From NCBI RefSeq assembly GCF_003966895.1, contig NZ_AP018449.1:2683501-2747500 (forward strand): a stretch of 64,000 bases of DNA, given 5' to 3'. Position numbers and translations under genes: made by a program. Shown piece after piece: positions 1 to 64,000 of the stretch. Each line of letters begins with the position of its first letter. Positions within the stretch are counted from its first letter, which is position 1. The DNA is from Methylomusa anaerophila. GTDB lineage: Bacteria; Bacillota; Negativicutes; Sporomusales; Sporomusaceae. The notes beneath the pieces are model-generated. The model ran no database searches and was not told where the DNA came from. It saw only the letters and a program-made list of their open reading frames with translations.

Positions 1-446
1 ATATGCAACGTGTGGATTTGGCCCTGTTTCTATTTGGAGTTTCAGCACTTACAAGTATTTTTATTGTAGGCTCACTGATTGATCGTTGGTTACGTACCTT
101 GTTACTGGGCAGTATAGCTGCTTTTACAATAGATTCGGTTCTACTTGGAATTAGCGGTGGTAATGCTATTGTGATCTATCTGGGGGTTATTATGTGGGGG
201 CTGACATTTGGTGGTGCCGCGACATTATTGCAGACGGCACTTGCGGAAGCTGTTAAAGATGAGGCCGTTGATATGGTTATGTCAATAAATACAACGGTAT
301 GGAACTTAGCTATTGCGAGTGGTGGCTTAACAGGAGGCATACTTCTAAAAACAATAGGTGCCGGCTCATTTTCATGGGCAATGTTTGTTTTATTACTTTT
401 GGCATTATTCGCAGCACTAAGGTCAAAGAGGCACGGATTTACTTGA
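1..446 (+). CDS. MFS transporter, C-terminal part (5' end outside window)
   Basis: The reading frame is open from the window edge and ends at 446; the first ATG at 3 is probably internal, because only about 147 residues are visible against roughly 400 in a complete major facilitator. The visible part has four to five strongly hydrophobic segments separated by short charged loops, with a glycine-rich stretch (IASGGLTGGILL) typical of a late transmembrane helix of drug-efflux facilitators. It ends in a basic cytoplasmic tail (RSKRHG). A TetR-type regulator follows in the same direction, an arrangement common for efflux pumps and their local repressor, so it may be an exporter controlled by that protein. 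Substrate cannot be told from this part. Confidence 0.75.
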   Translation, partial: MQRVDLALFLFGVSALTSIFIVGSLIDRWLRTLLLGSIAAFTIDSVLLGISGGNAIVIYLGVIMWGLTFGGAATLLQTALAEAVKDEAVDMVMSINTTVWNLAIASGGLTGGILLKTIGAGSFSWAMFVLLLLALFAALRSKRHGFT

Positions 447-498
447 GTCTTGGTTCCGGGCTAGGGTTCTAAAGAGAATGAACGTTTAACGTAATACT

Positions 499-526
499 TG
501 TTTACAGTTTTTTTATTAGTTATAAT
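499..526 (+). promoter_or_regulatory. putative sigma-A promoter of the TetR gene
   Basis: A consensus -10 hexamer TATAAT lies at 521-526 with TTGTTT at 499-504, a 16-base spacer, 31 bases upstream of the TetR start codon. The region is very AT-rich. Confidence 0.45.
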
Positions 527-556
527 ATATACAAACTCAGGAAGGAGGAGCATCTT

Positions 557-1159
557 ATGGTTAAGACGGGACGGCCGCGAGTGTTTGACCGAGATAAAGC
601 GATATTTGATGCAATGATGCTTTTTTGGGAGCAGGGATTTGAATCTACTTCACTTTCGCAGCTTAGAGAAGTTATGGGAAACATTTCGGCAGGCAGTTTT
701 TACACAGCCTTTGAGTCAAAAGAAAAGTTATTCAAAGAAGTAATTGATTTATATACATCTACTTATGGTCAAGTTATGTTAAATCTAACAGACGTTTTAC
801 TTAATCCCGGGAAGGCTATTGAGATGTCATTAAGGCAATCGGCCAAAATGCAAACAGACCGATGTCACCCTTTGGGATGTTTAACTGTGATTTCGGCAAG
901 TACCTGTTCTTTGGAACATATGCATATACGTGATATGCTCAAAGAGCAAAGGGATTTAGTACGGAGTTGGATGTCCAACTGTATACGGCGTGCTGTTGAT
1001 CAGGGGGAACTTCCAGCTTCGACAGATATTAATGTGTTGACGACATTTTTTGTATCCTTTCTGCACGGGATTTCAATTCAAGCAAGAGATGGAGTGCCAT
1101 TCGAGACAATAGACGCAGCGATAACTCAAACTATGAGTATATGGGATAGTCTAAGGTAG
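557..1159 (+). CDS. TetR/AcrR-family transcriptional regulator
   Basis: This 200-residue protein has the TetR fold length. An N-terminal helix-turn-helix domain (about residues 5-62) begins GRPRVFDRDKAI and contains the recognition-helix region ISAGSFYTAFESKEKLF. The remainder is the helical ligand-binding and dimerisation domain, with several cysteines (CHPLGC and STC, about residues 97-116). The start is set by AAGGAGGAG just upstream of ATG 557. It lies 110 bases after the MFS gene on the same strand with its own AT-rich promoter, so it is likely expressed separately and may repress itself and the transporter. The inducer is unknown. Confidence 0.85.
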   Translation: MVKTGRPRVFDRDKAIFDAMMLFWEQGFESTSLSQLREVMGNISAGSFYTAFESKEKLFKEVIDLYTSTYGQVMLNLTDVLLNPGKAIEMSLRQSAKMQTDRCHPLGCLTVISASTCSLEHMHIRDMLKEQRDLVRSWMSNCIRRAVDQGELPASTDINVLTTFFVSFLHGISIQARDGVPFETIDAAITQTMSIWDSLR

Positions 1160-1263
1160 CGCAAAATCCGAAGAGTGAGCCAAAGCTACTCCGAAGGAGA
1201 TTGGGGAAAAGGTTAGGGCCTATTTGTTTCTCAAAGGAACTAAATGGTTACAAGAAGAAACAA

Positions 1264-1303
1264 AGAGAAACTCGATAAACCATTGATTTATCTGAGTTTC
1301 TCT
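1264..1303. repeat. inverted repeat downstream of the TetR gene
   Basis: AGAGAAACTC-GATAAA at 1264-1279 pairs with TTTATC-GAGTTTCTCT at 1287-1303 with one bulged base. There is no T-run, so it may be a regulator site or RNA processing hairpin rather than a classical terminator. Confidence 0.5.
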
Positions 1304-1480
1304 CATGGATGACAAAAGATGCAAAATGCACTTAGCTCATTGCTAAATCGTTAATATGATTACTTTAAACTAATTAAATTGAGATTTGTGTCGATACCCA
1401 GTGAGTTGCGTTGTACATACGATTCGGTAGGGTTCACCCCCACCAGCTAAAACCGGACAGTAAAAATGAACTGCAAAAAA

Positions 1481-1517
1481 AGCTGTTTGCCATGATGCGG
1501 TGAACAGCTCCTTTTTT
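1481..1517 (+). terminator. intrinsic terminator
   Basis: An 11-bp stem (AGCTGTTTGCC with GGTGAACAGCT, two G-U pairs) and a 7-base loop are followed by CCTTTTTTC. Confidence 0.6.
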
Positions 1518-1724
1518 CTTTTGCTGATGTAAGATGTGTTGGTAGTGCAAAAAACTAGGGCGATTGGGGCGATAGTGTGTGCCCTAAACGCCCCGCTTTT
1601 TTCGGGGAGGATTGAATTTTTGTTCTCCTTGCTGCCTGCTAAAAAGAAGGGAGGTGTAGAAGTAAACATAAACGGGACGCAGACAGGTTTGTCGTTCCGT
1701 CGCCAGCAATATCAATGACGGATT

Positions 1725-1755
1725 AAATCCTCACCAAGAGTGAGGGTTTACTTTT
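1725..1755 (+). terminator. possible terminator
   Basis: Stem CCTCAC (1729-1734) / GTGAGG (1740-1745), extended by A-T pairs, then TTTACTTTTG. It lies about 100 bases before the next gene. Confidence 0.4.
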
Positions 1756-1853
1756 GAATCTGCGGAATTTATGATATAATGATCTCGCAGAAAATAAATG
1801 TAAGCAGTAGCTTGATATATTTTAACGAGTATAATTTTGAGGAGGTAGCCTTG

Positions 1854-2033
1854 ATGCAAACATTAAAACAAGAAGCTATTGAGGCAATTTCCAAATTGCC
1901 CGATTCGGCTAGTCTTGAGGAAATTATGTATAGACTGTATGTTATAGACAAAGTGAGAAAGGGCTTAGAAGCTACTGAACGCGGGGAAACGATTTCAGTT
2001 GGTGATATGAAAAAAGAGATTGGTGTATGGTAA
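1854..2033 (+). CDS. antitoxin-like protein of a RelE/ParE toxin pair
   Basis: This 59-residue protein starts at ATG 1854, chosen because GAGGAGGTAG lies 6-14 bases upstream; a longer reading from 1779 lacks such a site. It is largely helical and charged (EAIEAISKLPDSASLEEI at the N-terminus), like the small stability proteins that precede ParE/RelE toxins. The gene overlaps the toxin gene by 7 bases, so the two are probably translationally coupled. The predicted role is to neutralise the toxin and bind their shared promoter. The exact antitoxin family is not recognised; the call rests on size, context and overlap. Confidence 0.7.
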   Translation: MQTLKQEAIEAISKLPDSASLEEIMYRLYVIDKVRKGLEATERGETISVGDMKKEIGVW

Positions 2034-2329
2034 AGTGGTCTATACCGGCTAAACAAGATTTAAAACAAATTCATGATTTTATAGCGCGTGATTCAGACCG
2101 TTATGCCAAGAAAGTTGCAATGGAAATTGTTGATAGATCTGAAGCATTAAGCCATTTTCCTGAGATGGGAAGGAGTATTCCAGAACTCAATGATCCGAGC
2201 ATCAGGGAAATGGTTATTTATTCTTACCGTCTAATTTACAGGGTGTCACTTAATGAAGTGGAAATTTTAGCATTAGTTCATTCAAGAAGAGAACTTACGG
2301 TTGAATCTTTAGATGATTTGAAAAGCTAG
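2027..2329 (+). CDS. RelE/ParE-superfamily toxin
   Basis: This 100-residue protein carries the ParE/RelE signature: VKWSIPAKQDLKQIHDFIARDS near the start reflects the usual beta strand followed by the A-x-x-D-L-x-x-I helix, then FPEMGRSIPEL in the middle and a C-terminal strand ending with LVHSRRELT, where the conserved arginines sit. Members either cleave mRNA at the ribosome or poison gyrase; which applies here cannot be read from sequence. Its start codon ATG 2027 lies inside the antitoxin gene, coupling translation. Confidence 0.85.
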   Translation: MVKWSIPAKQDLKQIHDFIARDSDRYAKKVAMEIVDRSEALSHFPEMGRSIPELNDPSIREMVIYSYRLIYRVSLNEVEILALVHSRRELTVESLDDLKS

Positions 2330-2388
2330 ATTTTATTTGGTGCTTTTTCCATAGTATAAGATGCCATAGTGGGGAGATGATTGACACC

Positions 2389-2637
2389 ATGCCATTTGTA
2401 AGAAAAATTGTTAATAGTAATGTCTTAGCCGGAATTATTGATATTCCTGAAGCTTTACAAAATAAAAGAGTTGAAGTAATTATTTTTTCCTTGGATGACA
2501 ATAGTACAACTGTGAGCCAAATTGGAAAAACAAAAAAAGCAAAAGGTTTTCTGGATAAATACAAAAATACTGCTCTTATCGAGAAAGAATCTGCGGCTTG
2601 GGCAGAGGCGGCGACCGGAAAACATGAACATCGTTGA
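2389..2637 (+). CDS. VapB-like antitoxin of a broken VapBC pair
   Basis: The protein is 82 residues from ATG 2389, which has GGGGAG 12 bases upstream; the alternative ATG 2377 directly abuts that site. The N-terminal half (MPFVRKIVNSNVLAGIIDIP) looks like the strand-rich DNA-binding part of small antitoxins. The C-terminal half is basic and then helical (KAKGFLDKYKN). Its last codons overlap the ATG of a PIN-domain toxin start that runs into a stop after 17 codons, so this antitoxin appears orphaned by loss of its toxin. Confidence 0.65.
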   Translation: MPFVRKIVNSNVLAGIIDIPEALQNKRVEVIIFSLDDNSTTVSQIGKTKKAKGFLDKYKNTALIEKESAAWAEAATGKHEHR

Positions 2638-2677
2638 TGCAAATATTATTTTGCGGGACGAACCCAGGATGGCCTAG
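2624..2677 (+). pseudogene. truncated PIN-domain (VapC-like) toxin start
   Basis: From ATG 2624, overlapping the antitoxin by 14 bases, the frame reads MNIVDANIILR and then DEPRMA before TAG at 2675. MNIVDANIILRY is the canonical beginning of PIN-domain toxins, whose first aspartate (D5 here) is a catalytic metal ligand. A complete PIN toxin would need about 130 residues, so only the first 11 or so are native and the rest has been lost or replaced. Confidence 0.7.
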
Positions 2678-2868
2678 GTTCATTTTAATTATTGGTTTTC
2701 GCCAGTGGAGCGCGTGAATTTTGCGCTCCACTATTACTGTTGCCTCAAATGTCCAGCAATAGACGGTATTTTTTGACCGAAACTTGACGGAAACCCTGAC
2801 CATCGTAACCTCATCATTAGAACGGAAGAGGGGAGAATTATGTTAATTCTCCCAGAATTGCAGTATAT

Positions 2869-2890
2869 GGGGACGCCTGGGGACGTTCGG
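2869..2890. repeat. partial copy of a GGGGACGTTC dispersed repeat
   Basis: GGACGCCTGGGGACGTTC here matches the left arm of the inverted-repeat element at 6521-6630 (GGACACCTGGGGACGTTC). It abuts the tmRNA fragment, suggesting a recombination or insertion scar. Confidence 0.45.
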
Positions 2891-2904
2891 GATACCTGGG
2901 GCCA

Positions 2905-3060
2905 ATTCTCGGAGGGCCGACTGGGAACCTTTATCGAGATAGTACCCGGGCAGCCTGTCTGTGGGCGGCAAGGGCGCGAAACTTAAATCACCAACTGCGC
3001 TCGGAGAAACCCATGCAGTAATACCTTTGGACAGGAGTTCGATTCTCCTCGTCTCCACCA
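2905..3060 (+). ncRNA. ssrA: 3' fragment of tmRNA (ssrA)
   Basis: The 3' end carries the tRNA-like half of tmRNA: T-stem AGGAG / CTCCT around the loop TTCGATT, then the acceptor strand CGTCTCC and encoded ACCA ending at 3060. Immediately upstream, GCTCGGAGAAACCCATGCAG and GCGAAACTTAAATC resemble the last helix and pseudoknot region. The 5' acceptor half, the early helices and the tag-peptide reading frame are missing: from the nearest possible GGGGACG (2879) only about 180 bases are present, against about 350 for a complete molecule. The 5' boundary is therefore approximate. A strong terminator follows. It is probably a displaced integration-site remnant, with an intact ssrA expected elsewhere. 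Confidence 0.75.
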
Positions 3061-3076
3061 GAATTTGGAAATTGAA

Positions 3077-3104
3077 AATACCCGCGAAATTTTCGCGGGT
3101 ATTT
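3077..3104 (+). terminator. terminator of the tmRNA fragment
   Basis: A near-perfect 14-bp palindrome (AAATACCCGCGAAA / TTTCGCGGGTATTT) followed by TGCTTTAT. The core ACCCGCGAA stem recurs at 20065-20090. Confidence 0.7.
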
Positions 3105-3406
3105 TGCTTTATATTAGGAAAAAGTAACTGTGCTAAACCGAATTTTATTATATTTCCGGTAACATGGGCAATCATTAGCAAGAGGGTTGACTGGAATTGT
3201 GGAGATACGGGCAAGATGCTCTTTGATTTATTGAACATCAAGTTTAGTGAGAAAAAAAGTGAAATAGCGAATGTGAATTATTTCATTGTTAGGGGATAAG
3301 CGGGAATAAATGATTCTTCCAATAGGTATATTAAACCTTAGTAAGGTGAATAGATCTTATGTTTTTAATTAGATGTTGATGGTATTACAGAGTAAGGAGA
3401 TAAATC
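3105..3406. other. interval with no recognised gene
   Basis: AT-rich sequence between the tmRNA fragment and the catalase gene. A short open stretch ending at 3299 has no ribosome binding site and no recognisable motif. No clear PerR or OxyR site is visible upstream of the catalase. Confidence 0.4.
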
Positions 3407-5521
3407 ATGGACAAAGAAAATACAATGAGTAATTCGGGAAAACTTACAAAAGAACAGGGCTTAACTCTCAATGGAAACTTACAGGTGGCTGTTGGTGGTG
3501 AGGTACACCAAATAGCCGGTGGCGAACACCCCGCGCTCACTACTAACCAGGGCGTCCCGCTTTCCGATAATCAAAACTCGCTCAGGGCCAACCCGAACGG
3601 CCCTACCCTTGGGGAGGATTTCATTCTTAGAGAGAAAATTACCCATTTTGATCACGAGCGTATTCCGGAACGTGTCGTTCACGCACGAGGGACAGGCGTG
3701 CATGGATTCTTCGAGTTGACCACCTCATTGAAGCAATACACCACCGCCAGGATACTCACCGAGGTAGGTGAGAGGACACCCGTGTTTACTCGTTTCTCTA
3801 CCGTTGCCGGTGGTGCAGGTTCGGTAGATACCCCCCGTGACGTACGTGGATTTGCTGTCAAGTTTTACACTAAGGAGGGCAACTGGGATCTGGTCGGCAA
3901 CAACATTCCGGTTTTCTTCATTCAGGATGCCATTAAATTCCCCGACCTTATTCATGCTGTAAAAATGGAACCCGATCGCGGTTTTCCGCAATCGGCAACC
4001 GCTCACGACACATTCTGGGATTTTATTTCACTCACGCCTGAATCCATGCATATGGTAATGTGGATCATGTCTGATCGCACAATACCACGTTCTTTACGGA
4101 TGATTGAAGGTTTTGGCGTGCATAGTTTCCGGCTGATTAATGATTCAGGCGAATCCACTTTCGTCAAATTCCACTGGCGTCCCAAACTAGGTTTGCAGTC
4201 CACTATTTGGGATGAGACAGTCAAGATTTCCGGTGCGGATCAAGACTTCCACCGGCGCGATATGTTCGACGCCATCACGTCAGGTAATTTTCCTGAATGG
4301 GAATTTGCGGTTCAGCTTTTCACGCAGGCGGAAGCGGACACATTCCCGTTCGATCATCTGGACCCGACTAAGCTGATTCCCGAAGAATTGGTGCCCCTGA
4401 AAGTGATTGGACGCATGGTGCTGGATCGTTGGCCGAACAATTTCTTCGCGGAGACGGAACAGATTGCTTTTTGTCCCTCTCATCTCGTACCAGGTATTGA
4501 TTTTTCCAATGATCCACTGTTGCAGGGCCGTTTATTTTCCTATCATGACACACAGCTTTCGCGTCTGGGTACGCCCAATTTTCACCAGATTCCGATAAAC
4601 GCTCCCAAGTGCCCGTTTTCCAATCAACAACGTGATGGACACATGCAGATGGCGCAACAGGCGGGCCGTGTTGCCTATGATCCCAGTTCCCTGTCCGGTG
4701 AATCGCCACGCGAAACACCGACCAACGGTTTTCATAGTGCTGCGATAACTGAACCAGGCGGAAAAGGCCGCATCCGTGCTGCAAGCTTTGCTGATCACTA
4801 CAGTCAAGCGCGACTGTTTTATATCAGCCAAACAGCGTATGAGCAAGCGCATATCGCTTCAGCTTTGGTGTTTGAGCTTTCCAAGGTTGAACATGTTCAC
4901 GTGCGTGAGGCGATAGTCGGTCATCTGCGACATATTGATGAAGCCCTTGCCCAAAGGGTCGCTGCCGGCCTTGGGTTCAACAAGATTCCTGATGCACCGG
5001 TGGCCGCAAGGCCTGTGCAGGAGATGAAGCCTTCGCCTGCATTGCAGATCATCGGCAAGATGAAAGACACGCTTATGGGGCGTGCGATTGGTATCCTGAT
5101 CGCGAATGGTTCAGACGGTGCTGTAGTCGAGAAGATTAAAAAGGCGGCGACGGGTGCAGGTGCCACCGTGAAGATTGTCTCCCCAAAAGTGGGAGACGTG
5201 AAGCTTGCTGATGGTCTGATGTTGGCTATTGACGGACAACTGGCTGGTTGCCCTTCTGTGTTATTTGATGCAGTTGCTGTTATTCTCTCTGATGAAGGCG
5301 CAAAGGCGCTGTCGATGGAAAGCGCTGCCATCGATTTTGTGCGCGATGCTTTCGGTCATCTCAAGGCAATTGCCGTCGATAAAGAGGGTCAGGCGCTTTT
5401 GAAAATAGCGAATGTGGGACAAGATGCGGGTGTTGTGGACGCTAATAACCAAGAAGCATTTATTGTTGCGGCAAAGACCCGCCAATGGAACCGGGAAAAA
5501 TCCATTCGAACATTGGCGTAA
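3407..5521 (+). CDS. katE: large-subunit heme catalase, KatE/HPII type
   Basis: This 704-residue protein dismutates hydrogen peroxide in the cytoplasm. Its length fits the clade 2 large-subunit catalases, which carry a flavodoxin/DJ-1-like C-terminal domain after the core. The distal heme-pocket histidine is in RVVHARGTG (about H92). [20 protein letters not shown] and [16 protein letters not shown] carry further conserved pocket residues. The proximal tyrosine is in [14 protein letters not shown] (about residue 379). Residues about 545-700 form the extra domain ([20 protein letters not shown]). ATG 3407 follows AAGGAGA. Its base composition looks richer in G+C than the flanking toxin-antitoxin genes, which may indicate acquisition. 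An oxygen-defence enzyme is plausible in an anaerobe. Confidence 0.95.
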
Positions 5522-5596
5522 ATAGAAAGTAGCAATGCCGATGTTAAGTCAAACTATTGACCGAGAGTATTATCTTTTTATATGCTGGTTATGAAT

Positions 5597-5655
5597 CTCC
5601 CCTCCACCTTAAGATATAATGGAAATATTATATCTTAAGGTGGAGGTTTGGTTTT
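5597..5655 (+). promoter_or_regulatory. leader hairpin sequestering a ribosome binding site (copy 1)
   Basis: A perfect 20-bp stem, 5601-5620 pairing with 5627-5646, has the ribosome binding site AAGGTGGAGG as its 3' arm. A second copy with the same arms lies at 10058-10103. Both precede short remnants encoding a CHxCG zinc-ribbon start, so this looks like the translated leader of a small gene family rather than a plain terminator. Confidence 0.5.
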
Positions 5656-5715
5656 ATAAAGGTAATTTGCCATCTGTGTGGATTAAGGCGGTCGCACGGC
5701 GGGTCGATCTCATGA
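5656..5715 (+). pseudogene. remnant of a small CHxCG zinc-ribbon gene (copy 1)
   Basis: Nine bases after GGAGG, codons read (ATA)-KVICHLCGLRRSHGG and stop at 5713-5715. ATA stands where ATG would be expected, and only the first CxxC-like knuckle survives. The second copy at 10111 begins MHVTCHFCGTGF, which is why I read this as a decayed paralogue. Confidence 0.4.
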
Positions 5716-5741
5716 ACTATTCGCTTGTTTGATAAAGAATA

Positions 5742-5771
5742 GCAACATGGACTGCTAGCTGTCCATGTTGC
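5742..5771. terminator. hairpin before the antitoxin gene
   Basis: An 11-bp perfect stem GCAACATGGAC / GTCCATGTTGC with an 8-base loop. It lacks a clear T-run, so its activity as a terminator is uncertain. Confidence 0.4.
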
Positions 5772-5900
5772 GTAAAGTAACTATAATTAGGGCGTTTTCT
5801 TCTGTCATTATTCCATTACCACAGTGTATCTACTTGAATATTTGACACAATAAATGATATAATAATGTCATAATTGAGACATTGTTTGGGGGGTTTTGTT

Positions 5901-6176
5901 ATGAGAGTTCCTGTTGTAAAGCCGATCAAAGAATTACGTGATACAAAGACCATCGCCGCCATTTGTAATGAACAGGGGAGGCCGGTCATTATTACAAATA
6001 ATGGACGGACGCAGCTTGTTATTATTAGTGAAGCTCAATTTGAAGAGTACGAGAATATGAAAGCAAGACTTGATTTGTACGAGAAGTTAGCGGAAGCGGA
6101 AGCGGAGGCGAATACGGGATTTGAAGGACATCGCCTATCCGACGTAGCAAAAAATCTAATGGCAGATTTAATTTGA
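5901..6176 (+). CDS. Phd/YefM-family antitoxin
   Basis: This 91-residue protein starts at ATG 5901, preceded by GGGGGG; an upstream in-frame ATG at 5874 lacks a site. The N-terminal Phd/YefM domain is evident: PVVKPIKELRDTKTIAAICN, then the turn GRPVIITNNGRTQLVIIS and EAQFEEYE. The acidic repetitive C-terminus (KLAEAEAEANTGFEGHR) is the flexible toxin-wrapping part. The toxin gene begins one base after the stop codon. Such antitoxins neutralise the partner and repress the operon. Confidence 0.85.
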   Translation: MRVPVVKPIKELRDTKTIAAICNEQGRPVIITNNGRTQLVIISEAQFEEYENMKARLDLYEKLAEAEAEANTGFEGHRLSDVAKNLMADLI

Positions 6177-6177
6177 T

Positions 6178-6510
6178 ATGACGATGGTTCCCTTTGCGAT
6201 CAAACTGTTGACACCTGCACGGCAGGATTTGTATGAAATCAAGCAATTTATTCAACAAGATCGTCCGCTTACAGCCAGGCGGGTTATGGAAAAAATTTTT
6301 CAGGACATCATAACGCTGGAAACATTGCCAGAGGCGGGTTCAGTGGTTTATGACAAGCGGCTGCAGATGATGGGATATCGATATTGGCCTGTGCTTGACG
6401 GCAAGTACATTGCTTTTTACGTAGCTTACAAAAGTAAAAGGCTTGTACAAATACGGCGCATTTTGTCTGCAAGACAGGATTATTTGCCGATTTTGCGCGG
6501 GAAGCTGTAG
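6178..6510 (+). CDS. RelE/ParE-superfamily toxin
   Basis: This 110-residue protein has the family pattern: IKLLTPARQDLYEIKQFI near the N-terminus, a central LPEAGSVVYD loop, GYRYWPVLDGKYIAFYVAYK (strands) and the C-terminal RRILSARQDYLPIL with conserved arginine residues. It is an mRNA-interferase or gyrase-poison type toxin by homology; the target is not deducible. It immediately follows its Phd-type antitoxin and is probably co-translated. Confidence 0.87.
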   Translation: MTMVPFAIKLLTPARQDLYEIKQFIQQDRPLTARRVMEKIFQDIITLETLPEAGSVVYDKRLQMMGYRYWPVLDGKYIAFYVAYKSKRLVQIRRILSARQDYLPILRGKL

Positions 6511-6520
6511 CAGTATGAAG

Positions 6521-6630
6521 GGACACCTGGGGACGTTCCTGTTTTGTCACATTTGCAAACTCGTTTTGCGATAACCGCCAAGAGGAGGTAGTAAAATATT
6601 GACGGATTAGGAACGTCCCCTAGCGTCCAT
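6521..6630. repeat. inverted-repeat element (REP/MITE-like)
   Basis: GGGGACGTTCCT at 6529-6540 is repeated inverted at 6609-6620, inside longer imperfect arms beginning GGACACC and ending GCGTCC. The 68-base centre contains TTTGCAAACTCGTTTTG, which on the minus strand encodes LSQNEFAN-like codons also found in the XRE gene at 13064-13450. A partial arm occurs at 2869. No transposase is present, so it would be non-autonomous. Confidence 0.45.
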
Positions 6631-6690
6631 TCTTTGTCAACAACCTGACCGGAAGGTGTTATGCTTCGTCCGGTATTGTCTTGCCTAACT

Positions 6691-6921
6691 CTATTCCAAC
6701 GCCTTTTTCAAGATATTCAGCGAAATGCTGTCGTTGATGCTCTCGACAAAAGGAATGTTTGCCGGGGTTACGCTGGCGAGGGTCCAGCGCAGCAGGGCGG
6801 GTGTAAAGTCTTTATCCAGCGCGCCGCGATAGGTGGATAAGACGCAGTATTCGGCGCAAAAACCGCTGATAATGATCGTATCAACACCCAGGCCGCGCAG
6901 TACCGTTTCCAGTTCGGCATA
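6691..6921 (-). pseudogene. C-terminal remnant of an isochorismatase-like cysteine hydrolase
   Basis: Read on the minus strand, the frame begins at the junction near 6921 with YAELETVLRGLGVDTIII and continues SGFCAEYCVLSTYRGALD, the signature around the catalytic cysteine of nicotinamidase/isochorismatase-type hydrolases. It ends after FVESINDSISLNILKKALE at the stop 6691-6693. About 76 of roughly 180 residues remain, with the N-terminal half carrying the catalytic Asp and Lys missing. The break coincides with the broken start of the MORN gene reading the other way. Confidence 0.7.
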
Positions 6922-7888
6922 AGAAGTCGATCATCGGGTTAGTTGCGGCTCTTTTAATCCTGTGCGGGGGCTTTACTGCTGCGAAAATTATCGGCGGTTC
7001 CGCGAAGATAGCCTCTTTGGCCTTTGCTCCGAATGGGACATACGAAGGCGTCGTAAAAGATGGGAAACCAGCCGGGAAGGGGGTAGTCAGTTTCCCCATG
7101 GAAAAAAATACGAAGGCTCTTTTAATGGCTTCGTATTATCAGGCCAGTTCATCTTGACGGACGCTCGCGGCAACCGTTACGAGGGCAGCTTTAACAACGG
7201 CTTGCTTCAAGGGAAAGGCCAATTTACCTCCGGGGATCAAACACAATCCTACGAAGGGAACTTTCTTAATAACATGTACGACGGTCAGGGCATCTTGATA
7301 GACAAGGGCAAGGGAACCTATACCGGGGAATTCAAAAATAGCAGGTTCCATGGCTTCGGAAGATTCACGGCTAACGACGGTTCCATTTACGAAGGTACTT
7401 TTGCCAATGGGATACTGAATGGAGATGGGTCCATAACATATCCAGACGGGAGTAAGTTCAGCGGGAAGTTTGTCAACGGGACACCGGTAGCAAAACCTAT
7501 TTCCATAAGGGACTTTGCAATAAACGGGATATCCTTGGGTAGTCTTTTGGCGGATGCCTCCGCAAAATTGGGGAATCCGCTTTCCGAGAACCGATTGCAA
7601 CAACGGATGAGCATATACCAAATGTCCAACAATGTCGAGATAGTTGCTATGGGCGGAAGGGTTGTACGCCTTACACTGAAGGGAGCAAGCTCCCTCTCGA
7701 CGGCAAGGGGTATTAAAATTGGGGATAATTTAACTAAGGTTAAACTTTTTTATGGGAACGGATATAGAGAGAATCGCTTCCAAAACACCAACAGCATAAA
7801 CTGCGATTTCGGCGATAAAGGAATACGCTTTATAATGGATAGCGCAGACATAGTACAACAAATCGACATCCAGTTTTACACCGGCTGA
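6921..7888 (+). pseudogene. MORN-repeat protein, start lost and frameshifted
   Basis: The C-terminal 260 codons (to 7888) encode MORN repeats such as GNRYEGSFNNGLLQGKG, GTYTGEFKNSRFHGFG and GSIYEGTFANGILNGDG, followed by an unrecognised domain of about 130 residues. The natural N-terminus lies in another frame: from 6921 it reads KKSIIGLVAALLILCGGF (a signal or anchor segment), then NGTYEGVVKDGKPAGKG, the first MORN repeat. The two frames meet at 7098-7108 near an A7 tract, consistent with loss of one base. No ATG precedes KKS; CAT stands there, at the junction with the hydrolase remnant. It may be dead, or translated only from a downstream start. MORN proteins usually act at membranes. Confidence 0.7.
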
Positions 7889-8959
7889 TAGCTATAGTAG
7901 GACGAAAATTCAGGGGATATATTGGTGATTGAGGCCAGGCGACGTCCGATAGTCAGTTTATGTCATGTGGGATATGGGAGACAGGAATACTGTCCCAGTG
8001 AATTATCTGATTGGGAATTGACGGATTTACAAGGTCACGGATCAGCCTCTACCAAAACTTGAATGTCGCTTCCGCCTAATGTATTATGGTTTATAGCCTA
8101 TCGTATATTTGTGCGCGGTCAAGAGGTTTGGATAGAAAATGGACAATAAATTTTGGACGAAATTATCTAGCCAATTGACAATTGCCTGTAGTTAAGCATT
8201 CTTCGTCATTTTTATGATCTTATCTCTTCCACCTTGACCATCAAGGGTCCGCTAACGCCAGCGAAAAGAAACCGCTCGCCCTTGACAACCAAGGTTCCAG
8301 AAATTTTGTATAATCAAGCGACGAAGAATTATTCAAAAAACGCAAAAGCCATCTTCAGTAGAAGAATGGCTTTCTTATTTAGCTTCAATATGCGATATTT
8401 ATACCAAAGTATCTACTCTTCAATGTATGGATACGCTAATTAATGAGTCGGATTGACCCGTTACGGGTCAGAAACTTTTATCGACGTGCTTTAAGGCGGT
8501 TTCTGCGGACGGCAATGCTTAATGTCCAGCCTAAAAGGCAATCTTGTATCGGTTTTAAGGGATGTGTCCTGTTGTGATTCAAACGTTCAAACTCCTGTCA
8601 AAAAATTGATGTAAACTATGTCTAAACACTTGATTTTACTGACATTGTCTGGTTTTTCTTTTAGAAATAATAATTATACATAAGACTGGGATTTTGGTTA
8701 ATTTTTGTGATATTTTTAAAATGGGTATGAGAATTTTACATGGGTACTTACGACATAAGGGACATTTCGGATTGAGGGTGCCAGTGTTTAGGATAATTGG
8801 TTATAAGTGAATAGCTTTGAATTATAAGCTGTTTAGGTTTAGATACAGCTCATATGAATGGCTTGAGTAGAATGTATGATGTGGTAGTGATTTTTGCTAT
8901 AATATATGTATAGATAAAGTGCTATAAACATGTTTTCATTTGATTGGGAGGTGTGTGGG
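7889..8959. other. about 1.07 kb without a recognisable gene
   Basis: No supported coding region. The stretch holds GGATTTACAAGGTCACGG at about 8033 (related to 13619), a terminator-like hairpin at 8345-8377, and AT-rich sequence up to the MNT gene. Open frames such as 8234-8443 lack ribosome binding sites and recognisable motifs. It looks like decayed accessory DNA. Confidence 0.5.
8345..8377 (+). terminator. terminator-like hairpin
   Basis: AAAGCCAT (8345-8352) pairs with ATGGCTTT (8366-8373), with an inner TTC/GAA and a short T-rich tail. No gene ends immediately upstream. Confidence 0.45.
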
Positions 8960-9301
8960 GTGGCTATGGATTTACTGAAAGCTAAGGATAATGAGCATGT
9001 TGCACTGGCTGAACTAAAGAAACGTGTACAAGAGAAAACGGCAGTCGCGAAAGTTGTTGTTTTTGGTTCGGTAGCTCGTGGCGAGGCAACAGAAGACTCC
9101 GATCTGGACGTACTGATTCTTACGGAAGAGCAAATCTCTTATTCAGAGGAAACTTCTATATTTGATATAGCGTTCTTTGTTAACCTGGAGTACGATACCA
9201 ACATTAGCGTAGTGGTTGTTCCAAAGGAAAAATGGGAATCTCCTGTCTGGTCGCTGCTGCCACTTCATCAAGCGATTGCCAGAGAAGGAATTGCCGTATG
9301 A
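8960..9301 (+). CDS. MNT-type nucleotidyltransferase (antitoxin of a HEPN/MNT pair)
   Basis: GTG 8960 is preferred because GGGAGG sits 8 bases upstream; ATG 8966 is the alternative. The 113-residue product has the minimal nucleotidyltransferase signature VVFGSVARGEATEDSDLDVLI (GSxxRG then SDxDxL), followed by an acidic stretch and strands ending in VVVPKEKW. In characterised MntA/HepT systems this enzyme adds AMP to the HEPN RNase toxin and so silences it. Its stop codon overlaps the HEPN start in an ATGA, and no other gene lies near, which supports a two-gene module. Confidence 0.85.
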   Translation: MAMDLLKAKDNEHVALAELKKRVQEKTAVAKVVVFGSVARGEATEDSDLDVLILTEEQISYSEETSIFDIAFFVNLEYDTNISVVVVPKEKWESPVWSLLPLHQAIAREGIAV

Positions 9302-9702
9302 CCGCAGAAGGCAGTGTGAAGGAGTTAGCGCGTTATTGGCTGAGCAAGTCGCTGGAGGCGGAAGAAAGTGCGACGCTGCTGTTTGAGCATCGGCAATGGT
9401 CGGCTTGCGTCAGTAGATTGTACTATGCCTCATTTTACGCTATGAGTGCACTTCTTGTATTGCGTCAATTAAGCTACGGAAGGCATTCCGCTGTTAGGGC
9501 CAGCTTACATAGAGATTTTGTAAAAACGGGCGCATTGCCTGTAGAGGCGGGTATGGTGTACAATCGGCTGTTTGAATGGAGACAAAAGGCCGATTACGAA
9601 GCTTTTCTGGAAATGAATGAGCAAATGGCTGAAGATCTGTTGATACAAGCAAGGGATTTGCTTACAATCTTGCGCAAGTATGCAGAAAATGAAATAGGCT
9701 GA
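9298..9702 (+). CDS. HEPN-domain protein (toxin of a HEPN/MNT pair)
   Basis: This 134-residue all-helical protein starts at ATG 9298, overlapping the MNT stop by four bases. The core ACVSRLYYASFYAMSALL is typical of HEPN proteins of the UPF0332 type, with downstream GRHSAVRASLHRDFVKTG and a C-terminal helix DLLIQARDLLTILRKYA. HEPN toxins are metal-independent RNases; in HepT the R-x4-x-H motif is catalytic, and I do not see an unambiguous RxxxxxH here, so nuclease activity is not certain. It should pair with the upstream nucleotidyltransferase. Confidence 0.82.
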   Translation: MTAEGSVKELARYWLSKSLEAEESATLLFEHRQWSACVSRLYYASFYAMSALLVLRQLSYGRHSAVRASLHRDFVKTGALPVEAGMVYNRLFEWRQKADYEAFLEMNEQMAEDLLIQARDLLTILRKYAENEIG

Positions 9703-9736
9703 CGGAGTTTGAGTGGCTAGAGGAGTTTTCTAAAAG

Positions 9737-9986
9737 ATGTTTAGGGTGCCGCGCGTCAGGCAGGTTCGGGCTTGCAATGATTACGTTCTGCGGGTTACGT
9801 TGACAATAGAGTAACGAAGCTTATGATCTAAAGCCTAAATTGAATGATGAGCGCTTTCTCATTTTATTCGATAGAGGCTTTTTTAAAAACATACAGGTTG
9901 ACGGCGGAGGAGTCGGAATTAGTTGGAGCGGTGATGTCGACTTGAGCGAAAACGAACTTTGGACTAAAGGCAAGGAACTGAGTTAA
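9737..9986 (+). pseudogene. DUF2442-family gene with a frameshift
   Basis: From ATG 9737 the frame reads MFRVPRVRQVRACNDYVLRV and stops near 9812. From 9822 another frame continues YDLKPKLNDERF, then GGGVGISWSGDVDLSENELW, to TAA at 9984. Joined, these give the complete DUF2442 fold (about 80 residues) seen in small proteins often paired with DUF4160. The break lies near 9805-9815. The family function is unknown, though the usual context is toxin-antitoxin-like. Confidence 0.65.
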
Positions 9987-10057
9987 CCGAATTCCAAATT
10001 GTGGAATAGGATATGGGATTTGTCTGGTTGCGGATCGCCTCCGCCAATTGAATCTCC

Positions 10058-10103
10058 CCTCCACCTTAGTTATAATAGAAATATATTATGTCTAAGGTGG
10101 AGG
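10058..10103 (+). promoter_or_regulatory. leader hairpin sequestering a ribosome binding site (copy 2)
   Basis: CCTCCACCTTAG (10058-10069) pairs with CTAAGGTGGAGG (10092-10103), with further A-T pairing inside. As in the copy at 5601-5646, the 3' arm is a perfect ribosome binding site. Confidence 0.5.
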
Positions 10104-10110
10104 TTTTATT

Positions 10111-10182
10111 TTGCATGTGACGTGCCATTTCTGTGGCACCGGATTTGACCAAGCCAAAAATTTCCAGATAGGTGCAGGCTGA
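10111..10182 (+). pseudogene. remnant of a small CHxCG zinc-ribbon gene (copy 2)
   Basis: TTG 10111 lies 7 bases after AAGGTGGAGG and starts a 23-codon frame beginning MHVTCHFCGTGFDQ. Only the first zinc knuckle is present; a functional ribbon would need a second CxxC. It is a truncated paralogue of the remnant at 5656. Confidence 0.45.
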
Positions 10183-10230
10183 ATTCCAGAAGGTCATAGA
10201 GTGCTTGATAAAAGAAGGAAGGATTTCTTG

Positions 10231-11955
10231 ATGAATCTTAACGATTTTGAAAGCTATATCGATAGAAAAATTCTTGCAAGAGGATATGACTATTTTGAAA
10301 ACAACTGTGTGGTCTCAATAAAGGAAACGGATGACAATATATATGAGGCGGAAGTGGCAGGCACAGAGCTTTATCTAGTGAACGTTGAGCTGGATGGCGA
10401 AGCCAATATAATTGATACCCAATGCGGCTGCCCTTATGACATGGGAGAGTATTGCAAGCACCAGGTGGCGGTATTTTTTGCATTGAGGGATATGAAGGCG
10501 GATCATCCTCAAAAAGATAGCGATGATTTAAAAAGTAAAATTAGTTTGGGACCGGGGAATAAATTTTTTGTCCTCCCGCAAGGGAAGGCCCGCAGTATTG
10601 AAGATATTCTTTCCCAAAGAACAAAGGAAGAACTGGTTGGGTTCTTGCTGGATATTGCAGCCGAGTACGATGAGATAAAACAACGGATTGAGTTGAATTT
10701 TGGCGATACAAATGATGCTGAGGAGATCAAAAAATCGATTGAGCTTATTCGTACTTTTTTCAATAAGAATTCCGACCGGCATGGCTTCGTTGCTTATGGT
10801 GATACTTATGAAGCCGTAAGAGGTGCGGACTTGGTATTAAAAAAGGCCCGGGCTGCCTTTGAACACAAGAAAACCCTTCATGCTTTAGATCTTACCCTTT
10901 GTGTAATACATGAGCTGATGGACCTGCTGGAAAACTGTGATGATTCTGATGGCATTGTTGGTGGGGCTATTGAGGAAAACCTTGATTTTATAAAAGAAAT
11001 GGTTGAGGAGGAAGAATTCAATCCGGCCGTTAAAGAAGGCTTCTTTAACAAGCTTATGGAAGAAGCGGCCAATAAACGGTATGATGGATGGTCTGACTGG
11101 AAGCTGGAACTGTTGGAAAATTGTTCGACACTGGCGGATATTCCTTCTTTAAGAAACAGATTGGAAAATCGCCTGCAATCAATGCTGGATGACGAAGAAG
11201 GGGATTCCTGGAGCGTCAATTATTTCAATGAAAAAGTATTTCAAATCAGATATAATATGATATTGCAGAATGAGGACGAGAAGGCGGCGCTGGATTTTGT
11301 AGAGCAAAACCTCCAGTTCTCCAGCTTCAGAAAAATGACCATAGGACGGGCGATGCAGAGCAAGGATTATGATCAGGTAATCAAGCTTGCACTTGAAGGA
11401 GAGGCAAAGGACAAAGATTTGCCGGGTCTTGTGAATGACTGGAGGGAGTACCGGTACAAAGCATATAACCTTTTAGGGAAGCTTGATGAACAGCGTGGAT
11501 TGGCAACAGATTTTATTCTGGCTGGCAGCTTTGAATATTATAAGGATTTGAGAAGCACCTATAATGACGAAGAATGGGCTGTTGTATATCCTCAAATCAT
11601 CTCCCGGCTGGAAGATCAAAAGAAATTTCATAGCGACATTTATACCCGTATTCTTATCGAGGAAGGGGAAAAGAAAAAACTCCTTGAGTATGTTAAAAAA
11701 AATCCCTCAGCAGTTGAAAGCTATTATAAACACCTTGTTCCTGAATTCAGGGAAGAGGTTTTTGATTTGTTTTTGAAATATATCGAACAGGTGGCAGCAA
11801 GGGCGGGCAACAGAAGGGATTATCAAGGAGTTTGCGCTATTATCCGGAACTTGAAAAAAGCAGGGGGAAAAGATCAGGCGTTGGAAATCAAACAGAAGTT
11901 TTCTATCAAATATGCAAACAGACCGGCGTTCAGGGATGAATTGACAAAGGTATAG
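10231..11955 (+). CDS. SWIM zinc-finger protein
   Basis: This 574-residue cytoplasmic protein starts at ATG 10231, 8 bases after AAGGAAGG. The N-terminus holds the SWIM zinc finger CGCPYDMGEYCKH (about residues 65-77, pattern CxC...CxH), preceded by the strand-rich YEAEVAGTELYLVNVEL typical of the family. The rest is long, helical, acidic and rich in charged residues, resembling the TPR-like scaffolds often found C-terminal to SWIM domains, with no enzymatic motif. SWIM proteins commonly accompany helicases or VWA-MoxR systems, but neither lies nearby. It stands alone in accessory DNA, and its function is unknown. Confidence 0.8.
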   Translation: MNLNDFESYIDRKILARGYDYFENNCVVSIKETDDNIYEAEVAGTELYLVNVELDGEANIIDTQCGCPYDMGEYCKHQVAVFFALRDMKADHPQKDSDDLKSKISLGPGNKFFVLPQGKARSIEDILSQRTKEELVGFLLDIAAEYDEIKQRIELNFGDTNDAEEIKKSIELIRTFFNKNSDRHGFVAYGDTYEAVRGADLVLKKARAAFEHKKTLHALDLTLCVIHELMDLLENCDDSDGIVGGAIEENLDFIKEMVEEEEFNPAVKEGFFNKLMEEAANKRYDGWSDWKLELLENCSTLADIPSLRNRLENRLQSMLDDEEGDSWSVNYFNEKVFQIRYNMILQNEDEKAALDFVEQNLQFSSFRKMTIGRAMQSKDYDQVIKLALEGEAKDKDLPGLVNDWREYRYKAYNLLGKLDEQRGLATDFILAGSFEYYKDLRSTYNDEEWAVVYPQIISRLEDQKKFHSDIYTRILIEEGEKKKLLEYVKKNPSAVESYYKHLVPEFREEVFDLFLKYIEQVAARAGNRRDYQGVCAIIRNLKKAGGKDQALEIKQKFSIKYANRPAFRDELTKV

Positions 11956-12359
11956 GCTCATTTTAAATAGAACAGGGACCAGCTAATTAAAGTCAAGCCC
12001 TAAATACAATTTTTGATCAAAGTAAAAAAAAATAAGCATAGGAAACAAGCCTTTCTCAAACGCGAACGTTAATTAAGAAAGGCGCAAACAATGTTCATTT
12101 GATTCTTGCCCTAAACTCAATGTTTGTATAAATCACCTGCTGTTCTCTCCGATGATTCAACCGAATAATGCTCTTTCAGCTGGTCAAACAAACTTGGGCC
12201 GCACTCATACCTGGATTTTGCCGCAGTCAGTCGAGCACTACTCCTTCATAAAGTTTTAGGTTAGTTTTTCTTTCGCCCAATAATATCGCTATATCTAAGC
12301 AGCGTGGATGAAGAGGCTTGTGAATTTTGGGAGCGTGTTTGGGATGAAGTTAACGCCCG
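11956..12359. other. interval with decayed coding traces
   Basis: No intact gene. A weak stem GCCTTTCT / AGAAAGGC lies near 12040-12085. On the minus strand a stretch ending near 12125 reads RYECGPSLFDQLKEHYS, and on the plus strand near 12300 SSVDEEACEFWERVWDEVN; both look like protein debris but I cannot assign families. Confidence 0.35.
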
Positions 12360-12569
12360 CTATGAATTATACAGTTTACTAATTGCGTTCATCGCATTTT
12401 TACTAAATTCTCTAACGCTTATATCAGTGTCAAAATGTTTATCTTGCCATTTCGTATAATCGAAAGGTTCTTTAATGATTAAGGAAATGAAGCGTTCTGC
12501 ATCGACTTTACCGAGTTTATTAATTAAAATACTCATACCTTCATTTTTGATAACGCTATCCGTTTTCAT
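12360..12569 (-). CDS. small protein associated with a PIN toxin
   Basis: This 69-residue protein contains GKVDAERFISLIIKEPFDYT, a pattern I associate with small proteins encoded next to PIN-domain genes. It lies one base downstream of the PIN gene on the same strand and may be its antitoxin or partner, although an antitoxin more often precedes the toxin. It is acidic/basic mixed and probably helical, with no other motif. Confidence 0.6.
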   Translation of the reverse strand: MKTDSVIKNEGMSILINKLGKVDAERFISLIIKEPFDYTKWQDKHFDTDISVREFSKNAMNAISKLYNS

Positions 12570-12570
12570 T

Positions 12571-13050
12571 TTATTCGACCTCCAGCCTAGTTAAGAATTC
12601 AATCGGATCTATTACGTCAATTTCAGAAATATCTTTATTTAATAGTTTCCTATCCGTAGTAAGATAATAATCACATTTTGATGCAACAGCACAAGAAATA
12701 TGCAAAGCATCTTTTGTTTTGATTCCTTTTACTGTTAAGGATTCAGCAAATAATAAAATTTCTTCGGATTCAATAATGGTTTCAGCGGCAATATCTTTCC
12801 AAAGAATGATAGAATTTCTTCTGATTTCAAAAGGGTTTTGCATATTTTCATATTCTAAAACATATGACCAAACAAAATCAAATTCCCCCTTCAATATTTG
12901 ATCTTGGACATATAGTTTTGCTTGGGTTTCTAAATGGATTCTTAATTGAGTCTGATTGTCAAAAGGGCGGTTAAAACAACAATTATCCAAATAAATTTTT
13001 AATTTTTTGGATTCCGCTTTTCGTTTGGCATATTTTTCTATTAAATTCAC
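12571..13050 (-). CDS. PIN-domain ribonuclease-like protein
   Basis: This 159-residue protein reads KIYLDNCCFNRPFDNQ near residue 18, a known PIN subfamily start in which the aspartate is a metal ligand. Later it has KTKDALHISCAVASKCDYYLTT, with the conserved Asp of the third PIN motif and the TTD that follows. It would be a magnesium-dependent RNase, probably a toxin. The gene sits 13 bases downstream of an XRE-type regulator and directly upstream of a 69-residue protein, so the three form one minus-strand operon. Confidence 0.8.
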   Translation of the reverse strand: MNLIEKYAKRKAESKKLKIYLDNCCFNRPFDNQTQLRIHLETQAKLYVQDQILKGEFDFVWSYVLEYENMQNPFEIRRNSIILWKDIAAETIIESEEILLFAESLTVKGIKTKDALHISCAVASKCDYYLTTDRKLLNKDISEIDVIDPIEFLTRLEVE

Positions 13051-13063
13051 GCAACCGTCCCCC

Positions 13064-13450
13064 TTATACCGTCCCTTTTATCAATATCTTTGGTTTAACA
13101 AATTCATACTCGCGTTCAAGTGTATCATCGACTGCTTTTTTACCACGTTCATCTAGAGTGCGGTATTTTTTTATAATGGTCTGTTCTTGAGGGGTATAAG
13201 GGTCAGCTATAGGGGGCGAGACATCCTTTCCTGCTATAAGAAAAGTGGAAGAAACCTCCAAAGCATTTGCAACTCTTTCTATTAATTCCAAAGGAATTTT
13301 GCGCTTGCCAACCTCATAACCAGCATATGTAGATTGAGGTATGCCCAATACCTTTGCAAACTCGTTTTGTGATAGCCCTTTATCTTGACGAACATTAGCA
13401 AGCCTTTTGCCAAATTGAATATAAATATCTGTGTCCGTTATGATATTCAC
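13064..13450 (-). CDS. XRE-family transcriptional regulator
   Basis: This 128-residue protein has an N-terminal helix-turn-helix (about residues 13-68): FGKRLANVRQDKGLSQNEFA then GIPQSTYAGYEVGKRKIP, a canonical Cro/CI-type motif. The C-terminal part has YRTLDERGKKAVDDTLEREY, common in phage-type repressors. It is the first gene of the operon with the PIN protein and probably controls it. The start ATG lies after an AAGGTGAATATC-like site on the minus strand. Confidence 0.85.
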   Translation of the reverse strand: MNIITDTDIYIQFGKRLANVRQDKGLSQNEFAKVLGIPQSTYAGYEVGKRKIPLELIERVANALEVSSTFLIAGKDVSPPIADPYTPQEQTIIKKYRTLDERGKKAVDDTLEREYEFVKPKILIKGTV

Positions 13451-13703
13451 CTTCTTTCACTTGATTAAAGATTAGCACAGTATAGCGCAATTTGCAATTG
13501 AAAACAATAAAAATATATTGACTTAAACGTAATATGAGGTTAAAGAGGGACAGGGGGACAGGTGTGCGCCACGAAAAGTGTCCCTCAGATTGTACAGAAC
13601 TGTCTTTGAAAATGGGTGGATTTGCAGGGTCACGGATCAGTCTTCTGAACCCTTGGCCGTACTCTCGTTAAACCCTATTGTGACTGGGCTTAACGGGATA
13701 TAG
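13451..13703. other. interval with GGGACA repeat and shared motif
   Basis: GAGGGACA near 13543 and TGTCCCTC near 13580 form an imperfect inverted repeat of the GGGACAGG type common around Firmicutes repeats. GGATTTGCAGGGTCACGG at about 13619 resembles a motif at about 8033. No gene is seen. Confidence 0.4.
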
Positions 13704-13706
13704 ATG

Positions 13707-13751
13707 TTAAAAGAACTCTGCTGTCATGATGACAATAGAGTTCTTTTTTGT
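13707..13751 (+). terminator. intrinsic terminator
   Basis: AAAGAACTCT and AGAGTTCTTT form a stem followed by TTTTTTG, just upstream of the CsoR-family promoter. Confidence 0.65.
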
Positions 13752-13754
13752 ACC

Positions 13755-13784
13755 TTGACAATATCCCCCTGGGGGGGATATCAT
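13755..13784 (+). promoter_or_regulatory. promoter with embedded CsoR-type operator
   Basis: TTGACA (13755-13760) and TATCAT (13779-13784) are 18 bases apart. The spacer contains the dyad ATATCCCCC-TGG-GGGGGATAT (13761-13781), a G-tract palindrome of the kind bound by CsoR/RcnR/FrmR tetramers. A repressor there would occlude RNA polymerase. Confidence 0.7.
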
Positions 13785-13796
13785 ATTGCTGGAGGG

Positions 13797-14078
13797 ATGA
13801 ATTTGGAGAACCATGTTCACGCACACCAGAAACAGGTTGTAAATAGGCTCGCAAGGGTCGAAGGTCATGTGAGAGCCGTCAAGCAAATGGTTGCAGATGG
13901 GCGGGATTGTCCCGAGGTTCTGCTCCAGATTGCCGCCATCCAGAAGGCCATTGACAATACCGCAAAGTTAATTCTGAAGGACCATCTGGAACATTGCCTT
14001 GTCCACGCAGTCAACGAAGGCGGGCATGAGGATTTCCTGGAGAAGCTCCAGGAAGCTCTTGACCGTTATATCAGATAG
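13797..14078 (+). CDS. CsoR/RcnR/FrmR-family metal-sensing repressor
   Basis: ATG 13797 is reported, but it almost touches GGAGG; TTG 13803, giving a product that begins MENHVHAHQKQ, has better spacing. The roughly 92-residue all-helical protein shows the family core VVNRLARVEGHVRAVKQMV, CPEVLLQIAAIQKAI and DHLEHCLVHAV. The cysteines in CPEV and LEHC, with nearby histidines, are the usual ligand positions of the Cys/His/Cys sensors. The metal or thiol effector is not deducible. The operator in the upstream promoter indicates autoregulation, and the small membrane protein downstream is the likely co-regulated target. Confidence 0.88.
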   Translation: MNLENHVHAHQKQVVNRLARVEGHVRAVKQMVADGRDCPEVLLQIAAIQKAIDNTAKLILKDHLEHCLVHAVNEGGHEDFLEKLQEALDRYIR

Positions 14079-14089
14079 GAGGGAGATTA

Positions 14090-14278
14090 ATGAGAGCGGT
14101 ACTATTTTTGGCAGTCTTGTTGGCCACTCCATCCGTTGCTTACGCTCACTCAGGCGCAGTCTTTAGAGTAGCTGTAAACTATATTCCTATGCTACTGGCA
14201 TTGGTTCCTATTTTCTGGACTCCGATTTCTAAATTTTTCAGGCGATGGAGGGACTTATTCAGAAAAGAAGACAAGTAG
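14090..14278 (+). CDS. small membrane protein downstream of the CsoR-type repressor
   Basis: This 62-residue protein begins with a cleavable-looking signal segment (AVLFLAVLLATPSVAYAHSG), then one transmembrane helix (YIPMLLALVPIFWTPI) and a basic tail. AGGAGGGAG precedes ATG 14090, and the gene starts 11 bases after the repressor stop, so the two are co-transcribed. It may contribute to metal handling given the operator upstream, but no metal-binding motif other than AHSG is seen. Function unknown. Confidence 0.65.
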   Translation: MRAVLFLAVLLATPSVAYAHSGAVFRVAVNYIPMLLALVPIFWTPISKFFRRWRDLFRKEDK

Positions 14279-14644
14279 GAATAAGGGACTCCAAAAATAT
14301 TGATCCATTAGAGTTTAGTTGAAAAGATACGAAAGTTCATCGGGGAATATGTTGAATAACTATCGTTAAAAGAAATTTTAAATAATACTTTCACTGTGGC
14401 GTTGGCAAGATAGCTTTGTTCGTTAATATCCGGTAGAATTCAGTCCTGAACAATATAAAAAAGTCCAGCCTCTGATCTCAGAAGCTGGACAATCCATTTT
14501 TAATATTAATATTTGCATTAATCTATAAATTATCTGCATCCCTTGCCTAAGGCATAATCCTATTTCTGTCCCGCGGCAACAGATCCCATATAATTGGAAT
14601 CCAGAGAACAACGGTAGCGTTTTCTTGGGATAGAGAGCTTCGAT
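14279..14644. other. intergenic stretch between convergent units
   Basis: Contains the minus-strand terminator at 14456-14490 and otherwise no recognised gene or RNA. A 62-codon open frame across the terminator is not credible. Confidence 0.5.
14456..14490 (-). terminator. terminator downstream of the zur gene
   Basis: On the minus strand GTCCAGC-TCTGA / TCAGA-GCTGGAC is followed by TTTTTTAT, a strong intrinsic terminator. Confidence 0.65.
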
Positions 14645-15058
14645 TCAGGTCGGCTTGCAATCCTCGCAAAACCCAAATACCTCCAGATTATGGCCCATTA
14701 CATGAAAATTTTCATCTTCAAGCTTCGGAATGAACTTCTCCATCGGGCAATTAGCCATTGCTATGATTTTGTGGCAGTTCATGCAGACAGCATAATGCTT
14801 ATGCTTGAAACGGTTTAGTTCATACACTGCCATTTCATTATTCATTACATTGGTTTTAATCACCATGCCCTTTTTTACGAAAAGCTCCAGTATCCGGTAG
14901 ACGGTTGACATCCAAGCCACATCCCCGCTTTTCTCCATTTTAGAGCATATATCCGCAGCACTTAAGGGTTTTTCGGAATTTTCAAGTACTGAGAGCACAC
15001 TTTCACGCTGCCGCGTTCTCTTTATTCCCGCAGGCCATCTATTCTGTTTCTCTTTCAC
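14645..15058 (-). CDS. zur: Fur-family regulator, probably Zur
   Basis: GTG 15058 is chosen because GAGGTG lies 6 bases upstream; the resulting 137 residues is the normal Fur length. The winged-helix part contains KRTRQRESVLSVLENSEKP and WMSTVYRILELFVKKG. The C-terminal part carries the zinc knuckles CMNCHK and CEDC and the histidine-rich HKHYAVC. The tail GHNLEVFGFCEDC resembles Zur more than Fur or PerR, and the gene shares a block with znuABC. It is expected to repress zinc uptake when zinc is replete. A dyad upstream (15169-15191) suggests autoregulation. Confidence 0.88.
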   Translation of the reverse strand: MKEKQNRWPAGIKRTRQRESVLSVLENSEKPLSAADICSKMEKSGDVAWMSTVYRILELFVKKGMVIKTNVMNNEMAVYELNRFKHKHYAVCMNCHKIIAMANCPMEKFIPKLEDENFHVMGHNLEVFGFCEDCKPT

Positions 15059-15168
15059 TGTATTCACCTCATTCTTTTTTAACCAAGGGCTGTACAGCAT
15101 CTCCAGTATTCGGCATGGATTTGCTGTATTTCTAAAAAGCGTGCTCTCAAATTCTTTTTATATGACAC

Positions 15169-15191
15169 GTAAATGCGTTTTATTCGCATTT
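15169..15191. promoter_or_regulatory. putative Zur/Fur-type operator upstream of zur
   Basis: TAAATGCG-N7-CGCATTTA is a perfect 8-7-8 dyad about 110 bases upstream of the zur start, close in form to the TGCAAAT-N7-ATTTGCA boxes before znuA. Confidence 0.55.
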
Positions 15192-15267
15192 AAACTTATT
15201 ATAGAGTGCGAACCCTGTAAAGTCAAGTTTTTGCGGGTGTTAGCAGGATGCTGGGATATGGGCGTCA

Positions 15268-16074
15268 TTAGCATCGGGTGGTGCGCAGCTTTTTTGTGAG
15301 CAAAACCAGGACAAGGACGGCAACGGAAATCAGAGCGGTAAATCCACCGGGAGCTACATCGAGATAATACGAAATAAACAGCCCGAGCATGATGTCAATT
15401 ATGCTGAAAACGATTGAAAATATCAAGGTTAGCTTGAATCCCTTTCCGAGCTGCAGCGCTGTGGCGACGGGGAGGGCAATCATGGAACTGAGTACCAGCA
15501 CGCCAACGATTTTTATAGATATAGAGATTGCAGAGGCCACGAGGATGGAAAAAATATAATTGATTAATCCTACTTTTACGCCGGCTACTTTGGCTGCCTC
15601 TTCGTCATAGGCGATATAAATCATCTGATTGTATAGAAAAATCAGCGTCAAAACGGAAATGGCACTGAGGACCAGCACCATGATCATATCAAACCGGGTC
15701 ACGGTAAGGATACTGCCGAACAAAAAGGAATCAGCATTTGCGTGGAGCTTGCCGGAGCTGATTATGGTGATCGCGGTGCCCACGCTCAGGGAGAGCACAA
15801 TAGTGAGAATCAAGTCGGTGTACTTTTGGAAATAGCTGCGCAGAAACTCAATCAGCGCACCACAGATAGATGTAAAGACAAATGCGCCAAGTATGGGGTT
15901 TTGATTTGACATTAGCCCGATTGCGACACCGGCCAGCGAGGCATGGGATAATGTGTCCCCGATCATGGAATAACGGCGGAGCACCAAGAAGATACCGATG
16001 CAAGGGCATAAAATCGAAATAAATATAGAAACGAAAATTGCGTTTTGCATAAAGCTATAACTAAATATCGTCAT
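15268..16074 (-). CDS. znuB: zinc ABC transporter permease
   Basis: This 268-residue integral membrane protein starts at ATG 16074, overlapping the znuC stop in an ATGA. It has about eight hydrophobic helices and the ABC-3 family signature SMIGDTLSHASLAGVAIGLM near residue 36. LVLSSMIALPVATA and YYLDVAPGGFTALIS are further conserved parts. It forms the inner-membrane channel of the ZnuABC importer. The order znuC-znuB on the minus strand, with znuA divergent and zur next door, supports zinc rather than manganese. Confidence 0.9.
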   Translation of the reverse strand: MTIFSYSFMQNAIFVSIFISILCPCIGIFLVLRRYSMIGDTLSHASLAGVAIGLMSNQNPILGAFVFTSICGALIEFLRSYFQKYTDLILTIVLSLSVGTAITIISSGKLHANADSFLFGSILTVTRFDMIMVLVLSAISVLTLIFLYNQMIYIAYDEEAAKVAGVKVGLINYIFSILVASAISISIKIVGVLVLSSMIALPVATALQLGKGFKLTLIFSIVFSIIDIMLGLFISYYLDVAPGGFTALISVAVLVLVLLTKKLRTTRC

Positions 16075-16739
16075 CGCTTTTCCCCCCTGTTTTTCAAGAA
16101 TTCGTCTACATATTGCCGAGGGGTGCAGAGGTGTCCCTGCCCACACATCAGATGATAAATTAAGGTTGAGTTTGAAATTGCGGCATCCAGGTTGTGTTCT
16201 ACGGAAACAACAGTAATGCCGTTTTCTTTGTTTATTTTTTTCAAGAACTCATAGATCTCTTTTTGGCCGTTAATATCCACTCCGGTCGAAGGTTCGTCCA
16301 GAATAAGCAAATCCGGTTTTCCCAATAGTGCCCGCGCAATCAGTATTTTTTGGTTCTGCCCCCCAGATAGGGTACCCATCAAGACGTCTGTAAAATCAGA
16401 CATTCCAACCTGCTCAAGCGCGTCCGTAATTATATCTTTGCTTTTGATTTTCAATAACTTGCGATAAGAATTCAGTGCTTCATAGACCGTAATGGGAAAA
16501 TTAGAATTTGAGAAATCATTTTTCTGCGGGACATATCCGATCCTCTTTGTCTGAACTGCGATGCGTCCGCTTGTGGGTTTTATGAACTTTAATATCAACC
16601 GCATCAGCGTACTCTTTCCACTGCCGTTTTCACCTACTACCGATACATACTCGCCATTGCGTATTTCCCAGTTAATACCGTCCAGCACATACGGCGGCGA
16701 ACCTGTATAGGAAAAAAATAAATTATCTGCCTTGATCAC
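16071..16739 (-). CDS. znuC: zinc ABC transporter ATP-binding protein
   Basis: GTG 16739 is preferred (AAAGGG 8 bases upstream) over the longer reading to 16748. The 222-residue ATPase shows Walker A GENGSGKST, the ABC signature LSGGQNQKILIARALL, Walker B LLILDEPSTGVD and the switch histidine in VSVEHN. It powers zinc import through ZnuB. It overlaps znuB by four bases and is divergent from znuA across two Zur-like boxes. Confidence 0.9.
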   Translation of the reverse strand: MIKADNLFFSYTGSPPYVLDGINWEIRNGEYVSVVGENGSGKSTLMRLILKFIKPTSGRIAVQTKRIGYVPQKNDFSNSNFPITVYEALNSYRKLLKIKSKDIITDALEQVGMSDFTDVLMGTLSGGQNQKILIARALLGKPDLLILDEPSTGVDINGQKEIYEFLKKINKENGITVVSVEHNLDAAISNSTLIYHLMCGQGHLCTPRQYVDEFLKNRGEKR

Positions 16740-16798
16740 GAACAACACCCTTTCCGAATACGAACCATAAGTCTTCTTTGTTGCAAATGCGCGTCAAA

Positions 16799-16819
16799 TG
16801 CAAATGCGCTTCATTTGCA
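16799..16819. promoter_or_regulatory. Zur-like box 1
   Basis: TGCAAAT-GCGCTTC-ATTTGCA, a perfect 7-7-7 dyad identical in its arms to the box at 16860-16880, located immediately upstream of the znuA -35 element and between the divergent znuCB and znuA units. Confidence 0.65.
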
Positions 16820-16820
16820 C

Positions 16821-16849
16821 TTGACAATTATATCCTCGCACGCTATCAT
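16821..16849 (+). promoter_or_regulatory. sigma-A promoter of znuA
   Basis: TTGACA (16821-16826) and TATCAT (16844-16849) with a 17-base spacer. Zur-like boxes flank it on both sides. Confidence 0.65.
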
Positions 16850-16859
16850 CTATTATAGA

Positions 16860-16880
16860 TGCAAATAGGAAGCATTTGCA
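16860..16880. promoter_or_regulatory. Zur-like box 2
   Basis: TGCAAAT-AGGAAGC-ATTTGCA lies just downstream of the znuA promoter, overlapping the expected transcription start. Confidence 0.65.
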
Positions 16881-16905
16881 AGTATAATTTCTGGAGGCGG
16901 ATAAT

Positions 16906-17877
16906 ATGTTAAAAAGATGGGTTGCTATGCTACTCTGCCTGGTTGCCATTGTAAGTTTTTCAGCGTGCAGTAGCAATTCGGACTCGGCAAGTAAGCGAGG
17001 AGGAAGCAATATACCGGGGAGCGGTGCGGAAGAAAAGATCAAAGTGTCTGTCACCTTTGATGCAATAAAGGAGTTTGTTGCAGCTGTCGGAAAAGACAAA
17101 GTGGAAATTTCAGTGATTATCCCTGCCGGAACGGAACCTCACGATTTCGAACCAAAGGCACGGGATCTGGCAAGTCTGAGTGCCGCTAAGGTTTTTGTCT
17201 ATAACGGACTCGGGATGGAAGCATGGGCAGAAGAAGCAATCCAAGCCGCAAATAACAACAATCTGATTGTTGTGGACGCATCCAAGGGAGCCGATGTTAT
17301 CACAAAAGAAACGACGTCGGAAAATCATGAGGAAGGCGCGGATCACAAAGAGGGGCATGACCATGGGAAGTATGATCCCCATCTGTGGCTGAGCTTAAAA
17401 GGCGCACAAACTGAGGTGAAAAACATCAAGGATGCGCTTGTCCAGGCAGACCCATCTAATAAAGATTATTACGAACAGAACGGCAATAATTTTATCTCTC
17501 AGTTGGGAAACCTTTATAACGAATATAACGGTAAATTCCAGTCCGTGGCGAAAAAGAACTTTGTGACAGGGCATGCCGCTTTTGGTTATCTCTGCCGTGA
17601 CTTTGGCTTGGAACAAAACAGTGTTAGTGATATTTATGCGGAAGGAGAACCTTCAGCGCAACAACTGGCCAAACTCGTAGAATACTGCAGGGCAAACAAC
17701 GTAACGACCATTTTTGCCGAAGAAATGGCAAGCCCGAAGGTCTCACAAACGTTGGCCAATGAAGTCGGCGCAAAAGTAGAAACCATCTACACGATTGAAA
17801 GCGCCGAGGATAATATGACATATCTGGAGCGGATGGAGAGAAACCTATCTAAGATTTACGATAGCTTGACCAAATAG
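16906..17877 (+). CDS. znuA: zinc ABC transporter substrate-binding lipoprotein
   Basis: This 323-residue protein begins with a lipoprotein signal ending in the lipobox VSFSAC, then the cluster A-1 (ZnuA/TroA) fold: VSVTFDAIKEFVAAVGKD, IIPAGTEPHDFEPKARD (first metal histidine), a charged loop EEGADHKEGHDHGKYDPH rich in histidine, typical of zinc-specific members, then FVTGHAAFGYLCRDFGL and TIFAEEMASPKVSQTLA. ATG 16906 follows CTGGAGGCGG. It captures zinc outside the inner membrane and delivers it to ZnuBC. Regulation by Zur is indicated by two flanking dyads. Confidence 0.93.
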   Translation: MLKRWVAMLLCLVAIVSFSACSSNSDSASKRGGSNIPGSGAEEKIKVSVTFDAIKEFVAAVGKDKVEISVIIPAGTEPHDFEPKARDLASLSAAKVFVYNGLGMEAWAEEAIQAANNNNLIVVDASKGADVITKETTSENHEEGADHKEGHDHGKYDPHLWLSLKGAQTEVKNIKDALVQADPSNKDYYEQNGNNFISQLGNLYNEYNGKFQSVAKKNFVTGHAAFGYLCRDFGLEQNSVSDIYAEGEPSAQQLAKLVEYCRANNVTTIFAEEMASPKVSQTLANEVGAKVETIYTIESAEDNMTYLERMERNLSKIYDSLTK

Positions 17878-18098
17878 GCGATTTACTTTACTATCGTCAC
17901 TTCTAAGCGGCACACCAATGGGGATTATGCAGCGAGTGCTTTGATAAGCTGAAAGCCGCCTCCACAATATAATAAGGGTTTTGGAAAAAGAGGGCTGCTT
18001 GAAGGCAGAAAAAACACAGGCAATAGAGATCATTAAGCGCGGAAGGGCCTAATTTGGTGTTCTAAACACGAATTTCAGGCCCTTTTGCATCTCTTTCG
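17878..18098. other. interval before the ModD remnant
   Basis: No gene recognised. A short plus-strand trace from about 18000 reads LKAEKTQAIEIIKRGRA and stops inside the terminator at 18043-18088. Confidence 0.4.
18043..18088 (+). terminator. intrinsic terminator
   Basis: AAGGGCCT (18043-18050) pairs with AGGCCCTT (18077-18084), followed by TTGC. It lies about 170 bases after znuA and could serve that gene. Confidence 0.5.
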
Positions 18099-18230
18099 CT
18101 AATTGCCGCTAGCGGAATTAATGTTAATAATATAGAGAAGTATGCCGGAACAGGGGTAGATGTGATTGCCACTTCAAACCTTTTTCATGGAAAGCCACTT
18201 GATATTGGCGTAAAAATGAGCATGCGTTAG
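18099..18230 (+). pseudogene. C-terminal remnant of a ModD/NadC-like phosphoribosyltransferase
   Basis: The frame ending at TAG 18228 reads LIAASGINVNNIEKYAGTGV then DVIATSNLFHGKPLDIGVKM. This matches the end of the quinolinate-phosphoribosyltransferase fold, in particular ModD proteins of molybdate operons, where a glycine-rich ASGGI is followed by the EYA-x-GxDV strand and a KPxDI tail. Only about 43 of 280 residues remain, with no start codon or upstream portion. Confidence 0.6.
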
Positions 18231-18382
18231 TCGAACTGGCAGATGTTCAACCTGCCCCGGGTTGAAGTGACAGAGGCATCTGTCCTCTTAATTAAGTTTT
18301 GGTTAAATTTATCATAACGTAAAGGAAATTATCAAAACATATCGAAATATATCAAACAAAAGTAATACATAGTTTTAAGAAG

Positions 18383-18408
18383 AAACCCGCTATAATTAGG
18401 GGTTTTTG
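18383..18408 (+). terminator. terminator-like hairpin
   Basis: AAACCC and GGGTTT separated by an 11-base loop and followed by TTG TG TTTT. Confidence 0.4.
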
Positions 18409-18587
18409 TGTTTTGCGTGCAGCATGACGCGAAAATGATTACAATCCATGACAAAGTAGGAGATAAAGTATCTTATGCCGCTATTCGGCTAGCTAGAAAA
18501 GGTTACATTCGTTCTCTAACTATGTATTTTAAAACAAGCGCTGAGAGGTCGTTATCATCAAAAAGCGGGAAACGGAGTGTAGCTGTC

Positions 18588-19820
18588 ATGAAAAAAATAA
18601 TTACCGGTTTTTCCACCTTTTTTATTCTGTTGGTTTTGCTTGTTGTTCCCCATAATATGGTGCAGGCTGCGGAAGAACAAACGGTCGAAGACTATCTGGC
18701 AACAGCAAAGCAGTATTTACAGCAAAAGGACTATAACGGCGCGTTAAAGGCCTGCGATCAGGGGCTGAAATTGGATCCACAATCAGTAAAAATCTATGAA
18801 ATTCGCGGGGATATATTTACCGCTCAGGGTAACACGGACAAAGCCATTGCCGATTATAATCAGGCGATTTCCCTTGGATCTAACAGCCCGCGGATATATT
18901 TTTCCCGCGGTAATAAATTCCTCATGAAAGGGATGTTTGATAAGGCGATAACTGATTGCAATACGGCCCTGGAATTAAGGCCAGACTATTACATTGCTTA
19001 CATTCTTCGTGGAAATGCCTATTATTTCAAAGGAATGAATGACAAAGCACTGGAAGATTTTAAAGCCTATTTCCGATCCGCTCCTTCCGACGACCCGGCG
19101 CGGGCGTCAGCGCAGAAATTGCTGCCGGAAGGTTTTGGTGTTGTCAATACAGGGGGGACAACGAACGTCAGACGGGTGGGCAAAATTAAGCCGGTAAGTC
19201 CTGATGTTGGTAATGTTACCATGAATAAACTGCTCATAAATGGCGTTAGTAATAATGATATGTCAACAGTTAAAATGGCGGTTGAAGGTGGCGCAAATGT
19301 AAACATATTTGGATCGTACTACAATACAGTGCTGATTATGGCCATGGAAAAAAATAATATAGAAATGATTAATTATTTGATTGATCATGGCGCTGATGTA
19401 AATGTACATATAGAACCATATGGATATCTTAATGGATATTTTGAAACACCACTAATGATAGCTGTGCGGGCAAACAATATTGATCTGGTTAAAATACTGA
19501 TTAATGCCGGTGCCGATATTAATGCTTATGACCCACCGTACAAAAAAACACCACTATTTTATGCTTTATTCCACAAAAATACAGACATTCTACAATACCT
19601 GATTGCCCAAGGTGCTGATGTCAATTTTACCCAAAGCGATGGAACAACTCATTTAATGACGGCAGCAGCGAATAATAAATTGGCAAGCGCCAAAATACTG
19701 CTCGAAGCAGGAGCCGACCCTACTAGGAAAAACAAGGATGGAAAGACGGCATTAATAATTGCAATTGAAAAAAATAATAAAGAATTAATTGATTTATTAT
19801 TGCCGCTAACACCGCATTAA
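18588..19820 (+). CDS. secreted TPR and ankyrin-repeat protein
   Basis: ATG 18588 is chosen because it opens a clear signal peptide (MKKIITGFSTFFILLVLLVV, cleavage after VQA); an open stretch upstream to 18408 has no signal and looks unrelated. The 410-residue product has about three tetratricopeptide repeats at residues 35-150 (QYLQQKDYNGALKACDQGLK, GNTDKAIADYNQAI, GMNDKALEDF), a linker, then five ankyrin repeats at about 215-405 (MAVEGGANVN, YLIDHGADVN, ILINAGADIN, YLIAQGADVN, ILLEAGADPT). Such a protein would be exported and act as a protein-binding scaffold in the periplasm or at the membrane. No enzymatic motif is visible; the partner is unknown. Confidence 0.85.
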   Translation: MKKIITGFSTFFILLVLLVVPHNMVQAAEEQTVEDYLATAKQYLQQKDYNGALKACDQGLKLDPQSVKIYEIRGDIFTAQGNTDKAIADYNQAISLGSNSPRIYFSRGNKFLMKGMFDKAITDCNTALELRPDYYIAYILRGNAYYFKGMNDKALEDFKAYFRSAPSDDPARASAQKLLPEGFGVVNTGGTTNVRRVGKIKPVSPDVGNVTMNKLLINGVSNNDMSTVKMAVEGGANVNIFGSYYNTVLIMAMEKNNIEMINYLIDHGADVNVHIEPYGYLNGYFETPLMIAVRANNIDLVKILINAGADINAYDPPYKKTPLFYALFHKNTDILQYLIAQGADVNFTQSDGTTHLMTAAANNKLASAKILLEAGADPTRKNKDGKTALIIAIEKNNKELIDLLLPLTPH

Positions 19821-19876
19821 AATGCTGTTAGCAGGCGCAGTTCGTTTTTCCCTTTATTTTTATTAGTATGCTGTTG

Positions 19877-19918
19877 CCCCATCCCGCTCTGGGGAGTATA
19901 ATTTGAAGCGGGACGGGG
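19877..19918. terminator. hairpin downstream of the ankyrin gene
   Basis: CCCCATCCCGCT (19877-19888) pairs with AGCGGGACGGGG (19907-19918) with one mismatch. TATAATTTG in the loop could instead be a -10 element for the following RNA. Confidence 0.4.
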
Positions 19919-19959
19919 ATACCTCGTTCATTACAACTAAATAGGGAGGCTGGTGGAAA

Positions 19960-20046
19960 ATGCTTAATCATGACGCCCAACTCGGCGTATTGCTGCTGCC
20001 TGGAGCAGAGAATACAAGAGTTGCCAAACATTGTCGTGACGCATAG
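19960..20046 (+). CDS. possible 28-residue small ORF
   Basis: ATG 19960 follows AGGGAGG (11 bases) and encodes a peptide beginning MLNHDAQLGVLLLPGAENTR and ending in CRDA, followed 20 bases later by a strong terminator. It might be a leader peptide or a short secreted factor, or the whole unit 19940-20090 may be a small RNA. Evidence is limited to the binding site and the terminator. Confidence 0.3.
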   Translation: MLNHDAQLGVLLLPGAENTRVAKHCRDA

Positions 20047-20064
20047 CGCCCGCCTCCGGACAAG

Positions 20065-20090
20065 AAAACCCGCGAATTTCGCGGGTTTTT
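20065..20090 (+). terminator. intrinsic terminator
   Basis: AACCCGCGAA / TTCGCGGGTT then TTT. The stem core equals that after the tmRNA fragment at 3077-3104. Confidence 0.65.
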
Positions 20091-20244
20091 GTTGCCGGTA
20101 TCGCCGCATGCAATGCATCAAACTCCGGATGGCAGTTTCCCGTATGGAATATGCTTGCCAAATAATCGTTCAGGAATTAAAATATTAATAAATGTGTACA
20201 TTATCTAATAAATGTACATTATCTTAAGAAGGAGGAGATTTCCC

Positions 20245-20565
20245 ATGCAATGTCCTGTTTGCAGCAAACAAATCCAAGACGAATTTAAATTTTGTCCGCA
20301 TTGCGGTAATAAAGTGAACACATCCTGCGCCGGATGCGGGAAAAGTTTGCAACCTGAGTGGGTCACCTGCCCGTATTGTGGTTTGGCTGCGAAGGGACAG
20401 GCTGCACAGTCAACCCCTTCCCAGCCGTCGCAACACCCGCAGAATCCGCAATACAATCAATATCCTCCCACATATCCGCCCGGTCGTCGGGACTATCATT
20501 CCGGTTCATCGGGGCATCACCAAAGACGGAAGAAAGGCTTGCTTGGCAATTTTTTTTCCTCCTGA
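20245..20565 (+). CDS. double zinc-ribbon protein, probably the N-terminus of a split kinase
   Basis: ATG 20245 follows AAGGAGGAG. The 106-residue product has two zinc ribbons, CPVCSKQIQDEFKFCPHCG and CAGCGKSLQPEWVTCPYCG (residues 3-50), then a Gln/Pro-rich linker (QPSQHPQNPQYNQYPPTYPP) and a basic end KKGLLGNFF. It stops at 20565 just after a run of eight T at 20550-20557. One extra T would continue the frame into the kinase gene, giving the familiar zinc-ribbon/linker/kinase architecture. So it is either a separate small protein, a frameshifted gene or one expressed through slippage. Confidence 0.8.
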   Translation: MQCPVCSKQIQDEFKFCPHCGNKVNTSCAGCGKSLQPEWVTCPYCGLAAKGQAAQSTPSQPSQHPQNPQYNQYPPTYPPGRRDYHSGSSGHHQRRKKGLLGNFFSS

Positions 20566-21353
20566 AGTCCTTATCGCCAATCAACGGGTATCATGTTGAG
20601 GCGCTGCTAGGTGGCGGAAGTTACGGAATGGTGGTAAAAGTCATAAAAGCGGGCCGTTATTACGCCATGAAGGTTTGTTCCCAACAATACTTGCGGCAGA
20701 TACGCCAACCTCCTTGCGCGGCCGCCGATTTGTGCCGCCGGGAGGCGGAGGTGCTTAAGTGCATCCGTCATCCAGAAATTCCAGGGTACGTTGACTTTTT
20801 CCAGTACGAAGGCTTATTTTGCTTAGTAGAAGAATATATGCCCGGCGACACACTGGCAATGGCAATTAGCAGTGATTACCGCTACCAGGAAGAGGAAGTA
20901 AGAGAAATTATCTTAAAATTACTGTTGATCCTGGAGTTTCTTCACACGCCGACTGCGGGGAAACCTGCCGTCATTCACCGGGACTTGCGGTTATCTAACT
21001 TAATCATGATCGACGGGCGCCTGGTTCTTATTGATTTCGGTCTGGCATACCGCATACAAAATTGCAGTGATATGGAGTTGTTGGTCCAATGCCAGATGGC
21101 TAGAACGGACGTGGATGATTCACTCTCTTATGTTGAAAATCGAAACGGTTTTTCGCTACAGAGCGATTTGTTCGGGGCCGGAGTGGTCGCAGTTGATCTT
21201 TTTACTAATTCGGCAATTGGGGACGAGGGAACCTCCTGGGAACAGAAAATACCGGTTTCGCGGCCATTTATATTATACATTCGGAAGTTGCTAGGGGTCG
21301 AGGGCGTGTTTGCGTCCTGTTCTGAAGCAATGAAATATTTGCGCTCAATTTAG
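20556..21353 (+). CDS. Hanks-type Ser/Thr protein kinase, lacks its own start
   Basis: The kinase frame becomes distinct at about 20556 and has no ATG/GTG/TTG with a ribosome binding site near the domain start; the open frame runs back to 20358 in a different frame from the zinc ribbon. The domain shows the glycine loop LLGGGSYGMVVK, the lysine in YYAMKV, the catalytic loop HRDLRLSNLI (N-lobe to C-lobe), DFG in LIDFGLAYR, and EEYMPGDTLA at the hinge. HRDLRLSN has Arg where many kinases have Lys, a common bacterial variant. About 265 residues cover a complete domain with no C-terminal extension. Likely expressed as a fusion with the upstream zinc ribbon by frameshifting, or damaged by one lost T. 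Confidence 0.8.
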   Translation, partial: FLLKSLSPINGYHVEALLGGGSYGMVVKVIKAGRYYAMKVCSQQYLRQIRQPPCAAADLCRREAEVLKCIRHPEIPGYVDFFQYEGLFCLVEEYMPGDTLAMAISSDYRYQEEEVREIILKLLLILEFLHTPTAGKPAVIHRDLRLSNLIMIDGRLVLIDFGLAYRIQNCSDMELLVQCQMARTDVDDSLSYVENRNGFSLQSDLFGAGVVAVDLFTNSAIGDEGTSWEQKIPVSRPFILYIRKLLGVEGVFASCSEAMKYLRSI

Positions 21354-21381
21354 AGGTCAATCGCTTGCAAAAATAAGAAAG

Positions 21382-21423
21382 AGACCGTGTTGAAACGTAA
21401 AAAGTTTCAGCGCGGTCTTTTTG
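21382..21423. terminator. bidirectional terminator between convergent genes
   Basis: AGACCGTGTTGAAAC pairs with GTTTCAGCGCGGTCT, with T-runs on both strands. It serves the kinase gene (+) and the coat-protein genes (-). Confidence 0.75.
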
Positions 21424-21424
21424 T

Positions 21425-21736
21425 CTATTGCTGCAGATAATTTTTTGATTGACCTTGCACTTGCTGCTGCAGGGTGGTGAAACTCTGCTGAATGCGGGTA
21501 TATTGGTCTTGGGGAGCCGGTTCTACTTTGTACCAGCCTTTTTGATTCATACAGTCAAATACGATTTTTTGGTTTTGGAAGCTTTTGTTTAGTATTTGGG
21601 TTAATTGTGAGCGTACATTATTATTGGTGCTTTCTAATATTGCAGTGCAGAGTGTTGTTGCTTCTGTCTTCAATTGATAAAGCAGCGCCCCGATCCGTTC
21701 CATGTCGCGCTTTGATTGCTGAGTTTGCTGTGCCAT
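21425..21736 (-). CDS. CotF-like spore coat protein
   Basis: This 103-residue helical protein is rich in Gln and contains LKTEATTLCTAILESTNNN and FDCMNQKGWYKVEPA, the latter being the conserved end of CotF-family spore-coat proteins. GGAGG precedes the ATG on the minus strand. It follows a second small CotF-like gene by 14 bases, so the two form an operon probably transcribed in the mother cell late in sporulation. This is the main evidence in the window for an endospore former. Confidence 0.75.
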   Translation of the reverse strand: MAQQTQQSKRDMERIGALLYQLKTEATTLCTAILESTNNNVRSQLTQILNKSFQNQKIVFDCMNQKGWYKVEPAPQDQYTRIQQSFTTLQQQVQGQSKNYLQQ

Positions 21737-21750
21737 GTTAGATTAACCTC

Positions 21751-21951
21751 CTATTGTATTTGTTTGTTGTTAATTACGATGTTTGACAGTATTTGTACCC
21801 ATTGCTGGTGGTCCTGGGAGAGTCCTTGCAGCACTGCCTTTAGCTGCTGGTCATCTGTATTTTGCGCTCTATGGATGCAGGTTTGATTTATGGATTCGAA
21901 CAATTTGCCAAGGTCTTCAAGATACAGTAGTTCTTTTGTGGTCAAATTCAT
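21751..21951 (-). CDS. small CotF-like / coat-associated protein
   Basis: This 66-residue helical protein (MNLTTKELLYLEDLGKLFES) resembles the N-terminal part of CotF-type proteins, in which two helices carry LEDL and a Gln-rich segment (ADQQLK-like, here TDDQQLKAVLQGLSQDHQQW). TAGGAGGAC precedes the start. It is the first gene of the two-gene minus-strand operon and probably forms part of the spore coat together with the next protein. Confidence 0.65.
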   Translation of the reverse strand: MNLTTKELLYLEDLGKLFESINQTCIHRAQNTDDQQLKAVLQGLSQDHQQWVQILSNIVINNKQIQ

Positions 21952-22653
21952 ATCAAGTCCTCCTATGTGCGAAAATGTAGTTGCATACTATTAAGTATAG
22001 CTTGTATACTCTTTTGTAGTTTATACGCGGTAAATCCTAAAAAAAGGACTGTTTCAGAAATATTTCTCCGATTTTCGGCGCACAGGATGGTAACTTGAAC
22101 ATAAAAAGAAGGAATATACTTGAAAGTCTCTCTTCCGGATGCATGATAAAAAACTTCTGCTAAATTCTATTATGAATTTGGCAGGAGTTTTCTATGTTTA
22201 TGGGAAATAAAAATATATGGAACCGAATTTGATTTTAGCAAAGAAAATCGGTGAAGGTGAGTCAAAATGAGTCGAGGAACTGCCAACTGATCTCTGAAAG
22301 AACATTGAATCAATATAAAGTGGTTTTTCGTAGCGAAACGTATCAAGAGGAACAGGATACCTGCTTGACTTATACAGAGCGGTATTGTCTTTTCGCACCA
22401 TTACTGTTAGAATGAGATAGTACTGCTCCCATGCAGTAGATAGTATTTTTTAGATACGATAGGAAAAATAGAAAAAACGGCAGATGATAATTGAACATGC
22501 TTTCGGCACGGCCAAACGAAGCTGGGGTGCCTGGTATGCTCCCGATAAATTTTTGCCATGAAGCTTGACTAAAAATTTGCAATTGTAATATTATAAAGAT
22601 AATAGATTTAATATACTGAAAAGTTTTACTTGTTTGGGAGTGGGGGAACGTAA
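21952..22653. other. intergenic stretch between the coat operon and the methanol cluster
   Basis: Holds the coat-operon promoter region near 21990-22030 (AT-rich, with TATAC repeats), a terminator-like hairpin at 22149-22196, and otherwise no recognised gene. The last 60 bases are AT-rich with TATTATAAAG and TAATATACT, a likely promoter for the DUF1638 gene. Confidence 0.45.
22149..22196. terminator. terminator-like hairpin
   Basis: AAACTTCTGC (22151-22160) pairs with GCAGGAGTTT (22181-22190), with AAATTC/GAATTT inside; A- and T-runs on either side would allow termination in both directions. Confidence 0.5.
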
Positions 22654-23331
22654 GTGCGAATCAAGTTAATTGGCTGTCCTTCCACCAGGAATGAAGTGAT
22701 GGCGATGGAACTTCCCTCTAATGTGGATTGTGAGTTTTTGGACTTTTCCTTGCATGCCTTCCCCGACGAATTGCACAACGAGCTACAGCGTCGAATTGAT
22801 GCGAGTCAGGCATACGATTTGATCATTCTGCTTTACGGGCGGTGTTCCCGCGCGGTGGCAGGGTTAGTTTCCGCCGGAATCCCGATGGTGTTGCCTGCTG
22901 TACACGACTGCATCAGCTTATTGTTGGGGTCGGATCTGCGGCGGCAGCAACTGTCCGCGCGTAATCCGGCAGTTTATTATTTCAGTCAGGGATGGCTGGA
23001 ATACGGACGGGATCCTTATGCCGAATACTGCGAATATGTGGACAAATACGGAACAGCCGATGCGGGATACTTAATTCGGACTCTCTATGGAACATATCGG
23101 GGGGCGGTGTTGATCCGCACCTGCGGCGGGGGAAAAATCGAAGAATGCCGACAGAAGGTAAAAAACATTGCCGACTTCTTTGACTGGTCGGTCACGGAGG
23201 TAGAGGGGGACTTAGGCTTATTAACGGCCGTTGTCGGCGGAAAGCAGCATCCGGATATTATCTGGGTTCCTCCCGGCAAACCTGTAAAATTAGAGGAGGG
23301 GAATAGTTCTGAATATCAAAGTCAATTCTAA
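22654..23331 (+). CDS. DUF1638 protein of the methyltransferase cluster
   Basis: GTG 22654 begins a 225-residue protein with a Rossmann-like start (IKLIGCPSTRNEVMAMEL) and YDLIILLYGRCSRAVAGLV, VLPAVHDCISLLLGS and YYFSQGWLEYG, characteristic of DUF1638. This family is encoded near corrinoid methyltransferases in methanogens and acetogens, and the cysteines in LIGCP, YGRCS and VHDCIS could bind a metal or corrinoid. Its role is not established. It overlaps the RACo gene by 23 bases if that gene starts at CTG 23309, indicating translational coupling. Confidence 0.75.
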   Translation: MRIKLIGCPSTRNEVMAMELPSNVDCEFLDFSLHAFPDELHNELQRRIDASQAYDLIILLYGRCSRAVAGLVSAGIPMVLPAVHDCISLLLGSDLRRQQLSARNPAVYYFSQGWLEYGRDPYAEYCEYVDKYGTADAGYLIRTLYGTYRGAVLIRTCGGGKIEECRQKVKNIADFFDWSVTEVEGDLGLLTAVVGGKQHPDIIWVPPGKPVKLEEGNSSEYQSQF

Positions 23332-25147
23332 ACCACTGACTGCAGAGGAAGGGGAAAGCTTGATGGCATCCCTGCTTCGCCATCACCAGATAAGCGTGCC
23401 TAACATCTGCAATGGGCGGGGCACGTGCGGGAAATGCAAGGTCAGAATCGTGCGGGGAGCGCCGGAACCGTTGGAGATCGAGTACCAGAAACTGAGTGCC
23501 GGAGAGCTTGCCGGCGGAATTCGTTTAGCCTGTCAGGTCCAGCCCTGTGAGGATATGGAGATTATCTGCGGGCCGACCGGCAGTGTCGACCGGAAGGAGG
23601 GGCTCTTATTCGCCCCGCAAATATGCGGCCAGCATTCTGGTTTACGACTGGAAGAAATTGATGTGGACCTGCCGTCTCTCGAGGATGAGCGGGGTGACTG
23701 GGACAGATTGTCCCATAAATTGCAGGAAGCTTGTTCACTTACCCAACCGGCGATTAGTTTGCCGTTATTGCAAACACTGGCGCCGCTGCTGCGACAAGAA
23801 AATTTTTCGGTTACCGTTGCTTTGTGGAACAATGAAGTGTTGGCTGTCCGGGGAAAGGGGACTGTGCCGGTTTACGGCGTAGCTATTGATATCGGCACAA
23901 CCAATATTGCCGTTGCTCTTTATGACCTGACTACCGGTCAGATAGTGCGTCTGGCAGCGGCAGAAAATGGCCAGACTCGTTTTGGCGCCGACGTCATTTC
24001 CCGCATTGAATTTTCCAATAGCAGCCCGGACAACCGCGCTTCGTTGCGTCAAGCGGTTATTGATACCATTAACGGGTTGCTGGCTAAACTGTGTACAGCG
24101 GCGGAAATTGACAGCCGGGATATTTTAAAGGCGGTTATAGTCGGCAATACTACGATGCATCACCTGTTTCTTGGCCTTGATGTCTCCTATTTGGCTCTTT
24201 CTCCTTTTGTTTCGGTGCGCAACGATTACCTGGAGCTAAATGCCGCCGAGACAAAGCTTGAACTGCAGCCGCAAGCCAAGGTGTTATTACTCCCCAATAT
24301 AGCGGGTTTTGTTGGCGCGGATACTCTGGGGGCTATTTGGGGAGCAGAGGATCTTTTGGCGACAGGATGCCACTTGCTTATTGATATCGGTACCAACTGT
24401 GAATTATATCTTCAAGACGGCTCCCGGATGTGGGCTTGCTCCACCGCCGCGGGTCCCGCCTTTGAAGGGGCGGGAATTACTTACGGCATGAGGGCTCAGC
24501 CCGGGGCCATCGAACGGGTGACGATAGACGAACAAGGGCTGACGGTTACCGTCATTGGCGGTGGGGAGGCTTCGGGTATCTGTGGATCGGGGCTTATTGA
24601 AGCTATACAGCAAATGCGCCGGGCCGGCATCATTACTCAACAGGGAACCATTATTGACCCGGAGGATCCGGAGGCACAAGCCGACTTGGTTTATGGACTT
24701 AAAGACCGCATCCGTGATGGGCAGCACGGCCGGGAGTTTGTTTTATTCTACAGTTCCGCCGGCGATGACATCGTTTTAACCCAGCGGGACATCAGTCAGC
24801 TGCAACTAGCCAAAGGGGCGGTTTGTGCAGGTATCCGGACCTTGTTGGATATTGCGGGATTAACTGTGGGGGATCTTGAAAGCATCGTACTGGCCGGAAC
24901 CTTTGCCGCCCATCTTAATCTCATAAGCACAATGGAAATTGGATTGATTCCGCAAATGAGTCCGCACAAACTAAAGACAGCAGGCAATGCCGCCCATGCC
25001 GGGGCAGTCAAAGCGCTGCTGGATCAAAGAGCTTTTAATGTCCTGCGGCAGCAGGCAAGCAACATCGTTCATGTGGAATTGGGCGGAAGCAGCATCTTTA
25101 GCCAGTATTTCATGGAGAGCATGTACATTGAACCATATAAAATCTAA
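23309..25147 (+). CDS. RACo-type reductive activator of corrinoid proteins
   Basis: The start is set by GGAGGGG (23295-23301), which is 7 bases from CTG 23309; the first ATG (23362) would delete strand 1 of the ferredoxin fold. The 612-residue product has a plant-type [2Fe-2S] domain with CNGRGTCGKC (about C34, C40, C43) and C75 in RLACQVQPC. It is followed by a linker and the DUF4445/ASKHA ATPase part: YGVAIDIGTTNIAVALYDL, IVGNTTMHHLFLGLD, LLIDIGTNCELYL and GICGSGLIEA. Such proteins use ATP to return inactive Co(II) corrinoid proteins to Co(I), and here the partners are probably the two MtaC-like proteins downstream. Confidence 0.9.
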   Translation: MNIKVNSKPLTAEEGESLMASLLRHHQISVPNICNGRGTCGKCKVRIVRGAPEPLEIEYQKLSAGELAGGIRLACQVQPCEDMEIICGPTGSVDRKEGLLFAPQICGQHSGLRLEEIDVDLPSLEDERGDWDRLSHKLQEACSLTQPAISLPLLQTLAPLLRQENFSVTVALWNNEVLAVRGKGTVPVYGVAIDIGTTNIAVALYDLTTGQIVRLAAAENGQTRFGADVISRIEFSNSSPDNRASLRQAVIDTINGLLAKLCTAAEIDSRDILKAVIVGNTTMHHLFLGLDVSYLALSPFVSVRNDYLELNAAETKLELQPQAKVLLLPNIAGFVGADTLGAIWGAEDLLATGCHLLIDIGTNCELYLQDGSRMWACSTAAGPAFEGAGITYGMRAQPGAIERVTIDEQGLTVTVIGGGEASGICGSGLIEAIQQMRRAGIITQQGTIIDPEDPEAQADLVYGLKDRIRDGQHGREFVLFYSSAGDDIVLTQRDISQLQLAKGAVCAGIRTLLDIAGLTVGDLESIVLAGTFAAHLNLISTMEIGLIPQMSPHKLKTAGNAAHAGAVKALLDQRAFNVLRQQASNIVHVELGGSSIFSQYFMESMYIEPYKI

Positions 25148-25213
25148 TCTATTATTCCTATGCGCTGCGCAAAACTAAAGGAGGATGCAACGGATTTGAG
25201 GTGATGATCACCG

Positions 25214-26488
25214 ATGATTATTGACAGAAACTTGGTTGATCTCCAAGTTCTCCAGGAAATACTGGAGAACTTCTCCAAGGCCACCGGCTTACATGTGGTA
25301 ATCGTAAATAAAAATGGGGAATCCTCCGGCCTATTTAATACAGCCGAGCGCTGTGAGTTTTGCCGCTATATCCGCAGTAAGCCCGCCGGTGTGGCAAAAT
25401 GCCGGGCCTCCTATAAACAGGCTACTTTGGAAGCCGCCGGCTGGGAAGAGCCTTATTTCTTTCGCTGCCGTGCCGGAATGGTCATCTGGGTTGTGCCCAT
25501 CAGCCTGCGTGGTATTTCATTGGGAAGTATCATCTGCAGCCAGGTGCTGTTATGGAAACCGGACCGGTATTTTTATCAGGAACTGCGCCAATTGAATCCG
25601 GAAGTGGAAGATTTTGCCGAAATGGAAAGAAAAGTGGCCCGGATGAATATCGTTGCTCCCGAACGTTTCCAGGCTGCGGCCGACGTCTTATATGCCGCCG
25701 TCAATCAGTTGATGCAACGCGACTCGTATGTTTTGGAAAAAGTTGAGACATATAAAATGCAGCAGCAAATCCGTAATGCGTTGGAGGACCGCAAAACACG
25801 GCAGATACCCGCAGCAAAAGGTAGTAACGACTATGGCGCATACCTTCATCAGGAACGAACCTTTCTCCGCTACATTCGGCTAGGCGATAAACCCCGGGCC
25901 GAAAAGAGCCTGCAAACGTTACTGACACAGTTGTTCATTAAGACCGCCGGCGATCAGGAGATCATCAAAATGCGGATTAGCGAATTGGCGGCTTTGGTTT
26001 CCCGGGCTGCTGTGGAAGGTGGCGCCAAAGCGGAATGTGTGATGGTAATGCTGCATCAGTTCAATGGGAAGATCAATGACTGCCGGCAGATGGAAGAATA
26101 TTTTTCCCACATGCAGAAGCTCGTTAGCATGTTTTTGGTTCAAAGCCTGTCGCTGGAGGATAAGAAACACAATGGCTTGGTCAATGAGGCCAAAGGCTTT
26201 ATCCGGGAAAATTATTCACGGCCTATTAAAATTGACGATGTGGCGGCACAGCTGTTCATTAGCCCATCCCACCTGTCGCGTTTATTTCGGCGGGAACTCA
26301 ACTGTACGGTTAATGACTATATTACCAGGGTGCGAGTGGAACAAGCCGTTGAACTTATGAAAAAACCGGAGCTCAGTGTTGCCCAGGTTTCTCAAGCGGT
26401 CGGCATTCAAAGCCAGAGTTATTTTGCGAAAGTATTCAGCAAATACATTGGTGTTGCGCCGCTGGTTTATCGCAACAGCTTGGTTTGA
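25214..26488 (+). CDS. PocR-domain AraC-family regulator
   Basis: This 424-residue protein starts at ATG 25214 after a GAGGTGATGATC region. Residues about 8-170 form a PocR sensor: DLQVLQEILENFSKATGLHV, CEFCRYIRSKPAGVAKC, YFFRCRAGMVIWVVPI. The conserved Cys pattern is often thought to bind a ligand or iron. Residues 325-424 hold two AraC helix-turn-helix motifs (DDVAAQLFISPSHLSRLFRR and SVAQVSQAVGIQSQSYFAKV). Encoded between the RACo gene and the corrinoid-protein genes, it probably activates the methanol cluster in response to substrate. Confidence 0.88.
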   Translation: MIIDRNLVDLQVLQEILENFSKATGLHVVIVNKNGESSGLFNTAERCEFCRYIRSKPAGVAKCRASYKQATLEAAGWEEPYFFRCRAGMVIWVVPISLRGISLGSIICSQVLLWKPDRYFYQELRQLNPEVEDFAEMERKVARMNIVAPERFQAAADVLYAAVNQLMQRDSYVLEKVETYKMQQQIRNALEDRKTRQIPAAKGSNDYGAYLHQERTFLRYIRLGDKPRAEKSLQTLLTQLFIKTAGDQEIIKMRISELAALVSRAAVEGGAKAECVMVMLHQFNGKINDCRQMEEYFSHMQKLVSMFLVQSLSLEDKKHNGLVNEAKGFIRENYSRPIKIDDVAAQLFISPSHLSRLFRRELNCTVNDYITRVRVEQAVELMKKPELSVAQVSQAVGIQSQSYFAKVFSKYIGVAPLVYRNSLV

Positions 26489-26497
26489 CGGGGAGGG

Positions 26498-27208
26498 ATG
26501 TCGTTGATTTACACTGAAATTGTTGAAAAAGTCAAGAACGGTGAGGCGGAAGCCGTGATGGAGCTTTGCTGCAAAGCTTTGTCGCAGGGGTATCCAGCCC
26601 TGGCTGTTTTGCAAAAAGGGCTGATACTCGGTATGGACAAGGTTGCGGACAAATTTAGGCACCGCCGGGTCATCGTACCGGAAGTGTTAATGTCTTCCCG
26701 GGCAATGCACGCCGGACTGGCAGTATTGGAGCCGCAACTGAAATACAAAGTAAAACGGCAGGCCGGTAATATTGTGATCGGTACGGTAGCGGGAGACCTG
26801 CACGATATTGGAAAAAATTTAGTAAAACTAATGCTGATGAGCACCGGTGCCCACATTGTCGATTTAGGGATTGATGTTACGCCGAAAAAATTTATCCAGG
26901 CTGTCGACAAAACAAAAGCGGAGATATTGATGATGGCCGCATTGTTGACCACTACTATGCCGGTGATGAAAAAAGTTATTGACGCTTTGGAGGATACGGG
27001 TATGCGCAAAGGAGTAATCGTCGCCATAGGCGGTGCGCCGGTGGATGAAACGTTTGCACGGGCAATTGGCGCCGATTGCTACTTTAAATGCGCCATGGAT
27101 GCCAAAAGCTTTCTGGAAAATAATTTAGACAAAATTGTGTTGCGGCGGAAACTGGCCGTATGGGAAAACATTGCAAACTCCGCGACGCTTGAAAAGATAT
27201 CACAATAG
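26498..27208 (+). CDS. MtaC-like corrinoid protein 1
   Basis: This 236-residue protein has the helical cap (KVKNGEAEAVMELCCKALSQ; IVPEVLMSSRAMHAGL) and the cobalamin-binding Rossmann domain with GTVAGDLHDIGKNLVKLML; H102 would be the lower cobalt ligand. The partner motifs SALL-like (MAALLTTTMPVM) and IGGAPVDETFA complete the B12 fold. GGGAGGG abuts ATG 26498, so TTG 26504 with normal spacing may be the real start. Compared with the second copy it has a longer C-terminal tail. It may accept a methyl group from a different substrate or methyltransferase than copy 2. Confidence 0.88.
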   Translation: MSLIYTEIVEKVKNGEAEAVMELCCKALSQGYPALAVLQKGLILGMDKVADKFRHRRVIVPEVLMSSRAMHAGLAVLEPQLKYKVKRQAGNIVIGTVAGDLHDIGKNLVKLMLMSTGAHIVDLGIDVTPKKFIQAVDKTKAEILMMAALLTTTMPVMKKVIDALEDTGMRKGVIVAIGGAPVDETFARAIGADCYFKCAMDAKSFLENNLDKIVLRRKLAVWENIANSATLEKISQ

Positions 27209-27541
27209 TTCTACACATAGTTCTTGGTTAAGAATTTGTATTACAAATAGTGGACTTTTAACCGGCGTAATCCATGACTGAAGAATTTAATTTGTTTTTT
27301 GTTTCACAATGTCGACTATGCACGGAATGCACTCAAAAGGATAGAAATGTATCGAATTTTCAAAACAATAGCAATGCTATAATTAAACCAGTCAAAGGTA
27401 ATACTATAGAAGCTTTAACAATCAATCAATTTATTGTAAAGTCGGAAGGAGGTAGATGCACCGATCCAAGAGGATGTAATATGGGCAATGGCAGAGTAAT
27501 AAAGGTAAAAAGAAGAAGAAAAACATGAGGAGGAAGAAAAA
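27209..27541. other. interval between the two corrinoid-protein genes
   Basis: A 333-base gap with AT-rich DNA and TATAAT at 27379, so the mtaC2-mtaB block may have its own promoter. The only open frame is the doubtful one at 27274-27528. Confidence 0.4.
27274..27528 (+). CDS. hypothetical Cys-containing ORF
   Basis: An 84-codon frame with CRLCTECT near the N-terminus and CTDPRGCNMGNG before a basic tail KVKRRRKT. The CxxCxxC spacing suggests a metal-binding or [4Fe-4S] site. It has no good ribosome binding site and a TATAAT promoter-like element sits inside it, so it may not be translated. It does not match a family I recognise. Confidence 0.3.
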   Translation: MTEEFNLFFVSQCRLCTECTQKDRNVSNFQNNSNAIIKPVKGNTIEALTINQFIVKSEGGRCTDPRGCNMGNGRVIKVKRRRKT

Positions 27542-28180
27542 ATGGATTTAAATCAACTTTCGCTTGCTGTACAAAAAGGAAATGCCGCAAAGGTAAAAGA
27601 AATAGTGAATGAAGCTTTGGCGCAGAAGGTTTCTCCGTCAGAAATATTAAATACCGGATTGATTGACGCCATGAGTGTAGTAGGGGAAAAGTTCAAAAAT
27701 AACGAAGTGTATGTACCGGAAATGTTAATGTCGGCAAAAGCAATGAATGCAGGGATGCAAGTATTGGAACCTATTTTAACTTCTACCGGGGTTAAACCTA
27801 TTGGTAAGGCAGTTATTGGTACTGTTAAAGGCGATTTGCATGATATTGGGAAAAACCTCGTGCGCATGATGTTAAAAGGCGCAGGCATTGAAATGTATGA
27901 TTTGGGCATTGACGTAACTGCCGAAGCCTTTTTGGCTAAAGCCAAAGAGGTTCAGGCCGATCTGGTTTGTCTCTCCGCCCTGCTTACCACAACAATGCCT
28001 TATATGGAAAGTGTTGTCAAAGAATTCGAGAAAGCCGGTGTACGGGACCAATTTACGTTTGTGATCGGCGGAGCTCCTGTTAGCGAATCCTATGCCAAGA
28101 GCATTAAAGCGGATTATTATGCTGATGATGCCGTTGTGGCGGTCGATGTTGCCAAAAAGATACTGGCCCAGAAAAAATAA
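27542..28180 (+). CDS. mtaC: MtaC corrinoid protein (methyl acceptor of MtaB)
   Basis: This 212-residue protein follows GAGGAGGAAG. It has the cap domain (VQKGNAAKVKEIVNEALAQK; VPEMLMSAKAMNAGMQVLEP) and the B12-binding core GTVKGDLHDIGKNLVRMML, with H100 as the cobalt ligand, then SALLTTTMPYM and VIGGAPVSESYAKSIKADYY. It shuttles the methyl group from methanol via MtaB to the pterin methyltransferase. It is 55 bases upstream of mtaB with an 11-base tandem repeat between them, and its reactivation probably depends on the RACo protein upstream. Confidence 0.92.
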   Translation: MDLNQLSLAVQKGNAAKVKEIVNEALAQKVSPSEILNTGLIDAMSVVGEKFKNNEVYVPEMLMSAKAMNAGMQVLEPILTSTGVKPIGKAVIGTVKGDLHDIGKNLVRMMLKGAGIEMYDLGIDVTAEAFLAKAKEVQADLVCLSALLTTTMPYMESVVKEFEKAGVRDQFTFVIGGAPVSESYAKSIKADYYADDAVVAVDVAKKILAQKK

Positions 28181-28211
28181 ATCTTAAATAAATCTTAAAT
28201 AAATCTTATTT
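28181..28211 (+). repeat. 11-bp tandem repeat between mtaC and mtaB
   Basis: ATAAATCTTAA is repeated about three times immediately after the mtaC stop codon, ahead of a strong AAGGAGG before mtaB. The copy number may affect spacing, mRNA processing or the ratio of the two proteins. Confidence 0.55.
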
Positions 28212-28235
28212 AATTTATTAAGGAGGTAAAGGCAA

Positions 28236-29615
28236 ATGGCTAAAACTTTCGATAAATTAGCTTATAATTCGCTTAATGATTTTGTATATGGGAGTGCACC
28301 CAATCCTGTCAAAACCAAACATGGACTGGTTATCGGCGGTGGCGCAATTTACCCGGAACTTAATTTCACTCTGCCCCCCATGGAAGTTACTGCTGCTAAC
28401 ATGCCGGAAATTAAACAAATCTACAGCGAAATGATTGACGGAGTCTTAAAACGGGCTGTTGAGTTGCATGCACCCGGACTTGTAGTGGAATTCGAAATGT
28501 TGCCGGAGATGACCCTTGTACCTGAATGGGGAATTGAAGTCAACAACATCCTGGTCAATGCCATAGCTGAATATCATGCGAAATATGGTTTGAAAGGCGC
28601 ACTGCGCAGTACGCCCGGCGACGTGCGGGAATTCAAACGTCCTCCCGTTCAGCGCAGTGGTGAAATCTACCAAAACCTTCTCAGGACGATTGAAGGATCT
28701 GCTAAAGGCGGAGCCGATTTTATCGCCATTGAGACTACCGGTGGTAAAGAAGTGCATGACGAGGCCCTTGTTAATGCCGACTTGACCAAAGTCATTTTTG
28801 CATTGGGAATAATGGGTACTCGTGATATGAAGTTCATCTGGGAGAAGATCGTTGAAATCTCTAACGCAAATGGAGCCCAGGCAGCCGGCGATACTGCCTG
28901 CGGTTTTGCTAATACCGCCATGGTATTGGCCCATAAAGGCTTTATCCCGAATGTATTTGCTGCCGTCGTACGGGTGGCATCTGTGGCTAGAACCCTCGCT
29001 GCTTATGAAGCAGGCGCTGTCGGCCCGAATAAGGACTGCGGCTATGAAGGCGTTTATTGCAAAGCCATTACCGGTTCACCAATTGCTATGGAAGGAAAGT
29101 CAGCGGCGTGTGCCCATTTAAGCGCTGTCGGCAATATAGCTGCTGCTGTCGCCGATCTGTGGAGCAACGAGTCGGTAACGAATGTTCGTCTTTTGTCGGA
29201 TATAGCGCCCGTTGTGTCTATTGAACAGTTAATTTATGACTGCCGGTTAATGAATTTGGCCAAAGAAAAAGGATATGGCGTTACTTTCCGGGATTTACTG
29301 GCCGATTCCGATTCCAAATGGGATCCCCAAGCTTATGTTTTGCGTCCTGATGTAGTTCTTGACATCAGTAAAGACCTGATCAAAGCCAAGACTCCTTTCC
29401 TGAGAACCAAAGCTGGCGCTAAACTGGCCATTGATAAGATCAGAAAAGCAGTGGACAACAACGAAATCATCATTGCCGAGCGGGAAAAACCCTGGTTGGA
29501 TATTATGGACAATCAAGTGGAAGCTATTCCTGATGATGAAGAGAAATTCTGGCATGAAATCAAAGGCGAGTTGGAGTTGGATAAATTTATTCCTTCCGAA
29601 TACGAGCTTAAGTAA
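28236..29615 (+). CDS. mtaB: methanol:corrinoid methyltransferase
   Basis: The 459-residue protein matches MtaB in length and pattern (NPVKTKHGLVIGGGAIYPEL; DVREFKRPPVQRSGEIYQNL; QAAGDTACGFANTAMVLAHK; AVGPNKDCGYEGVYCKAITG). The zinc ligands known from Methanosarcina MtaB (Glu164, Cys220, Cys269) correspond to E166, C222 and C268 here. It activates methanol and methylates the Co(I) corrinoid of MtaC. ATG 28236 follows AAGGAGG. Zinc dependence fits the nearby Zur/Znu block but there is no evidence of a link. Confidence 0.92.
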   Translation: MAKTFDKLAYNSLNDFVYGSAPNPVKTKHGLVIGGGAIYPELNFTLPPMEVTAANMPEIKQIYSEMIDGVLKRAVELHAPGLVVEFEMLPEMTLVPEWGIEVNNILVNAIAEYHAKYGLKGALRSTPGDVREFKRPPVQRSGEIYQNLLRTIEGSAKGGADFIAIETTGGKEVHDEALVNADLTKVIFALGIMGTRDMKFIWEKIVEISNANGAQAAGDTACGFANTAMVLAHKGFIPNVFAAVVRVASVARTLAAYEAGAVGPNKDCGYEGVYCKAITGSPIAMEGKSAACAHLSAVGNIAAAVADLWSNESVTNVRLLSDIAPVVSIEQLIYDCRLMNLAKEKGYGVTFRDLLADSDSKWDPQAYVLRPDVVLDISKDLIKAKTPFLRTKAGAKLAIDKIRKAVDNNEIIIAEREKPWLDIMDNQVEAIPDDEEKFWHEIKGELELDKFIPSEYELK

Positions 29616-29675
29616 TCTAAATTAATTACCACTGGGACCAGCGTGAAACCCATTAACAAGGAGGCGCACGAATCG

Positions 29676-30473
29676 ATGTTAGTTGTCGGTGAATTGATCA
29701 ATTCCAGCCGTAAGGCTATTGGCGCTGCTATTGAAGCACAAGATACAGCCCAGATCCAACAAGTGGCCAAAGACGAATTCGCGGCCGGAGCCCATTATAT
29801 CGACGTTAATGCCGGCATCTTTGTAGGAAAAGAGGCCGAATACCTTAAATGGCTGGTAAAAGTAGTGCAAGAAGCGGTGGATGCGCCTTGCTGCATTGAC
29901 AGTCCGGACCCGAAATGTGTGGAGCAAGCGCTGGCCGTGCATAAGGGAACGGCAATGGTCAACTCTATATCCCTGGAAAAAGAGAGATATGATGCTTTAT
30001 TGCCGGTAATAGCCGGAACGGACCTTAAAGTAGTGGCGTTGTGCATGAGTGACGAAGGAATGCCGGAGACTACAGATGCTAGATTGAAAATTGCTGATAA
30101 GTTAATTAACAGTCTGGTTCAAAACAAGATACCTTTGGATAACATCTATGTCGACGCACTGGTTCAGCCGGTGGCGACCAATGATTCCTTCGGCATCGAA
30201 TTCCTGGATGCCATTCAGGCAATTACCACTAATTATCGGGGAGTGCACACTATTTGCGGTTTGTCCAATATTTCGTACGGTTTACCGAACCGCAAATTTA
30301 TAAACCAATTGTTTGCGGTGATGGGCATTGCCAAAGGCTTGGACGGTTTGATTATTAACCCGCTGGACAAGGCCATGATGGCTAGCGTAATAACGGCGGA
30401 AACACTGGCCGGCCGGGATAACTTCTGCAGTAATTATCTTGAAGCTTACCGGCGGGATGCATTTACGTTTTAG
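29676..30473 (+). CDS. pterin-dependent methyltransferase (methyltetrahydrofolate type)
   Basis: ATG 29676 is chosen over GTG 29643 because the protein then begins MLVVGELINSSRKAIGAAI, the standard start of the MeTr/MtrH pterin-binding fold; AAGGAGG lies 11 bases upstream. The 265-residue product contains FAAGAHYIDVNAGI, CCIDSPDPKCVEQAL, MVNSISLEKERYDALLPVI and TICGLSNISYGLPNR, all conserved in AcsE-type enzymes. It should transfer the methyl group from MtaC to tetrahydrofolate, linking methanol to the Wood-Ljungdahl pathway and taking the place of MtaA. Confidence 0.87.
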   Translation: MLVVGELINSSRKAIGAAIEAQDTAQIQQVAKDEFAAGAHYIDVNAGIFVGKEAEYLKWLVKVVQEAVDAPCCIDSPDPKCVEQALAVHKGTAMVNSISLEKERYDALLPVIAGTDLKVVALCMSDEGMPETTDARLKIADKLINSLVQNKIPLDNIYVDALVQPVATNDSFGIEFLDAIQAITTNYRGVHTICGLSNISYGLPNRKFINQLFAVMGIAKGLDGLIINPLDKAMMASVITAETLAGRDNFCSNYLEAYRRDAFTF

Positions 30474-30559
30474 TCATTAGTCATTGTAGCGGTAGGGGCT
30501 GTCTCCGGTAATATGGGGGATAGCCCCTTATGTTGTAAGAGATGCAAAAGGAGGAAACT

Positions 30560-31156
30560 ATGCGTATTTTGCTTTTCGGCGGTTTCTTAGGCTCCGGCAA
30601 GACTACAACAATGCTGCAGGTAGCCAAATACCTTACTGACGTTCACCAAGAAACGGTAGCCATTATCGAAAATGAGGTCGGGGCAGCCGGAATTGACGAC
30701 AAACTTTTTTCTGCCAGCGGTTTAAAGGTTAAACAGCTATTTGGCGGCTGTGTGTGCTGTCAAATTGGCAGTGACTTAATAAGCGCCATAAGTGAAATTC
30801 ATGGGTCCATCCACCCGGACTGGTTGTTGATCGAAATGACCGGTCTGGCGTTTCCCTCCAAGACGGCCGCGACGATCAAAAAATATAGTACGGTTTACTC
30901 TGCTTTTAAAACAGTTACGATTGTGGATCGCGCCCGCTGGTCGGAATTGAAGTTAATGCTAGAGCCGCTTGTTACTGGACAGATTAAGGGGAGTGACCTG
31001 ATTGTTCTTAACAAAACGGATCTTATTGCCGGTGAAGATGTAAAGAGTATTATAAAAGATCTAAAGGAAATTGACGCCCACATCACGGTTGTGATTACGA
31101 GCGCAATAAATGAATTGCCCCCTGACGTACTTGAGGAGATTGTTTCCTATGAGTAG
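30560..31156 (+). CDS. CobW/UreG-like GTPase of the methanol cluster
   Basis: ATG 30560 follows GGAGGAAAC. The 198-residue protein has Walker A GFLGSGKTT, the CxCC metal-binding motif GGCVCCQIG (C64, C66, C67), Walker B-like WLLIEMTG and the guanine motif VLNKTDL. It lacks the CobW C-terminal domain, so it is closer to the short G3E metallochaperones. In this context it may deliver zinc to MtaB or assist corrinoid loading. The next gene overlaps it by 8 bases. Confidence 0.82.
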   Translation: MRILLFGGFLGSGKTTTMLQVAKYLTDVHQETVAIIENEVGAAGIDDKLFSASGLKVKQLFGGCVCCQIGSDLISAISEIHGSIHPDWLLIEMTGLAFPSKTAATIKKYSTVYSAFKTVTIVDRARWSELKLMLEPLVTGQIKGSDLIVLNKTDLIAGEDVKSIIKDLKEIDAHITVVITSAINELPPDVLEEIVSYE

Positions 31157-31613
31157 TGATGCAACCGTCTTTAGCCAAATTTATCATAGAGTTTTTGAGA
31201 AATCTTATACAATCCGGGAAACGGAAGGCCTATTACGGGACTTTGTCGGATCAATCGGAAAAGCGTTATCCCATAATGAGATCATTTTGGGCCATATTAA
31301 AATATTAGCTAAACTGCCGGAACCAGCGGCGGAATATTTTATCACTTTGTCGCTTACCAGGTTGGATCAGATAGATGTAACCCCCTCAGAGCATTGGCGC
31401 AATGGCGGCGGGGTTATCTTGGACAGTTTAGAACTGTATGTGAATGTCCTTATTTTTGGACACACGATAAGTGCAGTGGAAAAGGTAGTAACTGAAACAC
31501 TAAAGGATTTGGGGACGGGTAGTACTGAATGGAAGGAACCATCAAAAAACGTATCACGCAAGGTTCAACCAAAAGTTTTGCGCGGCAAAAAGCGCAATAG
31601 CAACGAAAAATAA
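31149..31613 (+). CDS. hypothetical protein co-encoded with the CobW-like GTPase
   Basis: ATG 31149 overlaps the end of the GTPase gene (TATGAGTAG). The 154-residue product is helical and hydrophilic, with YTIRETEGLLRDFVGSIGKA, a segment AEYFITLSLTRLDQIDVTP and a strongly basic tail (KVQPKVLRGKKRNSN). I do not recognise a domain. Coupled translation suggests a role with the GTPase. There is no signal peptide or membrane segment. It is the last gene before riboswitch 1. Confidence 0.65.
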   Translation: MSSDATVFSQIYHRVFEKSYTIRETEGLLRDFVGSIGKALSHNEIILGHIKILAKLPEPAAEYFITLSLTRLDQIDVTPSEHWRNGGGVILDSLELYVNVLIFGHTISAVEKVVTETLKDLGTGSTEWKEPSKNVSRKVQPKVLRGKKRNSNEK

Positions 31614-31971
31614 TTGCTCCCTTTAAGGTAGGCAGTAAAAACAAAAAAACTGTTTATCTGAAAGGGGAGTATTTCTTATGCCCCAAAAGAATAAAATTAT
31701 CACCGGACTGTGCTCCCTTTCATATAGGGAGCTTTTTACTTTTAAAAATCATATCCATATCATACGGATCATACGGTTATGTACGGAAAAATGAAATCTA
31801 TACAGCAAACGATAAATAACGATAAAAGTAAAAAAAAGAAATTTTTTGAAAAATACCTCATTTGAGGTATTTACAGCTTCAGTCTACATAGTCTAATCTT
31901 AGATAGAGATTAGGAATTCTGACTACCGAGCAATTTGTGGTCAATAAAAAAATAATAAAATAATGCTGGGA

Positions 31972-32222
31972 TAGGTGCCTAATGAAAGGTGTTGACGATA
32001 GATTTCTGCCTAAGTGGGCAGGAGTATTTTTCGGCAGCCAGGAAGGCTAAAAAGAGAAGCCGGTAACAAGCCGGCGCGGTCCCGCCACTGTATCGGGGAG
32101 TAAATCCGCACAGATGTCACTGAAGCATAGCTTTGGGAAGACGCGGATGAGCGAAGAGCCGGAGCCAGGAGAACTGCCTATCTGACAATCGCCGCTTGAC
32201 CTACGAACGATGGGGAAGGAGG
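31972..32222 (+). promoter_or_regulatory. cobalamin riboswitch 1
   Basis: It has the conserved AGGTGCC start (31974), the core GCGGTCCCGCCACTGTATCG and the B12 box AGCCAGGAGAACTGCC (about 32164-32179), ending near ACGATGGGG. The region between the first helix and the GGTAACA-like core is longer than in the other copies, with an extra hairpin (CTGCCTAAGTGGGCAG). A terminator follows at 32273. The downstream unit is a 14-codon ORF and a LuxR-type regulator. Confidence 0.92.
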
Positions 32223-32272
32223 TTACGAATCCTGTCAATAGGCCTTATTCCTATTGGCAGTGTAAGTGTAAC

Positions 32273-32298
32273 GCTCTCTTTTCACAGGGAGCTTTTTT
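32273..32298 (+). terminator. terminator controlled by riboswitch 1
   Basis: GCTCTC / GGGAGC followed by TTTTTT. An alternative stem CCTGTCAATAGG / CCTATTGGCAG upstream may act as antiterminator. Confidence 0.6.
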
Positions 32299-32327
32299 AT
32301 ATCCAAAATATAAGGAAGAAAGACATT

Positions 32328-32372
32328 ATGAAATCAATCTTTCAGACACTTGTTTTTCCCGGCGATTTATAA
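32328..32372 (+). CDS. 14-residue leader peptide or truncated gene start
   Basis: ATG 32328 has AAGGAAG 9 bases upstream and encodes MKSIFQTLVFPGDL before TAA. Its position just after the riboswitch terminator suggests the first codons of a lost B12-regulated gene, or a leader peptide before the LuxR-type gene. Confidence 0.35.
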   Translation: MKSIFQTLVFPGDL

Positions 32373-32400
32373 ACTGTCATCAATATTTAAAAGGCTGAAG

Positions 32401-32943
32401 GTGTTAAAGACGATGCCTCCCGATGTTTTTCGACTATTGCATTCATCTTATCAAGGTATCTGCATTCTAAATTGGAATTTCAAAAAAAAATATCAGAATG
32501 AGAGCGCCAAAAAGATTTTTGCTGAAAGATGTCCTGAGCTTTTTCAACAACTCGAAAAAATTTGCCGGAATTTCAGCGAAATGGTTAATGACGTTAATAA
32601 TCCTTTAATTAGCCATAGCGGGATGCTTCACTTTCTGTCCGGTACCCTTGTCTTTAGTTGTCTGCGGCTTGGGAAAGCAGAGAAAACCTGTTATTATATT
32701 ATCTTCGATTATATTTCCCTGCTGGAGAACGAACTCACCAATGAAATAGCTCTTACACCACGGGAGCGGGAAATTGTGCAAATCATGGCGATGGGCAAGA
32801 CGAACAAAGAAATAAGCAAAATATTGTGCATCGGTCTGGAAACAGTAAAATCGCATATTCGCAATTTATTTGCCAAGACAGGCGCGACTTCCCGGGTGGA
32901 ATTGATTGGCAAGGTGCTTCAATTGCCCCGGCAGGCGCAGTAA
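32401..32943 (+). CDS. LuxR-type transcriptional regulator
   Basis: GTG 32401 and ATG 32413 are both possible starts; an upstream part of the frame has no site. The roughly 180-residue protein has an unrecognised N-terminal sensory part containing cysteines (CPELFQQLEKICRNF; TLVFSCLRLG) and a C-terminal LuxR helix-turn-helix with LTPREREIVQIMAMGKTNKE and ILCIGLETVKSHIRNLFAKT. It lies directly behind riboswitch 1 with only the terminator between, so it should be made when cobalamin is low, and it may pass the signal to genes lacking a riboswitch. The target genes are unknown. Confidence 0.82.
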   Translation: MLKTMPPDVFRLLHSSYQGICILNWNFKKKYQNESAKKIFAERCPELFQQLEKICRNFSEMVNDVNNPLISHSGMLHFLSGTLVFSCLRLGKAEKTCYYIIFDYISLLENELTNEIALTPREREIVQIMAMGKTNKEISKILCIGLETVKSHIRNLFAKTGATSRVELIGKVLQLPRQAQ

Positions 32944-32993
32944 TTAAAACCTTGATACCATTGTGTTAGATCATAAAAAAGGAGGATTGCGTT

Positions 32994-33125
32994 ATGGTTA
33001 ATTCGTTTTGGAACGGTTTTGCGGTAGGAGCATTTCTTTTTTCGATAGTGGGGGCGGTTACCGGAACACTTATTGCAGCATTGTGTCATATAGCGGCGAA
33101 GGGAAAGAGCAGCAATGAATTTTAG
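32994..33125 (+). CDS. 43-residue small membrane protein
   Basis: ATG 32994 follows AAGGAGG. The product begins MVNSFWNGFAVGAFLFSIVG, continues as one long hydrophobic segment to CHIAA and ends with a basic, polar tail. It is a single-pass membrane protein by composition. It overlaps the next small ORF, which overlaps the OmpH-like gene, so three genes are coupled. It is too short for most gene finders. Confidence 0.6.
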   Translation: MVNSFWNGFAVGAFLFSIVGAVTGTLIAALCHIAAKGKSSNEF

Positions 33126-33231
33126 TAATAATTTCCCAAAAAACAAACAGAAAGCGCTCCGCTTGACCGGGTTATGTACTACTCGGTCGTGGAAAGCCTT
33201 AAAAAATTTAGAAAAAGGAACAGACAAATGA
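33115..33231 (+). CDS. 38-residue basic small ORF coupled to the OmpH-like gene
   Basis: ATG 33115 lies inside the upstream ORF end, with GGGAAAGAG before it, and the frame stops at TGA 33229, which overlaps ATG 33228 of the next gene. The peptide is basic (NNFPKNKQKALRLTGLCTTR). It may simply couple translation of the genes on either side. Confidence 0.4.
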   Translation: MNFSNNFPKNKQKALRLTGLCTTRSWKALKNLEKGTDK

Positions 33232-33677
33232 AAAAAATCATAAAAACCATTTCCCTATTGGCCGTTGTTTTTCTCTTATCCGGCCTGGCAGCGCCCGTCC
33301 CGGCACTGGCTGCCAAGGCCAAAGACCGGCAGGAGACAAGTATCGGCTATGTCAATAGGCAGAAGATTTTCGCCGCTTACCCCGGCATTCAGGACATCAT
33401 GAATCGCATCCAAACCATGCGGAATGAAGCGCAAAAAGACTACGACGAGCATACCAAAGACCTGCCGCCGGCCGACAAACAAGCCTATGGCGACAAGCTG
33501 TCGCGGCAACAGGAGCAGCAGGAAGACGAACTCATGAAACCGGTGAGCGATAAAATCGCCGCCGCCATTCAAGCCATCGCCGTAGAAAAAGGGCTGACCG
33601 TCGTTGGCGATGCCGCTATCGTGGTCTACGGCGACAGGGATATCACGGCCGATGTCATTGCCAAAGTGAAACGATAA
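33228..33677 (+). CDS. Skp/OmpH-family periplasmic protein
   Basis: ATG 33228 opens a signal peptide (MKKIIKTISLLAVVFLLSGL, cleavage near ALA). The 149-residue product then reads IGYVNRQKIFAAYPGIQDIM, a long helical hairpin (RIQTMRNEAQKDYDEHTKDL; KLSRQQEQQEDELMKPVSDK) and ends with the strand pair GLTVVGDAAIVVYGDRDITA, the OmpH/Skp pattern. These chaperones carry outer-membrane proteins across the periplasm, consistent with a diderm cell that makes TonB receptors. It is the last gene of the unit behind riboswitch 1 and the LuxR gene. Confidence 0.82.
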   Translation: MKKIIKTISLLAVVFLLSGLAAPVPALAAKAKDRQETSIGYVNRQKIFAAYPGIQDIMNRIQTMRNEAQKDYDEHTKDLPPADKQAYGDKLSRQQEQQEDELMKPVSDKIAAAIQAIAVEKGLTVVGDAAIVVYGDRDITADVIAKVKR

Positions 33678-34189
33678 AAAGAAGCAAAAGAGACCTGGAT
33701 ACATAAAAAGGTAAGGAGCATGCTGACGGCAAAGTATCCGGCAGCCCGGGACGGAAAGAAGGCGCAAAGGGCCAATTGAATTTTGAATCAATCTCAAAGT
33801 CATTACGATTACCAAAAAAAACTTTACAAAATACACTATAAATGCTAAAATAGCATGAAAAGTGGATTTTTGAAAAATTCACAAATGTGACTAGACGTCA
33901 TATTTTGCGTCACACCCATAGTAAAAAGACAACATGTTAGACAGAATGTGGTATGAAACCATGGGAGTAAAAAACTTCCCTGGGTTCATACCTTTTTTAT
34001 TGTCAAAGTGTTGGTTGCCAACGTTCTTGTGACAATATCTTAAGCTGATTACGGAACAATACGTAGCCTTTGTTCAGCGCCAGGAAGAAGGAAAGTTTCA
34101 TATGGCCTTTGTGGATGTGCATTAAATGATTTTGTATTTTACGAATAATTAGGCTATAATAATATCAGCAAAGAAAAGGAGCGATTTTT
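33678..34189. other. intergenic stretch
   Basis: A 512-base gap with a strong terminator at 33950-33998 and otherwise AT-rich DNA with no recognised gene. TTAGGCTATAATAAT near 34150 is a likely promoter element for the following toxin-antitoxin pair. Confidence 0.5.
33950..33998 (+). terminator. intrinsic terminator
   Basis: GGTATGAAaCCA...GGGA pairs with TCCC...TGG-TTCATACC and is followed by TTTTTT. Confidence 0.7.
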
Positions 34190-34435
34190 ATGCCGAACAT
34201 TAAACCGGTTTCGGACTTGCGGAATTACAATGAAGTGCTGCGGGATGTTGCCGTTGGCGCTCCGGTCTTTCTGACGAAAAACGGCAGAGGACGCTACGCG
34301 CTTGTTGATATTGCCGATTACGAAAAAACACAGGCAACTATTAAGCTCATGTCACAGTTGGCGGAAGGTGAAAAGGCCGGACGCGAAAAAGGCTGGTTAA
34401 CTATTGAGGAAGTTGAAAAATCTTTAGGGGTTTAG
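34190..34435 (+). CDS. Phd/YefM-family antitoxin
   Basis: This 81-residue protein starts at ATG 34190 after AAAGGAGCG. It has the Phd/YefM fold: MPNIKPVSDLRNYNEVLRDV, APVFLTKNGRGRYALVDIAD and YEKTQATIKLM, with a charged C-terminal part (GEKAGREKGWLTIEEVEKSL). It would neutralise the toxin encoded four bases downstream and bind their promoter (TATAATA near 34156). The third toxin-antitoxin pair of this general type in the window and the only one outside the 1-13.5 kb region. Confidence 0.85.
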   Translation: MPNIKPVSDLRNYNEVLRDVAVGAPVFLTKNGRGRYALVDIADYEKTQATIKLMSQLAEGEKAGREKGWLTIEEVEKSLGV

Positions 34436-34439
34436 CAGC

Positions 34440-34772
34440 ATGAAGGTCTGTATATCACCTGAAGCGCAGAATGATTTACAGGGCATTAAGAACTATATTG
34501 CAATGGAACTTGACCACCCTATGGCCGCCCTTGACACGGTTTCCAAAATAGTAGAAGCTGTTTGCAGACTAAAAGGTTTTCCTGATAGCGGAGCACCTTT
34601 GTCAGCTATTCTAGATATGAAGACCGATTATCGCTTTTTGGTGAGCGATAGTTATCTTGTGTTTTACAGGCATGAGGGTGAAAGCATTTACGTCGTGCGC
34701 ATTCTCTATGGCAGACGGGATTATATGAGAATCCTATTTGGAGAACAGCAAAAAGACGAACCAAATTTTTGA
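34440..34772 (+). CDS. RelE/ParE-superfamily toxin
   Basis: This 110-residue protein reads VCISPEAQNDLQGIKNYIAM, then LKGFPDSGAPLSAI, DYRFLVSDSYLVFYRHEG and VRILYGRRDYMRILFG, the order of strands, helix and C-terminal basic strand of the RelE/ParE family. The arginines in RILYGRRDYMRIL are probably the active or gyrase-binding residues. It overlaps nothing but begins four bases after the antitoxin. Target unknown. Confidence 0.85.
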   Translation: MKVCISPEAQNDLQGIKNYIAMELDHPMAALDTVSKIVEAVCRLKGFPDSGAPLSAILDMKTDYRFLVSDSYLVFYRHEGESIYVVRILYGRRDYMRILFGEQQKDEPNF

Positions 34773-34896
34773 TGGATGACTATCTGTGAAAGACTCGTAG
34801 CTTTGTTTCGGGGATGATACCGCCCTGGCCGGGTTCTGGCCATGATCGCGCAGGGGGAAATCGCCTGAATTTTCACGTCCGTTTTTTCCTGTGCTA

Positions 34897-34925
34897 TTGA
34901 CAAAATAGTTGCTTTTCTGTAGTAT
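34897..34925 (+). promoter_or_regulatory. sigma-A promoter of riboswitch 2
   Basis: TTGACA (34897-34902) and TAGTAT (34920-34925) with a 17-base spacer, about 35 bases upstream of the riboswitch start. Confidence 0.6.
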
Positions 34926-34958
34926 GATATACAAGTACTGGTAACTGAATATTTTGAG

Positions 34959-35157
34959 TTAGGTGCCCAGTCGGGCTTAATAGGGAAGACCGGTGCAATA
35001 CCGGCGCGGTCCCGCCACTGTAACGGGGAGCAAGCTTAAGATATGCCACTGAGACCATTGTTTTGGGAAGGTTTAAGCAAGCCATGATCCGGAGCCAGGA
35101 GAACTACCTAGCTGACAATCACCGTTTTTCACCCACGCGGTATGGGGAGGGGATTAC
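34959..35157 (+). promoter_or_regulatory. cobalamin riboswitch 2
   Basis: AGGTGCCC start (34961), TTAATAGGGAAGACCGGTGC, the core GCGGTCCCGCCACTGTAACG and the B12 box AGCCAGGAGAACTACC (one substitution). The end is near GGTATGGGGAGGGG. Two terminators follow. It controls cbiC and a BtuF-like lipoprotein gene. Confidence 0.95.
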
Positions 35158-35212
35158 AGTTAAGCGTATCTTCCGGGAGCATCCCGGAAAATTTGCGACT
35201 TTGGCTTAATTC

Positions 35213-35243
35213 ACTCCTGATATTTACTATCAGGAGTTTTTTA
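35213..35243 (+). terminator. riboswitch 2 terminator A
   Basis: ACTCCTGATA pairs with TATCAGGAGT, followed by TTTTTTATT. A small stem TCCGGGAG-CAT-CCCGGA precedes it. Confidence 0.7.
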
Positions 35244-35265
35244 TTGGCCTACCTACTGTTAGGAC

Positions 35266-35298
35266 ACTCCCGGTTGCTTTGCGCAAGCGGGAGTTTTC
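35266..35298 (+). terminator. riboswitch 2 terminator B
   Basis: ACTCCCG pairs with CGGGAGT, followed by TTTTC, 25 bases before the ribosome binding site of cbiC. Two terminators in series would tighten repression. Confidence 0.6.
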
Positions 35299-35333
35299 TA
35301 TATAGAAACTTGTCTTTATAAGGAGGTCATTTT

Positions 35334-35963
35334 ATGGATTACATTATGGAACCGCAGGCCATCGAACAGCGGAGCATGGAGATCATTGCCGCCTACCTTA
35401 CCGATCTTAACCTGAATGACCAGGCTGCCAGAGTATATTCCCGGATTATCCATGCTGCCGGCGATCCCGATTATGCAAAAAGTATCAGTATCCATCCCCA
35501 GGCTATTGCTGCCGGTATGCAGGCGCTGCAGCAGGGCAGGCCCATTTACTGTGATGTGGAAATGGTACGTACCGGCATTAACAAACGGCGCTTGGCCGAG
35601 TATGGCGGTGAAGCGCATTGCCTGATTGCCGATTCCGGTATTGCCGAACAGGCCAGACAGGCCGGCATTACCCGCGCTATGGCAGCCATACGGGCTTTTG
35701 CCGATAAACTGGACGGCGCCATTCTGGCTGTTGGCAATGCTCCGACCGCCCTGTTTGAAGCCATAAAAATCATGCAGGAGTCCCAGGTCCGTCCGGCGGT
35801 AATTATCAGCGTCCCGGTAGGCTTTGTCGGTGCGGCGGAGTCCAAGGAATACCTGGCTGCGCATTCACCGGTACCTTATATCACTGTCCACGGCAACAAG
35901 GGAGGAAGCGCGATTGCTGCGTCGGCCATAAACGCGCTGCTGTATATGCTGCCAGGCAAGTAA
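35334..35963 (+). CDS. cbiC: precorrin-8X / cobalt-precorrin-8 methylmutase
   Basis: This 209-residue protein contains the CbiC/CobH signature: RSMEIIAAYL, RVYSRIIHAAGDPDYAKSIS with the catalytic histidine H40, GRPIYCDVEMVRTGIN, ILAVGNAPTALFEAI and PVGFVGAAESKEYL. It moves the methyl group from C-11 to C-12 to give (cobalt-)precorrin-8 to cobyrinic acid in cobalamin biosynthesis. AAGGAGG precedes ATG 35334. It is regulated by riboswitch 2 and followed 7 bases later by a BtuF-like gene. In an anaerobe the cobalt-containing substrate is expected. Confidence 0.93.
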   Translation: MDYIMEPQAIEQRSMEIIAAYLTDLNLNDQAARVYSRIIHAAGDPDYAKSISIHPQAIAAGMQALQQGRPIYCDVEMVRTGINKRRLAEYGGEAHCLIADSGIAEQARQAGITRAMAAIRAFADKLDGAILAVGNAPTALFEAIKIMQESQVRPAVIISVPVGFVGAAESKEYLAAHSPVPYITVHGNKGGSAIAASAINALLYMLPGK

Positions 35964-35970
35964 ATATGTA

Positions 35971-36939
35971 ATGATAGTAAGAATAGTAAGAATAGTAAGA
36001 ATGGTTATTGTGATATGTATGGCGCTGTGGATAAGCGGCTGTACTACCAATCAGACGGCTCAGATGGGCAAAGGCGCGGCAAGTTATGGGCTGGCAGATA
36101 ACAAAGGTCAGATTATGGTCTTAAAGGACAAACCGCAGCGGATTGTCTCGCTGGGGATTGCTATGGATGAAATTTTGGTTGACCTGGTTCCCGCCCAGCG
36201 CATTGCCGCGTTAACCTACCTGGCGGATGATGGCAAAATTTCCAATATTACTGCCCAGGCCAAAAAAATACCCCGCAGGGCAACTGCCGACGCGGAGGCG
36301 ATAATCAAACTGCAGCCTGACCTGGTGCTTGTTCCCGACTGGCAGCCGGTGGAACTGATTCAGATCTTGCGGGATACCGGTATCCCTGTGTATTTGTATA
36401 AGGCACCGAAAACAGTTAGAGAAATCAGGGATGTAATCGCGGAAATTGCCGGCGTTGTCGGCGAAGCTCAAGCCGGAGCGCAGATCATTGCTGAAATGGA
36501 GACTAAGCTTGCCGCTATTCGCGCCAAAGTGAGTCAGATACCTGGCGGCCGGCAGCCGGTGGTTGTCCGTTTTAGTACTATGGGGGTAACCGGCGGCAAG
36601 GACAGTCTGTTCGATGATATCTGCCGGCATGCCGGCGTCCAAAACGGGGCGGCCTTGGCCGGCCTGCCGACGAACGGTCAGTTGTCCAAGGAGCAAATTG
36701 TTAAGGTGAATCCGGATGTGTTTCTCATTCCGGTTGCCGACCGCAGTGGCCGGAATGCGGATATGCGGCAGTTCAAGGCCGACCTGCTGGCCGACCAGGC
36801 GCTGCAAGCCGTGACGGCGATTCAGCAGCGCAGGCTGGTTACGGTGCCGGATGCTTACATGTACTGCTCCTCGCAGTATATCGTAAACGGCGTATACGCT
36901 ATAGCCGCGGCTGCGTATCCGCAGTATTTCGGACAGTAG
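35971..36939 (+). CDS. BtuF-like corrinoid-binding lipoprotein 1
   Basis: This 322-residue lipoprotein opens with an unusual n-region (MIVRIVRIVRMVIVICMALW) encoded by a 9-base tandem repeat, then the lipobox LWISGC. The mature part is a type III periplasmic binding protein: KPQRIVSLGIAMDEILVDLV, the helical backbone, and C-terminal PVADRSGRNADMRQFKADLL and YMYCSSQYIVNGVYAI. It resembles the two paralogues at 49022 and 51265. It would bind a corrinoid or related macrocycle between the membranes. No BtuCD transporter is encoded in the window. Internal ATG 36001 is a weaker alternative start. Confidence 0.85.
   Translation: MIVRIVRIVRMVIVICMALWISGCTTNQTAQMGKGAASYGLADNKGQIMVLKDKPQRIVSLGIAMDEILVDLVPAQRIAALTYLADDGKISNITAQAKKIPRRATADAEAIIKLQPDLVLVPDWQPVELIQILRDTGIPVYLYKAPKTVREIRDVIAEIAGVVGEAQAGAQIIAEMETKLAAIRAKVSQIPGGRQPVVVRFSTMGVTGGKDSLFDDICRHAGVQNGAALAGLPTNGQLSKEQIVKVNPDVFLIPVADRSGRNADMRQFKADLLADQALQAVTAIQQRRLVTVPDAYMYCSSQYIVNGVYAIAAAAYPQYFGQ
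35974..36000 (+). repeat. 9-bp tandem repeat in the signal-peptide region
   Basis: ATAGTAAGA is repeated three times in frame and encodes IVR IVR IVR. Gain or loss of a unit would change the signal peptide by three residues without a frameshift. Confidence 0.7.
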
Positions 36940-37129
36940 CAGCTGGAAGCGGGGGCCGGTCTTCTTTTGCTTCCTTTTGCAGGTACATAGAGCGGGTTAG
37001 GCGAGAATCCTGCCATACAGATTCCCGTAGCCTGGAAGCACCGGGAGCCATCCTTACATAGCTGTTAGCTATCCGTCAGGCCGTGTATCAAATTATTTCA
37101 GCCGAGATTTACAATTTCATAGATATTGA
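36940..37129. other. upstream block duplicated before riboswitch 4
   Basis: From about 37031 to the riboswitch this sequence (for example CATCCTTACATAGCTG and GTCAGGCCGTGTATC) is also present at about 41945-42043. No gene is seen. The shared block probably carries the promoter. Confidence 0.6.
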
Positions 37130-37322
37130 GACAGGTGCCCTACGGGGCTTAATAGGGAAGACCGGTGCAATACCGGCGCGGTCCCGCCACTGTAACGGGG
37201 AGCAAACCCAAGGAATGCCACTGGGGCGAAAGTCCTGGGAAGGTTTGGGCAAGTGTTGATCCGGAGCCAGGAGAACTGCCTGACTGAAAATCACCGTTTA
37301 CTCACGAGCGATGAGGAGGGGA
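37130..37322 (+). promoter_or_regulatory. cobalamin riboswitch 3
   Basis: AGGTGCCC start (37133), TTAATAGGGAAGACCGGTGC, core GCGGTCCCGCCACTGTAACG and B12 box AGCCAGGAGAACTGCC, ending near CGATGAGGAGGGG. A terminator follows at 37370. It controls the 37566-41894 operon and is highly similar, with its upstream flank, to riboswitch 4. Confidence 0.95.
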
Positions 37323-37369
37323 TTTGACCAAAAGAATGTTTTTTAACATTTGCTTACTTCCAGTCTTCC

Positions 37370-37402
37370 AGTCTTCTGCACTCTGTTCAGAAGACTTTTC
37401 TA
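37370..37402 (+). terminator. riboswitch 3 terminator
   Basis: AGTCTTCTG (37370-37378) pairs with CAGAAGACT (37388-37396), followed by TTTTC. Confidence 0.65.
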
Positions 37403-37460
37403 TTTGCCCGGATTCAGCTTGATAATAAGTCAAGACTCCCGCCTCTACAGGCGGCGTTAA

Positions 37461-37488
37461 TTCAGGTGGAGCAGACTCTCCACCTGAA
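37461..37488 (+). repeat. strong leader hairpin before the riboswitch-3 operon
   Basis: TTCAGGTGGAG pairs perfectly with CTCCACCTGAA around a 6-base loop, followed by a second small stem GTTTCAG / CTGAAAC. It lies between terminator and first gene and has no T-run; it may stabilise the mRNA. Confidence 0.55.
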
Positions 37489-37565
37489 TCCCCGTGTTTC
37501 AGTGATGCTGAAACGAGTTCACTGTAGACGAGGCCCAGGCCATGCGGAGGAGAGGAGGATTATAT

Positions 37566-38462
37566 TTGCCGCATAACAAAATACTGCGTACCCGGAATAT
37601 ACTGGCGGGTATTTTTTTGGCATTCCTGCTGCTTGTTCATAGCGCGGAATGCAGCGGCTTTGAAGACAGACCGGCATTTCTCTGGCTGGAGTATGGTACG
37701 AAACAGGATGAGCGGGACGGATCGGCAACGCAGACTATTTATATTACAAGCAGTGCCGAATCACTAACGCTTGCTGAGCTTACCGATTTAACCGCTTTTT
37801 ACCATGACGGCCGCCAAACCGGTGAAAAACAGTATTACCGGATTCCCGTCGAGCAGCAGGATGGCCGCTACTTCCTGCGGGTTAATACCTCTTCCCGGTT
37901 TTTTTATCACGTGGTTGTCACAGGTAGCCGCCAGGGAGAGCATTTTACGGCCCAGACGACTTTTCCCCTGTATGCGGACGGGATGGATAAGCGGATAGAG
38001 CAAGGCCGGGCGATGGCGAAAAATACCAAAGTATTTCCCGCCATTGAACTGGACTTATCCGGCAATCCGTACAGGACGCTGATGACAGGCCAAACGTTCC
38101 GGTTTCTGTATAAGCCGGTTTATTCGCCCGGTCATGCTGTCCGGGAAATGCAGATCCTTGATTTGCGCAACAAGACTTCGGAAAAACTTTTGCCTGATGC
38201 CGCCGGTATATTTTCTTTTACCCCGCCTCACGATAAACGCCTGGATAACGGCGGCTACAATGCGTATAAGGAGACCATCGTCTATGCGGAAGAAGCTGTC
38301 GGCAATGAAGTGTACAAAACCTCAATGAATTTTTTACTGCGCCGCTCATACTTGGCTCACAACAACCTTACCCATGGCCTGCTTCTTTTCTTCTTGGCCA
38401 TGGCAGTCAGTATCACCGTTGTATTATTTCGCAGAAGGAGCTTCCGGTATCATGGTAGATAA
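37566..38462 (+). CDS. membrane-anchored periplasmic protein of the riboswitch-3 operon
   Basis: TTG 37566 is chosen because GGAGG lies 6 bases upstream; an earlier frame from 37542 overlaps that site. The 298-residue protein has a signal peptide (NILAGIFLAFLLLVHSAECS), a periplasmic domain of about 230 residues rich in strands and aromatic residues (PAFLWLEYGTKQDE; FYHVVVTGSRQGEHFTAQTT), then one C-terminal transmembrane helix (LTHGLLLFFLAMAVSITVVL) and a basic cytoplasmic tail RRRSFRYHGR. I do not recognise the family. It overlaps the polyferredoxin gene by 11 bases, suggesting that the two form a membrane complex. Confidence 0.7.
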   Translation: MPHNKILRTRNILAGIFLAFLLLVHSAECSGFEDRPAFLWLEYGTKQDERDGSATQTIYITSSAESLTLAELTDLTAFYHDGRQTGEKQYYRIPVEQQDGRYFLRVNTSSRFFYHVVVTGSRQGEHFTAQTTFPLYADGMDKRIEQGRAMAKNTKVFPAIELDLSGNPYRTLMTGQTFRFLYKPVYSPGHAVREMQILDLRNKTSEKLLPDAAGIFSFTPPHDKRLDNGGYNAYKETIVYAEEAVGNEVYKTSMNFLLRRSYLAHNNLTHGLLLFFLAMAVSITVVLFRRRSFRYHGR

Positions 38463-39399
38463 CTTACGGTTACTAATTCAAAATTTCATGTTTGTTTTCT
38501 GGACCTACGGCGGCCGGGCCGGAGTAAACCTGGGCTACTCGGTTCCCTGTTTTTCCTGTCCTTATGTTCCTGGCTGCGCCGGGTATTGTTATCTCATGGC
38601 CTTGCAGGGGCAATGGAGCCTAGCCTTTTTATTTCCCGAACTGCTTTCCTATAAAAGCTTTAAGGTAGTACTGTATTTTCTTCTCTTTGTTCTGTTGGCA
38701 ATTCTGCTGTCAAAACTATGGTGCGGCTGGATATGCCCGTTTGGCACCCTGCAGGATTGGCTGTCCCAGCTCAGAAAGAAGCTGGGAATCCGGGAAACGG
38801 AGTTTTCCTGGAAAACCCGGGAGCGCCTGAAGCCGGTTAAATATGTACTGCTGGCCCTGCTGATTATTACGCCGTTCTTAATGGCATTTGGGGGGCTGCA
38901 CCGGGATTTTTACCTGCTGTTCTGTCAAATTTGCCCGGCCAAGCCCATTATGCCGCTGTTTGCCGGGCAAACCCGCAATCTCGCCCTGGACTATACGAAC
39001 ACGATCACGCTGACCTTCTCGGTTTTATCCCTCACCATTGCCGCCGTCACGCTGGTCGGGAGTTTTTTCAAGGACCGGTTTTTTTGCCTGTTCTGTCCGA
39101 TGCTCCCCTTGATTCAGATGACCCGCAAACTTAGCTTTATCCGCTTTGAAAAAAAAGGTCATACCTGCTTAGGCTGTGGCAACTGCCAAAGAATGTGTCC
39201 GGTGGATATCCGGGACGTGCATCTGGAAACCAGTGAAAAAAACGTAATGAGCGAAGACTGTATGCTTTGCCTGCGCTGTATCGAATCTTGTCCGGAAGAC
39301 AACACATTAACTGTAAAATTCTTTAATCACGATATATTTTCGTCGTCACGCAGGTATGTTGCCGAAAACTATCAACAGAGGAAATCAGCCAATGGATAA
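38452..39399 (+). CDS. NapH/CcoG-type membrane polyferredoxin
   Basis: ATG 38452 overlaps the previous gene; AGAAGGAG lies 11 bases upstream. The 315-residue protein has four to five membrane helices and the NapH-type motif CGWICPFGTLQDW with a second C-x3-CP (FCLFCPMLPL), then two cytoplasmic [4Fe-4S] motifs: CLGCGNCQRMCPVDI and CMLCLRCIESCPEDN. Additional cysteines near the N-terminus (CFSCPYVPGCAGYC) are unusual and could hold another cluster or heme. It is expected to pass electrons through or from the membrane to a cytoplasmic acceptor, and the ATP-driven reductase encoded next is the obvious candidate. Confidence 0.85.
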   Translation: MVDNLRLLIQNFMFVFWTYGGRAGVNLGYSVPCFSCPYVPGCAGYCYLMALQGQWSLAFLFPELLSYKSFKVVLYFLLFVLLAILLSKLWCGWICPFGTLQDWLSQLRKKLGIRETEFSWKTRERLKPVKYVLLALLIITPFLMAFGGLHRDFYLLFCQICPAKPIMPLFAGQTRNLALDYTNTITLTFSVLSLTIAAVTLVGSFFKDRFFCLFCPMLPLIQMTRKLSFIRFEKKGHTCLGCGNCQRMCPVDIRDVHLETSEKNVMSEDCMLCLRCIESCPEDNTLTVKFFNHDIFSSSRRYVAENYQQRKSANG

Positions 39400-40630
39400 C
39401 ATGGTGTCGAAAGAGGAAGAGCGGCGTCTAAGACAGCGGGCAAAGGCGTATGAAAAAACCTGTGAAGAATATGAGCAGGAAATTGACGCATTAAAGGCAA
39501 GAGCCGACTATGTTGCCGAGTTCGACTATTTTCTGGATTTATTAACCTTGCCGCTGCAGCCTTCCCGGCTCAGAGAAAAGGTTGGCCGGCCGCTCATTGG
39601 CCTGTTTTGCATCCAGGCACCATGGGAACTGTTTCATGCTTTCGGGGTTCATCCGGTGAAACTGTGCAGCGGCTCCTATACGGCGCAGCGGCTTTCCGCA
39701 GCTTATCTGCCGGTGCTGATGTGCCCCATGCTCAAATCCTATATTGGCAGTATGGACTTTGCCGGCGCAGCGGCTGGTTATGACGCCACAATTGTCCCGA
39801 CGACCTGCGACTGGGTTGTGAAAATGCCGGAAATCGCCAGAGAGAAGATCGGACCCCTGCATTATCTGGAGCTTCCCCATGTCAAACAGAATGAAAAGGG
39901 CCAAAAGCGCTGGCTTGAGGAAATCTATGCCTTAAAACAGTTTCTAGCGGAAAAAACAGGAGTTACACTAAAAAGACAAGGCCTCCTCTATTCGATGAAT
40001 GCCTTTATGCATGTCTGGAAGCTGTTTCAGGCACTCATTGATTTAAAAAGACGCAATATCCTTCCCGGCATATGGTTTTTTTGCATTGCCAATACGTTTA
40101 TGCTGGACGATCTTGATCGCTGGGCCGAGCAACTGGCGCTGGTGATACAACGCTTTCAGACGGAAGCTCCGCGCCAGAATCCGTACAAGGTCTTTCTTGC
40201 CGGGTCGCCGGTGATCTTTCCGAATCTGAAGCTGCTGCAGCTTATTGAACAGGCGGGCATGACCGTCTGCGCCGACGACCTCTGTTCTTCCGAACGGATA
40301 CTTCCCGGCGCAACGGTGTATGATGACCCGTCGGAGCACGGCCTGTTAAGAGCGCTGGCCGAAAGATACCATAAGGCCTGTATCTGCCCGACCTTCGCGG
40401 ATAATGAACGGCGCGTCAATAATATCCTGAAGATAACCGGGGACCACCAGATGAAAGGAATTGTCTTTCATGTGTTAAAAGGCTGTCATCCCTACGATAT
40501 TGAGAGTTTTTCCATCGAAAAGAAAGTAAAGGACAGTGGACGCAAGTTTCTCAAAATTGAAACTGATTATGTAAAAGAAGACAGCCAGAACATTTTGACC
40601 CGTCTGGAAGCTTTTAAACAAACTTTATAG
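39392..40630 (+). CDS. 2-hydroxyacyl-CoA dehydratase (HgdB)/DCCP-like reductase component
   Basis: ATG 39392 overlaps the polyferredoxin stop by 8 bases. The 412-residue protein belongs to the HgdB/FldBC/BcrBC family of iron-sulfur proteins activated by an ATP-dependent archerase. Cysteines that could bind clusters are at about 73, 92, 111 (VLMCPMLKS), 139 (PTTCDW), 231, 293, 298 (VCADDLCSSERI), 330, 332 and 365, more than a single [4Fe-4S] cluster needs. Double-cubane cluster proteins, which reduce small molecules, belong to the same family. The true substrate is unknown. Its position under a cobalamin riboswitch with a polyferredoxin suggests a corrinoid-linked reduction rather than amino-acid fermentation. 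Confidence 0.82.
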   Translation: MDNMVSKEEERRLRQRAKAYEKTCEEYEQEIDALKARADYVAEFDYFLDLLTLPLQPSRLREKVGRPLIGLFCIQAPWELFHAFGVHPVKLCSGSYTAQRLSAAYLPVLMCPMLKSYIGSMDFAGAAAGYDATIVPTTCDWVVKMPEIAREKIGPLHYLELPHVKQNEKGQKRWLEEIYALKQFLAEKTGVTLKRQGLLYSMNAFMHVWKLFQALIDLKRRNILPGIWFFCIANTFMLDDLDRWAEQLALVIQRFQTEAPRQNPYKVFLAGSPVIFPNLKLLQLIEQAGMTVCADDLCSSERILPGATVYDDPSEHGLLRALAERYHKACICPTFADNERRVNNILKITGDHQMKGIVFHVLKGCHPYDIESFSIEKKVKDSGRKFLKIETDYVKEDSQNILTRLEAFKQTL

Positions 40631-40644
40631 GAAGGTTGATCGCT

Positions 40645-41415
40645 ATGAGCTATAAAATTGGCATTGATCTCGGCAGCACGGCCATCAAGGCAGTGATCGT
40701 CAAAGACAGCGAGCTTATCTGGAAAAAAGCGGTGCCGACCGCACCCGGCCAGGAGACCCTGGCCCGCCGGTTGCTGGACGAGGGTTTGGCTGAGATTGAG
40801 GTAAGCGAACAGGATAGTGAGGGTATCTCGGTCACCGGCTACGGCAAAAATCTGATTGCCGGCGCGCATACCGTTATTGACGAGGTTTCCGCCAATGCCT
40901 GGGGCGTTTACCTGTTAAGCGGCAGGAAAGCGCGCACGGTTATCAATATCGGCGGCCAGGATATAAAAATTATTCGGCTGGCCGAGGACGGCAAATTAAG
41001 CGACTTTAAGATGAATGATAAATGCGCGGCCGGGACCGGACGTTTTTTTGAAATGGCCGGCCGTATCCTGGACACGCCCATTCATGATTTTGCGGCCTTA
41101 GCGGACAAGGCCGATGCTTCCGTAAGCCTCAACAGTACCTGTGTGGTATTCGCGGAAAGCGAGATCGTATCCCTCATCGCCAAAGGAACGAAAAAGGAAA
41201 ACATCATCCGCGGGCTGCATGAATCAATCGCCAGACGCATAGCCGGCATGATGGGAAATCAGGATTTCGAAGATGAATTGTATCTTGACGGCGGATCGGC
41301 CAATAACGGCGGGCTGGCGGCGGCAATGGAAGATGAACTTTTCCGGGATGTATATATTCTTCCCCATCCCCAGTTCACGGTCGCTTATGGCGCAGCCTGT
41401 TCGCTGCGAAGATAA
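40645..41415 (+). CDS. archerase: HgdC/BcrD-family ATP-dependent activator
   Basis: ATG 40645 follows ATAGGAAGG. The 256-residue ASKHA ATPase shows GIDLGSTAIKAVIVKD (phosphate 1), INIGGQDIKI, LDGGSANNGGL and the two cysteines that bind the bridging [4Fe-4S] cluster of the homodimer: NDKCAAGTGRF (C127) and NSTCVVFAESE (C166), at the same numbering as in A. fermentans HgdC. It drives electrons at very low potential into its partner, here the HgdB-like protein encoded 14 bases upstream. Confidence 0.92.
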   Translation: MSYKIGIDLGSTAIKAVIVKDSELIWKKAVPTAPGQETLARRLLDEGLAEIEVSEQDSEGISVTGYGKNLIAGAHTVIDEVSANAWGVYLLSGRKARTVINIGGQDIKIIRLAEDGKLSDFKMNDKCAAGTGRFFEMAGRILDTPIHDFAALADKADASVSLNSTCVVFAESEIVSLIAKGTKKENIIRGLHESIARRIAGMMGNQDFEDELYLDGGSANNGGLAAAMEDELFRDVYILPHPQFTVAYGAACSLRR

Positions 41416-41471
41416 GACAGACTACTAGGCCATGGGTTGACGAAAATGAAGAGAGAAAGCGGGAGGTTAAA

Positions 41472-41894
41472 ATGAAAAAAAAAGGTATATGCCTGGGCTT
41501 ACTACTGATGTTTTTGCTGGCAATCGGGTGCATGGCGCAGACGGCAGCGGCAGACAGCCAGAGTTGTGCCAATGTAATTGCAGAAAAAATGCTAACAGGT
41601 CTGAAGGAAGACAACTACGCAAAATTCTCGGAGGACTTTGACCAGCAAATGAGCAATAGCTTGCCGGCAGCGGAGTTTGCGAAAATAAGCCGGGAGATCA
41701 AAGGGAAAATCGGCGACTATATTGCCAAAGAATTTGTCAGCAGTGAGCAGAAGGAGCAGTACAGCATTTTTACTTATAAAGCGAAGTTTTCCCAAGAAGT
41801 TACTGATGTTGTTGTTCGAATTGTTCTAACGGAAGCTGACAGTAAATTCCTTGTCTCCGGTTTTTGGTTGGATTCCCCCAATTTACGCCAATAG
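41472..41894 (+). CDS. DUF3887-like lipoprotein
   Basis: ATG 41472 follows GGGAGG. The 140-residue product has a lipoprotein signal (KKKGICLGLLLMFLLAIGC) and a DUF3887-like domain of about 100 residues (KMLTGLKEDNYAKFSEDFDQ; YIAKEFVSSEQKEQYSIFTY; FLVSGFWLDSP). These small domains have a cystatin/NTF2-like fold in predictions and unknown function. It is the last gene of the riboswitch-3 operon, and its periplasmic location puts it beside the periplasmic domain of the first gene. Confidence 0.7.
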   Translation: MKKKGICLGLLLMFLLAIGCMAQTAAADSQSCANVIAEKMLTGLKEDNYAKFSEDFDQQMSNSLPAAEFAKISREIKGKIGDYIAKEFVSSEQKEQYSIFTYKAKFSQEVTDVVVRIVLTEADSKFLVSGFWLDSPNLRQ

Positions 41895-42042
41895 CGGTAT
41901 GTTGACTAACTAATTCACGGCATTACCCGGCAGCGTAACCCTTCCCTGGAAGCACGGGAGTCATCCTTACATAGCTGTCAGCTATTCGTCAGGCCGTGTA
42001 TCGAATTATTCCAGCCGAGATCTACAATTTCATAAGTATTGA

Positions 42043-42238
42043 GACAGGTGCCCTGCAAGGGCTTAATAGGGAAGAACGGTGTAATACCGGCGCGGTCCCG
42101 CCACTGTAATGGGGAGCAAAGCCAAGATATGCCACTGAGACGAACGTCTTGGGAAGGTTTGGCCGAGCCATGCTCCAGAGCCAGGAGAACGGCCTGTCTG
42201 TCAGTCACCGTTTTACCCACGAGCGATGGGGAGGGGAT
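42043..42238 (+). promoter_or_regulatory. cobalamin riboswitch 4
   Basis: AGGTGCCC start (42046), TTAATAGGGAAGAACGGTG (one change in a normally conserved helix), core GCGGTCCCGCCACTGTAATG, and B12 box AGCCAGGAGAACGGCC (a substitution in the box). It ends near GCGATGGGGAGGGG and is followed by a terminator. It controls the receptor, amidase-like, CobN and BtuF-like genes. Confidence 0.93.
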
Positions 42239-42274
42239 TATTGCCGGGATTCTTTATTTAGATAAACCTTGCAT

Positions 42275-42305
42275 AACCCTTCCTGCAGCGCAGAGAGGGT
42301 TTTAT
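42275..42305 (+). terminator. riboswitch 4 terminator
   Basis: AACCCT...AGGGTT followed by TTAT, between riboswitch 4 and the receptor gene. The stem is shorter than in the other copies. Confidence 0.5.
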
Positions 42306-42433
42306 GTTGTCGGCGGAGCCTGCATGGGGCTGCGCGGTGCCTGCCATATGGCCGGAAGGCTGCGGAAGCAATATTCTGAAATTCTTTGGATTACTATGGG
42401 GATTTGAATGTGGATTTGAGGGGGACAACGGTA

Positions 42434-44392
42434 ATGAAGCAGGCAAGGTTAAGGTTGACAAACAAAAGAAAAGCCATGTTGTGCGCCATGGTGAGCAGCG
42501 CACTGGTGCTGGGCATGACAGGGATTTCCTATGGAGAAGGGGAGAAACAGCAGGATTATTCGTTTGATCAGGTGGTTGTTACGGCCACGAAAACACCGGT
42601 TAAAGAGTTTGAGGCTAAGGCTAACATCAGCGTTGTTACCAGAGAAGAAATTGAAAAGAACCATTATGCGGATGTCAGTGAAGCCTTGCGGCATGTACAG
42701 GGTGTCACAATTTTGAATTATAGCGCCAGCGGCGAAAACTACAGTTCCAACGGCTTATACATCAACGGGGCCGCTAATGTGGTCTATTTGATTGACGGCG
42801 TGCGGGCCAATACCAATGGCAGTACATACAGTAAGGCTCCCATCGGGGAGTTTGTCAATATGGATGCGATTGAGCGCATTGAAGTACTGAAAGGATCCGC
42901 TTCCACCTTGTATGGTTCTGATGCGCAAGGCGGCGTCATTAATATCATTACCCGGAAGCCCAAAGACGGAGAATCCATCAACAAACTTGGCGTTGAATAC
43001 GGCAGCTACGGCAAAGAGCAGTATAATTTCACCCACAGCGGGAGCAAGGATGGTGTTTACTGGAGTATTGACGCCCAGAAACGGCTTATGGGTGATTTTA
43101 AAGACGGCCGCGGCAACCCGGTCATTAATGATATTAACTCTATGGCCCTGAATTTCAAAATTGGCAAAGATTTTGATGAAAACTCCCATCTTACTTTACG
43201 TTATCAAACCTACCGGGCGGATTACCAGCGGCCTGACGGCGGCTCGTTTACTACTGTCAGAGACTATGGAGAAAAAGATAATAACAGCTTCAGTCTCATC
43301 TATGACCGAAAGATTTCCGAAAAGTTAACGAATACATTTTCCTTGTTTAGAAATCAGAATCGCCTCAGGGACAACTGCAGGGTACCGACTATGTGGCTCA
43401 TGGATTTAGAAACCGTCGGCTTTAGTGATCAGCTAACCTATAAAGCCGGCGGACACACGCTGACCGGCGGCGTGGATTACTACCAAGACAAAGTCAAAGA
43501 TTATTACTCGGCTTACTACGCCGGGTCGGTGTTCAATGTCGAGACCTATCAGGATAAAGTCCTCTCCAACCGGGCGGTGTTTATCCAGGACGAATGGGAA
43601 CTCAGCAAACGCTGGAACCTGACTTGGGGGATTCGCTTCGACCATCATTCCGAATACGGCAATCACAGCACGCCCAGCCTTGTGCTGGGGTATAACCAGG
43701 ATGATAGAACCAATTATTACGTCAGCTACAAAGAATTTTTTGTTGCTCCCAACCAGTATCAGATTTTTTCGCAGATTGGCAGCAAGGATTTGCAGCCTGA
43801 AGAGGGAAACACTGTGGAATTTGGTGTAAATCACAAGTTTGATGATACCTTTGCCGGCAGCTTCAACATTTACAAACAGAAGGCTGAGAATATAATTGGC
43901 TATCGTTATCTTGCGAGCGCGCCCTACTACCAATATTACAATACCGGGAAAGAGGATTCCCGCGGCTGGGGCGTCCGGCTGACAAAAGATTTTACGAAAA
44001 ATTTCCGGGTCAATGTGGGTTATACCTACATTTATATCGATCCCGCCTCTGCTACGGCCAATGCGAACCGAAACGGGTTCCTGCCCCGCGGGACCTGGAA
44101 TATCGGCTTGGATTATGAACGGGATAAATTCAACACAGTACTCAATGGCCGGGGGATCGTCGACCGGGAAGGCGGCTATGGCAAGGCTACAGTCGCCGAA
44201 TTTAAGAACTTCTGGGTTTGGGACTTAGCTGTTAATTACAAGGCGTCGGATACGGTCAGAGTTTTTGCGAAAGTTAATAATATTTTCGACAAATTCTATG
44301 CCGAACAGGGGACAGACGGGAATCCCAGCCAAACTTACTGGTACTCTGCCCCGGGACGCAATTATCAAATTGGCATGCAATACAGTTTCTAA
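42434..44392 (+). CDS. TonB-dependent outer-membrane receptor 1
   Basis: ATG 42434 is chosen because it precedes a signal peptide (AMLCAMVSSALVLGMTGISY) and GAGGGGG lies 9 bases upstream. The 652-residue protein has a TonB-box-like stretch near QDYSFDQVVVTATK, a plug (VTREEIEKNHYADVSEALRH; GSASTLYGSDAQGGVINIIT) and a 22-strand barrel that ends in the aromatic-terminal strand YQIGMQYSF. It imports large ligands across the outer membrane using TonB energy. Being under a cobalamin riboswitch, a corrinoid is the first guess (BtuB-like), but another tetrapyrrole is possible. Confidence 0.92.
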   Translation: MKQARLRLTNKRKAMLCAMVSSALVLGMTGISYGEGEKQQDYSFDQVVVTATKTPVKEFEAKANISVVTREEIEKNHYADVSEALRHVQGVTILNYSASGENYSSNGLYINGAANVVYLIDGVRANTNGSTYSKAPIGEFVNMDAIERIEVLKGSASTLYGSDAQGGVINIITRKPKDGESINKLGVEYGSYGKEQYNFTHSGSKDGVYWSIDAQKRLMGDFKDGRGNPVINDINSMALNFKIGKDFDENSHLTLRYQTYRADYQRPDGGSFTTVRDYGEKDNNSFSLIYDRKISEKLTNTFSLFRNQNRLRDNCRVPTMWLMDLETVGFSDQLTYKAGGHTLTGGVDYYQDKVKDYYSAYYAGSVFNVETYQDKVLSNRAVFIQDEWELSKRWNLTWGIRFDHHSEYGNHSTPSLVLGYNQDDRTNYYVSYKEFFVAPNQYQIFSQIGSKDLQPEEGNTVEFGVNHKFDDTFAGSFNIYKQKAENIIGYRYLASAPYYQYYNTGKEDSRGWGVRLTKDFTKNFRVNVGYTYIYIDPASATANANRNGFLPRGTWNIGLDYERDKFNTVLNGRGIVDREGGYGKATVAEFKNFWVWDLAVNYKASDTVRVFAKVNNIFDKFYAEQGTDGNPSQTYWYSAPGRNYQIGMQYSF

Positions 44393-44522
44393 TTCCAGTT
44401 TCGGACAAGGCTGGAGCATTAGCCCGGGCGCAACACTCTGCCCGTCCTTATAGAGAAAAAAGGAGATATTTCAGCAAGGGCCAGGCTTTGTATATATACA
44501 GAAAAAATAAGGAGAAAGTATC

Positions 44523-45293
44523 ATGCGTATTGCTTTATTACATCTGGATCTAAGCGGCGGGCCGGAAGAGCGAAATCTGGCGCTGCTGCAGCAGGCTGTA
44601 ACTCTGGCAGCCCAAGCGGGCGCAAATTGGGTTGTTACCCCGGAAACGGCGCTGCAAGGCTACTTTTTCACGCAAAAAAACCGGCCTTTCTCGATTCCGG
44701 TACAGCCGGCGCCAAACTTGCAGCCTCTGCGGTGCGTGGCTGCCGCTTACGGCCTGACGGTATTTCTGGGCTGCGGTGAGCAGGATGCGGCGAGCGGCCT
44801 GTGCTATAACAGCTGTCTGGTGATGGGCAGCGACGGGGAAATCATCGGCCGCCACCGGAAAATGCACTCCCATGGCACGGGCGCCGAGGGCTGGGCAGCC
44901 AAGGGGACAGTACTGGAGCCGCTGATCTGCAAGGAGATGACAGCCGGGGTTTTAGTATGCGCCGACGCCTATTTCGCCGAAAATGCCCAGACACTGAGAG
45001 CCAAACAGGCGCAGGTCATCCTGGTGCCGGCGGCCTGGCCGCCGGGACACTGCGGCGGACTGCCCGTCAATGCCTGGGAACGGTGTTCGCAGGCAAGCGG
45101 TCTGCCGGTCTGGGTCTGCAACCAGACCGGCAACCGGGAAGTAATGGATATGAGCCAGGCGCAGAGCGCCGTGGTGGTCGGCGGAAAACTGCGGCTGGCC
45201 TATCATGGTTTGCAGCAGGCGGTGCTGCTGTTTGACTGGGATGGGGAGCAGCAGCGGCTTTTATCGGCGGAGTTTAATGTACGTACAATATGA
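44523..45293 (+). CDS. nitrilase-fold amidohydrolase of the riboswitch-4 operon
   Basis: ATG 44523 follows AAGGAGAAAG. The 256-residue protein has the nitrilase triad Glu-Lys-Cys: E41 in VVTPETALQG, K113 in HRKMHSHG, and C146 in VLVCADAYF. The loop CHSHG-like segment after K113 and NQTGNREVMD resemble amidases. Such enzymes hydrolyse amides or nitriles in the cytoplasm. A corrinoid carries seven amide side chains and an aminopropanol amide, so hydrolysis for salvage, as the unrelated CbiZ does, is a possible role. No other amidohydrolase acts in this block. The substrate is not determined. Confidence 0.82.
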   Translation: MRIALLHLDLSGGPEERNLALLQQAVTLAAQAGANWVVTPETALQGYFFTQKNRPFSIPVQPAPNLQPLRCVAAAYGLTVFLGCGEQDAASGLCYNSCLVMGSDGEIIGRHRKMHSHGTGAEGWAAKGTVLEPLICKEMTAGVLVCADAYFAENAQTLRAKQAQVILVPAAWPPGHCGGLPVNAWERCSQASGLPVWVCNQTGNREVMDMSQAQSAVVVGGKLRLAYHGLQQAVLLFDWDGEQQRLLSAEFNVRTI

Positions 45294-45315
45294 AATGGGA
45301 AAGTGAGGCAGGAGT

Positions 45316-48300
45316 ATGGGACGCATCCTATTTTTGACCAATATGGAACGCCAGCAGCTGATGCTGGAAAAGGCCCGGGAAAGTGTGGCCCAGGCGGGGC
45401 TGCAGGCTGAAACCAGGACAGTGCTCTTAAGTGACGCGGTTCCCTGGGGGGAAGAGTGGCAGAAGACTTTTGCCGCCTGCAACATTGTTATTTTTACCTG
45501 GATGGGTAGCGGGCTGGATACCGCATTTTTGCGGAAGTCAGCCGAGTTTTTGCGCAAGCGCCAGCTTACGCACGTCATGCTGATCTCCGACCCCGATGCC
45601 GGCGAATTGTCCTGCGGTGTTTCCCCGGCAGCAAAAGAGACGCTGCAGCAGTATCTGGCGTTTGGCGGCATGGAAAACTTTCGCCAGTTCTGGCGCTGGC
45701 TGGCGCAAACCTATTGCCGGGAGGACACGCCGGTGCGGAACCCGGAGCCGCTTCTCTGGCAGGGCATTTACCATCCCCGGGCCCCGCGCCCCTTTACCGA
45801 CCTGACAGAATACCGGGCGGCTTTCTGCCGGCCGGACCGGCCCACTATTGGTCTCCTGTTCTATCGCGATGAGTGGGTTTGGGGCGACCTGGCCTATCAG
45901 GCGGCCTTGATCGAGGAGATTGAGGGGCAGGGCATGAACGCGCTGGCGGTATTTTGCCAGTATGTCGGCAATCCCGAACTGCAGGCGCCGGGGCTTAAGG
46001 AAACGCTGGCAAGCTTTTTCTGCCCTGACGGCCAAGCGGAGATCGATGTTATCCTGAACACCTTTAAGTTTTCGATGTTATCCATGAAGGCGATTGCGCA
46101 GGAAGCGCTCAATCAGTTGGGCGTGCCCATCCTGCAAGCGTATACGTTATACCGGCCGCGACAGGAATGGCAGGAGTCCAGCGAAGGTATGACGGCTATG
46201 GAGATGGCTGTCAGCATTGCCATGCCCGAGTTTGACGGCGCCATTCACGGCGTGCCGGTCGCCGGACGGGAATATCAGGCGGACGGCAATGCTGTCTGTC
46301 TTCCCCTGGCGGAACGCATCACCATGATGGTGCGCAAAGCCGGCAAATGGGCCGGACTGCGCCGCAAACCCAATGCGGCCAAGAAGATCGGCATCATCTT
46401 TCATAATTATCCGCCCACGAACTCGAATATCGGCAGCGCGGCCGGCCTGGATTCGCCGGAAAGCATCCGCCTGCTGCTGGCCAGCATGCGCGGGGCCGGC
46501 TACAAAATTGACCGCATTCCGGCAGACAGCCAGTCCTTTATGAATGAGTTAATCGCCCATGCCACCAATGACCGGCGGTATCTGACGGAAAGACAGATTG
46601 AAGAAGCGGACGGGCAATTAACGGCTGCTCAGTACCAGACCTGGTTTGAGGCTGCAGAGCCCGGGACACAGGAACAACTGATCAAAGACTGGGGCCATCC
46701 TCCCGGCGATGTATTTCACTACGACGGCAAGCTTTTAGTCCCGGGTATGCTCAACGGCAATATTTACATCACGGTCCAGCCGCCCCGCGGCTTTGGCGAA
46801 GATCCTGCCAAACTGTATCATTCGCCCGATTGCGCCCCGACCCATCACTATCTGGGCTATTACTACTGGCTGCGCGATGTCTGGCAGGCGGATGCCGTGG
46901 TGCATGTCGGCACCCATGGCTCGCTGGAATGGCTGCCCGGCAAAGGCGCCGGCCTGTCACGCGAGTGCTATCCCGATTTGGCCATCGACGACTTGCCCAA
47001 TATCTACCCGTACTGGATCACTGTGGTCGGTGAAGGCGTCCAGGCCAAACGGCGCGGCGCAGCCTGCCTGATCAGCTATCTGACACCGCCCATGAGCCAT
47101 GCCGGTACTTATGATGAACTGGCCGAACTGGAGAATCTGCTGGATGAATACTGCCATTTCCGGCAGACGCAGCCTGATAAGCTGGCGACTGTCACGGAAC
47201 TGATCCGGGCCAAAGCGGCTGCCGCCAATCTCGGGGAGGATGTGCCGGAAGACCCGGCGCAGCCCTTCGATGATTTTGTCGGCCGGCTGCACGTGTATGT
47301 CACCGATATTAAAAATATGCAAATCAGGACAGGTCTGCATACGCTAGGCCGCCCGCCCGCCGGCGATACCCTGATCGAGTATCTGCTGGCCCTTACGCGG
47401 GTGGACAATGGCGACGTCCCTTCCCTGGCGCAGACGCTGGCCGCCGCATACGGCTGCGACTATTATCAGCTCCTGGAGCAAAGCGGCCAACTGCTGCCGG
47501 ACGGGACCAAGACCGGCGGCGCTTTGCTGGATGATATCCGGGAACGCTGCCGGGATATTCTCAGCCTGCTGGCTGAGCGGGAGTTTGAGCCGGATCAGGC
47601 GGCGGCGATCCTTACGTTTCCCTGGGCGGCTACGCTGCCCGCAGGGTTAAAAGAACGTCTTTTGACCGCGGCCGTTTATGTCTGCCGGACGATAGCTCCC
47701 AGTCTGGCGAAAACGACCCAGGAAATCACCAATCTGTTAGCGGCCCTGGCAGGCAGGTATGTCGAGCCGGGACCGGGCGGAGCGCCAACCAGCGGCGGCG
47801 CCGATATCCTGCCCACCGGACGCAATTTCTACGGTGTTGATCCCCGGACGCTGCCCACGCCTGCGGCCTGGGAAATCGGCAGGACCATGGGGGATGACGT
47901 CATTGCGTCTTATATCGCCGAAGAGGGGCGGTATCCGGAAAATATCGGTATTGTTCTGTGGGCGACCAGCAATATGCGCAGTCATGGCCAGTGCATCGCG
48001 CAGTTTTTATACCTGCTGGGCGTTAAGCCGGTCTGGCAAAAAGGCAGCATGCGGGTGGTGGAGTTGGAAGTCATCCCGGCCGCCGAGCTAAAACGTCCGC
48101 GCATTGATGTCACCGGCCGGATCAGCGGCCTGTTTCGCGACAGCATGCCTATGGCCGCGGCCTGGCTGGATAAGGCTGTTGCCTTGGTGTCCAGGCTGGA
48201 GGAGAGTCCGGACATAAACTATGTGCGGAAACACATTACCGCGGACGCCAAAGCCATGGAAGAAGAGGGTCTGGATAGTGCAACCGCCTGGGAGCAGGCC

Positions 48301-49029
48301 AGCTGGCGCATTTTCGGTGATCCGCCCGGAACCTACGGCGCCGGCGTCGGGGCGGTGCTGGAGGCCAAAAACTGGGAGACCATTGATGATCTGGCCAAGG
48401 TTTATGTCCGTTGGGGCGGGCACGCTTACAGCGGCAAGGGTCAGGGCGCTTATGTGCCGGAACTGTTCAGCCGCCGCATGGGCAGTCTGGACATTACCAT
48501 TCAAAATCAGGATAACCGGGAAATCAGCATGCTGAATTCCGACGATTATAACGCCTACCACGGCGGCATGATTGCGGCCGTCCGCAGTATCAAAGGCGAA
48601 GCGCCCCGTTCCTACTGCGGTGACAGCTCGGACCGGAAAAAGGTTATCATGCGCAGCCTGCAGGCGGAACTCAAGCGCCTGTTCCGGGGTGAAGCCATCA
48701 ATCCCAAATTCATTGAAGGCATGCAAGAACATGGCTATAAAGGTGCGGCCGATCTGTCCAATTACGTGGCCCATAGCTACCAATGGGATGCCACCAGCGA
48801 TGTTATGGAAGACTGGATGTATGAAAAGTATGCGGAGAAATACGCTCTTGACGCCGCCATGCAGGCCTGGATGAAAGAAGTCAATCCCTGGGCGCTGCGG
48901 CGGATTGCGGAAACCCTGCTGGAAGCGGCTCAGCGCGGCTTGTGGGATGCCCGGGAAGACACGAAACGGGAACTGGAACAACTGTATCTTGCCATCGAAG
49001 GGGAACTGGAGGAGCGCAGCGATGCCTAA
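45316..49029 (+). CDS. cobN: CobN-like cobalt/metal chelatase large subunit (complete)
   Basis: This 1237-residue protein is the CobN/BchH-type tetrapyrrole-binding chelatase subunit. It has the N-terminal family domain, VVHVGTHGSLEWLPGKGAGL at about residue 528 (metal/porphyrin-site histidines) and the C-terminal MgChelatase part DILPTGRNFYGVDPRTLPTP, SLDITIQNQDNREISMLNSD and NPWALRRIAETLLEAAQRGL. It needs ChlI/ChlD-type ATPases, present at 57030 and 59070. Known CobN inserts cobalt late in aerobic cobalamin synthesis, whereas the anaerobic route does not need it. GAGGCAGGAG precedes the start, and the BtuF-like gene overlaps it by 8 bases. Confidence 0.93.
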   Translation: MGRILFLTNMERQQLMLEKARESVAQAGLQAETRTVLLSDAVPWGEEWQKTFAACNIVIFTWMGSGLDTAFLRKSAEFLRKRQLTHVMLISDPDAGELSCGVSPAAKETLQQYLAFGGMENFRQFWRWLAQTYCREDTPVRNPEPLLWQGIYHPRAPRPFTDLTEYRAAFCRPDRPTIGLLFYRDEWVWGDLAYQAALIEEIEGQGMNALAVFCQYVGNPELQAPGLKETLASFFCPDGQAEIDVILNTFKFSMLSMKAIAQEALNQLGVPILQAYTLYRPRQEWQESSEGMTAMEMAVSIAMPEFDGAIHGVPVAGREYQADGNAVCLPLAERITMMVRKAGKWAGLRRKPNAAKKIGIIFHNYPPTNSNIGSAAGLDSPESIRLLLASMRGAGYKIDRIPADSQSFMNELIAHATNDRRYLTERQIEEADGQLTAAQYQTWFEAAEPGTQEQLIKDWGHPPGDVFHYDGKLLVPGMLNGNIYITVQPPRGFGEDPAKLYHSPDCAPTHHYLGYYYWLRDVWQADAVVHVGTHGSLEWLPGKGAGLSRECYPDLAIDDLPNIYPYWITVVGEGVQAKRRGAACLISYLTPPMSHAGTYDELAELENLLDEYCHFRQTQPDKLATVTELIRAKAAAANLGEDVPEDPAQPFDDFVGRLHVYVTDIKNMQIRTGLHTLGRPPAGDTLIEYLLALTRVDNGDVPSLAQTLAAAYGCDYYQLLEQSGQLLPDGTKTGGALLDDIRERCRDILSLLAEREFEPDQAAAILTFPWAATLPAGLKERLLTAAVYVCRTIAPSLAKTTQEITNLLAALAGRYVEPGPGGAPTSGGADILPTGRNFYGVDPRTLPTPAAWEIGRTMGDDVIASYIAEEGRYPENIGIVLWATSNMRSHGQCIAQFLYLLGVKPVWQKGSMRVVELEVIPAAELKRPRIDVTGRISGLFRDSMPMAAAWLDKAVALVSRLEESPDINYVRKHITADAKAMEEEGLDSATAWEQASWRIFGDPPGTYGAGVGAVLEAKNWETIDDLAKVYVRWGGHAYSGKGQGAYVPELFSRRMGSLDITIQNQDNREISMLNSDDYNAYHGGMIAAVRSIKGEAPRSYCGDSSDRKKVIMRSLQAELKRLFRGEAINPKFIEGMQEHGYKGAADLSNYVAHSYQWDATSDVMEDWMYEKYAEKYALDAAMQAWMKEVNPWALRRIAETLLEAAQRGLWDAREDTKRELEQLYLAIEGELEERSDA

Positions 49030-50044
49030 CCACAGCCGGCTTCTGTCCCATAGTTGGGCAGGAGAGGGGGCAAAGAACCGGTGCAGCCGCCTGGCCGCCT
49101 GGCTTGTTGTGCTGCTGGGCATGCTGCTGGCGGCAGGCTGTTCCGGCGGCGGGCAGTTGACAAGCCCGCCGGTCGCTGCCGTGGCAACTGCCGGCTATCA
49201 GGTAACGGACACGCAAGGCAATGTGCTGCGGCTGCCGCAAAAGCCGCAGCGGATTATAACCCTGTCCTTATCCAGCGATGAGATAGTTTTGGGCCTGACG
49301 CAGCCGGAACGGGTAGTGGCCCTGCATTATCTGGCCGATGATCCGGGTATATCGACCATTGCCGCTGAAGCGGGCCGCGTGCCGGTGAGGCTGCAGGAAT
49401 ACAATGCCGAACAGATTTTATCCCTGCAGCCTGACCTGGTAATTGCTCCGGACTGGAGTCGGATCGAGCTGATTCAGACGCTGCGGGATATGGGCATCCC
49501 GGTGTTTGTCAGCAAGGGACCTTCCAGCGTTGCCGAAGTCAAGCAGGCTATCCGCGAAATTTCGCAGGCGATCGGGGAGGAAGCAGCCGGCAGCCGCCTG
49601 CTGGCAAGTATGGAGGCGGAACTGGCCGGTATTGCGGCTAAGGTCAGGACCATACCGCCGGAGCGCCGGCAGACGCTGGTCCTGATTTCCCACATGGCCG
49701 CCTATGGCGGCAAAGGCAGCCTGTTTGACGATATGTGCGGCTATGCCGGGGTGATTAACGGCGCAGCGGCTGCCGGCCTGGGGAAAAACGACGTGTTGGC
49801 CAAGGAAGCCATTATCCGCATCAACCCGGACCTAATGCTGCTGCCATCCTGGAATGGCGGCGAGCTTAATGCTGCCAAGGTAAAAACAGATTTGGCCAAC
49901 GATCCGGCCTTGCAGACGGTCAAAGCCATTCGCACCGGCCGGCTGGAGCAGGTGCCTGACTTGTACCTGTACTGCGCTTCCCAGGACATTGTCCATGCCA
50001 TTCGCGACATCATGCAGGCCGCTTATCCGGAGCAGGGGGATTAG
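49022..50044 (+). CDS. BtuF-like corrinoid-binding lipoprotein 2
   Basis: ATG 49022 lies within the last codons of cobN, after GGAGGAG. The 340-residue product starts with a lipoprotein signal (RLAAWLVVLLGMLLAAGC), then the type III binding-protein fold: KPQRIITLSLSSDEIVLGLT, ADDPGISTIAAEAGRV, GKGSLFDDMCGYAGVINGAA and YLYCASQDIVHAIRDIMQAA. It is more similar to the copy at 51265 than to that at 35971. It should capture the same type of ligand as the receptors and present it to an ABC permease outside this window. Confidence 0.87.
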   Translation: MPNHSRLLSHSWAGEGAKNRCSRLAAWLVVLLGMLLAAGCSGGGQLTSPPVAAVATAGYQVTDTQGNVLRLPQKPQRIITLSLSSDEIVLGLTQPERVVALHYLADDPGISTIAAEAGRVPVRLQEYNAEQILSLQPDLVIAPDWSRIELIQTLRDMGIPVFVSKGPSSVAEVKQAIREISQAIGEEAAGSRLLASMEAELAGIAAKVRTIPPERRQTLVLISHMAAYGGKGSLFDDMCGYAGVINGAAAAGLGKNDVLAKEAIIRINPDLMLLPSWNGGELNAAKVKTDLANDPALQTVKAIRTGRLEQVPDLYLYCASQDIVHAIRDIMQAAYPEQGD

Positions 50045-50154
50045 GGCCTGCATGCGGCGGCAGCCGTTTCCTAAATAATCTTAAATGATCATGTTAGCGC
50101 CAGGGTTCATTCTTCGCCTGGCCGTAATCTCCAGGCCGGTATTCCACATACTTC

Positions 50155-50203
50155 TATCAAAACAGGTAGGGAGCCCGGTCCGGGCTCCCTACCTGTTTTG
50201 ATA
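50155..50203. terminator. bidirectional terminator, 24-bp perfect palindrome
   Basis: Positions 50155-50178 and 50180-50203 are perfect inverted repeats around one base, containing AGGGAGCCCGG and CCGGGCTCCCT. T-runs on both strands allow use by the converging BtuF-like and MerR genes. Confidence 0.85.
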
Positions 50204-50222
50204 AGAGCGGCAGCGTACGAAA

Positions 50223-51059
50223 TTAAGAAGGATACTCCACTTGAAAAGAGACTTGGTTGATATATGTTTCCGTATCCTCGGTAAGCCAGTGGTTTTTCAG
50301 CGGGAAAACGTATACATTACTGAGGACTTCTAAACGATTGCGTTGCACAAAGTCGAGAATTTCTTTATATATGAATGGTATTTTCTGATAATAAGTTCCT
50401 TGAAAACGGATTGTCACATACAAGCCTTCCGGACGGACGAAGCAGTGCTCCCGGGGAATGGTATGGGCAACCGGCGTAAAAAAGTGCAGTGTTTTATTGA
50501 ATTTTTCCGCGAAAAATTCTTCTTTTCCTATAATCCAGCCGGTAGTAAATTCTTTAAAATGTTCTTTGGAAAATGCTTTTTGATTGTGTCTGGACAGAAT
50601 CTGCATCCGTTCCCGCAGCGATATGCTCCCGCTTAAATTTTCACTGACGAATAAAATTTTTTCTTTCTGAAAGTTGATTTGGATTTGATTCAAACGGGTT
50701 TTGCGTATTTTTTCAATGGACTTCAAAGACAACTGCAGACTGTTTTTAATTTTTGCTGTTTCTTCCATTATTCTATTACATTCTTTTTCTTTTTCCTGTA
50801 AAATCTGCTCAAAGTTTTCCGGGCTGCGATTATGAAGATAATTTTTTATGTCCTGAATGGGGATATTTAGTTTACGCATATTCAGAATAATTTCCAGCAC
50901 GAGATATTGGGAAACAGAGTAATAACGATAGCCGTGTTCATTCACAAAGGCCGGGACTAATAATCCGCTTTTATCATAATAAAGCAATGTTTGCTTGGGG
51001 ATGCCGTAGAGGGAAGCCAGTTCGCCCGCGGTGATATAGTTTTCTTTGTCGATCGCCAT
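50223..51059 (-). CDS. MerR-family regulator with GyrI-like ligand domain
   Basis: This 278-residue protein has the MerR winged helix at about residues 8-77 (ITAGELASLYGIPKQTLLYY, EHGYRYYSVSQYLVLEIILN), a long coiled-coil (EKEKECNRIMEETAKIKNSL) and a C-terminal effector domain of about 140 residues (LYVTIRFQGTYYQKIPFIYK) like the GyrI-like domains of multidrug sensors. It faces the BtuF-like gene at 51265. Two promoters nearby (51205 and 52277) have MerR-type 19-base spacers and share a sequence, so this regulator may control them; the ligand might be a tetrapyrrole. Confidence 0.87.
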   Translation of the reverse strand: MAIDKENYITAGELASLYGIPKQTLLYYDKSGLLVPAFVNEHGYRYYSVSQYLVLEIILNMRKLNIPIQDIKNYLHNRSPENFEQILQEKEKECNRIMEETAKIKNSLQLSLKSIEKIRKTRLNQIQINFQKEKILFVSENLSGSISLRERMQILSRHNQKAFSKEHFKEFTTGWIIGKEEFFAEKFNKTLHFFTPVAHTIPREHCFVRPEGLYVTIRFQGTYYQKIPFIYKEILDFVQRNRLEVLSNVYVFPLKNHWLTEDTETYINQVSFQVEYPS

Positions 51060-51204
51060 TGTTCATATTCTCCTAACATATGATGCAACAGGAACAATTT
51101 TATACCAAAAATGCCCGGATGAGCGAATTATACTTATTATCCATTATTATTGATGCATCGGTTTATGTCAAGAAAAGCCACAATTTAAATTATTAATAAC
51201 ATTA

Positions 51205-51235
51205 TTGACTGTATGACTGCTATATAGTCTAAACT
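51205..51235 (+). promoter_or_regulatory. MerR-type promoter of the BtuF-like gene 3
   Basis: TTGACT (51205-51210), 19 bases, TAAACT (51230-51235). The spacer contains TATGACTGCTATATAGTC, a partial dyad GACT...AGTC. It resembles the promoter at 52277-52307, including TATGAC and TATATAGT. Confidence 0.5.
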
Positions 51236-51264
51236 GTCAAAAAGAGAAGTAAGTGGGGAATTAA

Positions 51265-52251
51265 ATGAGGAAAAGTATTTCGGTTTTTTTGCTAGTGATT
51301 TCATTTATGGTTTTTGGCTGTGGCAGAACTGCTGATATAAGAACTTCTTCCGGGGAAATTTCGTATCAGATTGTCGATGCCGGCGGAAATGTTATCGAAA
51401 TGCCTGGGAAGCCCAAACGGATTGTAACGCTCGCGGCCAGTACGGACACCATTATTTTGGGCATGCTGCCAACCGAAAATTTGGTTGCCGTTAATGCCCT
51501 GCTGGATGATCCGGTAAGTTCTAACATTGTAAAAAAAGCGCAAAAAATACCTGAAAAGATAAAAAATCCATCGGCAGAACGCATTTTGAGCCTGCAGCCG
51601 GATTTAGTGATTGTTCCTGACTGGAGCGATGCAGTGATCGTTGACAGTTTGCGGGATCTCGGCCTGAAAGTTGTTGTCTGTAAAGGGCCGCGGAGCGTGG
51701 CGGAGGTTCGGGAAACGGTCCGGCTGCTGGCCAAGGCCATCGGGGAAGAAAATAAAGGCAGCCAAATCATTGCCCAAATGGATGAAAAACTACGGGAAAT
51801 TAAGAATAAAGTTGACAAAATTCCCTTGGAAAAAAGGAAAACGGTTGTTTTGATTTCCCTAATGACTTCTTACGGCGGCATTGGCAGTCCTTTTGATGAC
51901 ATGTGCGGCTATGCGGGCGTTATCAACGGAGCGGGGGCAGCCGGGATCAAGAATGGACAGGTGTTGGCCAAGGAGCGGCTGATAGCAATAAATCCCGACA
52001 TTTTGATCCTGCCCATGTATAATGATCATGGAACTTATGATGTGGAATCCTTTTACAGAGAATTTTTGGAGGATCCTTCTTTGCAAACCTTAACCGCAAT
52101 TAAAGAGAAAAGGCTGTATATGCCGCGAGAAGGCTATATGTATAATGTTTCCCAGGATATTGTTTTCGGAATCCAGGAAATTGCGCTGGCAGCCTATGGC
52201 AAAGATTTTGCCCAGCCGGCTGATTGCCATATTTCCGTGTCAGGTGAATAA
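51265..52251 (+). CDS. BtuF-like corrinoid-binding lipoprotein 3
   Basis: ATG 51265 is preceded by AAGTGGGGAATTAA; the lipobox is MVFGC. The 328-residue product shares with copy 2 the order KPKRIVTLAASTDTIILGML, PSAERILSLQPDLVIVPDWS, GSPFDDMCGYAGVINGAGAA, and YMYNVSQDIVFGIQEI. It differs from copies 1 and 2 in charge and in the ligand-facing helices, so the specificity may differ. It has no riboswitch directly upstream; instead it lies behind a MerR-type promoter, which is an unusual mode of regulation within this block. Confidence 0.87.
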   Translation: MRKSISVFLLVISFMVFGCGRTADIRTSSGEISYQIVDAGGNVIEMPGKPKRIVTLAASTDTIILGMLPTENLVAVNALLDDPVSSNIVKKAQKIPEKIKNPSAERILSLQPDLVIVPDWSDAVIVDSLRDLGLKVVVCKGPRSVAEVRETVRLLAKAIGEENKGSQIIAQMDEKLREIKNKVDKIPLEKRKTVVLISLMTSYGGIGSPFDDMCGYAGVINGAGAAGIKNGQVLAKERLIAINPDILILPMYNDHGTYDVESFYREFLEDPSLQTLTAIKEKRLYMPREGYMYNVSQDIVFGIQEIALAAYGKDFAQPADCHISVSGE

Positions 52252-52276
52252 AGAATAAAGAAAGGTAAAAAATGGC

Positions 52277-52307
52277 TTGACAATATGACCGGTATATAGT
52301 TTACCCT
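52277..52307 (+). promoter_or_regulatory. MerR-type promoter of the riboswitch-5 operon
   Basis: TTGACA (52277-52282), 19 bases, TACCCT (52302-52307). Spacer AATATGACCGGTATATAGTT resembles that at 51211-51229. It lies 65 bases before riboswitch 5, so the operon may be under both MerR and riboswitch control. Confidence 0.5.
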
Positions 52308-52369
52308 ATTGATTAAGCAGGATTTATTATGCTGATTGCTTTTGGTTTTTAATTGAATAGTCTTGAGAA

Positions 52370-52558
52370 ATAGGTGCCGCAAGGCTTAATAGGGAAATCG
52401 GTGCAGCGCCGATGCGGTCCCGCCACTGTAATGGGGAGCAAGTCCACAAAACGTCACTGGGAAATATTCCTGGGAAGGCGTGGAGAAGCGATGAACCAAA
52501 GCCAGGAGAACTGCCTATTTTCTATTTACCAAGAATCCTACGAGCGATGGGATGGTAA
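52370..52558 (+). promoter_or_regulatory. cobalamin riboswitch 5
   Basis: AGGTGCCG start (52372), TTAATAGGGAAATCGGTGCA, core GCGGTCCCGCCACTGTAATG and B12 box AGCCAGGAGAACTGCC, ending near GCGATGGGATGG. A strong terminator follows at 52624. It controls the split-CobN operon. Confidence 0.95.
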
Positions 52559-52623
52559 GTGAGGTATTAACAAGGTTAACTTTGCCAGGCAAGCGTTGGC
52601 AGGGTTAGCATATTTGTAATACT

Positions 52624-52660
52624 AAAAACCTTTCTCGTGCGTTAGAGAAAGGTTTTTGTC
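52624..52660 (+). terminator. riboswitch 5 terminator
   Basis: A 13-bp perfect stem AAAAACCTTTCTC / GAGAAAGGTTTTT with an 8-base loop. Confidence 0.8.
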
Positions 52661-52692
52661 TATTTTAATTAAATGGGGGAATTTTTTTTCTT

Positions 52693-53004
52693 ATGAAAAA
52701 AAGATTATTCAGGGAAAAAATGGTCGTAGCAATGGTTTCTGTATTCGCGTTTTCCGTCTTTGGTCCGCAAACACCGGATGCGGCAGCCAGTTTCTTTCCG
52801 GCCACCACCTACTGGGTATGGGATATTGGTCTGAACTATCAGGCCGGCAAAGCCATTAAAGCCTTTGTGAAAGTGAATAATATCTTTGACAAATTCTACG
52901 CGGAGCACTCTAACGCGCGTTATAACTGGAGCTCAACTCCGGTTGAACAATGGTGGAGTGCTCCCGGCAGAAATATTCGCGTCGGCATGGAATATATTTT
53001 CTAA
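52693..53004 (+). pseudogene. mini TonB receptor: signal peptide fused to the last strands
   Basis: The 103-codon open frame encodes a signal peptide (REKMVVAMVSVFAFSVF...) followed at once by TYWVWDIGLNYQAGKAIKAF, FVKVNNIFDKFYAE and the terminal strand RNIRVGMEYIF. These match the last 60 or so residues of the full receptors at 42434 and 60207 (for example KVNNIFDKFYAEQG). Plug and about 20 strands are missing, with the frame kept, so it arose by internal deletion in frame. GGGGGA lies about 14 bases upstream. It could be a relic or a small exported protein. Confidence 0.75.
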
Positions 53005-53110
53005 CTAAGCGATTGAGAGAATGTGACTGCCACCATTTAGTTTCAGTGGCGGCGGCCTTTGACTGTTTAGCGTATACTTTATATTTTTATAAAACGGGGA
53101 GGATGTGTGC

Positions 53111-55450
53111 ATGAAAATCGGAGCCATTGTATTAACGGGTTACATGCCGGCATTGCTGGAGGCTGCGGGGGAAATCCCCGGCCTGGAGTTGAAAATGTGC
53201 GGTACCTGGGATCTGGAGAATCCGGATTTTCAGGGGGATTTTTTCCGGTATCTGAAGGAACAGGCGGATGTTCTGCTCTTGTCGCCGCCTGCCGACAAGG
53301 TATGGGAAAAAATATCGGCTGAAGTTCTTGCCATCGTACGGGAAAAGCCGGCAGTGGCTTTTGGCTATGATCCGGGTATTGCCGTTTACAATACGGTCAA
53401 ACCGGAAATCGCGCTGACCGTGCAGCGGTATTTAACTTACGGCGGCCGGGAAAACACCCGGAATGCCGTCCGCTATATCCAAAAAGCGGTTCTGGGAGCC
53501 GATATAGCCGTACCGGAACCGGTGAATGTCCCCTGGCAGGGAGTTTATTATCCCGGCAGTGACCGCATTTATGAGAGTGCGGCCGATTACCGGATGAATT
53601 GTCCCGGTTACCGCCCGGACCGGCCGACGGTAGGCGTGCTGTTTTACCGCCACGCCTGGATAAGCCGGAACATGGAGGTCATTGATGCCATTGTCAGCGA
53701 GCTGGCGGCGCAAGGGTGTAATGCGCTGCCGGTGTTCAGCAGCGACCAGTGCGATCCGGATACAGGCTCGCAGGATAACAGCCAGGTTATAAAAACGTAT
53801 TATATGAACAACGGGGCAGCCGTGATTGAGGCGTTGATTGATTTGCAGTCGCTCTTCGTCATAACCAGGGAAACGGGTAAAACCGCGGATAATCCTCCCG
53901 GCTATGAACTGCTGCAGCAACTGAATGTACCCATTATAAAAGGTCTGCTGACCTACGGCAAGACGGAAAGCGAATGGCGGGCCGATCCGTATGGCATCGC
54001 CGGCCCCTCCCTGGTCATGTCGGTGTCCATGCCCGAATGCAGCGGGGTGATCGAGCCCGTTATCATCGGCTGTCTGGACCGTCAGTATCAGCCGGGCGTT
54101 GCCGGCACCCTGGAATATTATCTGCCGTTGCCGCAGCGGGTGGCTTATCTTTGCCGCCGGGTAAAAAAGTGGATTGCCCTGCAAGCCAAGAAACCGTCGG
54201 CGAAAAAAATTGCCTTTATCCTGCACAGCAGTCCCTGCCACGGCGTGGAACTGAGTGTCGGCAGCGCCGCCAACCTGGATTCGCTGGAAAGCGTGGCCCG
54301 GCTGATGGCGGTTATGCAGCGGGAGGGCTATTATCTGGAAGATGTGCCGGCTTCCGGCAAGGAACTCATTGACCGGATTATGGAGCGCAAGGCCATTGCC
54401 GATTTTCGCTGGACCCCCGTTGAGGAAATCGTAGCCAAAGGCGGTGTCTGGCAATCATTAAGCGAGGCCGAATACCGGCGCTGGTTTGACCGGTTCCCGG
54501 AAGCGGTGCAGGCCAAAATGACTGAGACCTGGGGAAAACCGCCGGGTGAGGAAAAGGATGAAGTGCCGCCGGCCATGGTGTATGACGGCAGAATTCTCAT
54601 CACCGGCGTCCAGTACGGCAATGTGGTGGTTTGCGTCCAGCCCAAGCGGGGCTGCGCCGGACCGCGCTGCGACGGCAAGGTATGCAAAATCCTGCATGAC
54701 CCGGAATGCCCGCCAACTCACCAGTATGTGGCGACCTACCGGTATCTGGAAGACAGCTGGGGCGCCGATGCGCTGGTTCATGTCGGCACCCACGGCAATC
54801 TGGAATTTTTGCCCGGCAAGTCGCTGGGACTCTCCGAAGCGTGTTATCCGGAACTGACGCTGGGCACGGTTCCCAATCTGTATATCTACAATACGGATAA
54901 TCCGGCTGAGGGAACCATTGCCAAACGGCGGGGCTATGCCACGTTAATCGGGCATATGCAAACGGTTATGGTGGAGACCCGGGCCTACGGGCCGATGGAG
55001 GAACTGGACAAACTGCTGGCCGAATACGGCAGGGCAAGGACGGGCCAGCCGGCCCGTGCCTGTGAACTGGAAACCCTGATCCAAGAAAAAGCCAGGGAAG
55101 GCAATTTTTTGTCAGGTGATGCAGCCGGGGAAGATTTCGCTGTGTTTACCGAGAAGCTGCACAATCAGCTAAGCCGTCTGAAAAACAGGATGCATCAGGC
55201 CGGCATGCATATCTTTGGCCAGGTGCCGCAGGGAGAGCGGCGGGTAAATTTCCTTAATGCCATCGTCAGGCATGAGGCCGGGGATGAGGGCAGCTTAAAC
55301 CGCCTGGTGGCCGAGTTGATGGGGCTGGATTATGATCTGCTGCGGGACAGCCCCCATGCCTGGCATGACAATTTCGGCAAAAATTATGACGCTTTGCTGG
55401 CTGACGTCAACCAGTACTCCAGAGAGTTTATCAAAGAATTCATTGCTTAA
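53111..55450 (+). CDS. CobN-like chelatase, N-terminal half
   Basis: ATG 53111 has GGGGAGG 8 bases upstream; GTG 53105 is too close. The 779-residue protein aligns with the first about 750 residues of the complete CobN at 45316: GVYYPGSDRIYESAADYRMN, LVHVGTHGNLEFLPGKSLGL at about residue 556, and a C-terminal end near the helical region GKNYDALLADVNQYSREFIK. The remaining C-terminal part is encoded separately, 25 bases downstream. It contains extra cysteines (CAGPRCDGKVC at about residue 516). The two halves are expected to form one chelatase. Confidence 0.88.
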   Translation: MKIGAIVLTGYMPALLEAAGEIPGLELKMCGTWDLENPDFQGDFFRYLKEQADVLLLSPPADKVWEKISAEVLAIVREKPAVAFGYDPGIAVYNTVKPEIALTVQRYLTYGGRENTRNAVRYIQKAVLGADIAVPEPVNVPWQGVYYPGSDRIYESAADYRMNCPGYRPDRPTVGVLFYRHAWISRNMEVIDAIVSELAAQGCNALPVFSSDQCDPDTGSQDNSQVIKTYYMNNGAAVIEALIDLQSLFVITRETGKTADNPPGYELLQQLNVPIIKGLLTYGKTESEWRADPYGIAGPSLVMSVSMPECSGVIEPVIIGCLDRQYQPGVAGTLEYYLPLPQRVAYLCRRVKKWIALQAKKPSAKKIAFILHSSPCHGVELSVGSAANLDSLESVARLMAVMQREGYYLEDVPASGKELIDRIMERKAIADFRWTPVEEIVAKGGVWQSLSEAEYRRWFDRFPEAVQAKMTETWGKPPGEEKDEVPPAMVYDGRILITGVQYGNVVVCVQPKRGCAGPRCDGKVCKILHDPECPPTHQYVATYRYLEDSWGADALVHVGTHGNLEFLPGKSLGLSEACYPELTLGTVPNLYIYNTDNPAEGTIAKRRGYATLIGHMQTVMVETRAYGPMEELDKLLAEYGRARTGQPARACELETLIQEKAREGNFLSGDAAGEDFAVFTEKLHNQLSRLKNRMHQAGMHIFGQVPQGERRVNFLNAIVRHEAGDEGSLNRLVAELMGLDYDLLRDSPHAWHDNFGKNYDALLADVNQYSREFIKEFIA

Positions 55451-55475
55451 CAGAGTAATAAAAGGAGGGAAAATT

Positions 55476-56987
55476 ATGGCGGTACAGGAAAAACAGGCGG
55501 TCCTGCTGGCGCTGGCCGGCAAAATTATGGGAGAGGCGCTGGTAAATGCCGGGGCCGTGGCGGAACTGGAATACTGGCGGGACAAAGTGCGGGCGATTGA
55601 TGCCAGGCTTACGGTCTCGCTGGAAACGGAGGGGCTTTTCCAGGGCCTGCAGGGCGGTTATTTACCGGCCGGTCCTTCTGGGCTGATTACCAGAGGGCGG
55701 CCGGACATTCTTCCTACCGGCCGGAATTTTTACAGTGCCGATCCGGAATGCATTCCGACTCGCGCGGCCTGGAAAGTGGGGGAGAAATTGGCCCGGGCGC
55801 TGCTGGACCGGCACCGGGAAGATACCGGGCGGCTGCCGGAAAACTGCGCCATGGTATTATGGGCTTCGGACTGCATGTGGACAGACGGCGAGCAGGTGGC
55901 GCAGATTCTGGCGCTGCTGGGGGTTGAACCCAACTGGGTGGCAGGCGGCAAAGTCAAGGGTTTTCGCATTGTTCCCCCGGCTGAGCTTGGCCGGCCCCGC
56001 ATTGACGTGACCCTCAGGATCAGCGGTGTAATCCGGGACTGTTTTCCGGGGATTGTGGATTTGGTGGACGAGGCCGTCCGCCAGGTGGCGGCTCTTGATG
56101 AGCCAAGTGAACAGAATTTTGTCCGCAAACATACCCTGGAGCAATTGACGGATGATTCGCCGGCGGCCTGGGAACAGGCCACAGCCCGGATTTTCGGCTG
56201 CAAGCCCAACACCTACGGCGTGGGCGTGGATTTGGCCGTACTGGCTTCGGCCTGGAAAACCGAACAGGATTTGGCCGATATTTTTCTTACCTGGAGCAGT
56301 TATGCTTATGGGCGGGAAAGGAGCGGACAGGCTTCGCCGGCCCAGTTCAAACGCCAGTTAGCCAGCGTCGATCTGGCGTACAATAAGGCGGCTACCGATG
56401 AATATGATGCCTTTGGCTGCGCCTGCCATTTTGCTTTCCTTGGCGGCCTGACCACCGCCGCCAAGCTGTTAAAGGGCGGCGAAGTCAAAACCTATTACGG
56501 CGACACCCGCGATCCCGGCCGGCCGGGGGTGGTCAGTCTGGCCGAAGAAATTGAGGGCATCATCCGGATCAAAAACCTTAATCCGGCCTGGATTGAAGGG
56601 ATGAAGCAGCATGGCTACAAAGGCGCCGGTGACATGGCCAAACGCATTACCAATATATATGGCTGGGATGCCACCACCGGCGAAGTGGCTGATTGGGTAT
56701 TTGACGGGCTGGCCAAGACCTATATCCTGGATGACGCCATGCGCAAATGGTTTGAGGATACCAACCCCTGGGCGCTGGAGGAGATCAACCGGCGGCTGCT
56801 GGAAGCGGCGCAGCGCGGCCTGTGGCAGACCGATCCCCAACTCTTGCAGAGTCTTAAGGAAACGCAGGTGGAAATTGAAGGCTGGCTGGAAGAGCGGCTG
56901 GGAGATGTTCAGGGGGAATTCCAGGGAGGAGCCGTGGATATTTTTACGGCGGACGATGTCCCGGCCTGGAAGGCCAAAATGATGTAA
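55476..56987 (+). CDS. CobN-like chelatase, C-terminal half
   Basis: ATG 55476 follows AAAGGAGGG. The 503-residue protein corresponds to the last part of CobN: DILPTGRNFYSADPECIPTR, IDVTLRISGVIRDCFPGIVD, NTYGVGVDLAVLASAWKTEQ, DLAYNKAATDEYDAFGCACH and NPWALEEINRRLLEAAQRGL. It has its own ribosome binding site and no frameshift relation to the N-terminal half (25 bases intervene), so the split is genuine. The C-terminus has an extra acidic segment (AVDIFTADDVPAWKAKMM) not present in the fused protein. Confidence 0.88.
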   Translation: MAVQEKQAVLLALAGKIMGEALVNAGAVAELEYWRDKVRAIDARLTVSLETEGLFQGLQGGYLPAGPSGLITRGRPDILPTGRNFYSADPECIPTRAAWKVGEKLARALLDRHREDTGRLPENCAMVLWASDCMWTDGEQVAQILALLGVEPNWVAGGKVKGFRIVPPAELGRPRIDVTLRISGVIRDCFPGIVDLVDEAVRQVAALDEPSEQNFVRKHTLEQLTDDSPAAWEQATARIFGCKPNTYGVGVDLAVLASAWKTEQDLADIFLTWSSYAYGRERSGQASPAQFKRQLASVDLAYNKAATDEYDAFGCACHFAFLGGLTTAAKLLKGGEVKTYYGDTRDPGRPGVVSLAEEIEGIIRIKNLNPAWIEGMKQHGYKGAGDMAKRITNIYGWDATTGEVADWVFDGLAKTYILDDAMRKWFEDTNPWALEEINRRLLEAAQRGLWQTDPQLLQSLKETQVEIEGWLEERLGDVQGEFQGGAVDIFTADDVPAWKAKMM

Positions 56988-57029
56988 ATATGAGCCGGCT
57001 GTAAACCGGCCGGGAATTGAGGCGATAAT

Positions 57030-59036
57030 GTGCAGACGGCAACAAAACAGCAGCGAACGACCTATCCGTTTGCGGCCTTAGTCGGCCAGGAAGATTTGCA
57101 ACTGGGACTATTGCTGCATGCGGTAAATCCGCGCCTGGGCGGGATGCTCATCCGGGGCGAAAAAGGCACCGCCAAATCTACGGCGGTGCGGGGCCTGGCG
57201 GAATTGTTGCCTGTTATGGAAACGGTACAGGGCTGTCCCTACCATTGTGATCCGAGAGAGAGCGGGACTGCCTGTGAAGAGTGCCGGACTGCCGGCAGCA
57301 GCCGGAAAATCTCGGTTATGCCGGTGCCGGTTGTAGAACTGCCGGTCTCCGCTACCGAAGACCGGGTAGTGGGCAGTCTGGATTTCGAACAGACCATGAA
57401 AACCGGCCGGCGGGCCTTTACCCCCGGGCTGATGGGGGAAGCCAACCGGGGCATTATTTATGTGGATGAAATCAATTTGCTGGACGATCATATTGTGGAC
57501 GTACTGCTGGACGCTGCCGGCAGCGGCATCAATGTCGTGGAACGGGAAGGCATCAGCGTAACCCATCCGGCCGGGTTTATTCTGGTCGGGACCATGAATC
57601 CCGAAGAGGGTGATATCCGGCCGCAGCTGTTGGACCGGTTTGCCCTGTGCGCCGATATCACCGGCGAAGCGGACCCGCACGCCCGGGTGAAAATCATCAA
57701 ACGCCGGGAAACCTTTGATCTGGCGCCGGCAGACTTTCTGGCTGAGTGGCGGACAAAACAGCAGGAACTGCGGGAAAAAATTGCCGCAGCCAAAAAAAAA
57801 CTGCCGCAGGTAGTGGTTGCCGATACCGTATATGAATATATCGGCGATCTCTGTATGAAAGCCTGCGTTGCCGGCCACCGGGCCGATGTGGTGCTATTGC
57901 GGGCGGCGGTTACCCTGGCGGCCTGGCGGGGGCACGGCCGGGTGACACCAGGGGATGTGGCGGATATTGCGCCGATGGTGCTGGCCCACCGGCGCCGCCA
58001 GCCGCCACAGCCCGAGCAGCAGGCGCCGGAACCGCCGCCGGATGCCGGCGAACCGCCAACTGAACAGGACGAACAGCAGCAGGCGCCGGAACGCCGGCCT
58101 GATAACCGGCCTGAGGCCGGGCCGGCCGGCGAGGCGCCCGGGCAGCAAGCCGAAGCGGACAAGCAGGCGGGCGGCTCCCAGCCGGTCAAAGAAGTGGTTT
58201 ACGCAATCGGTACCCCGTTTGCGGTAAAACGGGTGGCGCCTGATAGAGACCGCCTGGTGCGGCGCGGTTCCGGCCGCCGGTCCCGCACCAGGACCGACTC
58301 CCGTGCCGGCAGGTATGTTAAGAGTACCTGCCGCCGGGAACGGAATGATCTGGCGCTGGACGCCACCATCCGGGCGGCTGCCCCTTTCCAGCGCCGGCGC
58401 CGGCAGAACGGCAGGGCGCTGGTGATTGAGAAGGGTGATATCCGGGAGAAAGAACGGGAAAAACGTATCGGCAACTTCATTCTGTTTGTTGTCGATGCCA
58501 GTGGCTCCATGGGGGCGCGGCAAAGAATGGTGGAAACCAAAGGGGCAATTCTTTCTTTGCTGCTGGACGCCTATCAGAAACGGGACAGGGTGGCGATGAT
58601 TGCTTTTAGAGGAACGCAGGCCGAACTATTGCTGCCGCCGACCAACAGCGTGGAATTGGCGCAAAAATCCCTCAGTGAGCTGCCGGTAGGCGGCAAAACC
58701 CCGTTAACCGCCGGCCTGGTTAAGGCCATGGAGGTTATCAGGCAGCAGCTGAAACGCAGCCCGCACATGCGCCCGATCCTTATTTTACTGTCGGACGGCA
58801 AGGCTACCGCCGCCATGGCCGGCGGCAGCCCGCTGGCCGAAGCCCGGCTGACGGCCGCCAGCATCCGGGAAGAACTGGACATCGCCTGTCTGGTCGTTGA
58901 CACCGAAAAGAAGGATCTGCTGTCCCTGGGCATTGCCCAGGAACTGGCGGCAATTATGGGCGCCAAGTGCTGCACCATTGATCAGCTTAAAACCGATAGC
59001 CTTGCGGGCCTTGTCCGCGCGCAGCTGGCTACCTGA
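57030..59036 (+). CDS. ChlI-ChlD fusion: AAA+ ATPase with VWA domain
   Basis: GTG 57030 follows GAGGCGAT. The 668-residue protein has an AAA+ chelatase module (residues 1-320): Walker [10 protein letters not shown], a cysteine insertion CPYHCDPRESGTACEEC, Walker [31 protein letters not shown] Gln/Pro/Glu-rich linker (about 325-395) follows and then a von Willebrand A domain with the metal site VVDASGSMG (about 488) and GKTPLTAG. This is the ATP-dependent motor subunit that works with BchH/CobN-type chelatases. It is 42 bases downstream of the CobN C-half. Confidence 0.92.
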   Translation: MQTATKQQRTTYPFAALVGQEDLQLGLLLHAVNPRLGGMLIRGEKGTAKSTAVRGLAELLPVMETVQGCPYHCDPRESGTACEECRTAGSSRKISVMPVPVVELPVSATEDRVVGSLDFEQTMKTGRRAFTPGLMGEANRGIIYVDEINLLDDHIVDVLLDAAGSGINVVEREGISVTHPAGFILVGTMNPEEGDIRPQLLDRFALCADITGEADPHARVKIIKRRETFDLAPADFLAEWRTKQQELREKIAAAKKKLPQVVVADTVYEYIGDLCMKACVAGHRADVVLLRAAVTLAAWRGHGRVTPGDVADIAPMVLAHRRRQPPQPEQQAPEPPPDAGEPPTEQDEQQQAPERRPDNRPEAGPAGEAPGQQAEADKQAGGSQPVKEVVYAIGTPFAVKRVAPDRDRLVRRGSGRRSRTRTDSRAGRYVKSTCRRERNDLALDATIRAAAPFQRRRRQNGRALVIEKGDIREKEREKRIGNFILFVVDASGSMGARQRMVETKGAILSLLLDAYQKRDRVAMIAFRGTQAELLLPPTNSVELAQKSLSELPVGGKTPLTAGLVKAMEVIRQQLKRSPHMRPILILLSDGKATAAMAGGSPLAEARLTAASIREELDIACLVVDTEKKDLLSLGIAQELAAIMGAKCCTIDQLKTDSLAGLVRAQLAT

Positions 59037-59069
59037 CGATATTTTTGAAGGAGGCGCACTATAGAATAT

Positions 59070-60110
59070 ATGAATAAACATAAGCTGCCGCTATACCCGT
59101 TTGCCGCCATTGTCGGCCAGGACACTATGAAGAGAGGCCTGCTTTTAAACGTCATTAACCCGCGCCTTTCCGGCATCCTGATCCGGGGCGAAAAAGGCAC
59201 CGCCAAATCGACGGCAGTACGGGCCCTGGCCGAACTGTTGCCGGACATCGCCGTGGTTGAGGGCTGTGCCTACAGCTGCGACCCGGACAATGTTCCGTCC
59301 TATTGTCCGGCTTGCCGCCAACGGCATGAGGCCGGGGAGGTGTTACGCCCCGCCCGCCGTTCCATGCGGGTGGTCAACCTGCCGGTATCGGCCACCGAAG
59401 ACCGCGTTGTCGGGACTTTGGACATTGAGCAGGCGATTAAGAGCGGCGAGAAAAAATTTGAACCCGGGGTGCTGGCCGAAGCCAACCGCGGCATTTTGTA
59501 TGTGGACGAGGTAAACCTGCTGGACGACCATATTGTGGATGTCCTGCTGGATGCCGCCGCCATGGGCGTTAATACTGTGGAACGGGAAGGCGTGTCGTAT
59601 TCCCACCCGGCCCAGTTTATCCTGGTCGGCACAATGAACCCGGAAGAAGGCGAGCTGCGGCCGCAGCTTCTGGACCGGTTCGGGCTGTGTGTAACCATTG
59701 CCGGCATTTATGAGGTCGGTCAGCGGGTGGAGGTAATTAAGCGGCGGGCCGCCTTTGAGGAAAATGCCGCCGCCTTTGCCGCCGTGTGGCAGGGGGAACA
59801 GACACGCCTTAAGGAACAGATTGCAGCTGCCCAGAAGCTGCTGCCGGCCGTGCAGGCGGATGACGGTATTTTGTACAAGATTGCCGGCACGGCAATTGAG
59901 GTTGGCGTTGACGGCCACCGGGCCGACCTGGTGATGCTTAAGGCGGCCAAAGCGCTGGCCGCCTGGTATGGCTGTGAGCAGGTAAGACCGGAACATGTGG
60001 AAGAGGTGGTTGAACTGGCGCTGCTGCACCGGATGCGGCGCAAACCCTTCCAGGAAGTAGGCGCCGAGCAGCGCAAGCTGGCGCAGATTATTAAGGGGAC
60101 AAGTTTATAA
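59070..60110 (+). CDS. second ChlI-like AAA+ ATPase
   Basis: ATG 59070 follows AAGGAGG at a longer spacing. The 346-residue protein is the AAA+ module alone: Walker [10 protein letters not shown] (residues 40-48), the cysteine insertion [17 protein letters not shown], Walker [15 protein letters not shown] and [18 protein letters not shown]. It parallels the N-terminal part of the fusion encoded upstream, but has no VWA domain, so the complex may contain mixed AAA rings, as ChlI and ChlD do in magnesium chelatase. It ends near [17 protein letters not shown]. Confidence 0.9.
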
Positions 60111-60206
60111 GTTTATAGTTTAAAATTCTTTAATGTTATCGTGCGACTACCGGGGAAAAGGCGCGGGAACCTTTGCTTTGCTAGTTATTATTAAAGGGAG
60201 AGTAAG

Positions 60207-62138
60207 ATGAAAAGCGTCAGGAAAAAAATGAAATGGCAGTGTAACAAGGCGCTGTTGTCCCTGCTGCTTGTTGGTGCTGCTTGCGGGGGCGGGAGTGAGA
60301 CCTGTGCCGAAGAGATCTTTGACCTTGATCAGATTGTCGTTACCGCCACCAGAACGCAGGTGGAGGAATTTAAAGCGAATGCCAATATCAGCGTTATTAC
60401 CAGAGAGCAAATAGAAAGAAATCATTATACAAATCTAACCGATGCATTAAGAAATGTTCCGGGTGTTTTTATTGCCAACTACGGAGCCACCGGGGAGTCG
60501 TCCGCATCGAATAACCTGATGTTAAACGGTTCTTCCAATATTGTTGTTTTGATTGACGGTCAGCGGGCCAATATTAACGGCAGCAGCGGCACTTACGGAA
60601 AAATGGCCATGGCTGAAATCTCCAATATGGATTCCATTGAAAGAATTGAGATACTGAAGAGTTCGGCTTCAACTCTGTATGGCTCCGACGCCCAGGGGGG
60701 TGTTATCAATATTATTACCCGTAAACCGGAGGACGGAAAAACCACGACTAAAATCACGACAACACTCGGCAGTTATGACCGTGAACAGTATAATATTTCC
60801 CATCGCGGCTCGGTAAACGGATTTTTCTGGGACATCTCCGGCCAGAAAAAATTACAGGGAGATTTTAAAGACGGCTGGGGAAGAACGGTCCGGGACCGGA
60901 TTAACGTAACAAACAATAGCTTCAAGATCGGGAAAAAATTCGCCGATAAGGCTGACGTCACCGTGGTTTACCAAACCTATGAGGCTGAGTATACGGCAAC
61001 CAACGGCGGATATAGCAAGCCTTCGATCGTTCAGGGCACAAAAGACAACAGTAAATTAACCATAACGTATACTCAAAAGATCAGCGATAAGATGTCGAAT
61101 CAATTGGCGTTTTTCCGGCATACCAATAAGGCGCAGGAATCCGATTACACTAAGTTTAATGATTTTACTACAACCGGTTTCAGCGATCAGTTTACCTATG
61201 CGGCAGGGGAAACTCACACTATTATCGGTGGTCTTGATTATTATGAAGATAAAATCAATCATTATAAAAATTCATCGGCTACTACTGACGGCGAGAAAAT
61301 TTCCAATAAGGCGGTCTATATTCAAGATGAATGGCAGATAACAAAGGAGTGGAAATTATCTTCCGGTATCCGGTTTGACGATCAGTCCCGCTATGGCCGG
61401 AACAACACACCAAGTTTTGTTTTAGGCTATACTCCGAACGGAAGGATGAACGTGTATGCCGGATATAAACAATTTTTCACGGCGCCGTATGTGGCCCACT
61501 TATACAGTGCTACCTATGGCAATCCGGATTTAAAAGCGGAAACGGGGCATGCTGTTGAAGCCGGTATCAACTATAAATTTGACGCTACCTTTGTTGGCAG
61601 TCTTCATGTTTTTAAAAGGGATTCGGAAAATGTGGTAGCATATGTTGACACTCCGACCCCTACTCATCCCAAAGGGCAATATGTCAATATAGATGAGGAA
61701 CATGCCAGAGGAGTTACCATTCAGCTAAAAAAAGCCTTCAGTGATAGATTTAACACCAATGTGGGCTACAGTTATCTTTATATTAAACCAAATGCAGGCC
61801 AGACTCCCAATCGGAACGGAGCTTTGCCCCGCGGCAGCTGGAACCTGGAATTAAATTATGTTCAGGATAAATTTGATGCGGTTATCAGCGGCAGAGGCAC
61901 CGTCGGCAAGGGTCAGCAACGGGCGGATAACCAGACAATCGGCAAACCGTACCGCACGTATTGGATTTGGGACGTTGCCATGAACTATAAAACCACGGAT
62001 ATGATAAACATTTTCGCCAGAGTTAATAATATTTTTGATACAATGTACACAGATATGAGCTATGAGTTAAATCCAAATTCAGCCTGGTTTTCCGCGCCGG
62101 GACGCAATTTCCAAGTTGGTGTTGAATATACTTTTTAA
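60207..62138 (+). CDS. TonB-dependent outer-membrane receptor 2
   Basis: ATG 60207 follows GGGAGAG. The 643-residue protein begins with a signal peptide (KALLSLLLVGAACGGGSETC), a TonB-box-like DQIVVTATRTQ, a plug (ISVITREQIERNHYTNLTDA; SSASTLYGSDAQGGVINIIT) and a barrel ending with the last strand NFQVGVEYTF. It is similar to receptor 1 (42434) and carries the same KVNNIFD-like segment (RVNNIFDTMYTD). It is probably the last gene of the riboswitch-5 operon, 97 bases after the ATPase, though the gap could hold its own promoter. Ligand probably a corrinoid or related macrocycle. Confidence 0.92.
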   Translation: MKSVRKKMKWQCNKALLSLLLVGAACGGGSETCAEEIFDLDQIVVTATRTQVEEFKANANISVITREQIERNHYTNLTDALRNVPGVFIANYGATGESSASNNLMLNGSSNIVVLIDGQRANINGSSGTYGKMAMAEISNMDSIERIEILKSSASTLYGSDAQGGVINIITRKPEDGKTTTKITTTLGSYDREQYNISHRGSVNGFFWDISGQKKLQGDFKDGWGRTVRDRINVTNNSFKIGKKFADKADVTVVYQTYEAEYTATNGGYSKPSIVQGTKDNSKLTITYTQKISDKMSNQLAFFRHTNKAQESDYTKFNDFTTTGFSDQFTYAAGETHTIIGGLDYYEDKINHYKNSSATTDGEKISNKAVYIQDEWQITKEWKLSSGIRFDDQSRYGRNNTPSFVLGYTPNGRMNVYAGYKQFFTAPYVAHLYSATYGNPDLKAETGHAVEAGINYKFDATFVGSLHVFKRDSENVVAYVDTPTPTHPKGQYVNIDEEHARGVTIQLKKAFSDRFNTNVGYSYLYIKPNAGQTPNRNGALPRGSWNLELNYVQDKFDAVISGRGTVGKGQQRADNQTIGKPYRTYWIWDVAMNYKTTDMINIFARVNNIFDTMYTDMSYELNPNSAWFSAPGRNFQVGVEYTF

Positions 62139-62203
62139 TATTAGACAATGTTTAGGCAAGGCATTATGCCGTGCTATCGGGAACGCATTAAAAAGTTAAA
62201 ATT

Positions 62204-62267
62204 ATATCCGGGTATTAGGAAGGCCTTGACGTTGTCGTTTAACCTCAGCTTATCCTAATACCCGGAT
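62204..62267. terminator. long-loop hairpin after receptor 2
   Basis: ATCCGGGTATTAGGA pairs with TCCTAATACCCGGAT across a 32-base loop, followed by GTCAATTTTTTAA. The long stem suggests a strong terminator or an inverted-repeat scar. Confidence 0.65.
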
Positions 62268-62396
62268 GTCAATTTTTTAAGGCGACAGACATATATATAT
62301 TTAGTTAGTATATTGTTTTTCTGTCTTGCCGTCAAGATTTGCGGCGCTTTTGGATATAATTCTGCAATTGTGTGCCGGGATGGAAGAAGGTGTGAA

Positions 62397-63767
62397 GTGA
62401 CAGAATTATGGAAAGAGGAAAGCAGTGTTTCTTTTAAACGGATTATTAGAATTACCTACCCGGTGCTTCTCTCCATGCTTTCCTTTAATGCCGTGGTATT
62501 TGTCGACAGACTGTATGTGGCGCAATATGATCTTACGCAGTTTGCCGCCATGCTGCCGGCCGGTTTTTCAGCCATTGGCCTTGCCAGTATTTTCACAGGA
62601 ATAATCGGTTATGTTTCCGTACTTGCCGCGCAATCTTATGGAGCCGGACATTATCGGCACTGTGTAGCGGCCATGTGGCAGGGCATATATTTAAGCCTGA
62701 TCTTCACCTTGCTTTTACTGCTGCTTTCGCCGTTGGTATCTTCGGTATTTCAGATGATGGGGCATGTGGGAGATCTTCTAACCTACGAAGTGGAATATTT
62801 TTATCTCATTATCATAGCTGAGTGCATTCAACTTTTTTCTACCGCCTTTTTTGGCTTCTATTGCGGGATTGGGGACACTAAGACAACGATGTATGTGGCG
62901 TTAGTTACGAATATGGTAAACATCGTCTTAGCCGGTGTGCTCGTATTTGGCAAGTTGGGTATGCCGGCGCTGGGAATGTTCGGGTCGGGAGTAGCGGCAA
63001 TCATCAGTTGTGCAGTCGGCCTGATTCTCTATCTGTTCCTGTTGAATAGAAAGGTGATTAAACAACAATACCGGCCTTTAAAATACTGTCAGGTGAACGG
63101 CCGTTTACTTTATAGTTTGCTGCGATTCGGCCTGTTTGCGGGAATACAGTCTTTTCTTGAAACAGGCTGTTTTGGTATTTTTCTGCTGATTATCGGTACA
63201 ACAGGTGAGACTAATCTGGCTGCTGCCAATGTGGCTTTTTCCATGGAGTCTGTTTTTATATTACCCGTGGTTGGAATGACAACGGCAGTAGGGATTATCG
63301 CAGGTCAGGAGAGAGGAGCCAACCGGTTCGGAAATATTTCGGAAGTTCTCATAAAAGGGCTGGTTCTGGGAATTTGTTTTAACATCATTATCTTCATTTC
63401 CTATAATTTTTTCCCGGAGATTTTGATTTCTGTTTTTCATAGTGATTCCAGTAATGATCAAAATCAGCTTATCCATACCGCTACGCCGTTAGTGAGACTT
63501 GCCTCCCTATGGCTGGTGCTTGACACTGTCCATTTAATGATTGGCAGCGTGCTAAAATCAATGGGTGACACGCAATTTATGATGATTACCTATGCCGTTG
63601 TTCCGATTTTGTTTTATGTAATTATACCCTATATGTTTTGTACCATGGCCCAAGTTTCTTTACTCTGGTTGTGGATCTTGCTGGTTGGTTATAGCGCAGT
63701 CATGCTGATTGTCATGACCATACGATTTTGGGGCGGGAAATGGAAAAGCATCGAAGTAATTGAATAG
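62397..63767 (+). CDS. MATE-family multidrug/metabolite efflux protein
   Basis: GTG 62397 is chosen because GAAGGTG lies 4-10 bases upstream and a TATAAT promoter element (62355) lies inside the longer reading. The 456-residue protein has twelve transmembrane helices, with the MATE halves visible at VLLSMLSFNAVVFVDRLYVA and FGLFAGIQSFLETGCFGIFL, and conserved AANVAFSMESVFILPVVGMT. It exports cations or other small molecules in exchange for Na+ or H+. Located between two riboswitch-controlled units, it may export a corrin intermediate or an unrelated drug; there is no direct evidence. Confidence 0.85.
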   Translation: MTELWKEESSVSFKRIIRITYPVLLSMLSFNAVVFVDRLYVAQYDLTQFAAMLPAGFSAIGLASIFTGIIGYVSVLAAQSYGAGHYRHCVAAMWQGIYLSLIFTLLLLLLSPLVSSVFQMMGHVGDLLTYEVEYFYLIIIAECIQLFSTAFFGFYCGIGDTKTTMYVALVTNMVNIVLAGVLVFGKLGMPALGMFGSGVAAIISCAVGLILYLFLLNRKVIKQQYRPLKYCQVNGRLLYSLLRFGLFAGIQSFLETGCFGIFLLIIGTTGETNLAAANVAFSMESVFILPVVGMTTAVGIIAGQERGANRFGNISEVLIKGLVLGICFNIIIFISYNFFPEILISVFHSDSSNDQNQLIHTATPLVRLASLWLVLDTVHLMIGSVLKSMGDTQFMMITYAVVPILFYVIIPYMFCTMAQVSLLWLWILLVGYSAVMLIVMTIRFWGGKWKSIEVIE

Positions 63768-63839
63768 AAGTGAGTTGCGAGTTGCGGGACGGTTCCACGA
63801 CTCATTTGATGGAAACATTGAATATATTTGCTGAACCTG

Positions 63840-63868
63840 TTGACAAAATAGGTAATAAATGATAAAAT
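63840..63868 (+). promoter_or_regulatory. sigma-A promoter of riboswitch 6
   Basis: TTGACA (63840-63845), a 17-base spacer and TAAAAT (63863-63868), about 34 bases upstream of the riboswitch start. Confidence 0.75.
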
Positions 63869-63901
63869 ATTTTTAGAAAGCTTTACAATTTCATAATGAA
63901 G

Positions 63902-64000
63902 CAGGTGCCCTACGGGGCTTAATAGGGAAGACCGGTGCAATACCGGCGCGGTCCCGCCACTGTAATGGGGAGCAAACCCAAGGATATGCCACTGGGATGA
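63902..64000 (+). promoter_or_regulatory. cobalamin riboswitch 6, cut by the window end
   Basis: AGGTGCCC start (63903), TTAATAGGGAAGACCGGTGC and the core GCGGTCCCGCCACTGTAATG are present; the B12 box would lie beyond 64000. The sequence from the start to about 63970 is nearly identical to riboswitch 3. It probably controls the next genes of the corrinoid-uptake system, possibly BtuC/BtuD. Confidence 0.93.

Follow-up and report, generated by a model that had tools for sequence, protein, structure and literature searches.

An operon behind a cobalamin riboswitch

At positions 37116–37297 of the window (the whole 64,000-nt stretch of Methylomusa anaerophila DNA analysed here), a cobalamin riboswitch aptamer on the plus strand matches RF00174 with 121.6 bits over model positions 1–189, against a gathering score of 31.5 bits, and has the highest score of the 15 in the genome. 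A probable intrinsic terminator, read from the sequence, follows at 37370–37404 (+): a 9-bp stem (AGTCTTCTG/CAGAAGACT) and then TTTCTATT. The same stem is seen in the folded leader, the fold z-score of which is only −1.9; a pattern-based terminator scan gave no match in the leader, because the 9-nt loop exceeds the loop limit of the scan. This terminator is likely the OFF platform of the riboswitch. Other cobalamin riboswitches, from S. ovata and V. parvula, have proved to work when placed in a reporter system in B. subtilis (PMC9600662).

Five open reading frames lie 3′ of the riboswitch, all on the plus strand, with overlaps of 11 nt and 8 nt among them. The first four, encoding ORF1, a polyferredoxin, a reductase resembling the double-cubane protein DCCP and an HgdC-type activator, form a tightly packed module. 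A preceding riboswitch (34944–35125, +; RF00174) is followed by Pfam matches to CbiC (35334–35963, +) and a BtuF-like binding protein (35971–36939, +). The next cobalamin riboswitch (42029–42211, +; RF00174, 103.9 bits) heads a neighbouring operon with a TonB-dependent receptor (42386–44392, +; PF00593 and PF07715) and a CobN-type chelatase (45316–49029, +; PF02514; TIGR02257 at 976 bits, cut-off 822). Further away in the window are a CobN/ChlI/ChlD gene set (53105–60110) and a gene for an AcsV-like activator (23360–25147).

ORF1 (37542–38462, +) is predicted from alignments, hydropathy and an AlphaFold model (pLDDT 75) to be a membrane-anchored periplasmic protein, with an N-terminal signal or anchor, two beta-sandwich domains and a C-terminal transmembrane segment with an Arg-rich end. 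No Pfam family scored above its cut-off, and a fold search returned weak, generic Ig/FNIII-like matches with low TM-scores, so we assign ORF1 no function; nor is a corrinoid or redox site recognisable in it. Its identification as a DUF4198 (metal-uptake) protein was dropped, as Pfam gives no support.

The membrane polyferredoxin (38452–39399, +), recognised from Pfam and NCBIfam matches, cysteine conservation and hydropathy, has 18 conserved cysteines, a Fer4_5 domain and a C-terminal 2[4Fe-4S] domain. It resembles NapH-type polyferredoxins in being a multi-helix membrane protein with this C-terminal domain and CX3CP-like motifs, but it has extra conserved cysteines, predicted to lie on the periplasmic side, and scores 76.4 bits against the NapH model TIGR02163, under the cut-off of 213.

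The fifth gene (41472–41894, +; PF13026) encodes a DUF3887 protein with a signal peptide and lipobox, in keeping with the lipoprotein that the initial annotation placed at the end of the operon, except that the stand-alone gene falls outside the conserved module. Judged by sequence (48.6% identity over 109 aa, E = 2e-37), it is homologous to the C-terminal domain of the Sporomusa CbiZ–DUF3887 fusion, here that of S. ovata; the DUF3887 half is the only part of this fusion found in the window.

A predicted double-cubane reductase and its activator

The reductase (39392–40630, +) belongs to PF06050 (HGD-D; 235.9 bits), matches 6eno with E = 2e-41 and scores 235 bits against the DCCP equivalog NF040772, under the cut-off of 350. 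Alignment maps all six [8Fe-9S] ligand cysteines onto it, as C73, C111, C139, C298, C332 and C365 (counted from M1), which align with the BzdN cluster ligands C36/73/100/263/293/327 (PMC11971306); in the same alignment HadC lacks two of the six. It is thus a predicted [8Fe-9S] double-cubane protein, in which a clade-specific additional cysteine, C330, creates a CxC motif. In the tree it lies outside the canonical DCCP clade, within a sister clade (support 97/94) whose members are all of the polyferredoxin-linked type (26/26) and which is undescribed in the literature searched. Grouping with the 2-hydroxyacyl-CoA dehydratases would have spoken against the initial annotation; the reductase instead groups with DCCP, apart from HadC and BzdN, the placement of these two being subject to long-branch caution. 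Of the earlier label ‘HgdB/DCCP-like’, the DCCP half therefore holds, HgdB being the more distant of the two.

The activator (40645–41415, +) matches PF01869 (BcrAD_BadFG; 175.9 bits), TIGR00241 (237.7 bits, above cut-off) and 1hux (E = 7.6e-51), which assigns it by homology to the HgdC-type family of ATP-driven electron-transfer proteins. Cysteines 127 and 166, said earlier to be as in HgdC, are both present when counted from the ATG at 40645, and are the predicted ligands of the shared [4Fe-4S] cluster.

Recurrence and linkage to cobamide salvage

The module is found again in members of the Negativicutes, Spirochaetota and Desulfobacterota, and a distribution across three phyla argues that it is not a chance arrangement. 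At least 12 of its 47 copies (30 genomes) have an upstream cobalamin riboswitch, compared with 0.28 expected (P ~4e-16), a count that is a lower bound because it rests on 150 of 243 riboswitches. Seventeen reductase copies, mostly in two clades, have their own riboswitch or sit in a riboswitch-headed operon, and this label changes 4 times on the tree, compared with 13.6 times in shuffles. Riboswitch-free paralogues coexist with riboswitch copies in the same genomes, and none of 16 canonical DCCP loci has a cobalamin riboswitch. Roughly half of the inner-clade copies have neither a riboswitch nor CbiZ nor CobN, so that the core chemistry of the module is perhaps not corrinoid-specific; a spirochaete copy (L014) lacks B12 context. 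TonB/ExbBD and DUF4198 neighbours are common in the wider clade.

Three irregular gene models were also considered. An in-frame TGA (G353) was rejected as selenocysteine, since it stands in the place of TGG (Trp) rather than of a codon for Cys; an apparent polyferredoxin–reductase fusion (L056) was rejected because the N-terminal half of the ORF is in the wrong frame; and a gene break (L015) was put down to a frameshift in a metagenome assembly.

CbiZ or CobN occurs near 13 of the 17 riboswitch copies and near 0 of 17 riboswitch-free copies (P = 5e-6), with the CbiZ domain (PF01955) in nine of the riboswitch loci and CobN near seven. CbiZ, a cobamide amidohydrolase, follows HgdC closely in L010, L015, L057, L131, L133 and L134, and lies ~1.7 kb downstream of it in L058; CobN was not found near L057, L058, L131, L133 or L134, which make up a clade with CbiZ after HgdC. 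The cassette-linked CbiZ proteins bear signal peptides and some are fused to a BtuF-like domain, which suggests that cobamide salvage may be periplasmic. CbiZ, thus predicted to be periplasmic, is the strongest partner of the module, for which salvage and remodelling is on that account a better fit than metal removal. The loci of S. ovata and KB1 contain CbiK, and an AcsV-like gene adjoins the KB1 cassette. A nitrogenase-like ATP-driven reductase belongs to the same regulon, next to CobO and CbiR-like genes; a nitrogenase-like trio shares riboswitch-controlled islands with the cassette and partly alternates with it among Sporomusaceae.

These comparisons bear out the co-occurrence with cobalamin riboswitches, TonB receptors and CobN that the initial annotation had proposed to look for, and with CbiZ and BtuF neighbours added, the connection to B12 holds up as a general one, spanning two phyla. 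They also agree with its view of a single membrane-linked, ATP-driven reductase machine outside amino-acid fermentation, as acyl-CoA enzyme genes are not consistent neighbours of the homologues. At one locus (L049), CoA-transferase-like genes are apparent by eye on the opposite strand.

A possible role in corrinoid reduction

On balance, and if only just, the module probably serves cobamide salvage and remodelling, as an ATP-driven corrinoid reductase repressed by B12. Under corrinoid scarcity the riboswitch would permit transcription of the module, and cobamides would enter the periplasm through TonB receptors. The cytoplasmic HgdC-type ATPase would accept an electron from ferredoxin and, driven by ATP hydrolysis, pass it to the DCCP-like reductase, whose [8Fe-9S] cluster would store electrons at very low potential, and the membrane polyferredoxin would link this cytoplasmic reductase to the opposite membrane face. 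Acting on the corrinoid itself, the system would bring cobalt from Co(III) or Co(II) down to Co(I) with loss of the axial ligands, leaving a Co(I) corrinoid open to CbiZ cleavage and adenosylation. Against this reading, simpler routes to Co(II) reduction are known, through RACo/AcsV or through Co(II) bound to an adenosyltransferase, and the window has a gene for an AcsV-like activator; the lack of a recognisable corrinoid or redox site in ORF1, the inner-clade copies free of riboswitch, CbiZ and CobN, and the L014 copy also count against it. In its favour, the reduction of cob(II)alamin takes place at −460 mV for the free and −530 mV for the protein-bound form, and HgdC-class ATPases deliver about −600 mV or lower (PMC6739815). 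We lean slightly towards electron flow outwards to the periplasm, over the inward flow from quinol proposed earlier. A more specific version, tentative and rather unlikely in its entirety, is a trans-envelope electron gun, in which ATPase and double-cubane reductase would feed electrons more negative than about −600 mV into the polyferredoxin to reduce cobamides held in the periplasm by ORF1 and/or BtuF–CbiZ, for dismantling by periplasmic CbiZ.

The initial annotation had suggested a corrinoid or other tetrapyrrole as substrate; comparative genomics supports the corrinoid link, and metal removal, one of its examples, fits less well than salvage. In that scheme, the reductase would reduce the metal of an imported tetrapyrrole and a CobN–ChlID-type chelatase, working in reverse, would extract it to yield cobalt or a free ring. 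The CobN relative HmuS, which takes iron out of heme in an NADH-dependent reaction (PMC12583661), offers a precedent. The CobN neighbours and the CobN/ChlI/ChlD set in the window also favour metal removal, but CobN was not found near the clade with CbiZ after HgdC. We know of no enzymatic removal of cobalt from corrinoids, and consider the scheme improbable. Somewhat less probable again is reduction of the ring or a side group rather than the metal, as a counterpart of nitrogenase-like CfbCD and BchXYZ: the nitrogenase-like trio in the same islands would suit it, and relatives of the reductase fold such as BzdNO reduce aromatic rings (PMC11971306), but the neighbours are salvage hydrolases rather than ring-tailoring enzymes. 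We also know of no gap in anaerobic cobamide synthesis that would call for such a reduction.

Little more can be said for the view that the module frees a metal such as cobalt, by reduction, from a metallophore chelate imported through TonB and so feeds de novo synthesis, to which we give a low probability. The TonB/ExbBD and DUF4198 neighbours and the CbiK genes of S. ovata and KB1 are consistent with a metallophore, but the linkage to CbiZ would be left unexplained, and electrons below −600 mV should be unnecessary for Co(III) or Fe(III) chelates. Cobalamin riboswitches also regulate B12-independent isozymes such as metE and nrdD (PMC8620254), so the module could be a stand-in switched on when B12 is scarce; with no evident B12-dependent counterpart, and with corrinoid transport and salvage genes as its conserved neighbours, this is very unlikely. 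Least credible is an ordinary 2-hydroxyacyl-CoA dehydratase or benzoyl-CoA reductase, which shares the superfamily PF06050; the HGD-D gene stands alone and groups with DCCP, HadC is two ligand cysteines short, and CoA-ester genes are not its neighbours in the window, nor consistently so elsewhere.

Comparison with known systems

The literature searched, which covered few subscription papers, held no description of the module and no pairing of a cobalamin riboswitch with a 2-hydroxyglutaryl-CoA dehydratase or nitrogenase-like protein; for CbiZ with a polyferredoxin, the one match was a methanogen genome paper. Double-cubane proteins are among the very few 8Fe-cluster enzymes outside the nitrogenase kind, and have a physiological function that is stated as unknown (PMC11971306). 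A large clade tied to cobamide salvage by gene order and riboswitch makes the function of this family directly testable. A corrinoid-reducing module would give the orphan DCCP-like family its first natural job, provide a second ATP-driven way of reducing corrinoids and suggest periplasmic cobamide processing by anaerobes; the electron gun would add ATP-powered super-reduction across a membrane to periplasmic cobamide remodelling.

The known corrinoid-activating ATPases RACo, AcsV and RamA likewise carry out ATP-dependent reduction of Co(II) corrinoids, but the AcsV-like activators include a [2Fe-2S] ferredoxin domain of their own, target protein-bound corrinoid and work without a DCCP-type reductase or polyferredoxin. 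None of the cassette proteins matches the RACo/AcsV models NF040756 and TIGR04270, whose sole hit is the AcsV-like gene that KB1 carries separately. The MCR activation complex (McrC/Mmp7/A2) achieves ATP-driven super-reduction of a metal-tetrapyrrole via 8Fe clusters (PMC12176620), but with unrelated proteins, an L-type cluster and Ni-F430 of methanogens. The (R)-2-hydroxyglutaryl- and 2-hydroxyisocaproyl-CoA dehydratases with HgdC/HadI share the superfamily and the two cluster cysteines of the activator; the module differs in its single reductase subunit, double-cubane ligands and lack of CoA-enzyme context. Class I benzoyl-CoA reductase BzdNO/BzdPQ carries the BzdN [8Fe-9S] cluster on the same six cysteines, but is a heterodimer with a CoA-ester site and is distant in the tree. 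DCCP/DCCP-R (6eno, 7yyl; NF040772) offers a homologous reductase with the six ligand cysteines and an HgdC-type ATP-driven partner gene, from which the module is set apart by its sister clade, the extra CxC cysteine, the linked polyferredoxin and periplasmic protein, and the cobalamin riboswitch.

A riboswitch-led operon in the window

A full cobalamin aptamer on the forward strand (37116–37297, 121.6 bits), the highest-scoring of the 15 cobalamin riboswitches in the 4.78-Mb genome, is followed by a hairpin whose stem is 9 bp long and whose tail is T-rich (37370–37404). Behind this leader lie, in order, ORF1 (37542–38462), a polyferredoxin (38452–39399), an HGD-D protein (39392–40630), a BadF-type ATPase (40645–41415) and a DUF3887 protein (41472–41894), with overlaps of 11 and 8 nt.

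Five complete cobalamin riboswitches lie in the window's final 32 kb, along with a sixth that the window end truncates. Near-identical stretches at 36990–37115 and 41945–42028 (for example, CATCCTTACATAGCTGT.AGCTAT.CGTCAGGCCGTGTATC) precede two riboswitches, which suggests recent duplication of these units. Elsewhere, a cobalamin riboswitch stands before the gene of a LuxR-type regulator (32020–32943), which is unusual as a target, and a truncated TonB-dependent receptor gene leaves a 103-aa fragment (52693–53004) just 3′ of riboswitch 52355–52532. A second CobN (53105–56987) is divided between two ORFs that overlap and differ in frame (model positions 2–653 and 676–1088) and is thus possibly frameshifted. 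The riboswitch that the window end truncates is followed by genes for a TPR protein, CobO and a protein of AP_endonuc_2 type (L067:1862–3476, just beyond the window end) resembling CbiR, the other cobamide-remodelling enzyme besides CbiZ.

A clade beside the double-cubane proteins

The initial annotation called the HGD-D protein HgdB/DCCP-like. Its likeness to the double-cubane cluster protein DCCP held up (6eno, best match, E = 2e-41, followed by HadC and the benzoyl-CoA reductase subunit BzdN), but it falls outside canonical DCCP, scoring 235 bits on the NCBIfam model against a cut-off of 350 and belonging to a sister clade. BzdN binds an [8Fe-9S] cluster through six cysteines (PMC11971306); in our alignment, all six are matched by cysteines in the window protein, and HadC is without two. 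An extra cysteine, C330, two residues N-terminal of ligand C332, occurs in all polyferredoxin-linked copies checked and has no counterpart in the aligned canonical DCCPs and Escherichia coli YjiM. The ATPase is an ordinary activator of the HgdC type and has C127 and C166, as first described.

Polyferredoxin-linked reductases form a single clade in the tree (support 97/94), apparently a new one, with canonical DCCP and YjiM as its sister group and HadC and BzdN placed apart. The operon had initially been set apart from amino-acid fermentation, and its reductase indeed lies outside the 2-hydroxyacyl-CoA dehydratase family. The sole unlabelled clade member (L090) also proved to have a polyferredoxin and an activator. 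Jointly, the cassette genes recur in Sporomusa, another Negativicutes family, Spirochaetota and Desulfobacterota, many of the compared loci being from draft metagenome assemblies. Of 300 Negativicutes genomes, 6 encode members of the clade, as do 27 of the 63 from one Desulfobacterota class, and the number of copies reaches five in one genome.

Association with cobalamin riboswitches

The proposed co-occurrence with cobalamin riboswitches was borne out: at least 12 of 47 copies from 30 genomes have one on the same strand within 5 kb upstream (0.28 expected), a minimum resting on 150 of 243 riboswitches listed, and none of 16 canonical DCCP loci from the same order has one. The riboswitch lies immediately 5′ of ORF1, with no intervening gene, in the window and in L008, L010, L015, L049, L056, L057 and L058; in L007, L009, L011 and L054 it leads what looks like the same operon. 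Genomes that have several copies are often mixed, with one copy behind a riboswitch and others without (for example, G542, G678 and G1339). On the reductase tree, the riboswitch label falls in two main clades, with 4 changes compared with 13.6 in shuffles.

Six distant cassettes (L062–L065, L045 and L046) have no cobalamin riboswitch in the stretches scanned; many lie beside TonB/ExbBD, DUF4198 and DsbD-like proteins, together pointing to another TonB-imported substrate for these copies.

Corrinoid-salvage neighbours

Of 17 riboswitch copies, 13 have CobN or CbiZ nearby, compared with 0 of 17 others (Fisher P = 5e-6, an optimistic value because copies are related and context lengths unequal); all the evidence is sequence-based, and the stretch of context differs in size among loci. 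CbiZ is an amidohydrolase that performs the first step of cobamide remodelling in Rhodobacter (PMC7733943). It lies shortly 3′ of HgdC in six loci (L010, L015, L057, L131, L133 and L134), about 1.7 kb 3′ in L058, and nearby in L009 and L011. All nine cassette-linked CbiZ proteins carry an N-terminal signal-peptide-like segment; the separate CbiZ of the window genome differs. Those from Desulfobacterota also have a BtuF-like domain, complete in L015. The CbiZ proteins that combine signal peptide and BtuF-like domain (L057:6627–8177, L131:3245–4801, L133:9399–10949, L134:5052–6614 and L015:12011–14035) are probably periplasmic corrinoid-binding amidohydrolases. The S. ovata CbiZ carries a fused DUF3887 domain 48.6% identical to the window's DUF3887 protein, so the gene initially annotated as a closing lipoprotein would itself be a sign of CbiZ.

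Electron flow and energetics

ORF1 is predicted to have a membrane anchor at each end and, between them, two beta-sandwich domains on the outer side. Of the 18 cysteines in the polyferredoxin, all are conserved in the inner clade and 16 in the wider clade. Hydropathy and positive charges place C91, C95, C212, C215 and the 2[4Fe-4S] domain on the cytoplasmic side, and C33, C36, C42, C46, C158 and C161 outside. Because cysteines are predicted on both faces and CbiZ is predicted to be periplasmic, we favour an outward flow, in which electrons would pass through the polyferredoxin from cytoplasm to periplasm. Wider-clade cassettes are often paired with a DsbD-like protein, which likewise carries reducing equivalents outward and so hints weakly at the same direction.

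A trio of nitrogenase-like proteins, one NifH-like and two component-1-like, is encoded under the same cobalamin riboswitches in members of the Sporomusaceae and of a related family (L009:12349–15740, L103:4229–7620, L105:7953–11335, L106:7559–10950 and L107:5929–9308), near CobO, CbiK, CbiR-like and BtuCD genes. Trio and cassette occur together in G034 and S. ovata, the cassette without the trio in the window genome and KB1, and the trio without the cassette in G079, G111 and G115. That two unrelated ATP-driven reductases share one regulon suggests a shared requirement of corrinoid salvage for electrons of very low potential.

The midpoints of free cob(II)alamin (−460 mV) and protein-bound corrinoid (−530 mV) lie below that of ferredoxin, and in enzymes of the HgdC-like ATPase class the potential of electrons from the donor falls to about −600 or −800 mV (PMC6739815). 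On these values, an ATP-driven double-cubane reductase would be energetically able to give Co(I) from most cobamides.
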